DNA of 51,148 nucleotides, taken from NCBI RefSeq assembly GCF_000341105.1, contig NZ_ANBB01000069.1, positions 1 through 51,148 on the forward strand, in the 5' to 3' direction. Position numbers and translations under genes: made by a program. The number at the start of each line of letters is the position of its first letter. The stretch's first letter is position 1. The notes beneath the pieces were generated by a model. That model was not told the DNA's origin, did not search any database, and worked only from the letters and a program-made list of their open reading frames with translations. Of this stretch, positions 1 through 51,148 are shown one piece after another. Source of the stretch: Nocardiopsis potens DSM 45234. Its GTDB lineage: Bacteria; Actinomycetota; Actinomycetes; Streptosporangiales; Streptosporangiaceae.

Positions 1-1
1 G

Positions 2-70
2 ATCGAGCGCGAGCACCCCGACATGGTGATGGAACCGCTCCTGGCCGGCGGCGTCGACCCGGGCGACTAG
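2..70 (+). CDS. 3' end of an unidentified coding sequence
   Basis: An open frame enters from the left edge and stops at TAG 68-70; only the last 22 codons are present, ending in the residues LLAGGVDPGD. The composition is coding-like, but too little is left to assign a family. It is followed by about 190 bases without a gene before the promoter-like motif at 265. Confidence 0.4.
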   Translation: MEREHPDMVMEPLLAGGVDPGD

Positions 71-264
71 CCGCGCCGGGGTCGCCGGCTCGGGGAAGAG
101 CGCCTTCCGGGAGCCCCGGGCCGCCCGGGCCCCGTCCGCCCGCCGACCTCCGATGATCCCACCCTTCGCGGCCACCCCCGGGCGGCGCGCGGCGGCAGTG
201 GCGAGGGGCGGGCGGCCCCCGGGAGTGTGAGGGCCCTCTCAGTCCCGCAGCGCCGAAACGACCC

Positions 265-283
265 TTACGTAACTGTAGAGTTT
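265..283 (+). promoter_or_regulatory. Promoter-like motif, copy 1 (ACGTAA-N2-GTAGAGTT)
   Basis: The sequence TTACGTAACTGTAGAGTTT contains the palindrome TTACGTAA next to TAGAGT, a plausible -10 hexamer. The core recurs at 2091-2109, which argues for a bound regulator. It would drive the SulP gene with a 5' leader of roughly 220 bases; nothing else recognisable lies in that leader. Confidence 0.45.
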
Positions 284-508
284 GAACCGCACTGAGCCGC
301 ATGTTCCGTGTGCGGCCGGATGCGAACTTCTCCCCGTTCGTCCCACCCGCCCGGCAGACCGGGGCCGGATCCGCGGCAGCGCCGCCGCGCGGACGGGGCC
401 GGGGCCTCATCGCGCCCCGGCGCAGCGCCGCCCGAGCGGCCCTGCCCACCGCAGACCTCTGTTCGACGCAACCGGGCCCCTGCACGGCCTCTGACCGAGA
501 TCGGAACC

Positions 509-1996
509 ATGACCTTCCTGACGACGCTCGCGCGCCGACGCCCCGCGCTGCCCCCGCTGCGGGTGCTGCGCACCGAAGTACTGGCCGGCCTGGTGGTCGC
601 GCTCGCGCTGATCCCCGAGGCGATCTCCTTCTCCATCATCGCCGGGGTCGACCCGGCCGTGGGGCTGTACGCCTCCTTCACCATGGCCGTGGTGATCTCG
701 ATCGTGGGCGGCCGCCGCGCGATGATCTCGGCGGCCACCGGTGCGATCGCGCTGGTCGTTGCGCCGCTGTCGATCAACCACGGCCTGGGGTACCTGGTCG
801 CCGCGGTGATCCTGGGCGGCGTCCTCCAGGTCGTGCTGGGCGCCCTGGGGGTGGCCCGGCTGATGCGGTTCGTGCCCCGCTCGGTCATGGTCGGCTTCGT
901 CAACGCCCTGGCCATCCTGATCTTCATGGCCCAGGTCCCCGAGCTGGTCGACGTGCCCTGGATCGTCTACCCGCTGCTCGCCCTGGGCCTGGCGATCATC
1001 GTCGCCTTCCCCCGGCTCACCAAGGCCGTCCCCGCGCCGCTGGTGTCCATCATCGCGCTGACCGCGCTGACCCTGGGCGCCGGGCTGGCGGTGCCCACCG
1101 TCGGCGACAAGGGCGCGCTGCCCTCCTCGCTGCCGGTCCCCGGCATCCCCGACGTGCCGCTCACCCTGGACACCCTCACCCTCATCGCCCCCTACGCGCT
1201 GGCCTTCGCCCTGGTGGGGCTGATGGAGTCGCTGATGACGGCCAAGCTGGTCGACGACATCACCGACACCCACTCCGACAAGACCCGCGAGTCCATCGGC
1301 CAGGGCATCGCCAACATCGTCACCGGCCTCTTCGGCGGCATGGGCGGCTGCGCGATGATCGGCCAGACCATGATCAACGTCAAGGTCTCCGGCGCGCGCA
1401 CCCGCATCTCCACCTTCCTGGCCGGGGTGTTCCTGATGGTGCTGTGCATCGCCTTCGGCCCGTGGGTCTCCCAGATCCCGATGGCCGCCCTGGTCGCGGT
1501 GATGATCATCGTGGCGGTCTCCACCTTCGACTGGCACTCGGTGGCCCCGGCCACGCTCAAGCGGATGCCGGTGGGCGAGACCCTGGTCATGGCGGTCACC
1601 GTGGTCGCGGTGGTGGCCACCCACAACCTGGCCATCGGCGTGGTCACCGGCTCCCTGGTCGCCTTCGTCGCCTTCGCCCGGCGGGTGGCCCACCTGGTCG
1701 ACGTCTCCTCCATGCCCGACCCCGACGGCGGCCAGGTGGTCTACGTGGTCAAGGGCGAGCTGTTCTTCGCCTCCAGCAACGACCTCGTCTACCGGTTCGA
1801 CTACGCCGGCGACCCCGAGCACGTGGTCATCGACCTGACCCGCGCCCACATCTGGGACGCCTCGACGGTGGCGGCGCTGGACGCCATCACCACCAAGTAC
1901 GCGGCCAAGCAGAAGACGGTGGAGATCATCGGGCTCAACGAGTACAGCGCCGCGATGCACGGCCGGCTCAGCGGCGAGCTCGCCGGCAGCCACTGA
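509..1996 (+). CDS. SulP-family anion (sulfate-type) transporter with STAS domain
   Basis: The 495-aa protein has a long membrane domain (about residues 15-400) with many hydrophobic helices, and a C-terminal STAS domain (about 405-490) containing the typical segment VVIDLTRAHIWDASTVAALD. This is SulP/SLC26 architecture; bacterial members import sulfate, bicarbonate or other anions at the cytoplasmic membrane, and substrate cannot be told from sequence. The frame is open upstream to a GTG at 308, but the Arg/Pro-rich extension looks non-coding and the membrane domain begins just after ATG 509, so I chose 509. It sits alone behind the promoter-like motif at 265 and ahead of a strong hairpin. 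Family call secure, start less so. Confidence 0.88.
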   Translation: MTFLTTLARRRPALPPLRVLRTEVLAGLVVALALIPEAISFSIIAGVDPAVGLYASFTMAVVISIVGGRRAMISAATGAIALVVAPLSINHGLGYLVAAVILGGVLQVVLGALGVARLMRFVPRSVMVGFVNALAILIFMAQVPELVDVPWIVYPLLALGLAIIVAFPRLTKAVPAPLVSIIALTALTLGAGLAVPTVGDKGALPSSLPVPGIPDVPLTLDTLTLIAPYALAFALVGLMESLMTAKLVDDITDTHSDKTRESIGQGIANIVTGLFGGMGGCAMIGQTMINVKVSGARTRISTFLAGVFLMVLCIAFGPWVSQIPMAALVAVMIIVAVSTFDWHSVAPATLKRMPVGETLVMAVTVVAVVATHNLAIGVVTGSLVAFVAFARRVAHLVDVSSMPDPDGGQVVYVVKGELFFASSNDLVYRFDYAGDPEHVVIDLTRAHIWDASTVAALDAITTKYAAKQKTVEIIGLNEYSAAMHGRLSGELAGSH

Positions 1997-2012
1997 CCCT
2001 CGACGGAGGCGA

Positions 2013-2055
2013 GGCGCCCGCCCGGGACCGAGACGGCGGTCCCCGGGCGGGCGCC
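2013..2055. terminator. GC-rich hairpin after the SulP gene
   Basis: Arms 2013-2030 and 2037-2055 pair over 18 bp with a single bulge and a 6-base loop, 16 bases after the SulP stop. There is no T-run, as is usual in high-GC actinobacteria. Confidence 0.65.
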
Positions 2056-2090
2056 TTCGCGTTCGGCGCCCCTCCCGGCACATTCTCCCC

Positions 2091-2109
2091 TCACGTAAGA
2101 GTAGAGTTG
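2091..2109 (+). promoter_or_regulatory. Promoter-like motif, copy 2, without an obvious downstream gene
   Basis: TCACGTAAGAGTAGAGTTG shares ACGTAA-N2-GTAGAGTT with the copy at 265. It points rightward into about 150 bases (2110-2257) in which I see no convincing gene before the convergent end of the LysR gene. It may drive an unseen small RNA, antisense-read the LysR gene, or be a leftover. Confidence 0.35.
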
Positions 2110-2257
2110 CCTCCGTGAGGGGGCCGGAGCCGCTCCTCGCCGCGTACCCTGCCGGCCCTCTCCCCGGTGCCGCGCCCCGCTCGGACCGTCCTTCCGAGGG
2201 GCACGGCGCCGGGCCCGCCCGCTCCGCCGGCCGCACCGCGGCCCCGGCGCACCGGCC

Positions 2258-3175
2258 TCACCTGGGGGCGGTCGGGTTGCCGTCCCGGTCGCGCTCGGAG
2301 ACCAGGTGGGCGCTCAGGCGCTCCCTGAGCCACAGTTCCGGACGGGAGGGCAGGCGGGAGCGCGGGTAGACCAGGTCCACCCCCACCAGCCAGTCGGTGT
2401 GCGGGTAGGCCTCGAGCTGGAGCTCCACGAACTCCCCGCGGGCCAGCTCCTCCAGCACGCACTGGCGCGGCACCGTCGCCCAGCCCAGGCCCGCCCGGGT
2501 CAGCTCGACCAGCGGCTCGTAGCCGAAGACCTCCCAGGTCTGCGCGGCCTGCAGGTACTCGGTGGTCGGCTGCACGTCGGCCTGGTCGGAGTGGACGAGG
2601 CGGCGGTGCTCCCTGAGGTCGGCGAAGCCCACCCGCTCCCGGGCCGCCAGCGGGTGGTCGCGGTGCACCACGTGCAGCAGGATCAGCTTGCCCAGCTGGC
2701 GGAAGTCCAGCGAGCGGTCGTAGCCGGGGGCGGCGAAGCCCACGCCGAGGGCGGCCTCGCCCCGGCGCACCTGCTCGTCGATCCGCATCCCGACCGGGCT
2801 GTGCACCATCAGGTTGACGTAGGGGTAGTGCTCGGCGAAGTCCCGGAGCGGCTCGGAGAGCAGCCGCATGTGCACGCCGGCCGCCAGCGTCAGCGAAGGG
2901 GCCTGCTCCAGGGCCAGCGCGTCCGCGTGGCGCTCGAAGCCGCGGGCGCGGTCGACCACCGTCCGCGCCTCCAGGGCCAGCCGGCGCCCCGCCTCGGTCA
3001 GCCGCGGCACCCGCGTCGAGCGGTCGAAGAGGTCGGCGCCCACGTCGACCTCCAGCTGGGCGATGGCCGCCGACAGCGTGGACTGCGACTTGCCCAGGCG
3101 TCGGGCGGCGGCGGAGAACGAGCCCGCCTCGCAGGCGACCACGAACGCCTCCAGCCGGTCCAGCGTGATGCGCAC
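2258..3175 (-). CDS. LysR-family transcriptional regulator
   Basis: The 305-aa protein has an N-terminal winged helix-turn-helix (about residues 1-60, with FVVACEAGSFSAAARRLGKS) followed by a LysR substrate-binding domain. I chose GTG 3175: it is preceded by GGAAGGGG at good spacing, whereas an ATG at 3190 has no ribosome site and would lie inside the palindrome at 3187-3205. It is transcribed divergently from the purine permease/deaminase gene, 141 bases away, so it probably regulates that gene and itself in response to a purine or its breakdown product (inference from position). Confidence 0.88.
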   Translation of the reverse strand: MRITLDRLEAFVVACEAGSFSAAARRLGKSQSTLSAAIAQLEVDVGADLFDRSTRVPRLTEAGRRLALEARTVVDRARGFERHADALALEQAPSLTLAAGVHMRLLSEPLRDFAEHYPYVNLMVHSPVGMRIDEQVRRGEAALGVGFAAPGYDRSLDFRQLGKLILLHVVHRDHPLAARERVGFADLREHRRLVHSDQADVQPTTEYLQAAQTWEVFGYEPLVELTRAGLGWATVPRQCVLEELARGEFVELQLEAYPHTDWLVGVDLVYPRSRLPSRPELWLRERLSAHLVSERDRDGNPTAPR

Positions 3176-3186
3176 ACCCGCCCCTT

Positions 3187-3205
3187 CCATCGATTCGATC
3201 GATGG
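3187..3205. promoter_or_regulatory. Perfect inverted repeat, candidate LysR operator
   Basis: CCATCGAT and ATCGATGG are perfect 8-bp arms around a 3-base centre, directly upstream of the LysR start and between the divergent genes. LysR proteins typically bind such dyads in the shared promoter region. Confidence 0.6.
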
Positions 3206-3316
3206 TAACCGGCTTCGTGCATCAGCGGTCCCGCACTTAGCATCGGCGGTCATCCGGCTCCGGACCCCCGGCGGCGCGCCGGGGAGGGCGGCCGCCGGGA
3301 AGACCTGGGAGGTCCC

Positions 3317-5224
3317 ATGCCCGTCCCCCGCCTCCGACGCCCCCGCGCCGCCGCGGCGCCCGGCCCCGTCGACCAGCGCCTGCCGCTCGGCCGCTCGGCG
3401 ACGCTCGGGCTCCAGCACGTGCTGGTCATGTACGCGGGAGTGGTCGCCGTACCGCTCATCCTGGCCGAGACCCTCGGCCTGGACCGGTCCCAGACCGTCG
3501 CGCTGGTCAACGCCAACCTCATCGTCGGCGGGGTCGGCACCCTCGTCCAGGCACTGGGGCTGTGGCGGTTCGGCGCCCGCTTCCCCATCGTGCAGGGCGC
3601 CTCCTTCATCGGCCTGGCGCCCGCCCTGCTCATCGGCGAGCGCTACGGGCTGCCGTCGGTGTTCGGCGCGGTCATCGCGGCCGGCGCGCTCACCGTCGTC
3701 CTCGCCCCGGTCTTCTCCCGGCTGCTGCGGTTCTTCCCGCCGGTGGTGATCGGCAGCCTGGTGACGATCGTGGGGATCTCGCTGATGCCGGCCGCGGCGG
3801 GCTGGCTCGGCGGCGGGGAGGGGAGCGAGGACTTCGGCGCCCCGGTCCACCTCCTGCTGGGGCTGCTCACCGTCGCGACGACCATCGCCGTGCACGTCCT
3901 CGGCCGGGGCCTGTGGAGCAGCCTGAGCGTCCTGGCCGGCCTGGCCGTCGGCACCTGCGCCGCGTTCCTCACCGGGACCACCGACTTCGGCGGCGTCTCC
4001 GAGGCGCCCTGGGTCGGGCTGGCCGCGCCGCTGTCCTTCGGCGCGCCCCGCTTCGAGGTCGTGCCGGTCCTGATGATGTCCCTGGCGATGCTGGTCATCC
4101 TCGCCGAGACCACCGGGAACATGCTCGCGATCGGGCACATCGTGGGCGTGCGGGTCGACCGGCGCCGGCTCGCCGACGCGTTCCGCGCCGACGGCCTCGC
4201 CTCGATGCTCGGAGGCCTCTACAACGGCTTCCCGCTCAACGCGTTCAGCCAGAACACCGGGCTGCTGGCCATGACGAGGGTGCGCAGCCGGTTCACGGTC
4301 GCGGCGGGCGGGCTGATCATGATCGCCTTCGGCCTGCTGCCCAAGATCGGCGCCGTCGTCTCGGCCATCCCGCCGGCGGTCCTGGGCGGCGGCGCGATCG
4401 TCATGTTCGGCATGACGACGGCGGCCGGCGTCCAGGAGCTCGCCCGGGTCCGCTACGCCGGCACGAACAACGCCCTGGTGGTGGCCGTCTCGCTGAGCGT
4501 GGGCGTGCTCCCCATGGCCTCGCCCGAGCTCTTCGGGCGCGTGCACGGGCCGCTCGGCCTCGTGCTGGAGAGCGGCATCTTCCTCGGCGCGATCACCGCG
4601 GTGCTGCTCAACGCGCTGCTGCACCGGCCGGCCCGCGAAGAGGAGCGCGGCGGCCCCGAGTCCTCCGCCCCCGAACCCCCGGCCGACGGCGGCCGGGACG
4701 ACGAAAGGAACCACATGGCCGACACCGCCGCCCCGACGGCCGGCACCCCCACCGACCAGGACATCGAGCTGCTGCGGCGGGCCTTCGCCCTCGCCCGCGA
4801 GGCCGCGGGACGCGGCCGCCACCCGTTCGGCGCCCTGGTCGCCGCCGCGGACGGCACCGTGATCGCGGCCCGCGGCAACAACTCCATGCCGCCCGAAGGG
4901 GACCCCACCCGGCACGCCGAGCTGTGCGCGGCGGCGGCCGCCGCGCAGGCCGTGCCGCTGGAGCGGCTGGCCGGCGCCACCCTGTACAGCAGCGCCGAGC
5001 CGTGCGCGATGTGCACCGGCGCCCTGTACTGGACCGGGATCGGGCGCCTGGTCTACGGGCTGTCCGAGCGCCGGCTGCTCGAATTCACCGGCGACGCCGC
5101 CGAGAACCCCACGCTCGACCTGCCCTGCAGGGAGGTCCTCGCCCGGGGCCAGCGCCGGGTGGAGGTCATCGGCCCCCTGCTCGAAGACGAGGCCGCCCTC
5201 CCCCACCGGGGATTCTGGCGCTGA
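3317..5224 (+). CDS. Purine (xanthine/uracil-type) permease fused to a CDA-fold guanine deaminase-like domain
   Basis: One uninterrupted 635-aa frame starts at ATG 3317 behind GGGAGG. Residues 25 to about 440 are a nucleobase:cation symporter-2 permease (QGASFIGLAPALL, NAFSQNTGLLAMTRV are family-typical). After a hydrophilic Pro/Glu-rich linker (about 441-466) residues 467-635 form a zinc cytidine-deaminase-fold domain with HAE (533-535) and PCAMC (562-566), closest in character to bacterial guanine deaminases. Permease plus guanine deaminase would couple import with conversion of guanine to xanthine. These are normally separate neighbouring genes; here no stop lies between them, yet an internal start with its own ribosome site survives at 4715. 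Fusion could be real or stem from a lost stop. Confidence 0.85.
   Translation: MPVPRLRRPRAAAAPGPVDQRLPLGRSATLGLQHVLVMYAGVVAVPLILAETLGLDRSQTVALVNANLIVGGVGTLVQALGLWRFGARFPIVQGASFIGLAPALLIGERYGLPSVFGAVIAAGALTVVLAPVFSRLLRFFPPVVIGSLVTIVGISLMPAAAGWLGGGEGSEDFGAPVHLLLGLLTVATTIAVHVLGRGLWSSLSVLAGLAVGTCAAFLTGTTDFGGVSEAPWVGLAAPLSFGAPRFEVVPVLMMSLAMLVILAETTGNMLAIGHIVGVRVDRRRLADAFRADGLASMLGGLYNGFPLNAFSQNTGLLAMTRVRSRFTVAAGGLIMIAFGLLPKIGAVVSAIPPAVLGGGAIVMFGMTTAAGVQELARVRYAGTNNALVVAVSLSVGVLPMASPELFGRVHGPLGLVLESGIFLGAITAVLLNALLHRPAREEERGGPESSAPEPPADGGRDDERNHMADTAAPTAGTPTDQDIELLRRAFALAREAAGRGRHPFGALVAAADGTVIAARGNNSMPPEGDPTRHAELCAAAAAAQAVPLERLAGATLYSSAEPCAMCTGALYWTGIGRLVYGLSERRLLEFTGDAAENPTLDLPCREVLARGQRRVEVIGPLLEDEAALPHRGFWR
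4702..4717 (+). promoter_or_regulatory. Internal ribosome site and ATG inside the permease-deaminase frame
   Basis: GAAAGGAA lies 5-8 bases before ATG 4715, in frame with the fusion. Translation from here would give a free 169-aa deaminase whose length matches stand-alone guanine deaminases, so the locus may produce both fused and free enzyme. Confidence 0.55.
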
Positions 5225-5261
5225 CCGGGCCGGGCCCGCCGCCCGGCGGGCCCGGCCGGTC
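5223..5261. terminator. Strong hairpin at the permease-deaminase stop
   Basis: Arms of 17-18 bases (one bulged G) overlap the TGA stop at 5222-5224 and close a short loop. It is followed at once by a second perfect palindrome, 5269-5302 (17-bp arms, centre GGACC/GGTCC), giving a tandem terminator arrangement. Confidence 0.65.
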
Positions 5262-5419
5262 CCCCGCCTCCGCCGCACGCGGACCGGTCCGCGTGCGGCG
5301 GACTCCCCTCCAGCCCGCATGGGGTGCTCGCACGTGAACCGGCCAGGCGGGCCGCCCTCCCACGGCCGGGCCTGCCCAGGTTCATCGCACCTCTGGACGG
5401 AGCGGAGCCCGAACGGCGC

Positions 5420-5660
5420 CTACCCGCCCCTTCCCCGCCCTTCCGGCACCGCTTCCGCTGCTTGTCCCGGGCGTGCAGGGACTCTGCGGTCGAAGGCGCC
5501 CTTCTCGCCCCGCTGCTTGACCAGCCTCCCCCAGCGCTCTTTGCGTCCGAACCGGGCCGCGATCTCCTTTCCGCTGGGCAGGGCCCCGCCCTCGCCCCGG
5601 TTGTCCAGCGCCCACCGCCACGCCCGCACCTGTACCGGGGACGGCGTCCGTTCGCCCCCG
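5420..5660 (-). pseudogene. Remnant of a mobile-element gene (C-terminal part, DUF2637/replication-transfer-like)
   Basis: Reading leftward, a coding-like stretch includes VRAWRWALDNRGEGG and LPSGKEIAARFGRKERWGRL, a helix-turn-helix-like segment. From memory such segments end DUF2637/SpdB-like proteins of actinobacterial plasmids and integrative elements; that family link is tentative. Similarity continues upstream of the nearest start codon (ERTPSPVQ), so the beginning is lost, and the tail runs into low-complexity Arg/Pro. It is best read as a truncated fossil. Confidence 0.4.
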
Positions 5661-5689
5661 GCGCGCAGCCCCTCCTCTCCCCCGCCCTG

Positions 5690-5931
5690 CGCTGCTCCTT
5701 CGACCAGGCGGTGCGCGCTGTGGAGCCGGAGCTGAGCGCCATGGCCGGCATGCCGCCCGGTGGGCTGTGCGCCGGTGCGCTCACCCGGTGGGTGCTGGGC
5801 CTGCCGGGTGATCAGGCCGACGGTTTCTGGCGGCGGCTGGTGGCCCGGGCCCGCGGCGGCGATCCGGCGTGGACGGTCATCGCCGCCGGGCTGGCCCTGC
5901 CGGGCCTGCGGGGCGCCCGGGCCCGGCGCCC
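5690..5931 (+). pseudogene. Unidentified coding fragment
   Basis: A frame without a credible start contains MPPGGLCAGALTRWVLGLPG followed by DQADGFWRRLVARARGGDPA, which has coding-like hydrophobic periodicity but no family I recognise. It breaks off into Arg-rich sequence where the NlpC/P60 fragment begins in another frame. Both probably derive from a rearranged mobile element. Confidence 0.25.
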
Positions 5932-6066
5932 TCGCACGTGACGATGCACATCGGCGAAGGCCGGATGGTCAACGCGCCGAGCAGCGGCCAGACCGTGCGC
6001 ACCGAACCCGTCGAGAGCGGCGCCTACAGTTCCAGGTTCATGGGCGCGGTCCGGCCGGGAGGATAG
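5932..6066 (+). pseudogene. C-terminal remnant of an NlpC/P60 (C40) peptidase
   Basis: The 44 residues beginning SHVTMHIGEGRMVNAPSS and ending FMGAVRP-GG match the end of NlpC/P60 domains; the intact gene at 29935-30933 ends with the parallel series GMYAGDGKMVHAPSSGKTV ... FVGAVRP. The catalytic Cys half is missing and the fragment joins an unrelated sequence at its left end. A shorter sliver of the same motif occurs at about 10296-10325. Confidence 0.6.
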
Positions 6067-6170
6067 GAGCCCCGCGCCTGCCTCCGGCCGCCTCGGCGGC
6101 ATCCGGCACCGGCCGCTCTGCCCGGCCTTCCGAGGGCTTGCGGCCGAAGGGTCCGTCCGGGTCCGCCCGG

Positions 6171-6842
6171 TCAGCGGTGCCGGTCGTCGGCCCAGCGACC
6201 GGTGAAAAGGGTCTCGGCGGGCGGACCGCCGGGCAGGGGGCTGCCGGGGGGTCGCAGCCCGTCCAGGACGATCGCTATGGTCCGCTGCCGCGCCTCGACG
6301 GCGGCGGGGAGCAGATCGGTGCGGCCCTGCCTGCGGAGCTGTTCGATCATGGGGGCGGCGGTGAGCTGCTCCAGCAGCACCCAGATGTCGGTCGCGGTCA
6401 CGTCCGGGCGCAGCACGCCGGCGGCGGTGGCCCGTTCCACCAGGCCGGCCAGCTGCCGATCGGCGCGGCGGTGCTTCTCCCACATGGCGGGGGTGACCTC
6501 GACGGCTCCGGCGATCGGGGCGAGCGAGCCCCGGTCGGCCTCCAGGGAGGCGGTGATGAACGCGGTCAGCGCCTCCCACGGGTCGTCGCACGCCGCGGCC
6601 TGCTCGAGGGTGTCGGTCCACTGGTCGAGTGAGAGTTCGGCCAGGCGCTGGAACAGCTCCTCCTTGGTGCGGTAGCGGCGGTAGAGGCTGCCGATCCCGA
6701 CCCCGGCGCGCGCGGCGATCGCCGCCACCGAGGCGTGGGCCCCGTCCTCGGCGAGCACCTCGCGGGCGGCGCGCAGCAGTTCCCGGTCGTTGCGCTCGGC
6801 CTCGGCCTGCCGGGGGGCCCGGCGGCGGCGTGCGGTGTCCAT
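6171..6842 (-). CDS. TetR-family repressor of the flanking oxidoreductase genes
   Basis: The 223-aa protein has a TetR helix-turn-helix near its N-terminus (VAAIAARAGVGIGSLYRRYR, about residues 40-60) and a variable ligand-binding C-terminal region of family-typical length. ATG 6842 has AGGA about 8 bases upstream; an upstream GTG at 6848 is too close to that site. It is divergent from the NmrA-like gene, and a perfect 19-bp palindrome with a weaker copy occupies the shared promoter. The same pair recurs before the quinone oxidoreductase at 10190, so autoregulation plus control of these redox genes is a well-founded inference. Confidence 0.9.
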   Translation of the reverse strand: MDTARRRRAPRQAEAERNDRELLRAAREVLAEDGAHASVAAIAARAGVGIGSLYRRYRTKEELFQRLAELSLDQWTDTLEQAAACDDPWEALTAFITASLEADRGSLAPIAGAVEVTPAMWEKHRRADRQLAGLVERATAAGVLRPDVTATDIWVLLEQLTAAPMIEQLRRQGRTDLLPAAVEARQRTIAIVLDGLRPPGSPLPGGPPAETLFTGRWADDRHR

Positions 6843-6861
6843 GGTCACATCCTACTCCATT

Positions 6862-6915
6862 GCGGAGCGATTCGCTCCGCTATAGCGTTCCCTCCAATCG
6901 GATCAAATCGCTCCG
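6862..6915. promoter_or_regulatory. Paired TetR operators between tetR and the NmrA-like gene
   Basis: Site A, 6862-6880, is GCGGAGCGATTCGCTCCGC, a perfect palindrome around one central base. Site B, 6899-6915, CGGATCAAATCGCTCCG, is a half-conserved copy starting 36 bases from the core of A. The pair at 10210 and 10245 has nearly the same spacing (35). Confidence 0.8.
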
Positions 6916-7092
6916 TTTCAAGGGGGCGTGCTGCCCAAGGACCGCGATGCCGCTCCAGCGGCCCGACGCACCCACCGGCACCGCCCCGCCCTCCCCAGGC
7001 CTCGGCCTGAACGTCCACCTTCGCCCTGCGGAGGCCGACCGCCTCCGCACCGCCCCGAACCCCGTCCAGGGCACAACATCTAAGGAGTCGTC

Positions 7093-7929
7093 ATGACCGG
7101 AACCAAGACCATCCTGGTCACCGGAGCGACCGGCAACCAGGGCGGTGCGGCGACCCGAGCACTGCTGCGGCGCGGATGGGCGGTGCGCGCGCTGGTCCGC
7201 GATCCCGGCGCTCTCGCCGCCCGCGAACTGCAGGACCTCGGCGCCGCACTCGCCACCGGGGACCTGGACGACGCCCCGTCCCTGCACCGGGCGGTGGAGG
7301 GCGCCTACGGAGTGTTCAGCGTCCAGCCCCTGGCCTCCGAACCGGAGGCCCTCGCCGCCGAGGTCCGCCGGGGCAAGGCGGTCGCCGACGCCGCGCTCGA
7401 CGCGGGCGTCGAGCACCTGGTCTACAGCTCGGTCGGCGGCGCCGAACGCCGGACCGGCATCGACCACTTCGAGAGCAAGGCCGAGATCGAACGGCACATC
7501 CTGGGCCTCGGCCTGCCCGCCACGATCCTGCGCCCGGTGTTCTTCATGGACAACCTCCTGCACTATGCCGGCGCGCAGGGCGAGCGCGTCATGGAGCTGC
7601 CCGTCCTGCCCGACCGGCCGATGCAGATGATCGCCGCCGCCGACATCGGGCGCATCGCCGCCACCGCCTTCGACGAACCGGCCGAGTTCGCCGGCGCCCG
7701 GCTGGAGATCGCCGGGGACGAACTGCCGTTCACCCGTGTCGCCGAGATCTACCAGCGCGTCACCGGCGTCCCGACCCGCCTGGTCCCCCTGCCCATCGAA
7801 GAGCGCATGTTCGAGTGGTTCGCCGAGGACGGGTACCGGGCCGACCTGCCGGCGCTCCGCGAGCGCTTCCCCGGCCTGCTGACCTTCGAGCGCTTCCTGA
7901 GCCGTCAGGCCTCCACCGCCGCCCCGTAG
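7093..7929 (+). CDS. NmrA-like NAD(P)-binding protein / NAD(P)H-dependent reductase
   Basis: The 278-aa protein opens with the Rossmann motif VTGATGNQGGAATRALL (residues 9-25) and has the NmrA-type order: nucleotide-binding strand, ASEPEAL insertion, YSSVGG, and LRPVFFMDNLL. Members either reduce small electrophiles such as quinones or sense NADP(H)/NAD(H) ratio; the atypical short-chain dehydrogenase active site is degenerate here, so either is possible. ATG 7093 follows AAGGAG. It is the first rightward gene after the TetR operator and lies 103 bases ahead of an SDR gene, probably a redox-stress or detoxification unit. Confidence 0.85.
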   Translation: MTGTKTILVTGATGNQGGAATRALLRRGWAVRALVRDPGALAARELQDLGAALATGDLDDAPSLHRAVEGAYGVFSVQPLASEPEALAAEVRRGKAVADAALDAGVEHLVYSSVGGAERRTGIDHFESKAEIERHILGLGLPATILRPVFFMDNLLHYAGAQGERVMELPVLPDRPMQMIAAADIGRIAATAFDEPAEFAGARLEIAGDELPFTRVAEIYQRVTGVPTRLVPLPIEERMFEWFAEDGYRADLPALRERFPGLLTFERFLSRQASTAAP

Positions 7930-7968
7930 CACCCACCCCCTTCCACCCGCATGTCACAGGGGGCCGGT

Positions 7969-8021
7969 CCGGATCGTCCCGGGTCTTGACCACCGATTCG
8001 GACCGGCCCCCGCCCAACACC
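7969..8021. other. Long-looped inverted repeat between the NmrA-like and SDR genes
   Basis: Perfect 13-bp arms (7969-7981 and 8009-8021) enclose a 27-base loop, ending 11 bases before the SDR start codon. It could attenuate or stabilise the message between the two genes; the large loop is unlike a simple terminator. Confidence 0.5.
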
Positions 8022-8032
8022 AGGAGCCGAAC

Positions 8033-8800
8033 ATGAACGAGCAGACCTCCCATCAGAAGATCGCGCTGATCAGCGGAGCCAACAAGGGGATCGGCCTCGC
8101 GACCGCCGCGCGGCTCGCCGCGCTGGGCATGACGGTCCTGGTCGGCGCCCGCGACCGGCGGCGCGGACAGGAGGCCGCCGCGGCGCTGCGCGCCTCGGGA
8201 GGCGACGCGCACGCGGTCGTTCTGGACGTCACCGACCAGGCCGCCGTCCGCGCGGCCGCCGCCCGGATCGAGAAGGACTTCGGCCGCCTCGACGTGCTGG
8301 TCAACAACGCCGGGATCACCGGCTCCGGACAGGTCGCCCCCGCGGAGGCCACCGACCAGGTCCCCAGCACCGTCGGCCTCGACACGGTGCGGGCCGCGTT
8401 CGAGACCAACGTGTTCGGGGTGGTCGCGGTGACCAACGCGATGCTGCCGCTGCTGCGGCGGTCACCGGCACCGCGCATCGTCAACGTCAGCAGCCATTCC
8501 GCGTCGCTGACCCTCACCGGCGACCCGGACGGGCCCTTCGCGGACCTGCTGCCGTCGGCCGCCTACAACCCGTCCAAGTCCGCGCTGAACGCGCTGACCG
8601 TGCAGTACGCCAACGAGCTGCGCAAGGACGGCATCCTGGTCAACGCCGCCGCACCCGGCTACGTCGACACCGATATCAACGACCACACCGGGTTCCTCAC
8701 TCCCGCCCAGGGCGCCGCGGTCGTGGTACGGCTGGCCACGCTCGACACCGGCGGCCCGACCGCCGGGTTCTTCGCCGAGGACGGGCCTGTGCCCTGGTGA
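8033..8800 (+). CDS. Short-chain dehydrogenase/reductase (classical SDR)
   Basis: The 255-aa protein has the cofactor motif SGANKGIGLA (about 14-23), NNAG (about 91-94), the catalytic Ser in NVSSHSAS and YNPSKSA, giving the YxxxK pair. ARD after the second strand suggests NADP(H). The carbonyl-reductase-like length and motifs fit reduction of an aldehyde, ketone or quinone; no substrate is evident. It follows the NmrA-like gene under the same TetR-controlled promoter and is separated from the convergent quinone oxidoreductase by 436 bases. Confidence 0.9.
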   Translation: MNEQTSHQKIALISGANKGIGLATAARLAALGMTVLVGARDRRRGQEAAAALRASGGDAHAVVLDVTDQAAVRAAAARIEKDFGRLDVLVNNAGITGSGQVAPAEATDQVPSTVGLDTVRAAFETNVFGVVAVTNAMLPLLRRSPAPRIVNVSSHSASLTLTGDPDGPFADLLPSAAYNPSKSALNALTVQYANELRKDGILVNAAAPGYVDTDINDHTGFLTPAQGAAVVVRLATLDTGGPTAGFFAEDGPVPW

Positions 8801-9027
8801 GGGGCCCTCCGCGAGGGCGGGCGGCGCAGGGCCGCCCCTCGACGCACCGGTCTCGTGAGACCCGCCTGCCCGCTTCGGGGCCTGGACTCGCGCAGACCGC
8901 CGTCTGCAAGGCCCCTCGCAGACCGGGATGGCCGCGTGAGGGGTTCCCCAGGAGCGGCCGGACGGATCCGACGCCGGAGGAGACCGCCGAGGCCGGTCCC
9001 CCGGCCCTATCCGCCCCGCCCCCGAGG

Positions 9028-9051
9028 TGATCCCGCCGACCGGCGGGATCA
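9028..9051. terminator. Hairpin in the intergenic stretch 8801-9236
   Basis: Perfect 11-bp arms TGATCCCGCCG and CGGCGGGATCA close a 2-base loop, between convergent genes, so it may stop both. The rest of 8801-9236 holds no gene that I can support; a partial repeat CCGGACGGATCCG occurs at 8958 and 9121, the second inside a 16-bp palindrome. Confidence 0.5.
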
Positions 9052-9236
9052 GCCCGGTCATCGCCGACGCTTCCGGGGCGGTGTCCCATCGAACCACCGC
9101 GGCCGACGCAGGCGGGTGCACCGGACGGATCCGTCCGACGCCGCTGCGGCGATCGCGGCGCCCCGCATCGCGGCGGCCGGCGGAGCGGTGCCCGGGGCCG
9201 AACGACCCCTGCCGCGGCGTCGCGGCGGTCCCCCGT

Positions 9237-10190
9237 TCAGGGGACCAGCACGGTCTTCCCTGTCGTCGCACGCGCCTCGATCGCCCGGTGGGCTTCGGCC
9301 GCCTCGGCCAACCGGTAGGTCTGGCCGATGACGGGACGCAGCCGGCCCGCCGCGGCTTGGGCGAGCGCCTCCTCGGCCAGGGCGCGGATCTCGGAGGGGC
9401 TCGGTGCCCCGTCGTCGGCGATGACGGTCACCTGCCCGTTCGGCCGGGTCCACTCACCGGAGGCCATGCCGTAGATGCTGACCCGTCCCCCGGCGCGCAC
9501 GGCCGAAAGGCCGCAGGTCCCGATCCGGCCGCCGACCCCGTCGAACAGCACGTCGACGCCCGCGCCTTCGGTGATCTCGACGACCGTACGCTCCCACCCG
9601 GCCCGGGCGTAATCGACGTAGGCGACCGCCCCCAGCGAAGTCACCAACTCCCGTTTGGCGGAGCCCCGGGCCGCGCCGATCACCTTGGCGCCCGAACCGG
9701 CCGCCAGCTGCACCAGCAGACTGCCGACACCGCCTCCCGCCGCTTCGACCAGCACCCATTCACCGGGGCCGACCTGCGCCCGCCGGTGCAGCAGGACCGC
9801 GGTGCGGCCGTCGGCCAGCAGCGCCACCGCATCCTGCAGCGGCACTCCTTCCGGAACCGGGATGGCATCGCAGGCCCTCGCGACAGCGAGCTCGGCATAA
9901 CCACCGGTTCCCCCGGTCGTGGTCACCACGGTCGTCCCCAGCAGTTCCCGATCGGCGGACGAGCCGACGGCGACGACCTCCCCTCCGACCCCGTTGCCCA
10001 AGACGCGAGGGCCGGGCTCCGACCGCTTGCCCGCCGGCCCCCGTCCAGCGCGCACCTGGGTCTCGACGAACGTGATCCCGGCGCATTCAACGGCCACCAG
10101 CACCTGCCCGGGCTCCGGCACCGGGTCCGGAAGTTCACGGACGGCGAGCACCTCCGGCCCGCCGAACCGCTCCATCACCACAGCGCGCAT
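9237..10190 (-). CDS. Zinc-independent quinone oxidoreductase (MDR superfamily)
   Basis: The 317-aa protein begins MRAVVMERFGGPEVL, typical of QOR-like medium-chain dehydrogenases, and has the Rossmann segment VEAAGGGVGSLLVQLAAGSG. The structural and catalytic zinc ligands of alcohol dehydrogenases are absent, consistent with one- or two-electron reduction of quinones or enones by NADPH. Its promoter region carries the same paired palindromes as the tetR promoter at 6862, so I place it in that TetR regulon with the NmrA-like and SDR genes. Confidence 0.9.
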   Translation of the reverse strand: MRAVVMERFGGPEVLAVRELPDPVPEPGQVLVAVECAGITFVETQVRAGRGPAGKRSEPGPRVLGNGVGGEVVAVGSSADRELLGTTVVTTTGGTGGYAELAVARACDAIPVPEGVPLQDAVALLADGRTAVLLHRRAQVGPGEWVLVEAAGGGVGSLLVQLAAGSGAKVIGAARGSAKRELVTSLGAVAYVDYARAGWERTVVEITEGAGVDVLFDGVGGRIGTCGLSAVRAGGRVSIYGMASGEWTRPNGQVTVIADDGAPSPSEIRALAEEALAQAAAGRLRPVIGQTYRLAEAAEAHRAIEARATTGKTVLVP

Positions 10191-10209
10191 GCATCCCCCT
10201 CAAGCCAAT

Positions 10210-10261
10210 CGGAGCGGAACACTCCGGTAAGCCACACGCTACAGCGGAGCGATTCGCTCCG
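10210..10261. promoter_or_regulatory. Paired TetR operators upstream of the quinone oxidoreductase
   Basis: Site A, 10245-10261, is CGGAGCGATTCGCTCCG, identical to the core of the site at 6863-6879. Site B, 10210-10226, CGGAGCGGAACACTCCG, is a weaker copy starting 35 bases away. Site B lies 20 bases before the start codon at 10190, well placed to block initiation. Confidence 0.8.
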
Positions 10262-10295
10262 TAAAGGGTTCTCCGCCCCCTCACCGAAAGCGGCA

Positions 10296-10630
10296 GCACC
10301 GTGGCGTGTGCATCGGCGAAGGCCGGAACAGGGGAACGGTGCCGGTGGTGGGCGACTCCACCGTCGGCGAGACCCGCGCCCTGCACCGCGCCCTGACCGC
10401 GGTGGCCGGGCAGCGGTGGCTGCTCGCCCCGCCTCCCGGCACCGACCTGGGCGCCTTGGCCGAGCGCATCGGCGCCTCCGAAGAGTTCGCCGCGGCCGGG
10501 GCGGTGGTGTGGCCGGACGACGCCGGCCGGCCCGTGCGCGCCCTCCTCTCCCCGGCGCCCGGGGCGTGGTCACCACCCCCCGGCCCGGATGTGACCGGCG
10601 TGCCGGCGATGTACCCCGGCCACCGGCGCC
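10296..10630 (+). pseudogene. Chimeric fragment: NlpC/P60 sliver joined to unidentified coding sequence
   Basis: The first ten codons read HRGVCIGEGR, matching the HVGxxIGEGR strand of NlpC/P60 domains, and share 16 identical bases (ATCGGCGAAGGCCGGA) with the remnant at 5932. The frame then continues into coding-like sequence with VAGQRWLLAPPPGTDLGALA and FAAAGAVVWPDDAGRPVRAL, which I cannot assign. There is no ribosome site or upstream portion. It is probably debris from the same kind of element as 5420-6066. Confidence 0.35.
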
Positions 10631-10636
10631 GTCACC

Positions 10637-10677
10637 GCTCCTCGGCTTTGAAGCACCCGGCTCCAAAACCGAGGAGC
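10637..10677. terminator. Hairpin upstream of the enoyl reductase gene
   Basis: Arms GCTCCTCGGCTTTG and CAAAACCGAGGAGC pair over 14 bases (one G-U) around a 13-base loop, followed by TCTTTG. It lies 86 bases ahead of the fabI-like start, so it is either a terminator for the decayed upstream gene or an attenuator. Confidence 0.5.
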
Positions 10678-10762
10678 GATCTTTGTGCAGATTCGCGGGC
10701 GACGGCCTGACCGCCCACCACTACGGTGCCACTGCCGGCGAAAACACCACCCCGGAGAACTC

Positions 10763-11542
10763 GTGAACCTGCTCATCACCGGCATCACCACCCGGTCCTC
10801 CATCGCCTACGCCGTCGCCGAGGAGGCGATGAAACAGGGCCACCAGGTCGTCCTGTCCAATCCGCCGGGGCGGCAGCCGTCGATCCTGGAGCGCATCGCC
10901 AGGCGCCTGCCCGCCGAGCCGGTCGACATCCTGGGCCTGGACGTCACCGACCCCGACCAGATCACCGCGGCCGCCGAAGCCGTCGCCGACCACTGGGACC
11001 ACGTGGACGGGCTGCTGCACTCCATCGCCTACGCCCCCGCAACCGCGCTGGGCGGCGGCTTCCTCGACACCTCCTGGGAGGACGCGGCCACCGCGATCCA
11101 CATCTCCGGCTACTCCCTCAAGGCGCTGGCCGTCGGGTTCCGCGGCCTGCTGGCCGCAGCGCCCGACGGCGCCGGCATCGTGAGCCTCACCTTCGACGCC
11201 TCCCGGGCCTGGCCGGTCTATGACTGGATGGGCTCGGCCAAGGCGGTCCTGGAGAACTCCACCAAGTACCTGGCCCGCGACCTCGGCGGCGACGGCATCC
11301 GGGTCAACACGGTCTCGGCCGGCCCGATCAAGTCCCTGGCCGGCGGATCGATCCCCGGCTTCGACCGGATCGCCGACCGGTGGGCGGAATCCGCCCCGGC
11401 AGGGTGGGACACCACCGATGCGACCGTGGTCGCCGGGCCCGCCCTGTTCCTGATGAGCCCTGCCGCGCGCGCCATCACCGGCACCACCCTGCACGTCGAC
11501 GGCGGATACCACGCCATGGGCGCACCGATCACCGCCGGCTGA
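10763..11542 (+). CDS. fabI: Enoyl-[acyl-carrier-protein] reductase, FabI/InhA type
   Basis: The 259-aa protein has the divergent-SDR features of FabI: ITGITTRSSIAYAVAEEA at the nucleotide site, HSIAYAP, and YDWMGSAKAVLEN giving the Tyr-x6-Lys catalytic spacing (about Tyr153/Lys160). It reduces trans-2-enoyl-ACP with NADH in fatty-acid elongation. GTG 10763 follows GGAG; the frame is open further upstream but that part overlaps the hairpin and is not FabI-like. It stands alone, not beside a mabA/fabG gene, so it may be a second copy or an inhibitor-resistant variant (inference). Confidence 0.9.
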   Translation: MNLLITGITTRSSIAYAVAEEAMKQGHQVVLSNPPGRQPSILERIARRLPAEPVDILGLDVTDPDQITAAAEAVADHWDHVDGLLHSIAYAPATALGGGFLDTSWEDAATAIHISGYSLKALAVGFRGLLAAAPDGAGIVSLTFDASRAWPVYDWMGSAKAVLENSTKYLARDLGGDGIRVNTVSAGPIKSLAGGSIPGFDRIADRWAESAPAGWDTTDATVVAGPALFLMSPAARAITGTTLHVDGGYHAMGAPITAG

Positions 11543-11725
11543 GCGGACGTCCGCAGGTCTCGCAGAGCGGTTCCGGCGGGAACACCGAGGGCGTTCTCCT
11601 CCCCCGCCCCCGGCCCGGATGAACAGCGGCGCACCTCCGGGCCGGACACCCTCACCTTGTCGTTCATGCACCGGCGCCGGGTCGGGCCGGATCCGCGCTT
11701 CCGCTTCGTTCCGGGGCTCTTCGAT

Positions 11726-11850
11726 CTACTGGAACAGGTCGCGGGCGCGGGTGCAGGCGTCGATCGCCTCCCGAACCGGCTCGCCTCCTGCAACGCGTTG
11801 CCGAGGTCGCCCCGCTCCAACGCTTCGCTGTGGGCGCCCCCGGCCGGTCG
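11726..11850 (-). pseudogene. C-terminal remnant of a TPR-like protein, frameshifted
   Basis: Reading leftward, HSEALERGDLGNALQEA is followed after a one-base shift (near 11775) by REAIDACTRARDLFQ and stop at 11726-11728. The pattern resembles the last helices of a tetratricopeptide protein. Nothing in the flanks restores the rest of the gene. Confidence 0.35.
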
Positions 11851-11880
11851 GGCCGGCTCGGCGGGCGGCAGGCCCCGGCC

Positions 11881-12050
11881 TTCGGTCGGGCGGCCTGCCG
11901 CGACCGCAACACCGTCGAGCGGGCCATCGACCTGCTCAAGCGGAACCGGGCGGTGGCCGTTCGCCACGACGGGCGCGCCGCGGTCCACGGCGGGACGGTC
12001 GGCTCGCCTCGATCCGGATCCGGCTGCGCGACCTGCCCTGTTCGAGAACA
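11881..12050 (+). pseudogene. IS5-family transposase remnant (C-terminal part)
   Basis: CRDRNTVERAIDLLKRNRAV and HDGRAAVHGGTV match the end of IS5-type DDE transposases, in which (Y/C)xxRNTVER carries the catalytic Glu. Continuation into LASIRIRLRDL requires a frameshift near 12000. The IS982-type element beginning at 12052 is inserted immediately after it. Confidence 0.6.
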
Positions 12051-12051
12051 G

Positions 12052-13048
12052 CGCCTAGATCGTTGATGGGAAACGTGTGTCCTGGTCAGTGGTCGTAGGC
12101 GGTCAGCGACCGCTTGACCGGGGCTCCGATCAGCCAGTTGTGCCAGATCGCGGCGTTCAAGGCCATGACCCGCTGGCAGGTGCGCGCCCACAGCCCCTCG
12201 GTGGTGCGCGCCTGGTGGCGCTCCAGCCCGAGCTGGTTCTTCAGCGTCCAGATCACCGCCTCGATGCGCTGGCGCAACCAGCCCGGGAACCGTCCGTCAT
12301 CGTCCTCGCCCTTCAGCGCGGGGCGCACCAGGGCGAACCCCGCTGCTGCGGCGGCCGCCTCGATGCCGGCCCCGGCGAAGCCCTTGTCGCACACGATCGG
12401 GCACGGCCCCGGGGCGCACCGCCGTACGTGGAGCAGGTGCAGGGCCTGCTTGCGCTCGTCCAGCTCCTTGGGGTGGGCCAGGGAGAACGCCGTCACGGCC
12501 CCTTCGGCGGTGGTGATGAGCATGAGCTTGGCGCCCCAGTAGAAGGAGTGGTGGGAGGCGTCGCGGCCGTAGCCGGCGAGCTCACCGAGCCCGGAGCGGT
12601 TGACGGTGGTCCGGGAGGCCCCGCAACGGACGGGTGTGCCGTCCATCAGGCGCAGCCGCTCGTGCCAGGTGGGAAGGGCCCGGGCCAGGTGCATGGCCGC
12701 GGCTTGCAGGGCCGGGGCGGCATCGCGCAGGCGGCGGTTGTACTCGGACTGGCCGGGCAGGCGGGGGAACAGGTGGCCGATCCGGGAGGGGGCGGCGCGC
12801 ATCCAGTGGCGCTCGGAATCGCATCCCAGCAGCACCTGGGCTGCGGCGACGCACACGAGTTCGGCGTCGGTGAGCAGGCGGGGCCGGCCCGTTCGGCGGG
12901 GCTGTTCGCGCGAGGGCAGGACGTGGTCGTCCAGGTGGACGTAGAGTGCGGTCAGAAGGGCGTCCAGGTTCGTGTTCACAGCTTGAGCATGGGCGCCCTT
13001 CGTCGTGCCCGCAGGCCGTTCAGCGGTTTCCCATCAACGATCTAGGCG
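12052..13048. mobile_element. IS982-family insertion sequence, apparently complete
   Basis: Perfect 23-bp terminal inverted repeats (12052-12074 and 13026-13048) bracket one transposase gene, total 997 bp, a normal size for the family. The terminal four bases CGCC/GGCG are ambiguous: the outer CG could be a short target duplication. The element sits between the IS5 fragment and the IS481-type fragment, suggesting a permissive insertion hot spot. Confidence 0.85.
12086..12979 (-). CDS. IS982-family DDE transposase
   Basis: The 297-aa protein begins MNTNLDALLTALYVHLDDHV, followed by GRPRLLTDAELVCVAAAQVL, both typical of IS982. Acidic residues of the catalytic triad are visible in LMDGTPVRCG, VCDKGF and EAVIWTLKNQ. 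It fills the element with no frameshift or stop, so it may be active. Confidence 0.9.
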   Translation of the reverse strand: MNTNLDALLTALYVHLDDHVLPSREQPRRTGRPRLLTDAELVCVAAAQVLLGCDSERHWMRAAPSRIGHLFPRLPGQSEYNRRLRDAAPALQAAAMHLARALPTWHERLRLMDGTPVRCGASRTTVNRSGLGELAGYGRDASHHSFYWGAKLMLITTAEGAVTAFSLAHPKELDERKQALHLLHVRRCAPGPCPIVCDKGFAGAGIEAAAAAAGFALVRPALKGEDDDGRFPGWLRQRIEAVIWTLKNQLGLERHQARTTEGLWARTCQRVMALNAAIWHNWLIGAPVKRSLTAYDH

Positions 13049-13099
13049 TAATGGTCATGGACGTTGTTGACACTGCTGTGGCCTTGAACATGGCGAAGA

Positions 13100-13143
13100 C
13101 CTCCTGTGCGGTGGGAGCTGTCTAGGAACTCACCGCACGGAGG
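13100..13143. other. Hairpin just upstream of the IS481-type fragment
   Basis: Arms 13100-13113 and 13131-13143 pair with one bulged T and end 5 bases before ATG 13149. It would mask or delay translation of the transposase start, a common way of restraining insertion sequences, or mark the old element end. Confidence 0.45.
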
Positions 13144-13148
13144 CCTTC

Positions 13149-13534
13149 ATGGCCCACCGTAATGCCCGACTGACCGTCTTCGGTAGGAGGCTGCTGGTCG
13201 AACGCGCCCGTTCAGGCCGCCCCCTCGCCCATGTCGCGGCCGAGACGGGGGTCTCACGGACCACGGCCCACAAATGGATGCGCCGGTGGCCGATCTCGGC
13301 GCGACCGGCAAGCTCACCCGCGCCTACCGGCCCCAGACCAACGGCAAGGTCGAGCGCTTCAACCGCACCCTGCTCGACGAATGGGCCTACCTGCGGCCCT
13401 ACGGCTCAAACGACGAACGGACAGCCGCCCTGGCAGACTTCCTCCACACCTACGACCACCACCGCTGCCACACCGCACTCGACGGCGGCCCGCCCATCAC
13501 CCGCGCCAACAACCCTGCAGGCCAATACAGCTAG
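13149..13534 (+). pseudogene. IS481-type transposase with a large internal deletion
   Basis: ATG 13149 starts MAHRNARLTVFGRRLLVERA with an N-terminal helix-turn-helix (VAAETGVSRTTAHKWMRRW). Around 13288 it jumps, in another frame, to the C-terminal end LTRAYRPQTNGKVERFNRTL, then TRANNPAGQYS and stop. About 200 residues including the first two catalytic Asp are missing; only the final Glu (KVERF) remains. Confidence 0.8.
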
Positions 13535-13905
13535 GGGGTGCTCGGGGCCGAGTCCGCCTCTTCGGGTGGGGGAGCGTCGACGATGGCGGGGAGCAGCCCC
13601 GGGAACCGGTCCTCGACTTCGCTCCAGCGGACCCGGCTCAGCCGGGAGGTGCCTTGCAGCCGCGTCGCCACCAGGCCGCTGTCCCGCAGGGTGCGCAGGT
13701 GGTGGGAGATCGTCGAGCGGTTGACCGGAAGGTCCAGCGAGCCGCACGACCCCTCCCCCCGCTCGACGAGCATGCGGACGATCTGCAGGCGCACCGGGTC
13801 GGCGAGCGCCTGGAGCAGGACACCGATGTCCAGGGTCCGCAGGTCGGGGTGGGGCAGCCAGGCGGACTCACTGTGCGTACCGGGGCGAGGCGTCATGAGT
13901 TCCAT
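13531..13905 (-). CDS. ArsR-family winged-helix regulator
   Basis: The 124-aa protein has an ArsR-type winged helix (LLQALADPVRLQIVRMLVER, then NRSTISHHLRTLRDSGLV). Two Cys-containing metal motifs typical of arsenic or zinc sensors are not evident; CGS alone precedes the recognition helix. ATG 13905 or ATG 13896 could start it; the longer frame to 13980 overlaps the dyads. It is divergent from the asparagine synthase gene and is the likely regulator of that promoter. Confidence 0.85.
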   Translation of the reverse strand: MELMTPRPGTHSESAWLPHPDLRTLDIGVLLQALADPVRLQIVRMLVERGEGSCGSLDLPVNRSTISHHLRTLRDSGLVATRLQGTSRLSRVRWSEVEDRFPGLLPAIVDAPPPEEADSAPSTP

Positions 13906-13915
13906 TACACCGCAC

Positions 13916-13956
13916 CGATTGTTACGATGCCAATCGCAAACGTCGATGGCCATCGA
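13916..13956. promoter_or_regulatory. Dyads in the arsR-asnB promoter region
   Basis: CGATTG and CAATCG (13916-13921, 13931-13936) form an inverted pair with 9-base spacing, and TCGATGGCCATCGA (13943-13956) is a perfect 14-bp palindrome. Both lie between the divergent genes and could bind the ArsR protein. Confidence 0.45.
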
Positions 13957-14060
13957 AATTGTTGACGGCCGTCGGAACATCAGGGCCCTGGACCCGGGCC
14001 CGACCGGCTCCGGCCTCCTCGCTTCGCGGAGCCGCTCACCCCCTGCCCCGAGGAGTACGC

Positions 14061-15902
14061 ATGTGTGGCATCGCCGGCTGGGTGGACTTCCACCGAGACG
14101 TGCGCACCGAGACCCCGGTGCTCGACCGGATGACCGAGACGATGGCCTGCCGCGGGCCGGACGACGCCGGTACGTGGGCCGACGCCCGCGCGGCGCTCGG
14201 CCACCGGCGGCTGTCCGTCATCGACCTCGAAGGCGGCCGCCAGCCGATGGCCGCGGACGAGGACGGCCGCCCCCTCGCCTGCCTGACCTACAGCGGAGAG
14301 GTCTACAACTTCCGAGAGCTCCGCACCGAACTGGCCGCGCGCGGGCACCGGTTCCGCACCCGCAGCGACACCGAGGTCGTCCTCCGCGGCCACCTGGAAT
14401 GGGGCGAGGGCCTCGTCGACCGCCTGAACGGGATGTTCGCCTACGCGCTCTGGGACGCCCGCCGGCAGGAGCTGCTCCTGGTCCGCGACCGGATGGGCGT
14501 CAAACCCCTGTACTACTTCCCGCTGAGCGGCGGGATCGTGTTCGGTTCCGAGCCCAAGGCCCTGCTCGCCCATCCGGAGGTCCCGCGCCGGATCGACGCG
14601 GACGGCATGCGCGAGGTCCTGGAGATGGTGAAGACGCCGGAGCAGGCGGTCTTCGCCGGCATGCGCGAAGTGCGTCCCGGGCAGATCGTCCGCGTCCGGC
14701 GGGAGGGCCTCGCCCGGCGCACCTACTGGGCCCTGGAGGCGCGCGAGCACACCGACGACCTGCGGACCACAATCGCGACGGTGCGCTCGCTCCTGGAGGA
14801 CATCGTCGACCGGCAGCTCGTCGCCGATGTACCGGTGTGCTCGCTGCTCTCCGGCGGACTGGACTCCTCCGCGATCACGGCCCTGGCCGCCGGGCGCCTC
14901 GGCTCCGAGCCCGTCCGCTCGTTCTCGGTCGACTTCGCCGACCACGGCACGGGCTTCCGCAAGGACGCGATCCACGGCTCCCCGGACACCCCCTTCGCCC
15001 GCGACCTGGTACGGCACGTCGGCTCCGAGCACAGCGAGATCATCCTGGACAGCGGAGAGCTCGCCGACCCGGAGCTGCGCGCCGCGGTGCTCCGGGCCGC
15101 GGACCTGCCCCCGACCTACTGGGGCGACATGTGGCCGTCGCTGTACCGGCTGTTCCAGGAGATCAGGAAGGAGTCCACGGTCGCCCTCTCCGGGGAGTCG
15201 GCCGACGAGGTCTTCGGCGGGTACCCCTGGTTCCACACCCCGGAGGCCCTGAAGGCCGACACCTTCCCCTGGCTCGCCTCGCCCACCAGGGCACTGTTCG
15301 ACGGAAAGGGCCTGTTCTCCCCGTCCCTGCTGGAGAAGCTCGACATGGCCGGCTTCCTCCGCGACAGCCACGCGCAGGCGATGGCGGAGGCGCCGGTGCT
15401 GCCCGGGGACGGCGAGCAGGAGCGCCTGATGCGCCGCCTCACCCACCTCAACCTGACCCGGTTCAACCAGGCGCTCCTGGACCGGAAGGACCGGATGAGC
15501 ATGGCGGTGGGCCTGGAGGTGCGGGTGCCCTTCTGCGACCACCGCCTGGTGGAGTACGCCTACAACGTCCCCTGGGAGATGAAGTCCTTCGACGGGCGGG
15601 AGAAGAGCCTGCTCCGCGCGGCGGTGTCGGACCTGCTCCCGGAGTCGATCCTGAACCGCGTGAAGAGCCCCTACCCCACCACCCAGGACCCCGGCTACGA
15701 AGGCGCCCTGCGGGCGGAGGCCGCGGCGGTGCTGGCGGATCCGGACTCGCCGGTGCTCCCCCTGCTGGACGCCTCCGCGGTACGGGCGCTGCTGGACACT
15801 CCCCTGGGCGACACCAGCCGCAAGTACGACCGGATGAACCTGGAGACGGTGCTCGGGCTGAACGGCTGGCTCTCGGCCTACTCGGTCTCCATCGACCTCT
15901 GA
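14061..15902 (+). CDS. asnB: Asparagine synthase (glutamine-hydrolysing), class II amidotransferase
   Basis: The 613-aa protein starts MCGIAGWVDF, exposing Cys2 as the glutaminase nucleophile, with an Ntn amidotransferase domain to about residue 205 and a synthetase domain containing the ATP pyrophosphatase loop LLSGGLDSSAIT. Length and domains are those of AsnB, which converts aspartate and glutamine to asparagine. GAGGAG precedes ATG 14061. It could serve primary metabolism, but homologues also act in secondary-metabolite amidation, and it lies between an ArsR regulator and the exporter that shares a regulator with the 18-28 kb cluster, so a role in that pathway is possible. Confidence 0.92.
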   Translation: MCGIAGWVDFHRDVRTETPVLDRMTETMACRGPDDAGTWADARAALGHRRLSVIDLEGGRQPMAADEDGRPLACLTYSGEVYNFRELRTELAARGHRFRTRSDTEVVLRGHLEWGEGLVDRLNGMFAYALWDARRQELLLVRDRMGVKPLYYFPLSGGIVFGSEPKALLAHPEVPRRIDADGMREVLEMVKTPEQAVFAGMREVRPGQIVRVRREGLARRTYWALEAREHTDDLRTTIATVRSLLEDIVDRQLVADVPVCSLLSGGLDSSAITALAAGRLGSEPVRSFSVDFADHGTGFRKDAIHGSPDTPFARDLVRHVGSEHSEIILDSGELADPELRAAVLRAADLPPTYWGDMWPSLYRLFQEIRKESTVALSGESADEVFGGYPWFHTPEALKADTFPWLASPTRALFDGKGLFSPSLLEKLDMAGFLRDSHAQAMAEAPVLPGDGEQERLMRRLTHLNLTRFNQALLDRKDRMSMAVGLEVRVPFCDHRLVEYAYNVPWEMKSFDGREKSLLRAAVSDLLPESILNRVKSPYPTTQDPGYEGALRAEAAAVLADPDSPVLPLLDASAVRALLDTPLGDTSRKYDRMNLETVLGLNGWLSAYSVSIDL

Positions 15903-15996
15903 TCCCGGCGGCCGGGCCCTTCCTCCCCGGCCTCCGCCCGGATCCGGGGCTCCGCCGGGGGCCGCCCGCTTCCCGCCGCATCCGCACGCTCACCCC

Positions 15997-16063
15997 TTGA
16001 CACAGAACGGAACCGATCGGTACCGTTCCTGTTGATCGAAAACGGTACCGATCGGTTCCGTTT
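15997..16063 (+). promoter_or_regulatory. Promoter with two TetR operators upstream of the MFS exporter
   Basis: TTGACA (15997-16002) is a strong -35 element. Two 24-base palindromic sites follow, 16005-16028 and 16040-16063, each built on ACGGAACCGATCGGTACCGT or its complement; the second is nearly the reverse complement of the first. Site 1 covers the -35/-10 spacer. A third copy lies at 28985-29008, directly upstream of the TetR gene at 28325-28957, which identifies the likely repressor. Confidence 0.8.
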
Positions 16064-16175
16064 CAGGGCGCGCGGGCCGGCGGACGAGAGCGGCCCCCTC
16101 GGGGCTCCGCATCGAACGCCTGACGACCGACACCGCCGGCCGGCAGGGCCGGCCGGGGAAAGGAACGGATAGCGA

Positions 16176-17447
16176 ATGCTCGGAGACCGATCCGCTGCGG
16201 ATTCAGCGGCCCACGCGCGGCCGCGGTGGAGCGTCCTGATACTGGCGTTCGGCACCTTCGCCATCGGCACCTGCGAATTCGTGCTCGCCGGCCTGCTCCC
16301 CCAGCTCTCCGCCTCACTCGACGTCACGGTCCCCACGGCCGGGCAGGTCGTCACCGTGTTCGCGCTGACCTGCGCGGTGCTGGCCCCGGTCCTGGCCACC
16401 GCGACCGCCGGCCTCCCCCGGCGGCGGGTGCTGCTCGCCGCGGCCGCCGTCTACCTCGCCGGCAACGTCGGCACCGCGCTCGCCCCCGACTTCACCGTGC
16501 TCCTCCTCGCCCAGATGGTGGCGGCGGCGGGGGCCGGCCTGTTCATCCCGACCGCCTCGGTGACCGCATCGGCCCTGGTCGCCCCGGAATGGCGCGGGCG
16601 CGCCATCGCCCTCGTCACCACCGGCCTGACCGCCGCGACGGCCCTCGGAGCCCCCATCGGCACCGTCCTGGGCGGAATGCTCGGCTGGCGCAGCGCGGTG
16701 CTCTTCGTCGCCGCCCTGGCCCTGCTCGCGATGGCGGGGCTGGCCGTGCTGGTGCCCAAGAACGTGAACGCCCCCGCCCCCGAGACGCTGCGCGCCCGGC
16801 TCACCCCGCTGGCCGACCGCCGGGTGGTGATGATCCTGGTGACCACCCTGCTCGCGTTCACCGCCGTCTACATCCCCTACACCTACATCTCGGCCGTGTT
16901 CGCCCCGGCCACCGGCGGCGACAGCGTCCGCCTCGCCGTCCTGATGTCGCTGGTCGGCATCGTCGGCACGCTCGCCAACTACGCCGCGGGCTCGCTGGCC
17001 GACCGCGTCGGCAGCCGGCGCGTCGTGGCGGGCGCCCTGGTCTGGCTGGCCGCCACCCTGCTCCTCATCCCGCTGGCGACCACGCTGTACCCCGCGGCCG
17101 TGCTCATGGTGGTCCTCTACGGCTTCGCCGCATTCGCGATCACCGCGCCGCAGCAGCACCGCCTCATCACCCTGAAGCCCGAGTCCGCGTCCGTCCTGAT
17201 CTCCCTGAACGCCGCGATCCTCTACCTCGGCATCACGATGTCGGGCGTGCTCGGCGGTGCCGGGATCGTGCTGGTCGGGGCCGGGAAGCTGACCCTCATC
17301 GCGGCCGGCATCGCCCTCGCCGCCCTGCTCATGTCCGAACTCGCCCACGCCGTCTCCCGGCGCGGTCCGGCCCGGGCGGGCGACGAGGGCGGCGGAGAGG
17401 CCCTCGAGCAGCCGGAAGCCCCTGCCCCCGGCCCCCGGCCCGTATAA
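16176..17447 (+). CDS. MFS exporter, DHA1/AraJ-like
   Basis: The 423-aa protein has 12 predicted hydrophobic segments and the DHA1 signature beginning FAIGTCEFVLAGLLPQLSAS, as in AraJ/Cml-type drug efflux pumps. The C-terminus is a charged Pro/Gly tail. Its promoter carries two operators matching the one at the TetR gene 12 kb downstream, past the biosynthetic genes, so it is likely induced by, and exports, the cluster product or an intermediate (inference). Confidence 0.9.
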   Translation: MLGDRSAADSAAHARPRWSVLILAFGTFAIGTCEFVLAGLLPQLSASLDVTVPTAGQVVTVFALTCAVLAPVLATATAGLPRRRVLLAAAAVYLAGNVGTALAPDFTVLLLAQMVAAAGAGLFIPTASVTASALVAPEWRGRAIALVTTGLTAATALGAPIGTVLGGMLGWRSAVLFVAALALLAMAGLAVLVPKNVNAPAPETLRARLTPLADRRVVMILVTTLLAFTAVYIPYTYISAVFAPATGGDSVRLAVLMSLVGIVGTLANYAAGSLADRVGSRRVVAGALVWLAATLLLIPLATTLYPAAVLMVVLYGFAAFAITAPQQHRLITLKPESASVLISLNAAILYLGITMSGVLGGAGIVLVGAGKLTLIAAGIALAALLMSELAHAVSRRGPARAGDEGGGEALEQPEAPAPGPRPV

Positions 17448-17488
17448 GCGGGCCCGGCCGGGCCGGCCGGGCCCGCCGGCCCCGCAGA

Positions 17489-17542
17489 GCGGAAATGCGT
17501 GTGGCCCCCGATCCGCGGATCGGGGGCCACACGCATTTCCGC
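17489..17542. terminator. 54-bp perfect palindrome (terminator)
   Basis: Two 27-bp arms meet without a loop at 17515/17516 (centre ATCCGCGGAT), 41 bases after the MFS stop, followed by ATTCCTTCC. This exceptionally stable structure probably insulates the exporter from the downstream operon. The bases GAAATGCGT in the arm recur just after it, at 17567. Confidence 0.75.
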
Positions 17543-17559
17543 ATTCCTTCCATACGGAC

Positions 17560-18036
17560 CCGAAATGCGTTTCCTCAACTGCTTTCCTCTCAATGAACAG
17601 CGGACCACACCCCTTCGAACTCACCGCGAAAACTCACGCTCGATAACACGTGAGAAAGACTCGCATTCCCGAGTCAGAGAATCCTTGAATCGTCAATAGA
17701 ATGACCCGATCCGGCCCCGGAACCACGAAAAGTGACCAGGCGAAAATCCGACTCCCCTCACCCTTGACCTCGTTTTTTGATCATCTTCGACCTGACCTCC
17801 GCATAGCCGACCCACACCCCTGATACTCCACATCACCAAAAGATCATTTTTCGTTACCGACAGTGATCATCTCTGGTCGAAGGGCCCTTTACTTCCCCTG
17901 TACGGTCGCGTAAAAAGAACACGGCTGCGCGGGACATCGCACGCCGAGGTTTGCTCGAACGCAAACCCGCGAGAGCCGTCCCGCCCCGGTCGATCGAAGA
18001 TCGAATACCACCCGCGCGAAGCAGGGAGCGTCTGCC
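17560..18036 (+). promoter_or_regulatory. AT-richer upstream region of the biosynthetic operon
   Basis: This 480-base stretch holds no gene I can support and is clearly less GC-rich than the rest of the window. It contains dyads CTCACG/CGTGAG (17633-17654), GACTCG/CGAGTC (17658-17675) and GGTTTGC/GCAAACC (17948-17967). The last is 70 bases before the first gene. I expect the operon promoter and regulator sites here but cannot fix hexamers. Confidence 0.4.
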
Positions 18037-18939
18037 ATGGTGAGCAGGTTGATCGATGAGAGCGAGCGGCTGAAGACCATCCTGGACCGCCTGAACGAGA
18101 AGTCCATCGAGGACTACTACAACCCGTACCGGGTATTCGAATGGCCCGACGAGCTTCCCGCCGAAATGTGGTGGATGACTCCCGAGCTGACCACGACATA
18201 CGGAACCCCCATTGCCGACGAGCTGCCGGCCGAACGACTCCACGCCCTCTCCCGCCACGAAAGCGTCAACTTCTACAGCCTCAACGTCCACGGAATCCGC
18301 GAGCTGCTCATCGAGGTCACGAAGCGAATCCACACCGCGGACTTCCGGACCCCGTCGGAATTCTTCCACCACTTCATCGGCGAAGAGAACGAACACATGT
18401 GGTTCTTCGCCGAGTTCTGCCTCCGCTATGGCGGAAAGATATACACGCAGCCCCGCGGCGGCGCGGAGACCATTCCTCCGAACAACGCCGAGAGTCTTCT
18501 CGTATTCTGCAGGATATTGATCTTCGAGGAACTCGTCGACCATTTCAACTCCAAAATGGCCCTGGATCGGAACCTGCACGAAACGATCCGGCAGGTCAAC
18601 CGGATCCACCACCAGGACGAGTCACGCCACATCGCCTTCGGTCGGGAACTCGTCTCCGTCCTCTTCGAGGACTTCAGGAAGACCGCGACCGAAGAAGAGA
18701 TCACCCAGGTCAGCGACTACCTGAAACGGTACATGAGTTTCAGCTTCGAGTCGCTGTACAGTCCCCAGGTGTACCGCGACGCCGGAATCGAGAACCCGCT
18801 CGAATTCCGGCGCCGGCTGCTGAACGATCCCAGAAGGAAAGAGTTCGAGCAGCAGGTGTTCCGGAAGACCTTCTCCTTCCTGACCAAGACCGGGCTCCTC
18901 GGCGACCGCGACCTGTCCGCATTTTCAGCGAGCAACTGA
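18037..18939 (+). CDS. AurF-like non-haem diiron N-oxygenase
   Basis: The 300-aa protein has the helical diiron pattern of the AurF/CmlI family: Glu75, Glu117-x2-His120 (EENEH), Glu164/165 (FEELVDH), and His191-x3-Glu195-x2-His198 (HHQDESRH). That final H-x3-E-x2-H spacing, with an extra His ligand, is the AurF hallmark. Such enzymes oxidise amines stepwise to hydroxylamine, nitroso or nitro groups. As the next genes load an amino acid on a carrier protein, an aminoacyl-ACP is a likelier substrate than a free arylamine (inference). GGGAG precedes ATG 18037. Codon use is more A/T-rich than its neighbours, hinting at separate acquisition. Confidence 0.85.
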   Translation: MVSRLIDESERLKTILDRLNEKSIEDYYNPYRVFEWPDELPAEMWWMTPELTTTYGTPIADELPAERLHALSRHESVNFYSLNVHGIRELLIEVTKRIHTADFRTPSEFFHHFIGEENEHMWFFAEFCLRYGGKIYTQPRGGAETIPPNNAESLLVFCRILIFEELVDHFNSKMALDRNLHETIRQVNRIHHQDESRHIAFGRELVSVLFEDFRKTATEEEITQVSDYLKRYMSFSFESLYSPQVYRDAGIENPLEFRRRLLNDPRRKEFEQQVFRKTFSFLTKTGLLGDRDLSAFSASN

Positions 18940-18955
18940 AGATCCCGGAGCGATC

Positions 18956-19777
18956 ATGGCGAACAGAATATCCAGCGGACTTGCGATCTTCGATCCCGAC
19001 CACACGGAACTGATCCGAGAACTGGACGCGACTTTCACCGGATGGGCGCTCGAAGCGGGGGCGGAGCAGATATCGGTCCCCCCGGTCTACCCGGTCGAGG
19101 ACCTGGAGAAGTTCGACGTCTACGACAATTTCCCGCACCTGGCCCTGGTCGCCGGCCCGCTCGCGGACCCGGAGCGGAGCAGGCCCGAAGGGCACCGGCT
19201 CCCCTCCGACCGGCTGGCCGGGGCGCACCTGGGCCTGCCCACCGCCGCCTGCTTCGGCGCCTACCTCTACTTCGAGGACCGGCGGATCCCCTCCTCGACC
19301 CTGGTCACCCTGGTCAACCGCTGCTTCCGCAACGAGGAGTACTTCGACGGGCTGCGCAGGCTGCTCGGCTTCCAGATGCGGGAGGTGGTCCCGCTCGGCG
19401 ACTCCGAACACGTCTCCCGGATCCTTGCGGCGTTCACCGGGCGCATCGCCGCGTTCCTCGACGCCCTGGACCTGGAGGCCCGCTCCGCGGCCGCGACCGA
19501 CCCCTTCTTCGACCGGGAGGGCGGGCGCGCCGTGATGCAGCGGCTCCAGGAGGTCAAGCGGGAGTTCATCGTCGACGACCTGGCCATCGCCTCGGTCAAC
19601 GTCCACCGGAACTTCTTCGGAGAGCGGTGCGGGATCACCACCGGCGACGGCGCGAACGCCTTCACCGGCTGCGTCGCCTTCGGGCTCGAACGCTGGGCGA
19701 GCGTGCTCCTCACCCGGTACGGCAACGCGGAGAAGGCGGCCGAGGCGGTCCGGTCCGCCTCCCCGGGACCGGAGTGA
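18956..19777 (+). CDS. Class II aaRS-like amino acid:[carrier protein] ligase
   Basis: The 273-aa protein resembles the catalytic core of seryl-tRNA synthetase without a tRNA-binding arm. Motif 2 is seen in NRCFRNEEYFDGLRRLLGFQ (121-140) and motif 3 in GLERW (243-247). Cys99, Glu127 or Glu128 and Cys239 match the Cys/Glu/Cys zinc site of amino acid:carrier-protein ligases such as Bradyrhizobium Bll0957, which load glycine or alanine on an ACP phosphopantetheine. It follows the N-oxygenase by 16 bases and precedes a PPTase and an ACP, so its probable role is to charge the ACP at 20302 with a small amino acid. Confidence 0.82.
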   Translation: MANRISSGLAIFDPDHTELIRELDATFTGWALEAGAEQISVPPVYPVEDLEKFDVYDNFPHLALVAGPLADPERSRPEGHRLPSDRLAGAHLGLPTAACFGAYLYFEDRRIPSSTLVTLVNRCFRNEEYFDGLRRLLGFQMREVVPLGDSEHVSRILAAFTGRIAAFLDALDLEARSAAATDPFFDREGGRAVMQRLQEVKREFIVDDLAIASVNVHRNFFGERCGITTGDGANAFTGCVAFGLERWASVLLTRYGNAEKAAEAVRSASPGPE

Positions 19778-19782
19778 CCCCG

Positions 19783-20202
19783 GTGCCGAGCAGAGTGGGG
19801 GTGGACCTCGTCCCGCTGGCCCGGGTCCGGCGGATGCTGGACGGCGGCGGAAGGACCGCCCTGGAGCGCATGGTGCGCCCGGACGAACTCGACGAATGCC
19901 GGCGCGGAGGGCTGATCGACGTGTCCGCGCTGGCCGGGCGCCTCGCCGCCAAGGAAGCCGTTTTCAAGCTCTTCCTCCGGGAGGACACCGTCCTTCCCTG
20001 GACCCTGATCAGGATCTCGGCGCCGCAACGCTCCTGGCCCGAGGTCGAGTTGGAGGGGGCCGCCCGCGACCATGCCCGCGATGCGGGGATCGACGGCCCC
20101 ATCTCCGTGAGCATCACGCACGACGGCGACTACGCGATCGCGGTCGCCGCGGCGGTCGCCGCTCCGGCCGGAGAAGGCCCGCGGCGGCAGCCGATCGCCT
20201 AG
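19783..20202 (+). CDS. AcpS-type 4'-phosphopantetheinyl transferase (first copy)
   Basis: The 139-aa protein has the AcpS motifs GVDLVPL near the N-terminus (Mg-binding Asp8) and RLAAKEAVFKLF, and ends its fold with SITHDGDYAIAVA. It transfers phosphopantetheine from CoA to the carrier-protein serine. GTG 19783 has GGAG 8 bases upstream; a GTG at 19774, overlapping the previous stop, is the alternative. A dedicated PPTase next to its ACP suggests the ACP is a poor substrate for the housekeeping enzyme. Confidence 0.85.
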   Translation: MPSRVGVDLVPLARVRRMLDGGGRTALERMVRPDELDECRRGGLIDVSALAGRLAAKEAVFKLFLREDTVLPWTLIRISAPQRSWPEVELEGAARDHARDAGIDGPISVSITHDGDYAIAVAAAVAAPAGEGPRRQPIA

Positions 20203-20301
20203 CCCTTCTTCCCCTCGCCCGCCCGCGCCCCGGCCGGCGCGGCCGAGAGCCGCGGGCGGCGCACGTGCGCCGCCCTGCCCCCCGCCCCTAGGAGGAACGT
20301 C

Positions 20302-20565
20302 ATGCCCGAAACTCCGACCACGGCGTTCGACGAGGTCACCGCCTGGATTCTGGCGAAGAACCCGGAGCGCGAGAGCGTGGGCGCCGACGAGGACCTGGTC
20401 GAGAACCGCCTCGTCGACTCCCTCTCCTTCGTCGAGTTCATCTTCACCATCGAGCAGGCCGCCGACACCGAGATCCCGATGGACACCCTCGACCTCGACG
20501 ACCTGCGGACCCTGAACAGCATCAGGAAGGCCTTCTTCGACGGCCGCACCCCCGTGACCGGCTGA
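20302..20565 (+). CDS. Acyl carrier protein 1
   Basis: The 87-aa acidic protein has the attachment site VDSLSFVEF, with Ser40 as the predicted phosphopantetheine carrier, in a typical four-helix ACP. GGAGG lies 8 bases before the ATG. Immediate neighbours (aaRS-like ligase, PPTase, methyltransferase, N-oxygenase) suggest it carries the amino acid during N-oxidation and methylation. Confidence 0.92.
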   Translation: MPETPTTAFDEVTAWILAKNPERESVGADEDLVENRLVDSLSFVEFIFTIEQAADTEIPMDTLDLDDLRTLNSIRKAFFDGRTPVTG

Positions 20566-20586
20566 GGACCACAGCGAAGGACGGAC

Positions 20587-21441
20587 ATGGAAGAGATCTC
20601 GTACACCGCGCAGTGGACGGCCGCCGCGCGGGCGCTCGAATCCGAGCGCCCGTCGGGCCGCCTGATCACGGACGAATACGCGCGCCGCCTCGCCGCCCCC
20701 CGCGGGTTCGAGCTGCTGGAGCGGTACAAGGGTGCGGGGGTGGCGGAGTTCATCGCCGTCCGGACCCGCTACATGGACGACTCGATCACCCGGGCACTGG
20801 CCGGCGGCGGCATCCGCCAGGTCGCCATGGTCGCCAGCGGCATGGACACGCGCTCCTACCGGCTGGACTGGCCGGAGGGGACCGTGGTCTACGAAATCGA
20901 CCACGGCGCGCTGCTGGAGGAGAAGCGGCGGCGGCTGCGCGGCTTCGCCCCCGAGCCGGCGGTGCGGACCGTTCCCGTTCCCGCCGACCTCGCAGAGGAC
21001 TGGCGCACACCGCTGGCCGGGGCCGGGTTCGACGCCTCCCTGCCGACCCTGTGGGTGGCGGAGGGCCTGCTGTTCTTCCTCGAGGAGAAGCAGGCGGCCG
21101 ACCTGCTGTCGGACCTGGCCCGGGCATCGGCGCCCGGATCCCTGCTGGCCACCGACATGACGAGCGCGTCGCTGCTGAAGCACCCGATGACCCAGCCGTT
21201 CCTCGCCGCCCTCGCGGGCGACGGCACGCCGTGGCTGTTCGGGACCGACGACCCCGCCGGGTTCCTGGCCCGCTGCGGCTGGACGCTGCGCGACCTCAAG
21301 CAGCCCGGGGAGCCCGGCGCGGGGGAAGGGCGCTGGCCCTACCCGCCTCCGCCCCGGGACGCCCGGGGGGCACCGCGGAACTGGCTGGTCGGCGCCGCCC
21401 TGGCGGCGTCCGCTCCGGGCGGGCAGGAGGTTCCGCGGTGA
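20587..21441 (+). CDS. LCMT/Ppm1-type SAM-dependent O-methyltransferase
   Basis: The 284-aa protein is of the leucine-carboxyl-methyltransferase-like family: QVAMVASGMDTRSYRLDWPE forms the SAM-binding loop and WVAEGLLFFL follows. Family members methylate carboxylates and other acidic oxygens. Here the likely acceptor is an oxygen created by the N-oxygenase, for instance a nitronate on ACP, or a terminal carboxylate (both inference). It starts 21 bases after the ACP stop and its stop overlaps the KASIII start by 4 bases. A related enzyme is encoded at 40401. Confidence 0.85.
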   Translation: MEEISYTAQWTAAARALESERPSGRLITDEYARRLAAPRGFELLERYKGAGVAEFIAVRTRYMDDSITRALAGGGIRQVAMVASGMDTRSYRLDWPEGTVVYEIDHGALLEEKRRRLRGFAPEPAVRTVPVPADLAEDWRTPLAGAGFDASLPTLWVAEGLLFFLEEKQAADLLSDLARASAPGSLLATDMTSASLLKHPMTQPFLAALAGDGTPWLFGTDDPAGFLARCGWTLRDLKQPGEPGAGEGRWPYPPPPRDARGAPRNWLVGAALAASAPGGQEVPR

Positions 21442-22406
21442 CCGGGACCGCCACGCTCGAGCGGATCGAGTCCGGCCTGCCCTCCTCCCGGGTGAAGATC
21501 GACGACCTGGCCGGGCGGCTGGGCCTGCGGGCCACCGAGATCGGCGTCTTCCGCAAGATCTACGGACTGGACGAGCTGCGCTACGAACCGGGCGGCGGCC
21601 TGCTCGACCTCGTCCTGCCGCCCGCCCGCCGCGCCCTGGAGGCACTGCCCGAGGGCCGGCGCGTCGACTACGTCGTCTTCGCGCACACCATGCAGATGCT
21701 CACCCCGCCCGGCCTCGACGCCGCACCGCTCATCCGCGACGCGCTCGGGCTGCACGGCGCCGAGGCCTTCGCCGTCAACCAGCAGGCCTGTGTGAGCAGC
21801 ATGGGCGCGATCGACATCACCGCCGAGCTGATGCGCGCCGACCGCGGCCGGCGCGCCCCCGGCGGCTACGGCCTCATGGTCACCGGCGAACGCGCCTACT
21901 CCCCCCGGATCCAGCTCATCCCGCACAGCGCCATCATGGCCGAGGCCGCCGCGGCCTGCCTGTTCACCCTGGACGGGCCCGGCGACCCGGTGCTGTCCTA
22001 CGTCGACCGGGTGCACGGGGAGTTCGCCGACGGCCTGCTGATGACCGACGACCGGATCAAGCGGTTCGGGGCCGTGTACGCGCCGGAACTGGCCGACGTG
22101 ATCCGCGAGGCGGTGGCCGAAGCGGGCCTGGAACCGGCCGAAGTCGACCTGGTCATCCCGCACAACGTCAACACGATCTCCTGGCGGCACGTGATCAAGG
22201 AGCTCGAGATCCCGCCCGAGCAGGTGTTCCTGGACAACGTCCCCCGGCTGAGCCACTGCTACTCCTCGGACGTCTTCGTCAACTACACGACACTGCGCGA
22301 CGCGGGGCGCCTGAAGGCCGGCCGCCCCTACGTGCTGGCCTCCGTCGGCCTCGGCGCCACCTTCGGCGCCATGGTGATCAGGCGGTCCGGAACGGAGGCG
22401 GCATGA
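21438..22406 (+). CDS. KASIII-like ketosynthase/acyltransferase with altered triad
   Basis: The 322-aa protein, from GTG 21438 overlapping the methyltransferase stop, has a thiolase fold with nucleophile Cys118 (NQQACVSSMG) and His242 (IPHNVNTISW). At the position of the catalytic Asn in FabH (usually GN(T/S)) it has Ser-His (LSHCYSSD, His273). Cys-His-variant KASIII enzymes in biosynthetic clusters often move acyl groups to O or N instead of making C-C bonds. It may join the product of ACP1 to the amino acid on ACP2; decarboxylative condensation is the alternative. Stop and next start overlap (ATGA). Confidence 0.82.
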   Translation: MTGTATLERIESGLPSSRVKIDDLAGRLGLRATEIGVFRKIYGLDELRYEPGGGLLDLVLPPARRALEALPEGRRVDYVVFAHTMQMLTPPGLDAAPLIRDALGLHGAEAFAVNQQACVSSMGAIDITAELMRADRGRRAPGGYGLMVTGERAYSPRIQLIPHSAIMAEAAAACLFTLDGPGDPVLSYVDRVHGEFADGLLMTDDRIKRFGAVYAPELADVIREAVAEAGLEPAEVDLVIPHNVNTISWRHVIKELEIPPEQVFLDNVPRLSHCYSSDVFVNYTTLRDAGRLKAGRPYVLASVGLGATFGAMVIRRSGTEAA

Positions 22407-23773
22407 GCGGCGCCGCCACGTCCACCGCCGCACTCAAGGAAGCCCTCGTCGGCGACCGCGAGGCGGAGTTCGTCTGGCTCTGCAACTTCGAAGCGGAGCA
22501 CGAATGGGCACAGGGCTTCCCCGGGCTGCCCGCCGCGCAGGGCGCCGCCGCCGCGCCCGTCGTGCAGCGCATGGAGCAGCTCGGCTCCCTGCTGTCCGAC
22601 CCCGGGGACCACCTCCTCCTCGGGGCCCCGCTGGACCCCGGCCACCGCCGCCACCTCGAGGAGGCCGGGCTCACCCCCGCGCAGGAGATCCTCGTCGACG
22701 GCGCGGACACCGCCCGGGCGGTGCTCGGCTCCCCCTCGGTACTGCGGCGGCTGCGCGAACTGGCCGACCGGGGCGCCCACCTGATGCCGATGGGGATGTC
22801 CCGGAGCATCGCGGAGATCGCCGCGGCGACCGGCCTCAAACCCGCCGCCCCGGACGCCGCCACCGCCCGGCGGGTGAACAGCAAGATCTACAGCAGGGCG
22901 GTGGTCGACGAGCTCGGGCTGCGGGCCGTCCCGGGCCGCAGCTGCACCACCGCGGACGGACTCCGGTCGGCGCTGCTCTCCGACACGGCCGAGGACCCGC
23001 CGGTCATCGTCAAGGACGCCTACGGGGTGTCCGGCAAGGGCCTGCTGGTCGTCGACTCCCGGAAGCGGGCCGAGGGCCTGGTGCGGATGGTGGAGCGCAG
23101 GGCCGCCCGCACCGGCGATCCGGCCGTGCACGTCGTCGTCGAGCGGTTCCTCCCCAAGCGGTTCGACCTCAACTACCAGTTCACCATCGACCGCGCCGGG
23201 CGCACCCGGCTGGACTTCGTCAAGCAGGCGCTCACCTCCGGCGGCGTCCACCAGGGGCACCTGGTCCCGGCCGGGCTGAGCTGCGCGCACATCGAGGAGA
23301 TCGGCCGCGCCGCCGAGCTGCTCGGCGGCCGGCTGCACGCCGACGGCTTCTTCGGCGCCGTGGGGGTCGACGCGCTGCTCGGCGAGGACGGCCTGCTGTA
23401 CCCGGTGCTGGAGATCAACGCCCGGTTGAACATGTCGAGCTACCAGAGCCGGGTGATGGAGCGCTTCCACCGCCCCGGCTCCATGGCACTGGCCAAGCAC
23501 TACACGCTGCGTCCGCGCCGCCCCGTCGGCTTCGCCGAGCTGACGGAGGCCCTGGACGGCCTGGCCGTCCCGCCGGCGGACGGCCGCGGCGCGCTCATCG
23601 CCTGCTTCGGGACGCTCAACGCCCACGGCCCGGAGCAGGGCGGATCCGCCCGCCCCGCCGAGGGGCGCCTGTACACGGTCCTGTTCGCCCCGGACGGCGG
23701 GCGGCTCGCAGAGCTGGACCGGCGCTTCGCCGAGCGGCTCGGCCGACTCACCGACCAGGAGGCCGCCCGATGA
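22403..23773 (+). CDS. ATP-grasp amino acid:[ACP] ligase, BtrJ-like
   Basis: The 456-aa protein has an ATP-grasp core with VIVKDAYGVSGKGLLVV (201-217) for nucleotide binding and the metal-binding EINARLNMSSYQ (338-349) near the end. With an overlapping PLP decarboxylase and a nearby ACP it reproduces the BtrJ-BtrK-BtrI trio of butirosin biosynthesis, in which BtrJ ligates L-glutamate to BtrI. I therefore infer loading of glutamate or aspartate onto the ACP at 25251. Which acid is used cannot be read from the sequence. Confidence 0.75.
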   Translation: MSGAATSTAALKEALVGDREAEFVWLCNFEAEHEWAQGFPGLPAAQGAAAAPVVQRMEQLGSLLSDPGDHLLLGAPLDPGHRRHLEEAGLTPAQEILVDGADTARAVLGSPSVLRRLRELADRGAHLMPMGMSRSIAEIAAATGLKPAAPDAATARRVNSKIYSRAVVDELGLRAVPGRSCTTADGLRSALLSDTAEDPPVIVKDAYGVSGKGLLVVDSRKRAEGLVRMVERRAARTGDPAVHVVVERFLPKRFDLNYQFTIDRAGRTRLDFVKQALTSGGVHQGHLVPAGLSCAHIEEIGRAAELLGGRLHADGFFGAVGVDALLGEDGLLYPVLEINARLNMSSYQSRVMERFHRPGSMALAKHYTLRPRRPVGFAELTEALDGLAVPPADGRGALIACFGTLNAHGPEQGGSARPAEGRLYTVLFAPDGGRLAELDRRFAERLGRLTDQEAAR

Positions 23774-25137
23774 CCCGTGCGGACACGCCCCGCGAGGGCA
23801 CCGCGGAAGACACCCCCGCCGCAGAGGAATGGCGGGTCCAGGGCGTCCCGGCGAGCGAGCTCGCCCGGGCGTTCGGCACCCCTCTGTTCGTCTACGACGC
23901 GAACGCGCTGGAGGCGGTCTACAACGGCCTCCGCGAGCGCCTCGACCCCGCGATCGACATCCTCTATTCGCTGAAGGCCAACCCGAACGTGAGCGTCTGC
24001 TCCTACCTCGCCTCACTGGGGGCGGGTGCGGAGGTCTCCTCAGCGGTGGAGCTGCGCACCGCCCTGTGGGCCGGCGTCCCCCCGGAGCGCATCGTCTACC
24101 TCGGCCCCGGCAAGACCCGGCGCGAACTGGAGGAGTGCGTACGGGCCGGAGTGGGCGCCGTGGTCTGCGAGTCCCTGGAGGAGCTCCGCGAACTCGACCG
24201 GATCGCCGCCGGGTCCGGCGACCGGGAGGTGCCCGTGCTGCTGCGGGTCAACCCGGAGTTCCACACCAAGGGCTCGGGGCTGGCGATGGGCGGCAAGCCC
24301 CGGCAGTTCGGCATCGACGCAGGGGCCCTGCGCACCGCCGGAGGACCGATCGCCGGGCTGCGCCGCGCCCGCGTGCAGGGGTTCCACGTCTACATGGGCA
24401 CCCGGTTCCTCGACGCCGAGGACATCGTGCACAACACCGAGCAGATCCTCGGCACCGCGGCCGAACTGGCCGAGGTCCTGGGCATCGAGCTGAAGGCGGT
24501 GGACTTCGGCGGCGGGTTCGGCGTCGCCTACTTCGACAATGAGACCGATCCGGACCCCGACACGCTCGCGTCGGGGATCAACCGGGCCGCCCGGGGCTTC
24601 CTCCGGGACCACCCGGGCTGCCGGCTGATCAACGAGCTGGGCCGCTACCTGACCGCGACATGCGGCGTCTACATGGTGCGGGCGCTCTACGTGAAGGAGT
24701 CCATGGGGGAGCGGTTCGTGGTGGCCGACGGAGGCACCAACCACCACATGGCCGCCGTCGGCATCGGCAGCTTCGTCAAGCGCAACTTCCCCATGCGGAT
24801 GCTGAGCCCCCGGCGCCCCGGCGAGACCGGCACGTACACCGTCACCGGCCCCCTCTGCACGCCCAACGACGTCCTGGGCAGGCGCGTCGTGCTGCCTCCC
24901 GTCGCCCCCGGGGACCTGCTCGGGGTCGAGCGCTCGGGGGCCTACGGGCCGAGCGCCTCGCCGGGGCTCTTCCTGAGCCACGGCTTCCCCGGCGAGGTCC
25001 TGGTGCACGACGGCACCCCCCACCTGGTCCGTCTCCCCGACCGCGGGGACGACCTGCTCGCCCGGCAGCGGCTGGTCGACTTCACCGCCGGGGAGGAGCG
25101 GACCGCGGGCCCGGCGGGGAGGGCCTCCGGCGGCTGA
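23770..25137 (+). CDS. Fold type III PLP decarboxylase, BtrK-like (aminoacyl-ACP decarboxylase)
   Basis: The 455-aa protein belongs to the alanine-racemase-fold decarboxylases (LysA/ODC group): PLP-lysine Lys69 in YSLKANPNVS, the glycine loop VDFGGGFGVAY, and C-terminal CTPNDVLGRR. In butirosin, BtrK decarboxylates glutamyl-ACP to the 4-aminobutyryl thioester; next to a BtrJ-like ligase and ACP the same reaction, or formation of a beta-alanyl thioester from aspartate, is likely. ATG 23770 overlaps the previous stop, so the two are probably translationally coupled. Confidence 0.82.
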   Translation: MTRADTPREGTAEDTPAAEEWRVQGVPASELARAFGTPLFVYDANALEAVYNGLRERLDPAIDILYSLKANPNVSVCSYLASLGAGAEVSSAVELRTALWAGVPPERIVYLGPGKTRRELEECVRAGVGAVVCESLEELRELDRIAAGSGDREVPVLLRVNPEFHTKGSGLAMGGKPRQFGIDAGALRTAGGPIAGLRRARVQGFHVYMGTRFLDAEDIVHNTEQILGTAAELAEVLGIELKAVDFGGGFGVAYFDNETDPDPDTLASGINRAARGFLRDHPGCRLINELGRYLTATCGVYMVRALYVKESMGERFVVADGGTNHHMAAVGIGSFVKRNFPMRMLSPRRPGETGTYTVTGPLCTPNDVLGRRVVLPPVAPGDLLGVERSGAYGPSASPGLFLSHGFPGEVLVHDGTPHLVRLPDRGDDLLARQRLVDFTAGEERTAGPAGRASGG

Positions 25138-25250
25138 GCCGGGCGGCCGCTCCCCCGCGCCGCCCGGAGGCGGAGGCGCATCCGCCGCATCCCACACCGA
25201 CGAACACCGGAACCCCGGTTCCGGACACCCACCACCCTGAGGAGTCGCAC

Positions 25251-25523
25251 ATGACCCGCGAGGAGATCACCGCCGCCATCACCGACGCTCTCGGCACGGT
25301 CCTGGAGCGCGAGGTGCCGGAGGCCACCGAGGAGACCCGGCTCTTCGATGAGCTGCATCTGGACTCCACGTCCGTGCTCGAACTGCTGATGGCCCTCGAG
25401 GACGCCACCGGGATCGAGGTGGACCCGGAGGACATCGACATGGACGACTTCGCCACGGTGGGCACGCTCGCGTCCTACCTGGAGTCGCGGGGCCCCGCCC
25501 GATCCGCCGCCGAGCACGCGTGA
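25251..25523 (+). CDS. Acyl carrier protein 2
   Basis: The 90-aa acidic protein has LHLDSTSVLELL, with the Ser after Asp as phosphopantetheine site, and starts behind GAGGAG. It differs clearly from ACP1. Its place after the BtrJ/BtrK-like pair suggests it is their BtrI-like partner. The 113-base gap before it holds no other feature I can support. Confidence 0.92.
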   Translation: MTREEITAAITDALGTVLEREVPEATEETRLFDELHLDSTSVLELLMALEDATGIEVDPEDIDMDDFATVGTLASYLESRGPARSAAEHA

Positions 25524-25527
25524 GGTG

Positions 25528-26352
25528 ATGGAGGTGCCCTCGCTGACGTCCGCCTGCGCGGTGGTCTCCCCGGAGGGGGAGACCGCCCCGGGCGTCGATG
25601 AACTGACCGACTTCTACCGCGACCTCGCCGCACCGTTCGGCACCGCCGTCGACGCGGAGCGGGTCCGCGCCGGGACCCGCGTCTCGCACCGGGACCTCGC
25701 CGACCGGCTGGCCTCGGTGCGGCCCCCCGGCCCCGCACCGGGGCTGATCGTCCTCACCCACGCCCTGCCCGACCTGCACCCGTTCACGGCCGTCGCCCCC
25801 CGTCTCGACGCCCTGCTGGGCGGCGGCGCCACCGCCTTCGGGATCTCGCAGCAGGGGCTGTCCGGACCGTTCACGGCGCTGCGCCTGGTCGACCGATTCC
25901 AGCGGTCGGGGCGGTGCACGGCCGCCGCCGTGGCGGTGCTGGAGCAGTCGACGATGCCCTCCCCCCATCCGCACGCGCCGGCGGAGGGGCTCGTCGACTC
26001 GGGGGTGCTCCTGGAGTTCGGCACCGGCGGCGGGCCGGTGCTCAGCGCCGTCGAGGAGTTCGCGCCGTCGGAGCGGCCCGGTCCGCGGGCGGCCGCGCTC
26101 GCCGCCGGGTCCCCGGAGGGGACGCTGCTCGTGCTCGGCCCCGGGGTCGACGGCGACGAGGTCGACGACGGGGGCGGAGCCGCCGACCGGGTGCGCGCCC
26201 GGGCGGACACCCACTGCACCGGGATCTGGCTCGCCCTGGCGGAGAACCTGCGCACCTGGGCTGAGGAGTACCGCACGGTGCTGCTGTGCGACAGGGACCC
26301 CGGGTCGGGGCGCGGCCATCTCGCCGTGTTCCGCTCCTCCCCCGGGGACTGA
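25528..26352 (+). CDS. KASIII-like half protein without the active-site cysteine
   Basis: The 274-aa protein is recognisable as thiolase-like through ISQQGLSGPFTALRLVDRF (106-124), which aligns with NQQACVSSMGAID of the KASIII at 21438; the catalytic Cys is replaced by Gly110. No C-terminal PHNxN or GN motif can be seen. It may be a structural partner of the active KASIII, as with chain-length-factor-type or PqsB/PqsC pairs, or a decaying copy; intact frame and operon position favour the former. GTG 25525 or ATG 25528 could be the start. Confidence 0.6.
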   Translation: MEVPSLTSACAVVSPEGETAPGVDELTDFYRDLAAPFGTAVDAERVRAGTRVSHRDLADRLASVRPPGPAPGLIVLTHALPDLHPFTAVAPRLDALLGGGATAFGISQQGLSGPFTALRLVDRFQRSGRCTAAAVAVLEQSTMPSPHPHAPAEGLVDSGVLLEFGTGGGPVLSAVEEFAPSERPGPRAAALAAGSPEGTLLVLGPGVDGDEVDDGGGAADRVRARADTHCTGIWLALAENLRTWAEEYRTVLLCDRDPGSGRGHLAVFRSSPGD

Positions 26353-26358
26353 GCGCCG

Positions 26359-26877
26359 GTGGTCCGGATCGGCGTCGACGTCCTGGGCGTCGGAGAGCTG
26401 AACGGCCTGCTCCGGCGCGACTGGTTCCGCCGCTACGCCTACTCCGGGGCGGAGCTGGCCGAGGCCCGCAGGCACGGCGCCGAACGCGCCCGCGAGTTCC
26501 TCGCCGGCCGGTTCGCCTGCAAGGAGTCGGTGGCGAAGGTGCTCGGCTGCGGGTTCGCCGGAGGGGTGCGCCCCTGCCATGTGTCCGTCCTGCGCGGCCG
26601 CTCGGGGGCTCCGGAGGTCCGGTTGACCGGGCCCGCCGCCGAGCGCGCCGCCGCGCTGGGGCTCAGCGGGGTCCAGGTGTCCATCGCGCACAAGGGCGGG
26701 CTGGTGGTGGCGGTCGCGCTGGGAATCGCCGGCGGCGCCCCTCCGGGGCCGCCCTTGCCCGCGTCCGGCCTGCGCGCGCCGGCCGCGGAGGCCGCGGAGG
26801 CCGCCCTGCTCGCGCAGGCCCGGGCGGCGCCGCCCGGGCCCGGAACCGACCACGACGACGAGAGGAGAGCGACATGA
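26359..26877 (+). CDS. AcpS-type phosphopantetheinyl transferase (second copy)
   Basis: The 172-aa protein has IGVDVLGVGEL near the N-terminus and RFACKESVAKVLG, the AcpS metal and CoA motifs, then an Ala/Pro-rich tail of about 50 residues. It is well diverged from the copy at 19783. Two AcpS genes and two ACPs in one operon suggest each ACP has its own activating enzyme. Its stop overlaps the thioesterase start. Confidence 0.82.
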   Translation: MVRIGVDVLGVGELNGLLRRDWFRRYAYSGAELAEARRHGAERAREFLAGRFACKESVAKVLGCGFAGGVRPCHVSVLRGRSGAPEVRLTGPAAERAAALGLSGVQVSIAHKGGLVVAVALGIAGGAPPGPPLPASGLRAPAAEAAEAALLAQARAAPPGPGTDHDDERRAT

Positions 26878-27623
26878 GCGACATGGCGGAGGTTCCCGCC
26901 CAGCGGCCGGACCTCTGGGTCCGGTGCCTGAAACCGGAGGCGGAACCGCGGGCCCGGGTCCTGTTCTGCCCGCACGCCGGCGCGTCCGCCGACGCGTTCA
27001 CCGCGCTGGCCCGGCGGCTGGCGCCCGGTGTCGAAGGGCTGGCGGCCCAGTACCCGGGGCGGCGCGACCGGAAGGGGGAGCCGGCCGCGGGCGACGTCCG
27101 GGAGATCGCCGCCGCGCTCGCCGCCGCGCGGCCGCGGGCGGGCCGGCGGCCGCTGATCGTGTTCGGGCACAGCCTGGGGGCGGCCGTGGCCTTCGAGACG
27201 GCCCTGGGGCTGAGCGGCGCCGGCGGGCTCACCCGGCTGGTGGTGTCCGGTCGGCCCGCCCCCGCCGACGGCCTGGGGCTCCCCCCGCCCGCCGGCGATG
27301 ACGACATCGTCGCCGAGCTGCGCAGAACCGGCGCCGTCCCGCAGCGGCTGCTGGACCGCCCCGCGTTCCGCGAGTCGATCCTGTCGGTGCTCCGGCACGA
27401 CTTCCGCGCCAACGCGACCTACCGGTGCCCGCCGGACGCGCAGGTCCCCGTGCCCATCACCTTCCTGCTCTCCTCCGACGACCCCTACGTCGACGGCGAG
27501 CGCGCCGAGAGGTGGGCGAAGCACACCGCATCGGAGTTCCGCGTCGCGGCCTTTCCCGGGGGGCACGGCTTCCTGTTCGACCGTCCTGAGGCCGTCCTGG
27601 AAGAGGTCCAGGCGGACCTGTAG
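26874..27623 (+). CDS. Type II thioesterase
   Basis: The 249-aa alpha/beta hydrolase has FCPHAGASADAF (oxyanion region), nucleophile elbow FGHSLGAA with Ser100, the acid in SSDDPYV and His in PGGHGFLF. Type II thioesterases remove stalled or wrong acyl groups from carrier proteins; with no other release enzyme in the operon it may also release the product. AGAGGAG precedes ATG 26874. The gene ends the rightward operon and converges on the PNPOx-like gene. Confidence 0.88.
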   Translation: MSDMAEVPAQRPDLWVRCLKPEAEPRARVLFCPHAGASADAFTALARRLAPGVEGLAAQYPGRRDRKGEPAAGDVREIAAALAAARPRAGRRPLIVFGHSLGAAVAFETALGLSGAGGLTRLVVSGRPAPADGLGLPPPAGDDDIVAELRRTGAVPQRLLDRPAFRESILSVLRHDFRANATYRCPPDAQVPVPITFLLSSDDPYVDGERAERWAKHTASEFRVAAFPGGHGFLFDRPEAVLEEVQADL

Positions 27624-27668
27624 CCGGATCCGCGGCCGGGCCCGCCCGGGGTCGGGGCGCGCCCCGGC

Positions 27669-28328
27669 TCAGCCGACGGGGTCGGCCGTCCCCCGGCCGC
27701 CGCGCGTGCCGAGGGTCCTGCGCAATGCCGCCACCTCGGATTCCAGCGCCGCCTTGTCGCTGCGCAGGGACCTGATCTCGGTCAGGAGGGGTTCCAGGTC
27801 GGCGCGGGTGAACCGCTGCGGGATGTGCTGGGCGCAGTTCCAGCTGTAGGCCTCGACCCTGACGACCACCAGCCGCTCGACCCGGCCGTCGGTCCTCCGG
27901 GCGCACACCCGCTCCGCCAGCCCGGGCTCCTCGTCCAGGGAGCGGACCGCGGCGCGCCCGAACACCTTGAGCCGGGTCTGCGCCGGATAGTCCATGAAGA
28001 ACAGCGAGGCGCGGTCGTTGGCGCGCAGGTTGCCGTTGGAGATGTACTGGCGGTTGCCGCGCACGTCGGCGTAGGCCAGGGTGCTCTCGTCGACGACGTG
28101 GACGAACCCGGGGGGACCGCCGCGGAACTGCACGTAGGGCCAGCCCGTTTCGCCGGCCGTGGCGAAGTAGAAGCCGTCCCGCTCGGCGATGAACGCGGCC
28201 TCGTGCGGCCCGAGGGGGTCGGGCTCCTCGGCTCCGAAGGCCAATCGGCCCGCCGCTCTGCGGCTGCCCTCCTCTTCCTGGACTTCGCGCACCGCTTCGG
28301 TGAACGCGATCTGCGCGTAGCGCCTCAT
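27669..28328 (-). CDS. Pyridoxamine 5'-phosphate oxidase-like flavoprotein
   Basis: The 219-aa protein has a split beta-barrel FMN-binding domain (FYFATAGETGWPYVQFRGG, then SNGNLRANDRASLFFMDY) and a C-terminal coiled-coil-like segment (about 175-205). Members bind FMN, F420 or haem and reduce or oxidise small molecules. Its start overlaps the upstream TetR stop by 4 bases, so both form a two-gene operon repressed by that TetR. It may tailor the cluster product or protect against a reactive N-oxide/nitro compound (inference). Confidence 0.82.
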   Translation of the reverse strand: MRRYAQIAFTEAVREVQEEEGSRRAAGRLAFGAEEPDPLGPHEAAFIAERDGFYFATAGETGWPYVQFRGGPPGFVHVVDESTLAYADVRGNRQYISNGNLRANDRASLFFMDYPAQTRLKVFGRAAVRSLDEEPGLAERVCARRTDGRVERLVVVRVEAYSWNCAQHIPQRFTRADLEPLLTEIRSLRSDKAALESEVAALRRTLGTRGGRGTADPVG

Positions 28329-28957
28329 TCCGGCCCGTCCCTCCTTTCTCCAGTGCGGCCCGCTCCGGCACCCGAGCGGGCCGGCGCCGCCGGGGCCTCC
28401 GGCCCGTCGCCGGGCGGCCGTTCCATCAGCCCCCGCGCGATCTCCTTGGAGTCCCGGGCCGGGGAGGGGTCCCGCTCGCGCAGCGCGGTCACCGTGGCCC
28501 CGTCCATGAGCATCATGAACCGCTGCGCCATCGCCTCGTGCCCGTCGACGCCGGCCTCCTTCAGCAGGCCGCTCAGGAAGGCGATCACCAGGTGCTTGTG
28601 CCGGACCGCGACCTGGTAGGCCCGGGATTCCGGGTCCGCCACCTCCACCATCGCGTTAATGGAGGCGCAGCCGCGGAACTCCGGCGCCGCGAACTGCGCG
28701 CCGAGCGCGTCGAAGACCGCGAGCGGATCTCCGGACTGCGCCCGCACCGCCTCTTCGAGCGCGTCCCGCCAGCGGCGGTCGTACCGTTCGATGATCTCTA
28801 CGACGAGATCGTCCTTGCTGGTGAAGTGGCGGTAGAAGGAGGCCCGGCCGATCCCTGAGGCGGACAGCAGCCGGTCCACGCCGACCGCGTGGATCCCATC
28901 GCTGTAGAAGAGCTTCTCCGCGGCGGCGATCAGGCGTTCGCGAGCGTGCGTCGGCAT
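28325..28957 (-). CDS. TetR-family regulator of the exporter and the PNPOx-like gene
   Basis: The 210-aa protein has a TetR HTH (VGVDRLLSASGIGRASFYRH, about 26-45) and a family-typical ligand domain. The operator at 28985, just upstream of its start, matches two sites in front of the MFS gene at 16176. It therefore probably represses itself, the PNPOx-like gene and the exporter, and is released by the pathway product or an intermediate. Confidence 0.9.
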   Translation of the reverse strand: MPTHARERLIAAAEKLFYSDGIHAVGVDRLLSASGIGRASFYRHFTSKDDLVVEIIERYDRRWRDALEEAVRAQSGDPLAVFDALGAQFAAPEFRGCASINAMVEVADPESRAYQVAVRHKHLVIAFLSGLLKEAGVDGHEAMAQRFMMLMDGATVTALRERDPSPARDSKEIARGLMERPPGDGPEAPAAPARSGAGAGRTGERRDGPE

Positions 28958-28984
28958 GGCCCCACCCTAACAGCGCGAACACTG

Positions 28985-29008
28985 AAACGGAACCGGTCGG
29001 TACCATTC
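28985..29008. promoter_or_regulatory. TetR operator, third copy of the 16-kb sites
   Basis: The core ACGGAACCGGTCGGTACCAT differs by two bases from the core of the first operator at 16005-16028. It is 28 bases upstream of the TetR start codon. The following stretch to 29231 holds no supported gene. Confidence 0.75.
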
Positions 29009-29231
29009 TTCGGGGGTGCTCCCCCGCGGTTCCACCGGTCACCCGGCGGGCGCCTCCGGCGCCGGCCGGGATCGGACGCGGCCACCGGCACGAGGCCGAT
29101 CGGACGAGGACGGCCACTGGGCGCCCTGCGCCCGGCCTCCCGGTTCCGCTCCGCCCCGCGGCCTCGGGGCCGCGCAGGGCGGACCCCGCCCCGGCCCGGC
29201 TGATTCCCATGTGCTGTGTATTCTTCTTGCC

Positions 29232-29630
29232 GTGTTCGGCCGGATCGCGAGAGTGCTGCGGCAGCCCTGGGCAAGAGGGCTGCCGCCGGTGGTGCTGGCC
29301 GGCGCCTTCCTCTTCCTCTTCCTCTGCCATGTCGAGAGCACTCCGGTCCTGCCCGAGCAGGGGGCGGCCACCGTCGCGGAGGCGGTGGTGGCCGGCGGGG
29401 ATCATGGGCACCTCGGAGACGCCCACTGCGACGACGGCGGGCTGGTGGGGGCCGACCAGCGGACCGGTGCGGTCAAGCCGGCCATGGCGGTGGTCCTCGG
29501 GCTGCTGCCGCTCTCGATGGTGTGGTCGGGCCCGCCGCCGGGCGGCGAGCGGGTGCGCTTCCTCCGCCGGAGCCGGGTCCCCCTGTCCGGGGCGCGGCTG
29601 CTGCTCTCCCTCTGCGTGATCCGGGTCTAG
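29232..29630 (+). CDS. DUF6153-like small membrane/exported protein
   Basis: The 132-aa protein has one hydrophobic N-terminal segment (LPPVVLAGAFLFLFLC), a His/Gly/Asp-rich middle (GGDHGHLGDAHCDDGG) and ends LLLSLCVIRV, the layout of the actinobacterial DUF6153 family, function unknown. The His-rich stretch could bind a metal. GTG 29232 has no ribosome site and may head a leaderless message; GTG 29211 is an alternative start. Confidence 0.5.
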   Translation: MFGRIARVLRQPWARGLPPVVLAGAFLFLFLCHVESTPVLPEQGAATVAEAVVAGGDHGHLGDAHCDDGGLVGADQRTGAVKPAMAVVLGLLPLSMVWSGPPPGGERVRFLRRSRVPLSGARLLLSLCVIRV

Positions 29631-29749
29631 ACGGGCCCGGCCGGCGCGTTCGCGGCGGCGGGGCAGGACCCCGCCGCCGTCCACCGGTGGCGCGGGGCGC
29701 CCGCCCTGCGCCCGGGAACGCCCGGCCCCATCGCGCCTTCCGCGGCCCC

Positions 29750-29775
29750 GGCACGGCCGAATCCTCGGCCGTGCC
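29750..29775. terminator. Hairpin in the gap before the NlpC/P60 gene
   Basis: Perfect 11-bp arms (29750-29760, 29765-29775) close a 4-base loop ATCC. It probably ends transcription of the DUF6153-like gene. Actinobacterial NlpC/P60 genes often follow c-di-AMP riboswitches; I looked for that consensus in 29776-29934 and could not recognise it. Confidence 0.55.
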
Positions 29776-29934
29776 GTTCGCCGGGCCGATCTCCCTATGC
29801 GAATCCGGGGGCGGGTGCGCCGTTCGCGTGCTCGCCGCGGGGTCCGCTGCGCGGGGTCGGACGCCCGGCGGCCGGCCGGGCCGCGGGGGCGCGCTCCCCC
29901 CGTCTGATCCGAGCAGCAAGGAGCGGAACCCTCC

Positions 29935-30933
29935 ATGACCGATGGCAAGAACACCGGAAAGCACGTCCTCGCGGGTCTCAGCGTCCTCGCCGCGGGGGGC
30001 CTGCTGCTTCCCGCCGGCACCGCCCACGCCGAGCCCGAGCCGACCGAGGAGGAGGTCGAGGCCGAGATCGAGGAACTCACCGAGGAGTCGAGCGGCCTGG
30101 TGCAGGAGTACAACCAGGCGGAAGAGGACCTCGAAGCCGCCGAGGAGCGCATCGACGCACTGGACGAGCAGGTCGGAGACGAGGAGGAGCGCTACGAGGG
30201 GCTGCGGGACGAGGTGTCCGGCTTCGCGTCGGCCGCCTACAAGTCCAGCGACCCCGCCTCCCCCGGCATCGTCCTCAGCGTCGAGCGGCCCGAGGACGTC
30301 CTGGAGCAGTCCGCCGACATGTCCTACCTGTCGGAGAACCAGAGGGCGCGGCTCGACGACTTCACCGACTCCAGTGCGCGCCTCATCGCCCTCAAGCAGG
30401 AGGCCGAGGACGCGCGCGACGAGGCGAAGGAGACCCGGGACGCCCTCAAGGAGCAGAAGGAGGAGGTCGAGGAGAAGCTCGCCGAGCAGGAGGAGCTGCT
30501 CGCCGGGTTCGAGGGCGAGAACCCGGTCGCCGGGACGGCCGCGGAGGGCGGTGCCGGCGGATACTCCGGCTCGGCCTCCGGCAGCGCCCGCGCGGCTCTG
30601 GACTTCGCCTACGGCAAGATCGGCACCCCCTACCTCTGGGGCGGCACCGGCCCCGACGGCTACGACTGCTCCGGCCTGATGCAGGCCGCCTGGGGGTCCG
30701 CCGGGGTCGGCATCCCCCGCACCACCTATGCCCAGTTCGAGATGGCGAACAAGGTCTCCCAGGAGGACCTCCGGCCCGGCGACATCATGTTCTTCTTCGA
30801 CGACCTGGGCCACAACGGCATGTACGCCGGCGACGGCAAGATGGTCCACGCCCCCAGCAGCGGGAAGACCGTCTCCGTGGTCGACCTCGCCGACTACTGG
30901 GACCAGCACTTCGTCGGCGCGGTCCGACCCTGA
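29935..30933 (+). CDS. Secreted NlpC/P60 (C40) peptidoglycan endopeptidase, RipA-like
   Basis: The 332-aa protein has a signal peptide ending near AGTAHA (about residue 30), a Glu/Ala-rich coiled coil (about 34-190), a Gly/Ser linker and a C-terminal NlpC/P60 domain (about 215-332). The catalytic Cys is in DGYDCSGLMQAAW, and His follows in LGHNGMYAGDGK. Such enzymes cleave D-gamma-Glu-mDAP bonds in cell-wall peptides, and the coiled coil usually blocks the active site until processed. AAGGAG precedes the ATG. It lies between two biosynthetic clusters with no evident tie to either. Confidence 0.92.
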   Translation: MTDGKNTGKHVLAGLSVLAAGGLLLPAGTAHAEPEPTEEEVEAEIEELTEESSGLVQEYNQAEEDLEAAEERIDALDEQVGDEEERYEGLRDEVSGFASAAYKSSDPASPGIVLSVERPEDVLEQSADMSYLSENQRARLDDFTDSSARLIALKQEAEDARDEAKETRDALKEQKEEVEEKLAEQEELLAGFEGENPVAGTAAEGGAGGYSGSASGSARAALDFAYGKIGTPYLWGGTGPDGYDCSGLMQAAWGSAGVGIPRTTYAQFEMANKVSQEDLRPGDIMFFFDDLGHNGMYAGDGKMVHAPSSGKTVSVVDLADYWDQHFVGAVRP

Positions 30934-30953
30934 TCCGTCCCGGCATGAGAAGC

Positions 30954-30988
30954 GGGCGGGGGGCGGCCGGCCGTGCCGCCCCCCGCCC
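30954..30988. terminator. Strong terminator after the NlpC/P60 gene
   Basis: A perfect 14-bp G/C stem with a 7-base loop starts 20 bases after the stop. Beyond it, 30989-31307 contains no gene, only the SARP-like repeats and the precursor ribosome site. Confidence 0.75.
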
Positions 30989-31203
30989 TACGGCTCGGAC
31001 GGTGCGCATGTAGGCGCACCGCCCGGCCGCGAGGATCGGCCGGCCGAGGGGGCCGCCCGCCCTTCGGTGAGCTGCTCGTCCGGCCGGGCGGTCGCCGGGA
31101 AGCGGCCGCGGTGGCCGCCCCCCGCCCGCACGGCCGCCGGCGCGGCGCCGGGCCGATCGCGCGGGAGGGGGCGTTCCCGGCCGCCGTGCTCGCCGAGGGG
31201 ACT

Positions 31204-31231
31204 GTGCAGAAATCGTGCAGGTTCCGTGCAA
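31204..31231 (+). promoter_or_regulatory. Triple direct repeat with 11-bp period, candidate SARP site
   Basis: GTGCAG, GTGCAG and GTGCAA begin at 31204, 31215 and 31226, exactly one helical turn apart. SARP activators bind such 11-bp-spaced direct repeats just upstream of the -10 element; GACACT at about 31240 could serve as the latter. A SARP is encoded at 37391-40138 and the RiPP operon starts 77 bases after the repeats. Confidence 0.65.
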
Positions 31232-31307
31232 TGCCCGATGACACTCGTCTCCATCGCCGGAACCCGGCCGACCGAGGCCGCCGGCCGCGCGACGAGAGGA
31301 GGACGGC

Positions 31308-31445
31308 ATGGACAACGATGACCCGGGATTCGACCTGGAGGTGGAGGACCAGGACGCCGAGATGACCCCGGACGGCAACATGGATCCTCGCCACTGCTCC
31401 GGGTGCACGCTGGGGTGCGACGTCACCCACTGCAGGCATGACTAG
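31308..31445 (+). CDS. LAP/TOMM-type RiPP precursor peptide
   Basis: A 45-aa frame starts at ATG 31308 behind GAGGAGG. The leader is acidic (DNDDPGFDLEVEDQDAEM), with FDLEVED resembling the FxLD-type leader motifs read by RRE domains, and the C-terminus CSGCTLGCDVTHCRHD is rich in Cys, Ser and Thr. A YcaO gene starts 84 bases later, so the four Cys (30, 33, 37, 42) and possibly Ser31, Thr34 and Thr40 are candidates for azoline formation. The gene is too short for routine ORF calling. The leader/core border is unknown; after Met25 or Arg28 are options. Confidence 0.82.
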   Translation: MDNDDPGFDLEVEDQDAEMTPDGNMDPRHCSGCTLGCDVTHCRHD

Positions 31446-31529
31446 AGACCGCAGTGTTGGGCTCCGCCGAGGACGGCGGCGGGGCCCTGAACGGTATCCG
31501 TGCCGGGAGACTCGGAAGGAGGCCGAACC

Positions 31530-32807
31530 GTGAGTGCGCGACGTCCGCTCAGCGACCTCGTCTCCCCCTTCGGGGTGCTCTCCTCGGTCCGCGAGCGCGG
31601 CTTCTGGGGGCCCGCCGACCTGGCCGGCTTCGTCAGCGACGCCGGAGATCCGCCGCCGTCGGAAACGGACGCCCCGGTCCTGGGCGGTGGACGGTCGTCG
31701 GGGTCGGCCGAGCTCGCCAGGCTCAAGGCGATCGCCGAGGGCGCCGAACGGTACGCCGCCGCCGACATCCTCGGCGAGGAGCGGATCAGCGCGTCCGGCA
31801 GCGAGGTCCGGGGCGATCCCGCCTTCCTCGAGCCGTGGCGGTTCCCTCAATGCTCGGCGGCGGAATACGCCGATCCGCGCTGCCCCCTCAGGCCGTTCGA
31901 CCCGGAGGCGCCCATCCGCTGGGTACGCGGGACCGACCTCCACTCGGGGCTCGACACCTGGGTCCCCGCGGCGATGGCCACGTACCGGTTGGCGCACAAG
32001 ACCCCTTCAGAGCGGTTCGCCTACCCCGTCTCCACCGGATACGCCGTGCACACCGACCCGGTCGAAGCGGTGCTCCGCGGGCTGCTCGAAGTGGTCGAGC
32101 GCGACGGCGTCGGCCTGACCTGGTTGCAGCGCATGCCCTTGCCGCCGGCGGACGACTCCGCCCGCTCGCCCTCGGTCACCGGGCTCCTGGAGTGGCTGGA
32201 GCGGCGGTTCGTCTCGGCGCACCTGTTCGACGCGACCTCGGACCTCGGCGTCCCCGCGGTCTACTGCCTGCTCTCATCGGCGCACGACCCGCTCTGCGCG
32301 CGGATCGTCGGGGCCTCCGCCGAACGGGACACGGCCCGGGCCGCGGAGAAGGCGCTGCAGGAGGCCGTGTCGGTCATGGCCATAGTGCGGGCGCGCGGAG
32401 GGGACGTCGAGAGGATCGAGGACTTCCGCGGAATCGAGGACGGAGCGGTCTACATGGGCCGGCAGAGCCGGCGCAGGGCCTTCGACTTCCTCCTCGACGG
32501 AGCCGGGGAGCGCCCCCGCCGGGCCCGCGCGCCTCTGCCCTCCTCCCCCGGCGCCGCCCTCCGGACCGTGGTGGACGGGCTCCACGGGATCGGGGCGCGG
32601 GCGGTCCGCGTCGACCGGACCCCGAAAGAACTCGAATCGGTCGGGCTGACGTGCGTCAACGTCGTCGTCCCCGACCTGCAGCCCATGAGCCTCGACCCGT
32701 TCGCGCAGTTCAAGGCCCATCGCCGCCTGTTCGAAGCGCCGCGGCGAATGGGATACGAGGCACACGACGAGAAAGGGCTCAACCCGTGGCCGCAGCCGTT
32801 CGCATGA
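31530..32807 (+). CDS. YcaO cyclodehydratase (TOMM D protein)
   Basis: The 425-aa protein is a YcaO-fold enzyme; recognisable segments include ARLKAIAEGAERYAAADI, VSTGYAVHTDPVEAVLRGLL and EVVERDG, with the ATP-binding Glu residues. It ends PWPQPFA, the PxPxP C-terminal motif of azoline-forming YcaO proteins, which supports heterocyclase activity on Cys/Ser/Thr of the precursor. GTG 31530 follows GGAAGGAGG. Its stop overlaps the next start by 4 bases. Confidence 0.9.
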   Translation: MSARRPLSDLVSPFGVLSSVRERGFWGPADLAGFVSDAGDPPPSETDAPVLGGGRSSGSAELARLKAIAEGAERYAAADILGEERISASGSEVRGDPAFLEPWRFPQCSAAEYADPRCPLRPFDPEAPIRWVRGTDLHSGLDTWVPAAMATYRLAHKTPSERFAYPVSTGYAVHTDPVEAVLRGLLEVVERDGVGLTWLQRMPLPPADDSARSPSVTGLLEWLERRFVSAHLFDATSDLGVPAVYCLLSSAHDPLCARIVGASAERDTARAAEKALQEAVSVMAIVRARGGDVERIEDFRGIEDGAVYMGRQSRRRAFDFLLDGAGERPRRARAPLPSSPGAALRTVVDGLHGIGARAVRVDRTPKELESVGLTCVNVVVPDLQPMSLDPFAQFKAHRRLFEAPRRMGYEAHDEKGLNPWPQPFA

Positions 32808-33382
32808 CGGAGCACCGGCTCGTTCCGGTCGATGAGTTCGGGGCCGCGGTGGCCCGCCGCCTCCTCACCCACCGGCGCGCGGCCCTGGTCGACCCCGACG
32901 CCCTCAGGGCACCGATCGCACGCCCGCATCCGGGGCTGCTCGTGGTGGCCGGCTCCGCTCGGCGCACCGAGCTGACCGCGATCAACGACCTGGCCGCGGC
33001 CGAGGACGTGCCGTGGCTTCCGGTGGTGCTCCGGCAGACGAGGATCGACATCGGCCCGGTGATCGGCCCGGGGTCGGAGGCGTGCTACCGCTGCATGCAG
33101 GCCCGCGTGCGCCAGCACGACCCGCACCGGCGCACGACCGAGGAGGTCGATGCCTCGGCGACCCGGCGGACCGCGTTCCTCCCCGCCCATGTCCGGCAGG
33201 CGGCCGGGATCGCCACCAGGCTCACCGCCGCCCGGCCCCGCACCCCGCACCGGGCGCCGGTGCTCTCCTTCGGGCTGCACGGCGCCGCACCGGTCACCGC
33301 CCACCCGGTCATGGGCGTCCACGGCTGCCCCGGGTGCGGGCTGCGGCCCTCGGCGGCACCGGAACAGTGGAGGAACCCGTGA
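32804..33382 (+). CDS. TOMM C-like (E1/ThiF-derived) partner protein, short
   Basis: The 192-aa protein has WLPVVLRQTRIDIGPVIGPG followed by ACYRCMQARV, and near the end HGCPGCG, giving two CxxC pairs for zinc as in TOMM C proteins. It lacks an obvious RRE, which instead occurs in the next protein. It probably completes a split cyclodehydratase with the YcaO and the RRE-containing protein. Overlapping stop/start on both sides implies coupled translation. Confidence 0.75.
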   Translation: MTEHRLVPVDEFGAAVARRLLTHRRAALVDPDALRAPIARPHPGLLVVAGSARRTELTAINDLAAAEDVPWLPVVLRQTRIDIGPVIGPGSEACYRCMQARVRQHDPHRRTTEEVDASATRRTAFLPAHVRQAAGIATRLTAARPRTPHRAPVLSFGLHGAAPVTAHPVMGVHGCPGCGLRPSAAPEQWRNP

Positions 33383-35055
33383 GCCCGCACACGGACCGCG
33401 CCGCACCGCGGGCGCCCCGCTTGAGCGGCGGCGCCGACATCGTCCGGACCGACGACCGGGTCATCATCGCCTCCGGCTCCCGGCGCACGGTGCTCAAGGG
33501 CGCCGCGGCCCAGGCCGCCGCCTCGAGGCTGCTGCCGCTGCTCGACGGGACGCGCACGGTGGACGAGCTCGCGGCCCGCTCCGGCATGGGGCGACGGAGC
33601 GTCGAGACCGTGCTCCGCCTGCTCGACGACCGGATGCTGCTGGAGACCGACCCCGGCCCGCCGCCGCCCGCCGCGCTCCCGGCCGAGGCGGCGGCCTTCT
33701 ACGCGGCCAACCGGCACCGGCTGGGAGCCCACGACGGCTTCGGATCGCTGATGCGCGCCCTTCGCCGCGGCGAAGTGCTCCTGGTCGGGCCGGACGCCCT
33801 CACCGCCCCGCTGAGGAGGCTCCTGGAGCAGAGCGGTGTGCGGGCGGAACGGCACCGCGGAGCCCGCGGACGGAGCGGGTCCGACCGCGAGGCTGCGCTG
33901 CTCGTCGACATCGACGCCGACCCGTCCCACTCCCCCGGAACCGCGCGCGGGCTCGCCGCCGACCTGTCGGTGCCGCTGCTCCGCATCGGGTTCGCGGCCT
34001 CCCGGATCGAGATCGGGCCCTACGTCACGGCGGACTCCCCGAACTGCCCCCGGTGCCTGGCCCGCAGCCGGAGGGAGGCCGGATGGGAGGCACCGGCCCC
34101 TTCCGCCCTCGACCCCGCCACCGCGGACCTCGTCTGCGGGTTCGCCGCCCACGAGATCACGGCGTTCCTGACCCGGTCGGCCGATGCGCTCGGCCGCTAC
34201 GAGATGCGCCACATCGACCTGGAGTCGTGGAGCGGCGGCGCCCACGTGGTCACCCCCTACCTCGACTGCCCTGAGTGCCGGGCCGAGCCGTGCCCGGACT
34301 GGACCGGGGCCGATGCGGCCGTGGACGCCTACGAGCTGGCCTGCTCGCTCCCCCCGGCGCCGATGTCCCCCGTCCAAGCCGAATCGGTGCAGCGCAGAAG
34401 GCAGGTCGAAGGCCTCCGGGACACCCGGGAACCGCACGCCACGCACCCGCGTATCGCGCTCGCCCAGAGCGGGGCGCCCGCAGGCCGGCGTGCCGGGGAC
34501 CCGGCCGGGGGGAGCCCGCGGCCCGGCCCGGACACGGTGGGCGTCCTGCTGAACCGGACCGTCGGCTTCCGGCGGTCCGGCGGCCCCGGAGACCGGTCGC
34601 GCTGGGCGCCCTCGGGCGGCGACCTCGGATCGGTCGAGGCTTACGCACTGCTCCCGGACGGCGTTCCCGGGCTGCCCGGGAACCTCTTCAAGTACATGGA
34701 CCGGTCGCACGAGCTGCTGGCCGCCGCGCCCTTCCCGGTCGACCTCGGCGGCATGGTCGGGTTCGACCGGGAGGTGCCCGCCCGCCCCTGCCTGGTGATG
34801 CTGGTCAGCGATCACCACCGCATCGCCGTGAAGTACGGCGACTTCGCCCTCAGGCTCGCCCGGCTGGACGCCGGCTGCGCGGCCGTGCAGCTCCGCGTCG
34901 CCGCCCACGCCCTCGGACTGGCCGTCGAATACGCCTCGGGCTGGGAGCCCGAGCTCGACGACACCGTCCTCCTGGAAGGGGCGGGCCGAAGCATCGCAGC
35001 CGTGGCGGCCCTGGTGCCGGCGGGAGGAGGCGGGCATGCCGATGTTCACCCGTGA
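33379..35055 (+). CDS. RRE/E1-like leader-binding protein fused to a SagB-like dehydrogenase domain
   Basis: The 558-aa protein begins with a PqqD/RRE-type winged helix (RTVLKGAAAQAAASRLLPLL, DGTRTVDELAARSGMG), then an E1-like domain with IEIGPYVTADSPNCPRCLAR and YLDCPECR as paired zinc Cys. From about residue 370 it continues as a nitroreductase-fold domain (SVEAYALLPDGVPGLP, FKYMDRSHELLAA, RLARLDAGCAAVQLRVAAHA), typical of SagB dehydrogenases that oxidise azolines to azoles with FMN. The fusion places leader recognition and oxidation on one chain. Confidence 0.82.
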   Translation: MSPHTDRAAPRAPRLSGGADIVRTDDRVIIASGSRRTVLKGAAAQAAASRLLPLLDGTRTVDELAARSGMGRRSVETVLRLLDDRMLLETDPGPPPPAALPAEAAAFYAANRHRLGAHDGFGSLMRALRRGEVLLVGPDALTAPLRRLLEQSGVRAERHRGARGRSGSDREAALLVDIDADPSHSPGTARGLAADLSVPLLRIGFAASRIEIGPYVTADSPNCPRCLARSRREAGWEAPAPSALDPATADLVCGFAAHEITAFLTRSADALGRYEMRHIDLESWSGGAHVVTPYLDCPECRAEPCPDWTGADAAVDAYELACSLPPAPMSPVQAESVQRRRQVEGLRDTREPHATHPRIALAQSGAPAGRRAGDPAGGSPRPGPDTVGVLLNRTVGFRRSGGPGDRSRWAPSGGDLGSVEAYALLPDGVPGLPGNLFKYMDRSHELLAAAPFPVDLGGMVGFDREVPARPCLVMLVSDHHRIAVKYGDFALRLARLDAGCAAVQLRVAAHALGLAVEYASGWEPELDDTVLLEGAGRSIAAVAALVPAGGGGHADVHP

Positions 35056-35671
35056 GGCGGTGCGGGCCGATGTCGAGTCGCTGCTCCGCTCCGGTCACCG
35101 GCGGCGGTCCGGCCTCGCCGCCCCGCCGCGGCCGGACGCTTCGGCGGAGCGGTGGGCCGAGGCGCTGCGCGACCGCCGCTCCCACCGCGAATACGACGAC
35201 CGGCCCGTTCCCCGGGACCTGCTCGGCCGGGTCGTCGCGTCGGCCGTGCGCTCCTGCGGCGAGGATCCGGGCCGCGGCGACGGCCTGGAGCTGTACCTCG
35301 CCGTGAACGAAGGCGGCCGGTCCGCCGCGATCAGCGAGTACGGGACGGGAACGGCGCTGGGATCGGCGCGCGCGTGCGCCGATGCGGCACGGATCCTCGC
35401 ACGCGATTACACGCCGGCGCCGGTCACCGTGCTGATCGCCGGCGGGCCGGTCCCGAACGCGGCCGAGCACTACGGCGGCCTGCTGGTGCGGGCCGGGGCC
35501 CTGGGGTACGCGTGCTGGCTGTCGGGGCGGGCCGCCGGACTCGAAGGCTGCGCCTTCGGGCGCACCGGCCCCGAGGTCGACAGGCTGCTCCGGTGCGCCG
35601 GGCGCGGATCGCGGCACCTGTTCACGGTGACCTTGGGGTTCGCTCCCGAGCCGAGGGCCGGTGGCCGGTGA
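35036..35671 (+). CDS. Second nitroreductase-fold (SagB-like) dehydrogenase
   Basis: The 211-aa protein has the nitroreductase entry motif RDRRSHREYDDRPVPRDLL and GGLLVRAGALGYACWLSGRA near the end. The start overlaps the preceding gene by 20 bases, behind GGAGGAGG. It is about the size of a single nitroreductase subunit and may pair with the domain fused upstream to build an FMN site. Together they should turn azolines into azoles. Confidence 0.8.
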   Translation: MPMFTREAVRADVESLLRSGHRRRSGLAAPPRPDASAERWAEALRDRRSHREYDDRPVPRDLLGRVVASAVRSCGEDPGRGDGLELYLAVNEGGRSAAISEYGTGTALGSARACADAARILARDYTPAPVTVLIAGGPVPNAAEHYGGLLVRAGALGYACWLSGRAAGLEGCAFGRTGPEVDRLLRCAGRGSRHLFTVTLGFAPEPRAGGR

Positions 35672-37386
35672 GCGGCGGGAGGCCCGCGGCCCGCCGGCCG
35701 CGGGGCGCCCTGTTCGTGCTGAAGAGGATGGCGCCGCGCTTCCGGGGCCACCGCTGGCACGTGCTCGGCTTGGCGGTGCTGGTCCTGCTGAACGTGGGAC
35801 TCGGCGTCGCCGCCCCCCTGCTGCTGCTCCAGATCGTCGACCGGGCGCTTCCGCAGCGGGACGCGGTGCTCCTCGCGTGGCTGTGCGGGGGACTGGTCGG
35901 CGCCGGCCTGCTCGCCGGCGTCGTCTCCTGCCTTCAGGCGGTTCTGAGCGCATGGATCGGGCAGCAGGTGCTGGCGCGGCTCCGCCGCGACGTCTACGAC
36001 GCCGTCGCGCCGCAGCCGCCGGCCTTCTTCGGCCGCGGGCACGCCGAGATCCAATCCCGGATGGTCAGCGACATCGGGAGCATCGAACGCCTCATCACGT
36101 CCACGGCGCAGACGTTCCTCACGGCGGCCGCGACCCTGGTCGGGTTCTTCACGATCATGCTGTTCCTGAGCCGGCCTCTGGCGCTGGTCTCGCTCGCCTC
36201 CGCCTTCCTGCTGAGCCTGTTGAACAACCGGTTCGCCGTCAGGCGCCGAGACCTGTCCCGGCGGCGCCAGGAGTCCTTGGCGGCCATGACGAAGCACCTG
36301 GGCGAGGACATGTCGGCCCCGGGGCGCATCCTGGCCAGGACGATGCTCCAGGAGGGCGCCCAGCGGTCGAGGTTCACGGCCTGCTGCGACACCCTGCGGC
36401 AGGTCTCGGTCCGGCAGGCCGCCGTGGGCGCGGTGGCCACGGGCACGATCGCGGCGGCGTTCGCCTGCGTCCCGCCCCTGATCTACTGGATCGGGGGAAC
36501 GTACTTCCCGGAGCTGACGATCGGCACGATCCTGGTGCTGGTGATCATGCAGATGCGGCTGTCGGATCCGATCCGGTCGCTGCTGAAGATCAGCGGAAGC
36601 CTCCAGGTGTCCGCGGCCGTTTTCGAGCGGGTCTTCGACCACCTCGACCTCCCCCGGCACGAACCCGGCGGCGGACGGGCCGCGGCGCCTCCCGGCCCTG
36701 CGCCGTCCGTGGAGGTCCGGGTGGAGTCGCACGCCTACCCGGGGAGGGGGCTTCCGGTGGTCGCGGACGTCGATCTGCGGATCGAGCCCGGCGGGTCGGC
36801 GGCGCTGACCGGTCCGAGCGGATCGGGCAAGTCCACTCTCGGCCTGATCGCCGCGGGCCTCATCCCTCCCGGCAGCGGCGAGGTCGGCATCGACGGCGTG
36901 CCCTGCCCGCCGGAGGCCCTGCGCCGGATCGCCACCCTGGTACCGCAGGAACCCGTCCTGTTCGACCGCTCGCTGCGGGAGAACCTCGCCTTCGGCGCCC
37001 CCGGGGCATCGGACGCCGACATCGAGCGGGCGGTGCGCTCCGTCGGCCTCGGACACCTCGTCGACTCGCTCGAACTGGGCCTCGACACGCCCGTGGGAGA
37101 CGGCGGGCGCGCTCTGTCCGGCGGGGAGCGCCAGCGCCTGGCGCTCGCCCGCGCGCTCCTGGACGACTGCCGGGTGCTGGTCGTCGACGAGCCGACGAGC
37201 TCGCTCGACGCGGCGACCGCCGCGCAAGTGCTGGAGGCGCTGCACAGGGCCGCCGCCGGCAGGACGCTCCTGCTCATCACCCACCGGGAGAGCGAGGCGG
37301 ACTCGTGCGACCGGGTCTTTTCGCTGGAGGGGAGGGCGGCGGCCCCCGGTGCGCGCGGGGCCTGCTCGGGCGGGCCCGCGGAATGA
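35668..37386 (+). CDS. ABC exporter (fused permease and ATPase)
   Basis: The 572-aa protein has a six-helix transmembrane domain (about 15-320) and an ATPase domain with Walker A GPSGSGKST, signature LSGGERQRLALARALL and Walker B CRVLVVDEPTSSLDA. The half-transporter type exports peptides or drugs as a dimer. There is no N-terminal C39 peptidase domain, so leader removal must be done elsewhere. GTG 35668 overlaps the previous stop; it ends 4 bases from the convergent SARP gene. Confidence 0.92.
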   Translation: MSGGRPAARRPRGALFVLKRMAPRFRGHRWHVLGLAVLVLLNVGLGVAAPLLLLQIVDRALPQRDAVLLAWLCGGLVGAGLLAGVVSCLQAVLSAWIGQQVLARLRRDVYDAVAPQPPAFFGRGHAEIQSRMVSDIGSIERLITSTAQTFLTAAATLVGFFTIMLFLSRPLALVSLASAFLLSLLNNRFAVRRRDLSRRRQESLAAMTKHLGEDMSAPGRILARTMLQEGAQRSRFTACCDTLRQVSVRQAAVGAVATGTIAAAFACVPPLIYWIGGTYFPELTIGTILVLVIMQMRLSDPIRSLLKISGSLQVSAAVFERVFDHLDLPRHEPGGGRAAAPPGPAPSVEVRVESHAYPGRGLPVVADVDLRIEPGGSAALTGPSGSGKSTLGLIAAGLIPPGSGEVGIDGVPCPPEALRRIATLVPQEPVLFDRSLRENLAFGAPGASDADIERAVRSVGLGHLVDSLELGLDTPVGDGGRALSGGERQRLALARALLDDCRVLVVDEPTSSLDAATAAQVLEALHRAAAGRTLLLITHRESEADSCDRVFSLEGRAAAPGARGACSGGPAE

Positions 37387-37390
37387 GCCC

Positions 37391-40138
37391 TCATCCGAGT
37401 CCGGCGAGTTTGGCGCGGATGCGGTCGGCCAGGTATTCGCGGGTGTCCTCCGCCATCGCCAGCGCCTCCTGCCACGCCTCGCGGGCGAGGGCGTCATCGC
37501 CGAGCGCATGCAGCGTCTCGCCCAGGTGCTCCAGCGACGAGACCCGGTTGGAGCGGAAGCCGATGCGCCGGCTCACCTCGGCGGCCCGCCGGAAGGCGTC
37601 CGCGGCCTCGCGGCCGCGGCCCTGGAGCCGCAGCACGTGCCCGATGGTGTCGATCACGGACGCCTCGGTGGAGTGCGCGCCGATCTCCTCGCTCAGCGAC
37701 AGGGACTCCCGGCACCGCTCCATGGCCTCGTCGAGGCGGCCCAGTTCGGCGTGGAGCCAGCCCATCGCGTTGAGGGCGTCGGCCCGGCCGTGGTCGTCCC
37801 CGATCTCCTCGAACAGCCTGTGCGCGTCCTCTGCGTGCTTCAGCGCCTCCTCATGCCTGCCGACCTCGTTGAGGACCACCGCGCCCCGGTAGCCGATACG
37901 GGCCATCCGCCACTGGTCGCGTCCGGGATCGCACAGCTCCGCGGCCCGTTCCAGGTGCCGCTGCGCGGCGTCGAAGTCGCCCGAGGAGAACAGGAACGCG
38001 GCGGTGTCGGTCTCGGCGTCGATCCCGTACTCGCGGAGGGCCGAGCGCCGCGCGGCCCTCGCCACCCGGCGCTGGAGGGCCAGGCCGATGTCCCACCGGG
38101 CGAGCCGCTGGAGCGGAGCGGTCAGAGCCCACCCCAGGGCCGCCGCGTAGGCGTCCATGCCGTCCTCCTCGGCGCGCTCCGCCAGGGCCGTGAGGGCCGG
38201 CAGCTCCGTGCGCACCCAGTCCAGCGCCTCGTCGGGCCCGTCGAGCGGTGCGGGCGGCGCGTCCCGGTCGGGCGCCGGCGCCGGGGGCGGGCGCCGGGGC
38301 GGATCGAGCAGCGCCGAGGCCTTCAGCGCCGTTCCCAGGCAGTGGTCGAGGAGGCGCCGGACCGCGGCGGCGCGGTCGGATTCGCCGTCCACGGCCTCGG
38401 TCTTCTCCAGCGCGTAGGCGGCCAGCAGGTCATGGGCGGCGTATCGGCCGGGCGAGGGCTCGGCCACCAGGTGCACGGCGGCCAGTTCGCGCAGGAGCGC
38501 CCGGGCGCGGCGCAGCGGCAGCGCGCTCATGCTCGCCGCGGCCTCCGCCGAGAGGCTCGGGCCGGGGTGCAGGCCCATCAGCCGGAACAGCCGCGCCGCC
38601 TCGGGGGTCAGCTCCCGGTAGGACCAGGACAGGACGGTCCGGACGTCGCCGCCGGGGTCGTCGGAGCCGAACTCCTCCAGCGGGTCCTCCTGCAGGCGGT
38701 CGGCGAAGACGCCCAGCGGGAAGCGCGGCTCGGTCGCGGCCCGGGCCGCGACCATCGCCAAGGCCAGCGGCAGGCCTCCGCAGGCGGCGGCGATCCGCTC
38801 GGCGGCCTCCCGCCCGTCCGCGACGCGGCGGTCGCCGAGCCTGGAGTTCAGCAGTTCCCTCGACTCATCGCGGTCGAACACCTCCAGCCGGACCTGCATC
38901 GCACCGCGGCGTGCGGCGAGATCGGGCATCGAGCGGCGGCTGGTGACCACGACCGCGCTCGCCGGCGTCCCCGGCAGCAGGGGCAGCACCTGAGCGGTGT
39001 CGACCGCGTTGTCCAGGACCACCAGCACCCGCCGTTCGGCGATCAGGGTGCGGTACATCGCTTCGCGGGCGCCCGGGTCCACCGGCACGGCCTGCGCGTG
39101 GACGCCGAAGGCGATCAGGAAGCGGTGCAGCGCCTCGGCGGGGTCGAGCGGTGCACCGCAGGGCCCGAACCCGAGCAGGTCGACGTAGAGCTGCCCGTCG
39201 GGGAAGCGGTGCCTGGCGCGGTGGGCCCATGCGAGCGCGAGGAAGGACTTGCCGACGCCCGCGGCCCCTGACAGCGCCGCGATCCTGGGCGCCTCCGGCG
39301 CCCGGTCGAGCAGCCGGTCGAGTTCGGCCATGGCCGTGTCGCGGCCGCAGCGCCGCCCCGCTTCGGCGGGGAGCTGCGCCGGAGCGGTGTTCGCGGCCGC
39401 CCTGGCGGTCCGCGCCTCCCCGGCCAGGATGCGCTGCTGCGCCTCGCGCAGGACGGGGTCGGGGTCGAGTCCGAGTTCGTCGGCCAGCCGGGTGCGGACC
39501 CGGTCGTAGACCTCCAGAGCCTCGGGGCCGCGCCCTTCCCCGTGCAGCGCGGCCATGAGCTGAGCCGCGGCGGACTGCCGGTAGGGGTCGGCGTCGAGCA
39601 GCCGCCGGGCCCGGATGGCGACCGGCCCCGTGACCCCGGCGGCGAGCTCGGCGTCGTTGAGCGCCTCGACGGCCGCGCGGCGCTGCTCGTTCAGCCGTGC
39701 CGCGGCGGCCTCGAACCAGTTCCCGCCGAGATCGGCGAATGCCGGGCCGCGCCAGTGGCCCAGTGCTTCGTGGAGGTGTTCGGCGGCGCCGAGCGGGTCG
39801 CCCGGCCGCGCCGCCCGCGCCCTTTCGACGCCGCGCAGGAAGTGGTGGAGGTCGGTCTCCTCGGTGCGGAGGCGGTATCCGAGGCCGGAGCGCTCGATCG
39901 GGTCGCCGCCGAGGTCGGACAGGAACCGGCGCAGGCGGGCGACGGTGTTCTGCGCTTGGCGGAGGACCGTGGCCGGCGGGTCGTCCTCCCAGAGGACGTC
40001 CACGAAACGCCGCGCCGGCACCCAGCGCCCGGCTTCGAACACCAGCAGGGCGAGCGCCTTGGCCTGCTTGCCTCCTGCGGGGCGCACGTGCCGTCCCCGG
40101 TGCTCCGCCCCCACTGTCCCCAGGATGAGGAACCGCAT
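37391..40138 (-). CDS. SARP-family activator with NB-ARC and TPR domains (AfsR-like)
   Basis: The 915-aa protein has an OmpR-type winged helix (1-90), bacterial transcriptional activator domain (about 95-240), NB-ARC ATPase with P-loop GAAGVGKS (291-298), and C-terminal tetratricopeptide repeats (about 700-900, e.g. HEEALKHAEDAHRLFEEIGD). This is the AfsR-type large SARP layout. It converges on the RiPP operon and is the natural candidate to bind the 11-bp direct repeats at 31204, activating the cluster; control of the neighbouring carrier-protein cluster is also possible. Confidence 0.92.
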   Translation of the reverse strand: MRFLILGTVGAEHRGRHVRPAGGKQAKALALLVFEAGRWVPARRFVDVLWEDDPPATVLRQAQNTVARLRRFLSDLGGDPIERSGLGYRLRTEETDLHHFLRGVERARAARPGDPLGAAEHLHEALGHWRGPAFADLGGNWFEAAAARLNEQRRAAVEALNDAELAAGVTGPVAIRARRLLDADPYRQSAAAQLMAALHGEGRGPEALEVYDRVRTRLADELGLDPDPVLREAQQRILAGEARTARAAANTAPAQLPAEAGRRCGRDTAMAELDRLLDRAPEAPRIAALSGAAGVGKSFLALAWAHRARHRFPDGQLYVDLLGFGPCGAPLDPAEALHRFLIAFGVHAQAVPVDPGAREAMYRTLIAERRVLVVLDNAVDTAQVLPLLPGTPASAVVVTSRRSMPDLAARRGAMQVRLEVFDRDESRELLNSRLGDRRVADGREAAERIAAACGGLPLALAMVAARAATEPRFPLGVFADRLQEDPLEEFGSDDPGGDVRTVLSWSYRELTPEAARLFRLMGLHPGPSLSAEAAASMSALPLRRARALLRELAAVHLVAEPSPGRYAAHDLLAAYALEKTEAVDGESDRAAAVRRLLDHCLGTALKASALLDPPRRPPPAPAPDRDAPPAPLDGPDEALDWVRTELPALTALAERAEEDGMDAYAAALGWALTAPLQRLARWDIGLALQRRVARAARRSALREYGIDAETDTAAFLFSSGDFDAAQRHLERAAELCDPGRDQWRMARIGYRGAVVLNEVGRHEEALKHAEDAHRLFEEIGDDHGRADALNAMGWLHAELGRLDEAMERCRESLSLSEEIGAHSTEASVIDTIGHVLRLQGRGREAADAFRRAAEVSRRIGFRSNRVSSLEHLGETLHALGDDALAREAWQEALAMAEDTREYLADRIRAKLAGLG

Positions 40139-40335
40139 GGTCCTCCATGTGTCTTCGGGCCAAGGCGTTCAGCCGGATCGTACTCGAAAACGGAAGTCCG
40201 GCACGGGTCCGATGCCCAGGGCGGCGCCGGCCTCGCGCACCCCGCGGTGCGCGCTTCAGAGGGCGGGCTCATGGACGCCCCCTCCTCCGGGAGGCCGACC
40301 GCGGACGCACCCCTCGGTGACCACCCGAAAAGGTG

Positions 40336-40350
40336 TGAAAACGATAACCA
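40336..40350 (+). promoter_or_regulatory. Zur-box-like sequence
   Basis: TGAAAACGATAACCA resembles the actinobacterial zinc-uptake regulator consensus TGAAAATGATTTTCA, and lies 50 bases before the methyltransferase start. It would imply expression under zinc limitation. The second half of the palindrome is weak. Confidence 0.45.
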
Positions 40351-40400
40351 TTGCACTATCCTGTCGGCATCCCCGCCCCACCCCCTGCAAGGAGGACCCC

Positions 40401-41243
40401 ATGGCCGCACGGCAGCGGAGACCGGAGCGCCCCCTGCGCCTGGGCACCGTCCAGGAGACACTGCTGATCCCGCTCTACGGACGCGCCGTGGAGAGCCGCA
40501 AGCCCGAACCGGTACTGCGCGATCCCGCGGCCGAGGCGATGGTGGCCGCGATCGACTACGACTTCGCCCGCTTCGACGGCGGGGCGAGCCTGACCGGCTC
40601 GGTGCTGCGCACCGGCCTCATCGACCACTGGGTGCGCGCCTTCCTGGCCGACTCCCCGGACTCGACGGTGGTGGAGATCGGCACCGGGCTCAACACCCGC
40701 TACGAGCGCACCGACAACGGCCGCGCCCGCTGGTTCGAACTCGACCTGCCCGACGCCATCGAGCTGCGGCGGACCTTCTTCGCCGACACCCCGCGCCGCT
40801 CCATGCTCGCCGCGTCGGTGCTGGACGACGGCTGGACCGCCGCGCCGCTGGCCGCGGGCGGCCCCTACTTCCTGGCCGCCGAGGCGGTGCTGCCCTTCCT
40901 GCCCGAAGAGGACGCGCGCCGCGCCTTCGACCTGCTCGCCGACCGCTTCCCCGGCGCCCTGCTCGCCCTCGACACCGCCGGCCCCGGCATGGTCGACACC
41001 CAGGACGGCCATGACGCGCTCGGCAAGGTGGCGGCGCGGATGCGCTGGAACTGCCCGGACCCCGGGGTGCTGGAGGACTGGCGCCCGGGCAGCCGCCTGC
41101 TCGCCTCGCACACCTTCACCACCCTGCCCGCCGAGGTGCACGACGGGCTGCCGGCGGAGCACCGGGAGATGATCGCCGCCCTGAAGGAGCAGCGGCTGCC
41201 GCAGGTCGAGGACTACCGGCTCAACCTGGTCCGGCTGGCCTGA
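40401..41243 (+). CDS. LCMT-type SAM-dependent methyltransferase
   Basis: The 280-aa protein has the SAM-loop series VVEIGTGLNTRYERTDNGRA and WFELDLPDAIELRR, typical of the LCMT-like family (TcmP group). AAGGAGG precedes ATG 40401. It is distinct from the enzyme at 20587 and stands alone with its own promoter and a Zur-like box. Substrate unknown; relatives methylate carboxylates in polyketide pathways. Confidence 0.85.
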   Translation: MAARQRRPERPLRLGTVQETLLIPLYGRAVESRKPEPVLRDPAAEAMVAAIDYDFARFDGGASLTGSVLRTGLIDHWVRAFLADSPDSTVVEIGTGLNTRYERTDNGRARWFELDLPDAIELRRTFFADTPRRSMLAASVLDDGWTAAPLAAGGPYFLAAEAVLPFLPEEDARRAFDLLADRFPGALLALDTAGPGMVDTQDGHDALGKVAARMRWNCPDPGVLEDWRPGSRLLASHTFTTLPAEVHDGLPAEHREMIAALKEQRLPQVEDYRLNLVRLA

Positions 41244-41433
41244 ACCGCCACCGCCCGCCGAGGGCGGCGCCGCACGGGTGCCGATGGAGCACGCCGAGGT
41301 CGACCGCGACGCCCTCGACACGGCGGTCCAGGACTTCGGCGACCGCGTCCCTTCCGCCCGAGGAGGGCCGCCGGCACCGCCCCCGGGGAGCCCGCCCGTC
41401 GTCGGGCCGCTCGCGGTCATCGGGCCCCGGCGC

Positions 41434-42134
41434 TCACGGGCGGCCGTTCCCGGCCCCGGCGACGAGCGCGAGGAGGGCGTCGGCCGCAGGGCCGGAGGAG
41501 GCCGGGTTCTGGCCGGTGACGAGCAGGCCGTCGGTGAGGACGTAGGGCCGCCAGTCGCCGGTCTTGGAGTAGTCGCCGCCGAGCCGCTTCAGCTCGTCCT
41601 CGACGAGGAAGGGGACGACTCCGGTCAGGCCGACGGCGGCCTCCTCGCCGTTGGTGAAGCCGGTGACCTTCCGGCCCCGGACCAGGGGCGCGCCGTCGGG
41701 AGCGGTGGCGTGGCGCAGGGCGCCGGGGGCGTGGCAGACCAGGGCGATCGGCCTGCCCGCGCGCAGGACGGCCTCGATGAGCCGGACGGAGGCGGGGTCT
41801 TCGGCCAGGTCCCACAGCGGGCCGTGACCGCCCGGGTAGAAGACGGCGTCGAAGTCGCCGGCGGCGACGGAGTCGAGGCGCTCGGTGCGGGCGAGAGCGG
41901 CCAGCGCTTCCGGGTCGGCCTCGAAGCGGCGGGTCTCATCGGTCTGGAAGCCGGGTTCGCTGCTCTCGGGGTCCAGCGGCGGCCTGCCCCCCTCGGGGGA
42001 GGCGAGCACGACATCGGCGCCGGCGTCCTTGAACCGGTGTAGTAGGGGGCGGCGAGCTCCTCCAGCCAGAATCCGGTCTTGCGGCCGGTGGTGCCGAGTT
42101 CGTCGTGCGAGGTGAGAACGGTGAGGACCTTCAC
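41434..42134 (-). pseudogene. DJ-1/PfpI-family (type 1 glutamine amidotransferase-like) gene with a frameshift
   Basis: From ATG 42134 the frame reads MKVLTVLTSHDELG ... WLEELAAPYY, then goes out of frame at about 42038-42043. Removing two bases (an extra AC after TACTAC) restores RFKDAGADVVLASPEGG and the rest of a 232-aa protein with nucleophile Cys in ALVCHAPGAL. Members are Hsp31-like chaperones, deglycases or glyoxalases. The fault is a dinucleotide repeat slip, so either a fresh mutation or a read error. A TetR operator lies just upstream at 42154. Confidence 0.85.
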
Positions 42135-42153
42135 GGCGCGGACTCCTTGAGAA

Positions 42154-42168
42154 TAGACCGGTCGTCTT
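42154..42168. promoter_or_regulatory. TetR operator 1 (DJ-1-like gene)
   Basis: TAGACCGGTCGTCTT lies 20 bases before the start of the DJ-1-like gene and matches the sites at 42835 and 43776. Confidence 0.75.
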
Positions 42169-42225
42169 GTTCGGTGCGCGAGGAACGCCCGGCGTCCGGG
42201 CGCGTCCTTGCGGTCGGGTCGGGTT

Positions 42226-42813
42226 CTACAGGTGCAGCAGCCGGCGGGTGAGCGCCGTCGTGGTGTCGAAGGGGCCCGTGTCGCGGTTGATCTTGACGAG
42301 GAGGCTCGCCCCGAGCCACATGTCGTACAGGGCCTGCGCGGTCTCGCGGGCGGTGCCGTCGACCGCGAGCGACCCGTCCTCCAGGCCCGCGGTGATCGTC
42401 CGCTCCAGCCGGTCGACCATGGCGGCGGTGCCCTCCTTCAGGGCCAGCCGCATCGACTCCGACAGGTCGGAGACCTCCGCGCCGAGCTTGACCGTCAGGC
42501 ATCTGCCCTGGCAGTCGTCGGCGCCCTGCATCTCGCGCCAGTACTCCCAGTAGTTCATCAGGCGCTGCGCCGCGCTCAGCCCGGGCTCGGCGAGGATGCG
42601 GTCCATGTCCGCCAGGTAGTCGGTGTAGTAGGCCCGCATCAGCGCCTCGCCGAAGGCGTCCTTCGACCCGAAGAAGTGGTAGAAGGAGCCCTTCGGGACC
42701 CCGGCGGCGGTGAGGATCTCGTTGATGCCCACCGCCGCGAACCCCTTGCGGGGGAGGATCTGCTGGGCGGCCCTGAGGATGCTGCCGCGGGTGTCGCCCT
42801 GTGTTGCCGTCAT
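42226..42813 (-). CDS. TetR-family repressor of the DJ-1-like and hydrolase genes
   Basis: The 195-aa protein (ATG 42813 with AGGG upstream; ATG 42834 would overlap the operator region) has VGINEILTAAGVPKGSFYHF as HTH and a YcdC/TetR_C-type body containing DDCQGRCLTVKLGAE, with two Cys that could sense electrophiles or oxidants. Its operator occurs before itself and before both neighbouring genes. Aldehyde or electrophile stress is a reasonable signal given a DJ-1-type target (inference). Confidence 0.9.
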   Translation of the reverse strand: MTATQGDTRGSILRAAQQILPRKGFAAVGINEILTAAGVPKGSFYHFFGSKDAFGEALMRAYYTDYLADMDRILAEPGLSAAQRLMNYWEYWREMQGADDCQGRCLTVKLGAEVSDLSESMRLALKEGTAAMVDRLERTITAGLEDGSLAVDGTARETAQALYDMWLGASLLVKINRDTGPFDTTTALTRRLLHL

Positions 42814-42834
42814 GTGCGGCACCCTAGCATCCAT

Positions 42835-42849
42835 TAGACCAGTCGTCTA
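42835..42849. promoter_or_regulatory. TetR operator 2 (autoregulatory)
   Basis: TAGACCAGTCGTCTA, perfect 5-bp arms, is 21 bases upstream of the chosen tetR start. It differs from the other two copies by one or two bases. Confidence 0.75.
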
Positions 42850-42889
42850 TAAGTGGCGACGGAGCCGCCCGGCATCGCGCGGTACGCGC

Positions 42890-43774
<885 letters not shown>

Positions 43775-43775
43775 C

Positions 43776-43790
43776 TATACGACCGGTCTA
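43776..43790. promoter_or_regulatory. TetR operator 3 (hydrolase gene)
   Basis: TATACGACCGGTCTA is the reverse complement of TAGACCGGTCGTATA, matching sites 1 and 2. It is 50 bases upstream of the hydrolase start. Confidence 0.75.
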
Positions 43791-44002
43791 CTCATCGCAC
43801 AACCCTGCCGGCGCGGACGATTCGCGAGGGACCGCGCGCCGCGGCGGCAGGGCGCCCGGCGCGGCCGCACGCCTTTCGGGGCGACGGCCCTCGACCCCCA
43901 TTCCAACCGGTTATGGATACAGGTATTGGACGCGGCACCGAGCGGCCGAGAAGGATGAAGGCAGTGAACCGGGAGCAGATCACCGCGAGCAAGGGAGATT
44001 CC

Positions 44003-44353
44003 ATGTCCGCCCTCCATGCGATCGTCACCGCCGTCACGATCGCGGCCAATGCCGGGATCGCCATCGCCGACTTCGCGAAGGCGAGGTTCGTCCTCGCGAA
44101 CTCGGCCGAGGTGGGCGTGCCCCGGTCCTGGCTTCCGCTGCTGGGAACGCTGAAGGCCGCGGGGGCCGCCGGGCTCGCGCTCGGACTCCTGGGCTTCCGG
44201 TTCGTCGGCATCGCCGCCGCGACCGGACTCGTCCTCTTCTTCCTCGGCGCCCTCGCCGCCCACTTCCGCGCCCGCGTGTTCCACAACATCGCCTTCCCCG
44301 GCGCCTACCTGGCCCTTGCCGCCGCCTCCCTCGTCCTCGCCGCCGCGCACTGA
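44003..44353 (+). CDS. DoxX-like small membrane protein
   Basis: The 116-aa protein has four hydrophobic segments and the DoxX_2-type opening ALHAIVTAVTIAANAGIAIA with FAKARFVLANSAEVGVP. Function is unclear; relatives are linked to redox stress. AAGGGAG precedes ATG 44003, although the frame is open to ATG 43914. ATACAGGTAT at 43918-43927 is a small dyad in the likely promoter. Confidence 0.8.
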   Translation: MSALHAIVTAVTIAANAGIAIADFAKARFVLANSAEVGVPRSWLPLLGTLKAAGAAGLALGLLGFRFVGIAAATGLVLFFLGALAAHFRARVFHNIAFPGAYLALAAASLVLAAAH

Positions 44354-44383
44354 GCGCCGCGATCCCGGGCGCTCCCCCGGCAC

Positions 44384-44415
44384 CCTCCCGGGGCGGTGCG
44401 CACCGCCCCGGGAGG
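44384..44415. terminator. Perfect 32-bp palindrome after the DoxX-like gene
   Basis: Two 16-bp arms meet without a loop, 30 bases after the stop, a strong GC-rich terminator structure. Confidence 0.7.
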
Positions 44416-44569
44416 CCGCGCACGGCCTGCACGATCCATTCACCCCGAGATCCATGAAAAGGCCACAAAAAGCCATTTTTCCGCAATGAGACCCCGAGTG
44501 ATTCGAGTTGGCGAACCGAAAGGAGGCGAAGGCGGTTTCAGCAACCCAAAACCAGACCCGTATTCCAGT

Positions 44570-44596
44570 GTCGGGTTTTCCCCGACCTTGCCGGGG
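44570..44596 (+). promoter_or_regulatory. Mutually exclusive hairpins in the guanine deaminase leader
   Basis: GTCGGG/CCCGAC (44570-44586) and CCCCG/CGGGG (44580-44596) share bases and cannot form together, 90 bases before the deaminase start. The surrounding 44416-44688 is AT-richer than average and gene-free. Attenuation or ligand sensing is possible; I recognise no known riboswitch. Confidence 0.35.
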
Positions 44597-44688
44597 CAAT
44601 TCAGACATGAGTCCTCGCCCATTCGCGTCCACACCGGAGGAAGCGACCGGTGCCCTCTTTTCGCGGTGGGCTCTGGTGGAGGTGACAG

Positions 44689-46983
44689 ATGGACCTCATG
44701 GACACCGCCTACGACAGCGCGGACACCCTTCCCGCCGACTCCCCCGCACCCTTCGACGTCCCCGACGGCGGCTCGACCGTCGCCGTGCGCGGGCAGCTGC
44801 TGTGGTTCCGCGACGACCCCTTCCTCGTGCCCGTCGAGCACGCCATGCGCTATGAGAAGGACGGCCTCCTCGTCTGCGCGGGCGGAAAGATCCGGTACTG
44901 CGGCCCCTACGGGGACGCCGAAGGGCACCTGACCGCGGACGCCGTCCTCGTCGACCACCGGGACAAGATCATCACCCCCGGATTCGTCGACGCCCACGTG
45001 CACTACACCCAGACCGCGATGATCGGCGCCTACGGCGAGAAGCTGATCGAATGGCTGAAGAAGCACGTCTACCCCGAGGAGATGAAGTTCTCCGACCGGT
45101 CCTACGCCGCCGAGATCGCCCACCTCTTCTGCGATGAACTGCTGCGCAGCGGAACCACCACCGCACTGGTCTTCTGCACCACCCACCCGCAATCGGTCGA
45201 CGTGCTCTTCGACGAGGCCGACCGGCGCGGAATGCGGATCGCCGCCGGGAAAGTCCTCATGGACCGCAACGCCCCCGAAGCACTGCTCGACACCTCCGTC
45301 GAGCGGGCCTATGAGCAGTCGCGGGAGCTGATCGAGCGCCGGCACCGCGCCCCGGGCACCCGCGGCGTCTACGCGGTCACCCCCCGGTTCGCCCTGGCCT
45401 GCACCCGGGAGATGCTGCAGGCCGCTGGCGACCTGTGGACCAGCGCCGAAGGCCTGCTCATGCACACCCACGTGTCGGAGAACCCCGACGAGGTCTACCA
45501 GGTGCGCGGGCTGTTCCCGGAGCGCTCGGGCTACCTGGACGTCTACCGCCACTACGGCCTGCTGGGCCCCCGCGCGGTGCTGGCGCACGGGGTCCACCTG
45601 ACCGCCGAGGAGCTGGACACCTGCAGCGGCACCGGCGCGGCCATCGCGCACTGCCCCACCTCCAACCTGTTCCTGGGCAGCGGCCTCTTCCGGCTCCGCG
45701 ACGCCAAGAACCCGGGGCGGCCGGTCAAGGTGGCGCTGGGCACCGACGTGGGCGGCGGCACCGCCTTCTCCCCGCTGAGCACGATGAACGAGGCCTACAA
45801 GGTGGCGGCGCTGGGGAACCACCCCCTCGACGCGGCGCGGATGTTCTACCTGGCCACCAAGGGCGGCGCCACCGCCCTGGGCATGGACGGCCTGATCGGT
45901 TCGCTGGAGGCCGGCCACGAGGCCGACTTCACCGTCCTCGACCCGAAGGCCACTCCCCTGCTGGCCCGGCGCACCGAGAACGGCACCGGCATCGTCGACG
46001 TGCTGTTCGCCCTGGCGATCCTGGGCGGCGACCAGGCCGTCGCGGAGACCTACGTGGCGGGGCGGCGGGCCTACCGGCGCGACACCGGGCCGGCCCCCCG
46101 GCCCAAGCGGACCCGCACCCTCGCCTGGAGCCGCTACGACTGGGAGAGCGACACCTGGCTGCCCGACCGGCCGACGCCGGCCATCGGCTGGCGCGCCCCG
46201 GCGATCGACGCCTATGCGGGCGCCCTGCACTGCGTCTACAACTCCGGCTCGGACGTGCTCCACTGGACGACCTTCGACGGGACGGAGTGGAGCGCACCCG
46301 CGGACCTGGGGTTCAAGGCCGGCCCCACCCCGGGCGTGGCGGCCTACGGCGCCAAGCTGTACTGCGGCTTCGTCCACGACGCGCGCCTCCGGATGACGGC
46401 CTACGACGGCGAGGCGGGCGAATGGGGCTCCCCGCAGCGGATCACCGCCGCGCCGGAGACCGGGTTCCCGCCGGCGCTGGCCGCCTACCACGGGCTGCTC
46501 CACGTGTTCCTGCGCGACCGCAGGACCGAGGGCCGCATCCACTGGGCCTCCTACGACGCCGAGCAGGACCGGTGGAGCGAGTGGCGGCCGCTCTGGCACG
46601 TCGCCTCCTTCGACCCGGTCGCCGCGGCCCCGTTCGCCGGAAGGCTGTACGTGATGTACTCCCCCGGCCGGGAGGGCGGCGAGGAGCAGGACCTGAAGTG
46701 GACCTCCTACGACTCCGAGACCGGCACCTGGGACGGGCACCGGGTCCTGGCCGGCACCGCCGGAACGGCCCGGCCCTCGCTCACGCCCTACAACGGGCTG
46801 CTGTACGCCTGCGGCAACCAGTGGGTCGGCAGCGAGCTGCACGCCTGGACCGCCAGGCTGGGTCCGGACGTCCCGGAGTGGAGCACCCCGCAGCGGAACA
46901 CCCGGATCCACCCGTACTCGGGGTACGGCTTGAGCATGGCCGCCTACAACGGGCTGCTCTACACGGCCTACTTCACGGCCTGA
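44689..46983 (+). CDS. Guanine deaminase (amidohydrolase) with a C-terminal six-bladed beta-propeller-like domain
   Basis: In this 764-aa protein residues 30 to about 465 are an amidohydrolase of the GuaD type: metal motif DAHVHY (101-106), His259/His261 (MHTHVSENP), His300 and Asp353 (GTDVGGG). Residues 478-764 hold repeats of about 45-48 residues with the pattern aYxGxLyxxY-x(8)-LxWTxYD-x(5)-W, seen near 478, 508, 550, 598, 650, 698 and 750; partial first and last units would close a six-bladed ring, as in PLL-like lectins. No signal peptide is seen, so guanine to xanthine conversion would be cytosolic. GGAGG precedes ATG 44689. The added domain is far outside the usual GuaD length. Confidence 0.85.
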   Translation: MDLMDTAYDSADTLPADSPAPFDVPDGGSTVAVRGQLLWFRDDPFLVPVEHAMRYEKDGLLVCAGGKIRYCGPYGDAEGHLTADAVLVDHRDKIITPGFVDAHVHYTQTAMIGAYGEKLIEWLKKHVYPEEMKFSDRSYAAEIAHLFCDELLRSGTTTALVFCTTHPQSVDVLFDEADRRGMRIAAGKVLMDRNAPEALLDTSVERAYEQSRELIERRHRAPGTRGVYAVTPRFALACTREMLQAAGDLWTSAEGLLMHTHVSENPDEVYQVRGLFPERSGYLDVYRHYGLLGPRAVLAHGVHLTAEELDTCSGTGAAIAHCPTSNLFLGSGLFRLRDAKNPGRPVKVALGTDVGGGTAFSPLSTMNEAYKVAALGNHPLDAARMFYLATKGGATALGMDGLIGSLEAGHEADFTVLDPKATPLLARRTENGTGIVDVLFALAILGGDQAVAETYVAGRRAYRRDTGPAPRPKRTRTLAWSRYDWESDTWLPDRPTPAIGWRAPAIDAYAGALHCVYNSGSDVLHWTTFDGTEWSAPADLGFKAGPTPGVAAYGAKLYCGFVHDARLRMTAYDGEAGEWGSPQRITAAPETGFPPALAAYHGLLHVFLRDRRTEGRIHWASYDAEQDRWSEWRPLWHVASFDPVAAAPFAGRLYVMYSPGREGGEEQDLKWTSYDSETGTWDGHRVLAGTAGTARPSLTPYNGLLYACGNQWVGSELHAWTARLGPDVPEWSTPQRNTRIHPYSGYGLSMAAYNGLLYTAYFTA

Positions 46984-47065
46984 ACCGCCGGTGGGGGGCG
47001 GCCGCGGCGACACGGGCCCCGCCGCGGCCCCGCACGGCCCGGCCGGGCGCGCGGAGGCGCGGCCC

Positions 47066-47707
47066 CTACGGCCCCGGCGCCGGCCGGGGCAGGTCCAGGG
47101 CTCGGGCGAGGGCGGCGGTGACGGGGCCGGCCTGGTCGGGAAGGCGCCCGGCGGCCCAGGCGGCGGCCGAGTCGAGGAAGCCGGCCAGGTCCCGCTCCGC
47201 GCCGGCGAGCAGGCGGCGCAGCTCGGTGACGGGCAGTTCGATCACCGGGCCGCCCTCCTGGTCGGCGTCGGCGGTCAGCCGGGCGGTCTCGCCGACGCGT
47301 TCGGCCAGGGGCGAGGGGTCGTGGCCGAAGCCGGCCCGGCCCTCGCCGTCGGTGACCTCGTACCAGTCGCGCCGCTCGTCCAGCCCGCTGCAGCAGCCGG
47401 GGACCAGGACCGCGCCGGTGGCGGTGTCCTGCACTCTGAGCCCGCCGGAGGCGAAGAGGTCGCCCATGGTGAGCAGGCCGTGCAGGAACCCCTGGAGCGG
47501 GTCGCCCGGGCGCGGCGGCCGGCCGTCGACCTCGGGGGCGGGGTCGATGTCGTTGCAGGCCGCGATGGCCATCACCGCCGTGCCGACCTCATCCGGGGCG
47601 AGCCCCCCGCTCAACGGCAAGAGGCTCCACGCCTCGACCCCGGCCACCGGCCACAGGTCGAAGCCCTCGACCGGGTAGACCTCCAGAACGGGCTGCACGA
47701 CGATCAT
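47066..47707 (-). CDS. Conserved-looking hypothetical protein
   Basis: The 213-aa acidic protein starts MIVVQPVLEVYPVEGFDLWP and contains GCCSGLDERRDWYEV and a C-terminal helical part. No signal peptide, membrane segment or familiar domain is visible. Strong codon bias and a well-placed divergent promoter region support a real gene. It is divergent from the small membrane protein at 47778. Confidence 0.65.
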   Translation of the reverse strand: MIVVQPVLEVYPVEGFDLWPVAGVEAWSLLPLSGGLAPDEVGTAVMAIAACNDIDPAPEVDGRPPRPGDPLQGFLHGLLTMGDLFASGGLRVQDTATGAVLVPGCCSGLDERRDWYEVTDGEGRAGFGHDPSPLAERVGETARLTADADQEGGPVIELPVTELRRLLAGAERDLAGFLDSAAAWAAGRLPDQAGPVTAALARALDLPRPAPGP

Positions 47708-47777
47708 GGGAGGATTCTGCCCTACCTCGGCGGGCCGGGAACGGCGGCCGGGGCATGGACGGCATGAACGGCGTCCA

Positions 47778-48140
47778 ATGAACGGCGGCCCCTTCGGCCG
47801 GCGCGGTTTCCCGGGATTTCCGCACGGGAAGCGCGCCGATAATCAAGGGCTTCGGCGTCGAGGCCCGGATACACCATTTGGGGGAGACATATCCCCCGGC
47901 TTCATTGTCTACGCCTCCGTCGTCGGCCTTCTCCTCCTGCTTCTGGGGTGCAGCGTACTGCTGAACTTCGACAGGGTCGCAGGAATCGGCCGCCCAGGAG
48001 GCCCGAAGAGCAGGGAGGAGGCCTACGGGGAATGGGAGTACATGCGGCTCCGCTATATCACCGGGGGAGCGTTCACTCTTTTCGGCGCCCTTGTCCTGGC
48101 CTCGTGCGTCGAGGAGGCCGCGATCATCCTCATGCGATGA
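47778..48140 (+). CDS. Small two-helix membrane protein, unknown function
   Basis: The 120-aa protein has a basic, Gly/Pro-rich N-terminus followed by two hydrophobic helices (FIVYASVVGLLLLLLGCSVL at about 47-66 and ITGGAFTLFGALVLASCV at about 96-113) joined by a charged loop. The frame opens upstream at 47706, but ATG 47778 gives the more plausible protein; its ribosome site is weak. 48141-48384 downstream contains nothing I can support. Confidence 0.55.
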   Translation: MNGGPFGRRGFPGFPHGKRADNQGLRRRGPDTPFGGDISPGFIVYASVVGLLLLLLGCSVLLNFDRVAGIGRPGGPKSREEAYGEWEYMRLRYITGGAFTLFGALVLASCVEEAAIILMR

Positions 48141-48384
48141 AGGCCCGGGCGGCGGCGGGGCAGGCCCGTTCGAAGGCCGCAGGGCCGGGGCGTTCCCGGG
48201 GCGGGCCGGCCGGCGAAACCCTTCTGGCCGCCGGCAATGCCTACTCCTCCCGGCGCGACCAGGGCCGCCTGCGGCGGTGCGGCATCCGGGCGACGTCGTC
48301 GGTGGCGCCGGGGCGGAACCGGCCGGGTCTGCGCACGGGAGCGGGCCGCCCGGCCGCTCCCGGCCCGTATAGCAGGATGGCCTC

Positions 48385-48987
48385 ATGGCCCATGTCGCGC
48401 TTTTCCACTCCGTTCTCGGTCTGCGCACCGCTGAGACCCGCGCCGCCGAGCGGCTGCGTCGCGCCGGGCACGAGGTCACCGTGCCGGATCTGTTCGGCGG
48501 CGCCACCGCCTCCACCCTGGAGGAGGGGTTCCGGCTGCTCGAACGGATCGGTTGGGAGACGGTGGTGAAGCGCGCGCGGCGGTCCCTTGAAGGCGTGCCG
48601 GAGCAGACCGTACTCGCCGGTGTCTCCATGGGTACCGGCGTCGTGGCCGATCTCTTGCCCGAGCGCCCCGCCACCGCGGGCGTTCTCCTCCTGCACGCCG
48701 CCGCGGACCTCTCCGCCGGCCTCCGCCCCGGTCTGCGGGTTCAGCTGCACGCCGCCGACCCGGATGAATTCGCACCGCCCGGGCGGGTCGCCGCTCTGCG
48801 CCGGGCGGCGCAGGAGGCCGGCGCCGATGCGGAGGTCTTCCGCTACCCGGGCGTCGGCCACTTCTACATCGACGATGAGCTCCCCGACCACGACCCGGCG
48901 GCGGCCGAGCTGACCTGGCGCAGAGTGCTGGCCTTCCTCGATCTGCCCGGCACCGCCTCGAAGGCGCAGGCCGCACCCGCTCGATGA
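48385..48987 (+). CDS. Dienelactone hydrolase-like protein
   Basis: The 200-aa alpha/beta hydrolase starts MAHVALFHSVLGLRTAETRA, has the elbow AGVSMGTGV with Ser in place of the Cys usual in dienelactone hydrolases, and His in YPGVGHFYIDD. TATAGC (48368-48373) lies about 12 bases before the start and could be a -10 for a leaderless or short-leader message. Substrate unknown. Confidence 0.8.
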   Translation: MAHVALFHSVLGLRTAETRAAERLRRAGHEVTVPDLFGGATASTLEEGFRLLERIGWETVVKRARRSLEGVPEQTVLAGVSMGTGVVADLLPERPATAGVLLLHAAADLSAGLRPGLRVQLHAADPDEFAPPGRVAALRRAAQEAGADAEVFRYPGVGHFYIDDELPDHDPAAAELTWRRVLAFLDLPGTASKAQAAPAR

Positions 48988-49101
48988 CGGCGGCGGGGGC
49001 GGCCGCCCCGTAGCGGGCGGTCGCGCCCCTGTCCCGACCGGCTCCTGAGCGATGGGGCCCGCTCCGGTGGCGCCGGCGGCCCGGGGCGGACCCCGGCCGG
49101 T

Positions 49102-50139
49102 TCAGGCCGGTGCGGCCTCCAGCAGCGAGAAGCCGTCCGGCGCCGCGGGCAGCGGGTGCACGGTCATCGTGAAGCCCGCCGAGGTCAGCAGCGCGCGGTA
49201 CTCCGGCTCGGTCCGGAAGCGCCCGCCGAGGTTGACGACGGAGGCGACGTCGTCGAGGTAGACGTTCGGCGGCATCGTCCCGTCCACGGCGGCGGGCAGC
49301 ATCTGCTCCACCAGCAGCAGGCGCCCCTGGTCGGTGGTCATGCTCTTGCGGCAGTTGGCCAGGATCGCGGCCACCCGCTCGTCCTCCGGCCAGTTGAAGA
49401 CGACGCTCTTGCACAGGTAGAGGTCCCCGCGCGGGAGGGATTCGAAGAAGTCGCCGGTCCGGATCTCGCAGCGGTCGGCGACGCCGGCCTCGGCCAGCAC
49501 CCGGGGCGCGTGCCCCACCCCGTCCTCGCGGTCGAGCAGGATGCCGCGCAGGTGGGGGTGGGCGGCCAGGACTGCCGCGATGAACGGCCCGCTGCCGCCG
49601 CCGATGTCCACCACCGTTGAGAACGGGCCGAAGTCGTAGCCGTCCACGATGAGCGGAGCGATCGAGCGGGTGTGCTCGATCATCAACCGGTCGACGGTTT
49701 CCCGGAATTCCGGGTTCTCGTACCAGTAGGCCTCGCCGGTGTTCCCCGTGCCGGAGGCGAACTCGCTCGCCTTCCTGCCGGTGCGGACGGCCTGGTCCAG
49801 CGCGGGCCAGGAGCCCCAGGTCCACTCGTCGAGCAGGTAGCCGGCCAGCTCGTGCACCGAGCCGGGCGCGCCCGGCAGCAGCAGCCGCCCGCGCGGGGCG
49901 AGCCGGAAGGCGCCCGGCCGCTCCTCGGTGAGGACCTCGAGTGCGGCCAGCGCCCGCAGCACCCGGGTCAGCGTCGGCCCGTGGGTCGAGGTGGTGCGGG
50001 CCAGCTCGTCGGCGGTCACCGTCGAGTCGCCGATCGCCTCCGGCAGGCGCAGTTTCAGCGCGGCGCCGAGCAGGAACGTGGACGTGTGGCCGTTGAGCAT
50101 CCGGATCAGCTCGGCGTCTTGCCAGGGTCCTTCGACCAT
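49102..50139 (-). CDS. SAM-dependent O-methyltransferase, family 2 (plant-type)
   Basis: The 345-aa protein has an N-terminal dimerisation winged helix (LGAALKLRLPEAIGDS, TLTRVLRALAALEVL) and a Rossmann domain with VVDIGGGSGPFIAAVLAAHP and LDRE. This is the architecture of polyketide/phenol O-methyltransferases such as TcmN or DnrK relatives; the catalytic His is not evident (FNWPEDER occupies the region). ATG 50139 follows GGAGAG. No biosynthetic genes adjoin it. Confidence 0.87.
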   Translation of the reverse strand: MVEGPWQDAELIRMLNGHTSTFLLGAALKLRLPEAIGDSTVTADELARTTSTHGPTLTRVLRALAALEVLTEERPGAFRLAPRGRLLLPGAPGSVHELAGYLLDEWTWGSWPALDQAVRTGRKASEFASGTGNTGEAYWYENPEFRETVDRLMIEHTRSIAPLIVDGYDFGPFSTVVDIGGGSGPFIAAVLAAHPHLRGILLDREDGVGHAPRVLAEAGVADRCEIRTGDFFESLPRGDLYLCKSVVFNWPEDERVAAILANCRKSMTTDQGRLLLVEQMLPAAVDGTMPPNVYLDDVASVVNLGGRFRTEPEYRALLTSAGFTMTVHPLPAAPDGFSLLEAAPA

Positions 50140-50335
50140 CGGGGCTCTCCGTATCCATCGGTGGGTTCGAATTCGGCCGGTCGTGTGAAGGGGGTCGGGT
50201 GAGGGCCGGCCGGCGCTCCGGTGATGCCGGCCGCGGTGAAAGCGGCCGCGCCGAAGACGCCGGCGCGCCGCCGCACCGCCGCTGCCGGTTCGAAGCCCCG
50301 GCTCCGCGTCCGCACGACCCGACACCCGGTGAAAT

Positions 50336-50354
50336 TAAGGCTTGCCTTACCTCA
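50336..50354. promoter_or_regulatory. Iron-box-like dyad (DtxR/IdeR type) upstream of merR
   Basis: TAAGGCTTGCCTTACCTCA contains perfect arms TAAGGC and GCCTTA and matches the 19-bp DtxR-family consensus at about 14 positions by eye. It lies 31 bases before the MerR start. A further dyad CTTGA/TCAAG (50364-50378) is closer to the start and could be the MerR site. Confidence 0.4.
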
Positions 50355-50384
50355 CTTGCCATCTTGAGTCTTCAAGGCGACTTG

Positions 50385-51041
50385 ATGTCAAATGGGCGCA
50401 TGAGCGATCAACACGGCGTCTCGATCGGGCAGGCGGCCGCCCTCTACGGCGTGGCCCCGTCGACCTTGAGGTGGTGGGAGTCCCAGCGGGTCCTTCCCGA
50501 GCCGCCGCGGGCCGGCGGGCGGCGGGTCTACACCGAGGCGGAGCTGCGCCGCGTCGGCCTCGCCTACCTGTGCCGCGTCACCGGGGCGATGCCCCTGGAG
50601 CAGGCGTCCGTCGTCACCTCGGGCAGTCGGAACGCCCACTGGCAGCGCACCGTGAAGCGCCACGCCGAGGTGCTCGAGGAGAAGATCAGGGAGCTGCGGA
50701 GCGCCCGCGAGTACCTGATGCACCTGCTGGAGTGCCCGGGCGACGACATCGTCGAGGAATGCCCGTGGCTCGACGGCGAGCTCAGGGACCGCACGCCCCG
50801 CGGGCGCCTCCCCGAACAGGGCCTGGTCGACGCGGCGCAGTCGGCCCCCCGCCACGGCCCGCTCCCCGGAGGCCGTGACGGAACCGGTGATCCATGTGAC
50901 GGAACCTCTGCGGCCCCGAGCCGCTGCATCGTCTGCGCGGACGCCTTCTCGCAGCCACCCACGGGCCGGCGCCGCCGGTACTGCTCACGCGCATGCCGGC
51001 AGCGGCACTACCGGAAGAACGCACGCCCGCAGCCGGCATAG
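50385..51041 (+). CDS. MerR-family regulator with C-terminal Cys cluster
   Basis: The 218-aa protein has a MerR HTH (SIGQAAALYGVAPSTLRWWE, about 13-32), a helical linker (VKRHAEVLEEKIRELRSARE) and, after a variable region, a C-terminal zinc-finger-like motif CIVC-x15-YCSRACRQRHYR. AAGG precedes ATG 50385; ATG 50400 is an alternative. Such CxxC...CxxxC tails occur in small actinobacterial DNA-binding proteins. It is divergent from the O-methyltransferase 245 bases away and might regulate it. Confidence 0.85.
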   Translation: MSNGRMSDQHGVSIGQAAALYGVAPSTLRWWESQRVLPEPPRAGGRRVYTEAELRRVGLAYLCRVTGAMPLEQASVVTSGSRNAHWQRTVKRHAEVLEEKIRELRSAREYLMHLLECPGDDIVEECPWLDGELRDRTPRGRLPEQGLVDAAQSAPRHGPLPGGRDGTGDPCDGTSAAPSRCIVCADAFSQPPTGRRRRYCSRACRQRHYRKNARPQPA

Positions 51042-51095
51042 CCGCACCGCAGCGCGAACGGCCCTCGCCGTGGCCCTGTCTCCTAAGAGCTCATC

Positions 51096-51148
51096 TCATT
51101 TGGTGAGTCTGCGGAAGCAGATCAACGTGCAGGCGATGCCGGCGAACG
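51096..51148 (-). pseudogene. C-terminal end of an IS5-type transposase (cut by window edge)
   Basis: Reading leftward from the edge, the frame encodes FAGIACTLICFRRLTK and stop at 51096-51098, typical of IS5-type transposase ends. The rest lies outside the window, so I cannot tell whether the element is intact. Confidence 0.55.

Follow-up and report, generated by a model that had tools for sequence, protein, structure and literature searches.

The gene block and its extent

Within the window, that is the whole 51,148-nucleotide stretch of DNA analysed, twelve genes lie on one strand at 18037-27623 and encode the protein classes first described (Table 1). Family matches bear out the enzyme classes named in the preliminary description, apart from the second of its two KASIII-like proteins (KAS_b), which does belong to the fold class but has no catalytic cysteine. 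The search for co-conserved blocks that it had proposed was successful, as the block recurs with the same gene order in G242, a genome of a different genus. The shared segment spans 13531-28957 and adds to the twelve genes an amidotransferase (AsnB), an MFS transporter, a flavoprotein and two regulators. The twelve-gene unit is thus conserved but was drawn too small; the block is a real unit, larger than twelve genes.

In G242, the ArsR-family regulator (64% identity) adjoins AsnB (82% identity, same place), the MFS gene is syntenic and the thioesterase (60%) and TetR-family regulator (70% over 162 aa) are also found. AsnB has an intact N-terminal cysteine (MCGIAG) and is rare in the genus, as only one of the five congeners compared gave a match at E<=1e-40 (46%); a second copy (50%) lies elsewhere in the same genome (G000). 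The product proposed for AsnB is a terminal carboxamide or asparagine. The MFS protein, whose relatives close to the cassettes of G110 and G286 are 42-44% identical, has a probable role in export or self-resistance. The PPOX-type flavoprotein, a candidate redox enzyme of the pathway, shares 53-65% identity with homologues in G242 and further nitronate clusters (alignment of 8 out of 12 full-length homologues plus the window), and the sole solved relative found with its profile was weak (2htd, E=0.0091).

Table 1. Features of the conserved segment and the matches or motifs that identify them.
Feature	Position	Strand	Basis
Cluster, about 17 genes	13531-28957	both	conserved segment common with G242
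ArsR-family regulator (149 aa), left end of conserved segment	13531..13980	-	PF12840/PF01022
AsnB, glutamine-hydrolysing asparagine synthase-like amidotransferase	14061..15902	+	TIGR01536 505 bits, cut-off 267
MFS efflux transporter	16176..17447	+	PF07690; nearest named families Cmx/CmrA below cut-off
AurF-type diiron N-oxygenase	18037..18939	+	PF11583 E=1.2e-32
aaRS-like amino acid:[carrier protein] ligase	18956..19777	+	NF005479 (below cut-off); 3mey/4h2s group E=1.3e-22
AcpS-type phosphopantetheinyl transferase 1 (PPT1)	19774..20202	+	PF01648 E=3.8e-9
ACP1, proposed glycine/nitronate carrier	20302..20565	+	PF00550; VDSLS motif
SAM methyltransferase (MT; LCM/TIGR00027), proposed nitronate O-methyltransferase	20587..21441	+	PF04072 E=1.8e-47; TIGR00027 E=4e-63
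KAS_a, KASIII-like	21438..22406	+	PF08541; Cys118-His242-His273
ATP-grasp ligase, proposed amino acid:ACP2 ligase	22403..23773	+	PF18604, PF02786
BtrK-like PLP-dependent decarboxylase, proposed aminoacyl-ACP2 substrate	23770..25137	+	nearest solved structures 7ru7, 2j66
ACP2, proposed carrier of decarboxylated amino acid	25251..25523	+	PF00550 E=2.5e-10; LDSTS motif
KAS_b, KASIII fold, no catalytic Cys	25528..26352	+	profile comparison and fold searches
AcpS-type phosphopantetheinyl transferase 2	26359..26877	+	PF01648 E=6.1e-10
Type II-like thioesterase (GHSLG), release or editing	26874..27623	+	PF00975 E=4.2e-41
PPOX-type flavoprotein	27669..28328	-	PF01243; TIGR04025 8.5e-16, below cut-off
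TetR-family regulator, right end of conserved segment	28325..28957	-	PF00440

Two branches, two carrier proteins

The first half of the block, branch A, is a putative nitronate cassette. Residues E117/H120, E164 and H191/E195/H198 of its N-oxygenase were invariant across 18 homologues and their spacing agrees with that given for the FDO N-oxygenases of PMC13061610, the assignment of the first Glu ligand (E89?) being tentative. Membership in the AurF family rests on Pfam, because profiles barely reach the solved AurF structures (E=0.38 for one, no match for another). N-oxygenase, aaRS-like ligase and ACP1 occur together in 80 out of 80 named loci, the ligase always adjoining the N-oxygenase, and the MT was found in 79 of them, in a scan that was seeded with MT-type N-oxygenases. 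No nitronate monooxygenase (NMO) was matched in the window at E<=1e-3, where the MT is present. Conversely, six relatives devoid of MT share a gene from a single sequence cluster, whose tested member is an NMO (PF03060), which fits the fork between O-methylation and denitrification announced in the title of He & Ryan 2021 (Nat. Chem. 13:599). This fork is not clean, since an NMO-type gene is missing from the neighbourhood of several MT-less relatives (for example L037, L038, L041 and L045) and the MT-bearing locus L152 shows a weak NMO match (27%). In a tree that combined the window with 44 of the 80 named loci and four unnamed ones, and in which the row label 'PKS' on L040 is a misnomer from a weak match, the N-oxygenase of the window groups with PKS-linked cassettes (89/90 support) and not with the Streptomyces loci carrying branch B.

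The second half, branch B, follows the MT in the order KAS_a, ATP-grasp ligase, PLP decarboxylase, ACP2 and KAS_b, as in the S. achromogenes type. Among 18 other short KAS_a loci, the ATP-grasp gene adjoins KAS_a in 16 and is followed by the decarboxylase in 15. The decarboxylase was closer to BtrK-type enzymes (7ru7, the L-glutamyl-[BtrI ACP] decarboxylase, E 3.1e-83; 2j66, BtrK, 4.3e-83) than to diaminopimelate decarboxylase (8.4e-50), and the BtrK-like decarboxylation first suggested is supported by these nearest structures. The ligase is proposed to be BtrJ-like from its domain type and its BtrK-like partner. ACP2 matched the AsbD model NF005798 below the cut-off of this model.

The canonical KASIII, FabH, has a Cys-His-Asn triad. 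Neither KAS protein has it: alignments of KAS_a (15 out of 35 full-length homologues plus the window) place a His where FabH has Asn, giving Cys-His-His, and KAS_b has no Cys. As KAS_b had no family match, an artefact was considered, but a KASIII fold is shown by comparing its profile to that of KAS_a (probability 85, E=6e-6), by weak profile matches to FabH (best E=1.9e-4) and by fold searches, in which PqsBC and the ishigamide KS/CLF were matched at 13-17% identity and ChlB3, an acyl-transferring KASIII relative, ranked among the best. KAS_b (alignment of 17 out of 36 full-length homologues plus the window) was found together with KAS_a and ACP2 in all 21 named KAS_a loci and is probably the non-catalytic partner of KAS_a. 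The KAS_a tree comprises 22 of 23 rows, L140 falling under the length limit.

Seven named loci carry both ATP-grasp ligase and decarboxylase. In six of them, a dehydrogenase-like pair, ACAD and d2, comes after KAS_b; the seventh, L133, is cut off by the end of its contig. The pair has no match in the window or in the G242 region, nor a close copy elsewhere in either genome; in G000, the matches listed for ACAD reached at most 35% identity and d2 had no strong match. Five of the nine weak d2 matches in G000 and G242 lie inside ACAD matches, from which d2 (alignment of 15 out of 21 full-length homologues) may resemble the C-terminal part of an ACAD, although the strongest match (G000:C39) lies outside. 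The strict S. achromogenes type of branch B has d2 plus ACAD after KAS_b; because the window does not, the cluster was filed as enteromycin-class and not as strict S. achromogenes type. Three features of the class were found here: a ligase with a free carrier, an AurF-type oxygenase with its metal ligands, and an adjacent MT with NMO absent.

A putative enteromycin-class pathway

The cluster is likely to encode an enteromycin-class pathway, based on a glycine-derived O-methyl nitronate, in which about 17 genes (13531-28957) would form two branches joined by the KAS pair. In branch A, the aaRS-like ligase would load glycine on ACP1, the diiron enzyme would oxidise the amine of glycyl-ACP1 to a nitronate and the MT would trap it as the O-methyl nitronate. 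These steps are assigned here from homology and gene content, and were described for enteromycin carboxamide (He & Ryan 2021, as relayed in excerpts of PMC9967187 and PMC11035981). In branch B, the ATP-grasp ligase would load an acidic amino acid on ACP2, most likely aspartate (giving beta-alanyl) and possibly glutamate (giving GABA), and the BtrK-like enzyme would decarboxylate it. With no condensation domain involved, KAS_a/KAS_b would then make the amide by transferring the nitronate acyl group of ACP1 onto the free amine carried by ACP2. The thioesterase may free the product, AsnB may form a terminal carboxamide, and desaturation of the C3 unit may fall to the PPOX flavoprotein; failing this, a dihydro-enteromycin-like compound would be expected. 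Calculated [M+H]+ values are 188.067 for enteromycin carboxamide (C6H9N3O4) and 190.082 for its dihydro form (C6H11N3O4). The two-carrier logic with no NRPS/PKS megasynthase that was first put forward is supported, as is, at the level of gene content, a short N-oxidised acyl-amino acid as product. The latter is probably an enteromycin-class variant, since both the window and G242 are devoid of the dehydrogenase-like pair and carry AsnB and the PPOX flavoprotein.

A different role of the KAS pair was considered, in which branch A runs as proposed, KAS_a/KAS_b makes a C-C bond by Claisen condensation, using a malonyl-type unit carried on ACP2, and another enzyme attaches a separate amine supplied by ATP-grasp ligase and decarboxylase. 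This seems unlikely, even though the Cys-His-His triad occurs in condensing KAS I/II, the pair lies near ketosynthase genes in L118, and 14 of the 21 named KAS_a loci, all with ACP2 and KAS_b, have a condensation-domain-like match and no ATP-grasp or decarboxylase match. Enteromycin consists of two halves linked by an amide, domain searches found neither acyltransferase nor ketoreductase among the cluster genes, and the high rank of ChlB3 also speaks for acyl transfer. The amide-forming role has been extended to a more tentative scheme, in which KAS_a/KAS_b, with its Cys-His-His and Cys-less subunits, is an amide synthase for acyl-ACP and aminoacyl-ACP, and branch B (KAS_a, ATP-grasp ligase, decarboxylase, ACP2, KAS_b, often with the ACAD pair) is a portable amide-forming cassette that actinobacteria would combine with varied acyl donors. 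Its acyl donors might be glycine nitronates here and acids activated by fatty acyl-AMP ligases in L105 and L110, and loss of the dehydrogenase pair or its replacement by the PPOX flavoprotein might yield a new enteromycin analogue. L105 and L110 belong to other genomes of the window's order.

A pathway without nitronate is improbable, too. In it, the product of the N-oxygenase would be a hydroxamate, oxime, diazo or azoxy group, and the MT would have another substrate. AurF-type enzymes do serve a hydroxamate pathway (LitN) and make diazo groups (Dob3), and AurF-like enzymes occur in the valanimycin and azaserine pathways. However, the closest N-oxygenases accompany the same ligase, ACP and MT, and Pfam searches of the 17 cluster genes (E<=0.01 or 0.001) detected none of the six families of the hydrazone-forming set (dob type). 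The azoxy (valanimycin) and diazo (azaserine) readings were ranked low, as it is enteromycin-class loci that the partners in the cassette match. Lipothrenin-type N-hydroxylation was set aside, its gene set being different in the portion of the source available.

That two unrelated operons became adjacent by chance is hardly credible: each half does occur alone (the cassette in L125-L127 and L132, branch B in L096-L113 within the fetched 20-kb regions), so that the refutation first envisaged, several unrelated operons, is half borne out, but the window, G242 and seven of the 80 named loci (all Streptomyces) have both halves fused in identical order, and a 4-base MT/KAS_a overlap (21438-21441) bridges their junction. 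An apparently orphan operon thereby becomes a testable enteromycin-class pathway beyond Streptomyces, with a two-part design of which either half is also found without the other.

Comparison with known systems

Literature searches, judged largely by their listings, found no paper on this gene set, and no ranked paper joined 'albireticuli' with 'enteromycin'. Nevertheless, the early statement that no described cluster is alike has to be withdrawn. Both S. achromogenes NRRL B-2120 and S. albireticuli NRRL B1670 carry ten of the genes (N-oxygenase, aaRS-like ligase, PPT1, ACP1, MT, KAS_a, ATP-grasp ligase, PLP decarboxylase, ACP2 and KAS_b) in matching order. S. albireticuli produces enteromycin. 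The twelve genes look like a divergent relative of actinobacterial enteromycin-class clusters and not like a cluster without precedent. According to passages of PMC11035981, which along with PMC9967187 relays the work of He & Ryan, S. achromogenes var. streptozoticus NRRL 3125 O-methylates a nitronate and builds it into enteromycin. The ligase/diiron oxygenase/methyltransferase half matches the nitronate cassette outlined there, and the window shares with the enteromycin (carboxamide) pathway a predicted carrier-bound glycine, a diiron oxygenase and a putative nitronate O-methyltransferase, as well as the ten-gene order of NRRL B-2120, a strain different from NRRL 3125. Unlike both Streptomyces clusters, the window has no ACAD/d2 but has AsnB, a thioesterase and the PPOX flavoprotein. 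Carboxamide formation by AsnB is not transferable from them, because AsnB was detected in neither locus. The dehydrogenase pair is present in some clusters and absent from others, and these offer a natural comparison for the origin of the enteromycin enamide.

The akazaoxime/A-76356 cluster of Micromonospora, as presented in excerpts of PMC9967187, also has a diiron oxygenase and a nitronate O-methyltransferase, whereas NRPS and PKS modules replace branch B. In four loci, likewise, KS-AT-KR-ACP and A-PCP genes accompany the cassette, and the akazaoxime-like PKS-linked loci L125-L127 and L132 are the nearest to the N-oxygenase of the window. The aaRS-like ligase is homologous over residues 19-257 to amino acid:[carrier protein] ligase 1 (Bll0957; 3mey, 4h2s), of which 3mey is the nearest solved structure, but belongs to a putative nitronate cassette.

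The butirosin side chain is made by the BtrI/BtrJ/BtrK system. Branch B likewise has an ATP-grasp ligase, a BtrK-like decarboxylase and a free ACP, here embedded with KASIII-like proteins. Finally, the KAS-fold pair resembles the two-subunit enzymes PqsBC and ishigamide KS/CLF, its own heterodimer being putative, and poses the question whether a two-subunit KASIII-like enzyme can link two substrates, each bound to a carrier, through an amide.

The conserved block and its borders

The cluster is probably an enteromycin-class variant. Its twelve genes (window 18037-27623) stand in identical order in G242, a genome of another genus of the same family, with 59-84% identity over the best matching stretches. 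This co-conservation bears out the operon proposed in the preliminary description, whose enzyme classes had been read correctly gene by gene; on sequence grounds, the gene classes, the two carriers and the gene order with its conservation are established. A comparison of every ORF of 80 aa or more in the window with 51 kb of G242 (L116, L031, L117) delimited a common segment, bounded on the left by the ArsR gene (13531) and on the right by the TetR gene (end at 28957). Beyond it, the single listed match (E≤1e-15, >40% identity) was the BTAD-type regulator, with 48% over 244 residues.

Of 345 genomes searched in the window's order, 41 had a match to the aaRS-like ligase (E≤1e-10). It was found in none of five congeners, which, together with the mobile-element pieces at the border, fits acquisition by transfer. 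KAS_a and the ATP-grasp ligase were searched in 345 and 342 genomes, respectively, with scoring limited to the top few candidates of each genome; matches of 77% and 70% were found in G242 only, the remaining listed ones reaching at most 53%. The window also holds a TOMM/azoline peptide locus, separate from the enteromycin-class cluster.

Features of the window outside the twelve genes
Feature	Coordinates	Strand	Remark
Transposase piece	12086-12979	-	PF01609; immediately left of cluster border
Integrase-core piece	13274-13534	+	PF13683; immediately left of cluster border
PPOX flavoprotein gene	27669-28328	-	
TOMM/azoline peptide locus	31500-37386	+	
SagD-type YcaO	in 31500-37386	+	TIGR03604, above cut-off
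Leader-binding protein	in 31500-37386	+	TIGR03882, above cut-off
SagB-like dehydrogenase	in 31500-37386	+	below cut-off
ABC exporter	in 31500-37386	+	
BTAD-type regulator with NB-ARC and TPR repeats	37391-40138	-	

Distribution of the two halves

Half A comprises the AurF-type N-oxygenase, the aaRS-like ligase and ACP1, usually with the methyltransferase MT and a PPTase (PPT1 in the window). A scan of named genomes with a four-row N-oxygenase alignment retained 80 of 81 relatives. Ligase and ACP1 were both present in all 80 loci, a PPT1-like gene in 76 (PPT1 and PPT2 queries cross-match) and MT in 79, a count inflated because MT-type N-oxygenases served as seeds. Among loci found through the ligase, six without MT contain a member of sequence cluster c5 (L039, L040, L042, L043, L044 and L046), and the one member identified, that of L039, is a nitronate monooxygenase (PF03060); no c5-type gene lies near the MT-less L037, L038, L041, L045 and L048-L050. 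In L034, L035 and L036, an aminoacyl-ACP ligase (53-55% to the window's) and ACP1 occur without an N-oxygenase match, inside a block of about 15 genes common to the three genomes. A 5.9-kb contig bearing the label Candidatus Melainabacteria (L138), perhaps misbinned or transferred, also holds most of the half-A cassette.

Half B consists of KAS_a, the ATP-grasp ligase, the BtrK-like decarboxylase, ACP2 and KAS_b, a Cys-less KASIII-fold protein. Several genomes of the window's order have it with no half A in the fetched 20-kb regions, and it often runs on into the gene d2 and an acyl-CoA-dehydrogenase-like gene (ACAD). In L105 and L110 it follows a fatty acyl-AMP ligase, a pair of acyl-CoA dehydrogenases and an extra ACP, joined by a MATE exporter; in L096-L101 its partners are an ABC exporter and a protein with a condensation domain. 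These and the other half-B loci without half A are apparently separate cluster families. Among 18 other short loci with KAS_a (L053-L070), ATP-grasp adjoins KAS_a in 16, followed by the decarboxylase in 15 of them; in L067 and L068, KAS_b stands where ATP-grasp would be. In L118 (4505-12618), a KAS_a/KAS_b pair has as neighbours two related genes for ketosynthases (Pfam on one) together with a dTDP-sugar epimerase and an EryCIII-like glycosyltransferase; in such surroundings the pair seems likely to serve in acyl transfer or priming.

The amino-acid branch and its final genes

Six of the seven scan loci with ATP-grasp and decarboxylase carry d2 and ACAD, whereas neither matched in the window or the G242 region. 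Elsewhere in the host genome the best ACAD match was 35% identical, with no close one, and d2 reached E=5e-8, whereas three control genomes that possess d2 gave 1.6e-57 to 1.7e-62. Among the scan loci, PPOX accompanies KAS_a in 12 of 21; it is absent from all six loci that carry ACAD and from every locus that lacks KAS_a. L148 has neither PPOX nor ACAD, and L133 and L134 are truncated on one side. Since the two distributions do not overlap, our guess is that PPOX stands in for the dehydrogenase pair. The pattern is no proof of this, because the 12 PPOX loci also lack ATP-grasp and decarboxylase; among the loci examined, all three occur together only in the window and G242. The cluster-linked AsnB, with its N-terminal Cys intact and passing TIGR01536, is a further window feature; no AsnB showed up in the loci of S. 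achromogenes and S. albireticuli.

By analogy with BtrK, the BtrK-like enzyme would decarboxylate an ACP2-bound acidic amino acid. The C3 amine unit of enteromycin is the only reason for favouring aspartate. The KAS_a/KAS_b pair may then form the amide, AsnB may amidate and PPOX may act on the C3 unit or supply electrons. The main rival is that the pair makes a C-C bond, because 14 of the 21 loci keep KAS_a, ACP2 and KAS_b without the amino-acid branch. Of chief interest for experiment are the two KAS proteins and the absence of the dehydrogenase pair.

Comparison with enteromycin-class clusters

All 21 scan loci with KAS_a also carry ACP2 and KAS_b, and in seven the ATP-grasp ligase and decarboxylase follow the gene order of the window: L128, L133, L137, S. 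achromogenes NRRL B-2120 (L129), S. eurythermus (L130), S. albireticuli NRRL B1670 (L142) and S. eurocidicus (L156). Although the preliminary description knew of no described cluster with this exact gene set, the pathway type is not unprecedented. In six of the seven, d2 and ACAD come next; L133 ends with its contig. In the N-oxygenase tree (49 rows), the window pairs with G242 (98/97), beside L124 and the PKS-linked cassettes (89/90) and apart from the Streptomyces branch-B loci. A tree of KAS_a (22 rows, midpoint root only) gives the two a branch of their own, the window row being long.

PMC9967187 presents akazaoxime/A-76356 as enteromycin-class antibiotics and describes, citing He & Ryan 2021, oxidation of carrier-bound glycine by a diiron oxygenase and O-methylation as in enteromycin carboxamide. 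Glycine loading, nitronate formation and O-methylation would proceed likewise here. PMC11205464 lists an enteromycin cluster among the hits of genome mining. According to PMC11035981, S. achromogenes var. streptozoticus NRRL 3125 either O-methylates a nitronate intermediate and builds it into enteromycin or denitrifies it by a nitronate monooxygenase; the strain compared here for gene order, NRRL B-2120, is a different one. Finally, four loci (Microbispora, Amycolatopsis, Micromonospora and Actinomadura) join half A to KS-AT-KR-ACP and A-PCP genes (Pfam on the Microbispora copy, and on the Actinomadura copy for the PKS), the same make-up as that described for the akazaoxime/A-76356 cluster (PMC9967187).
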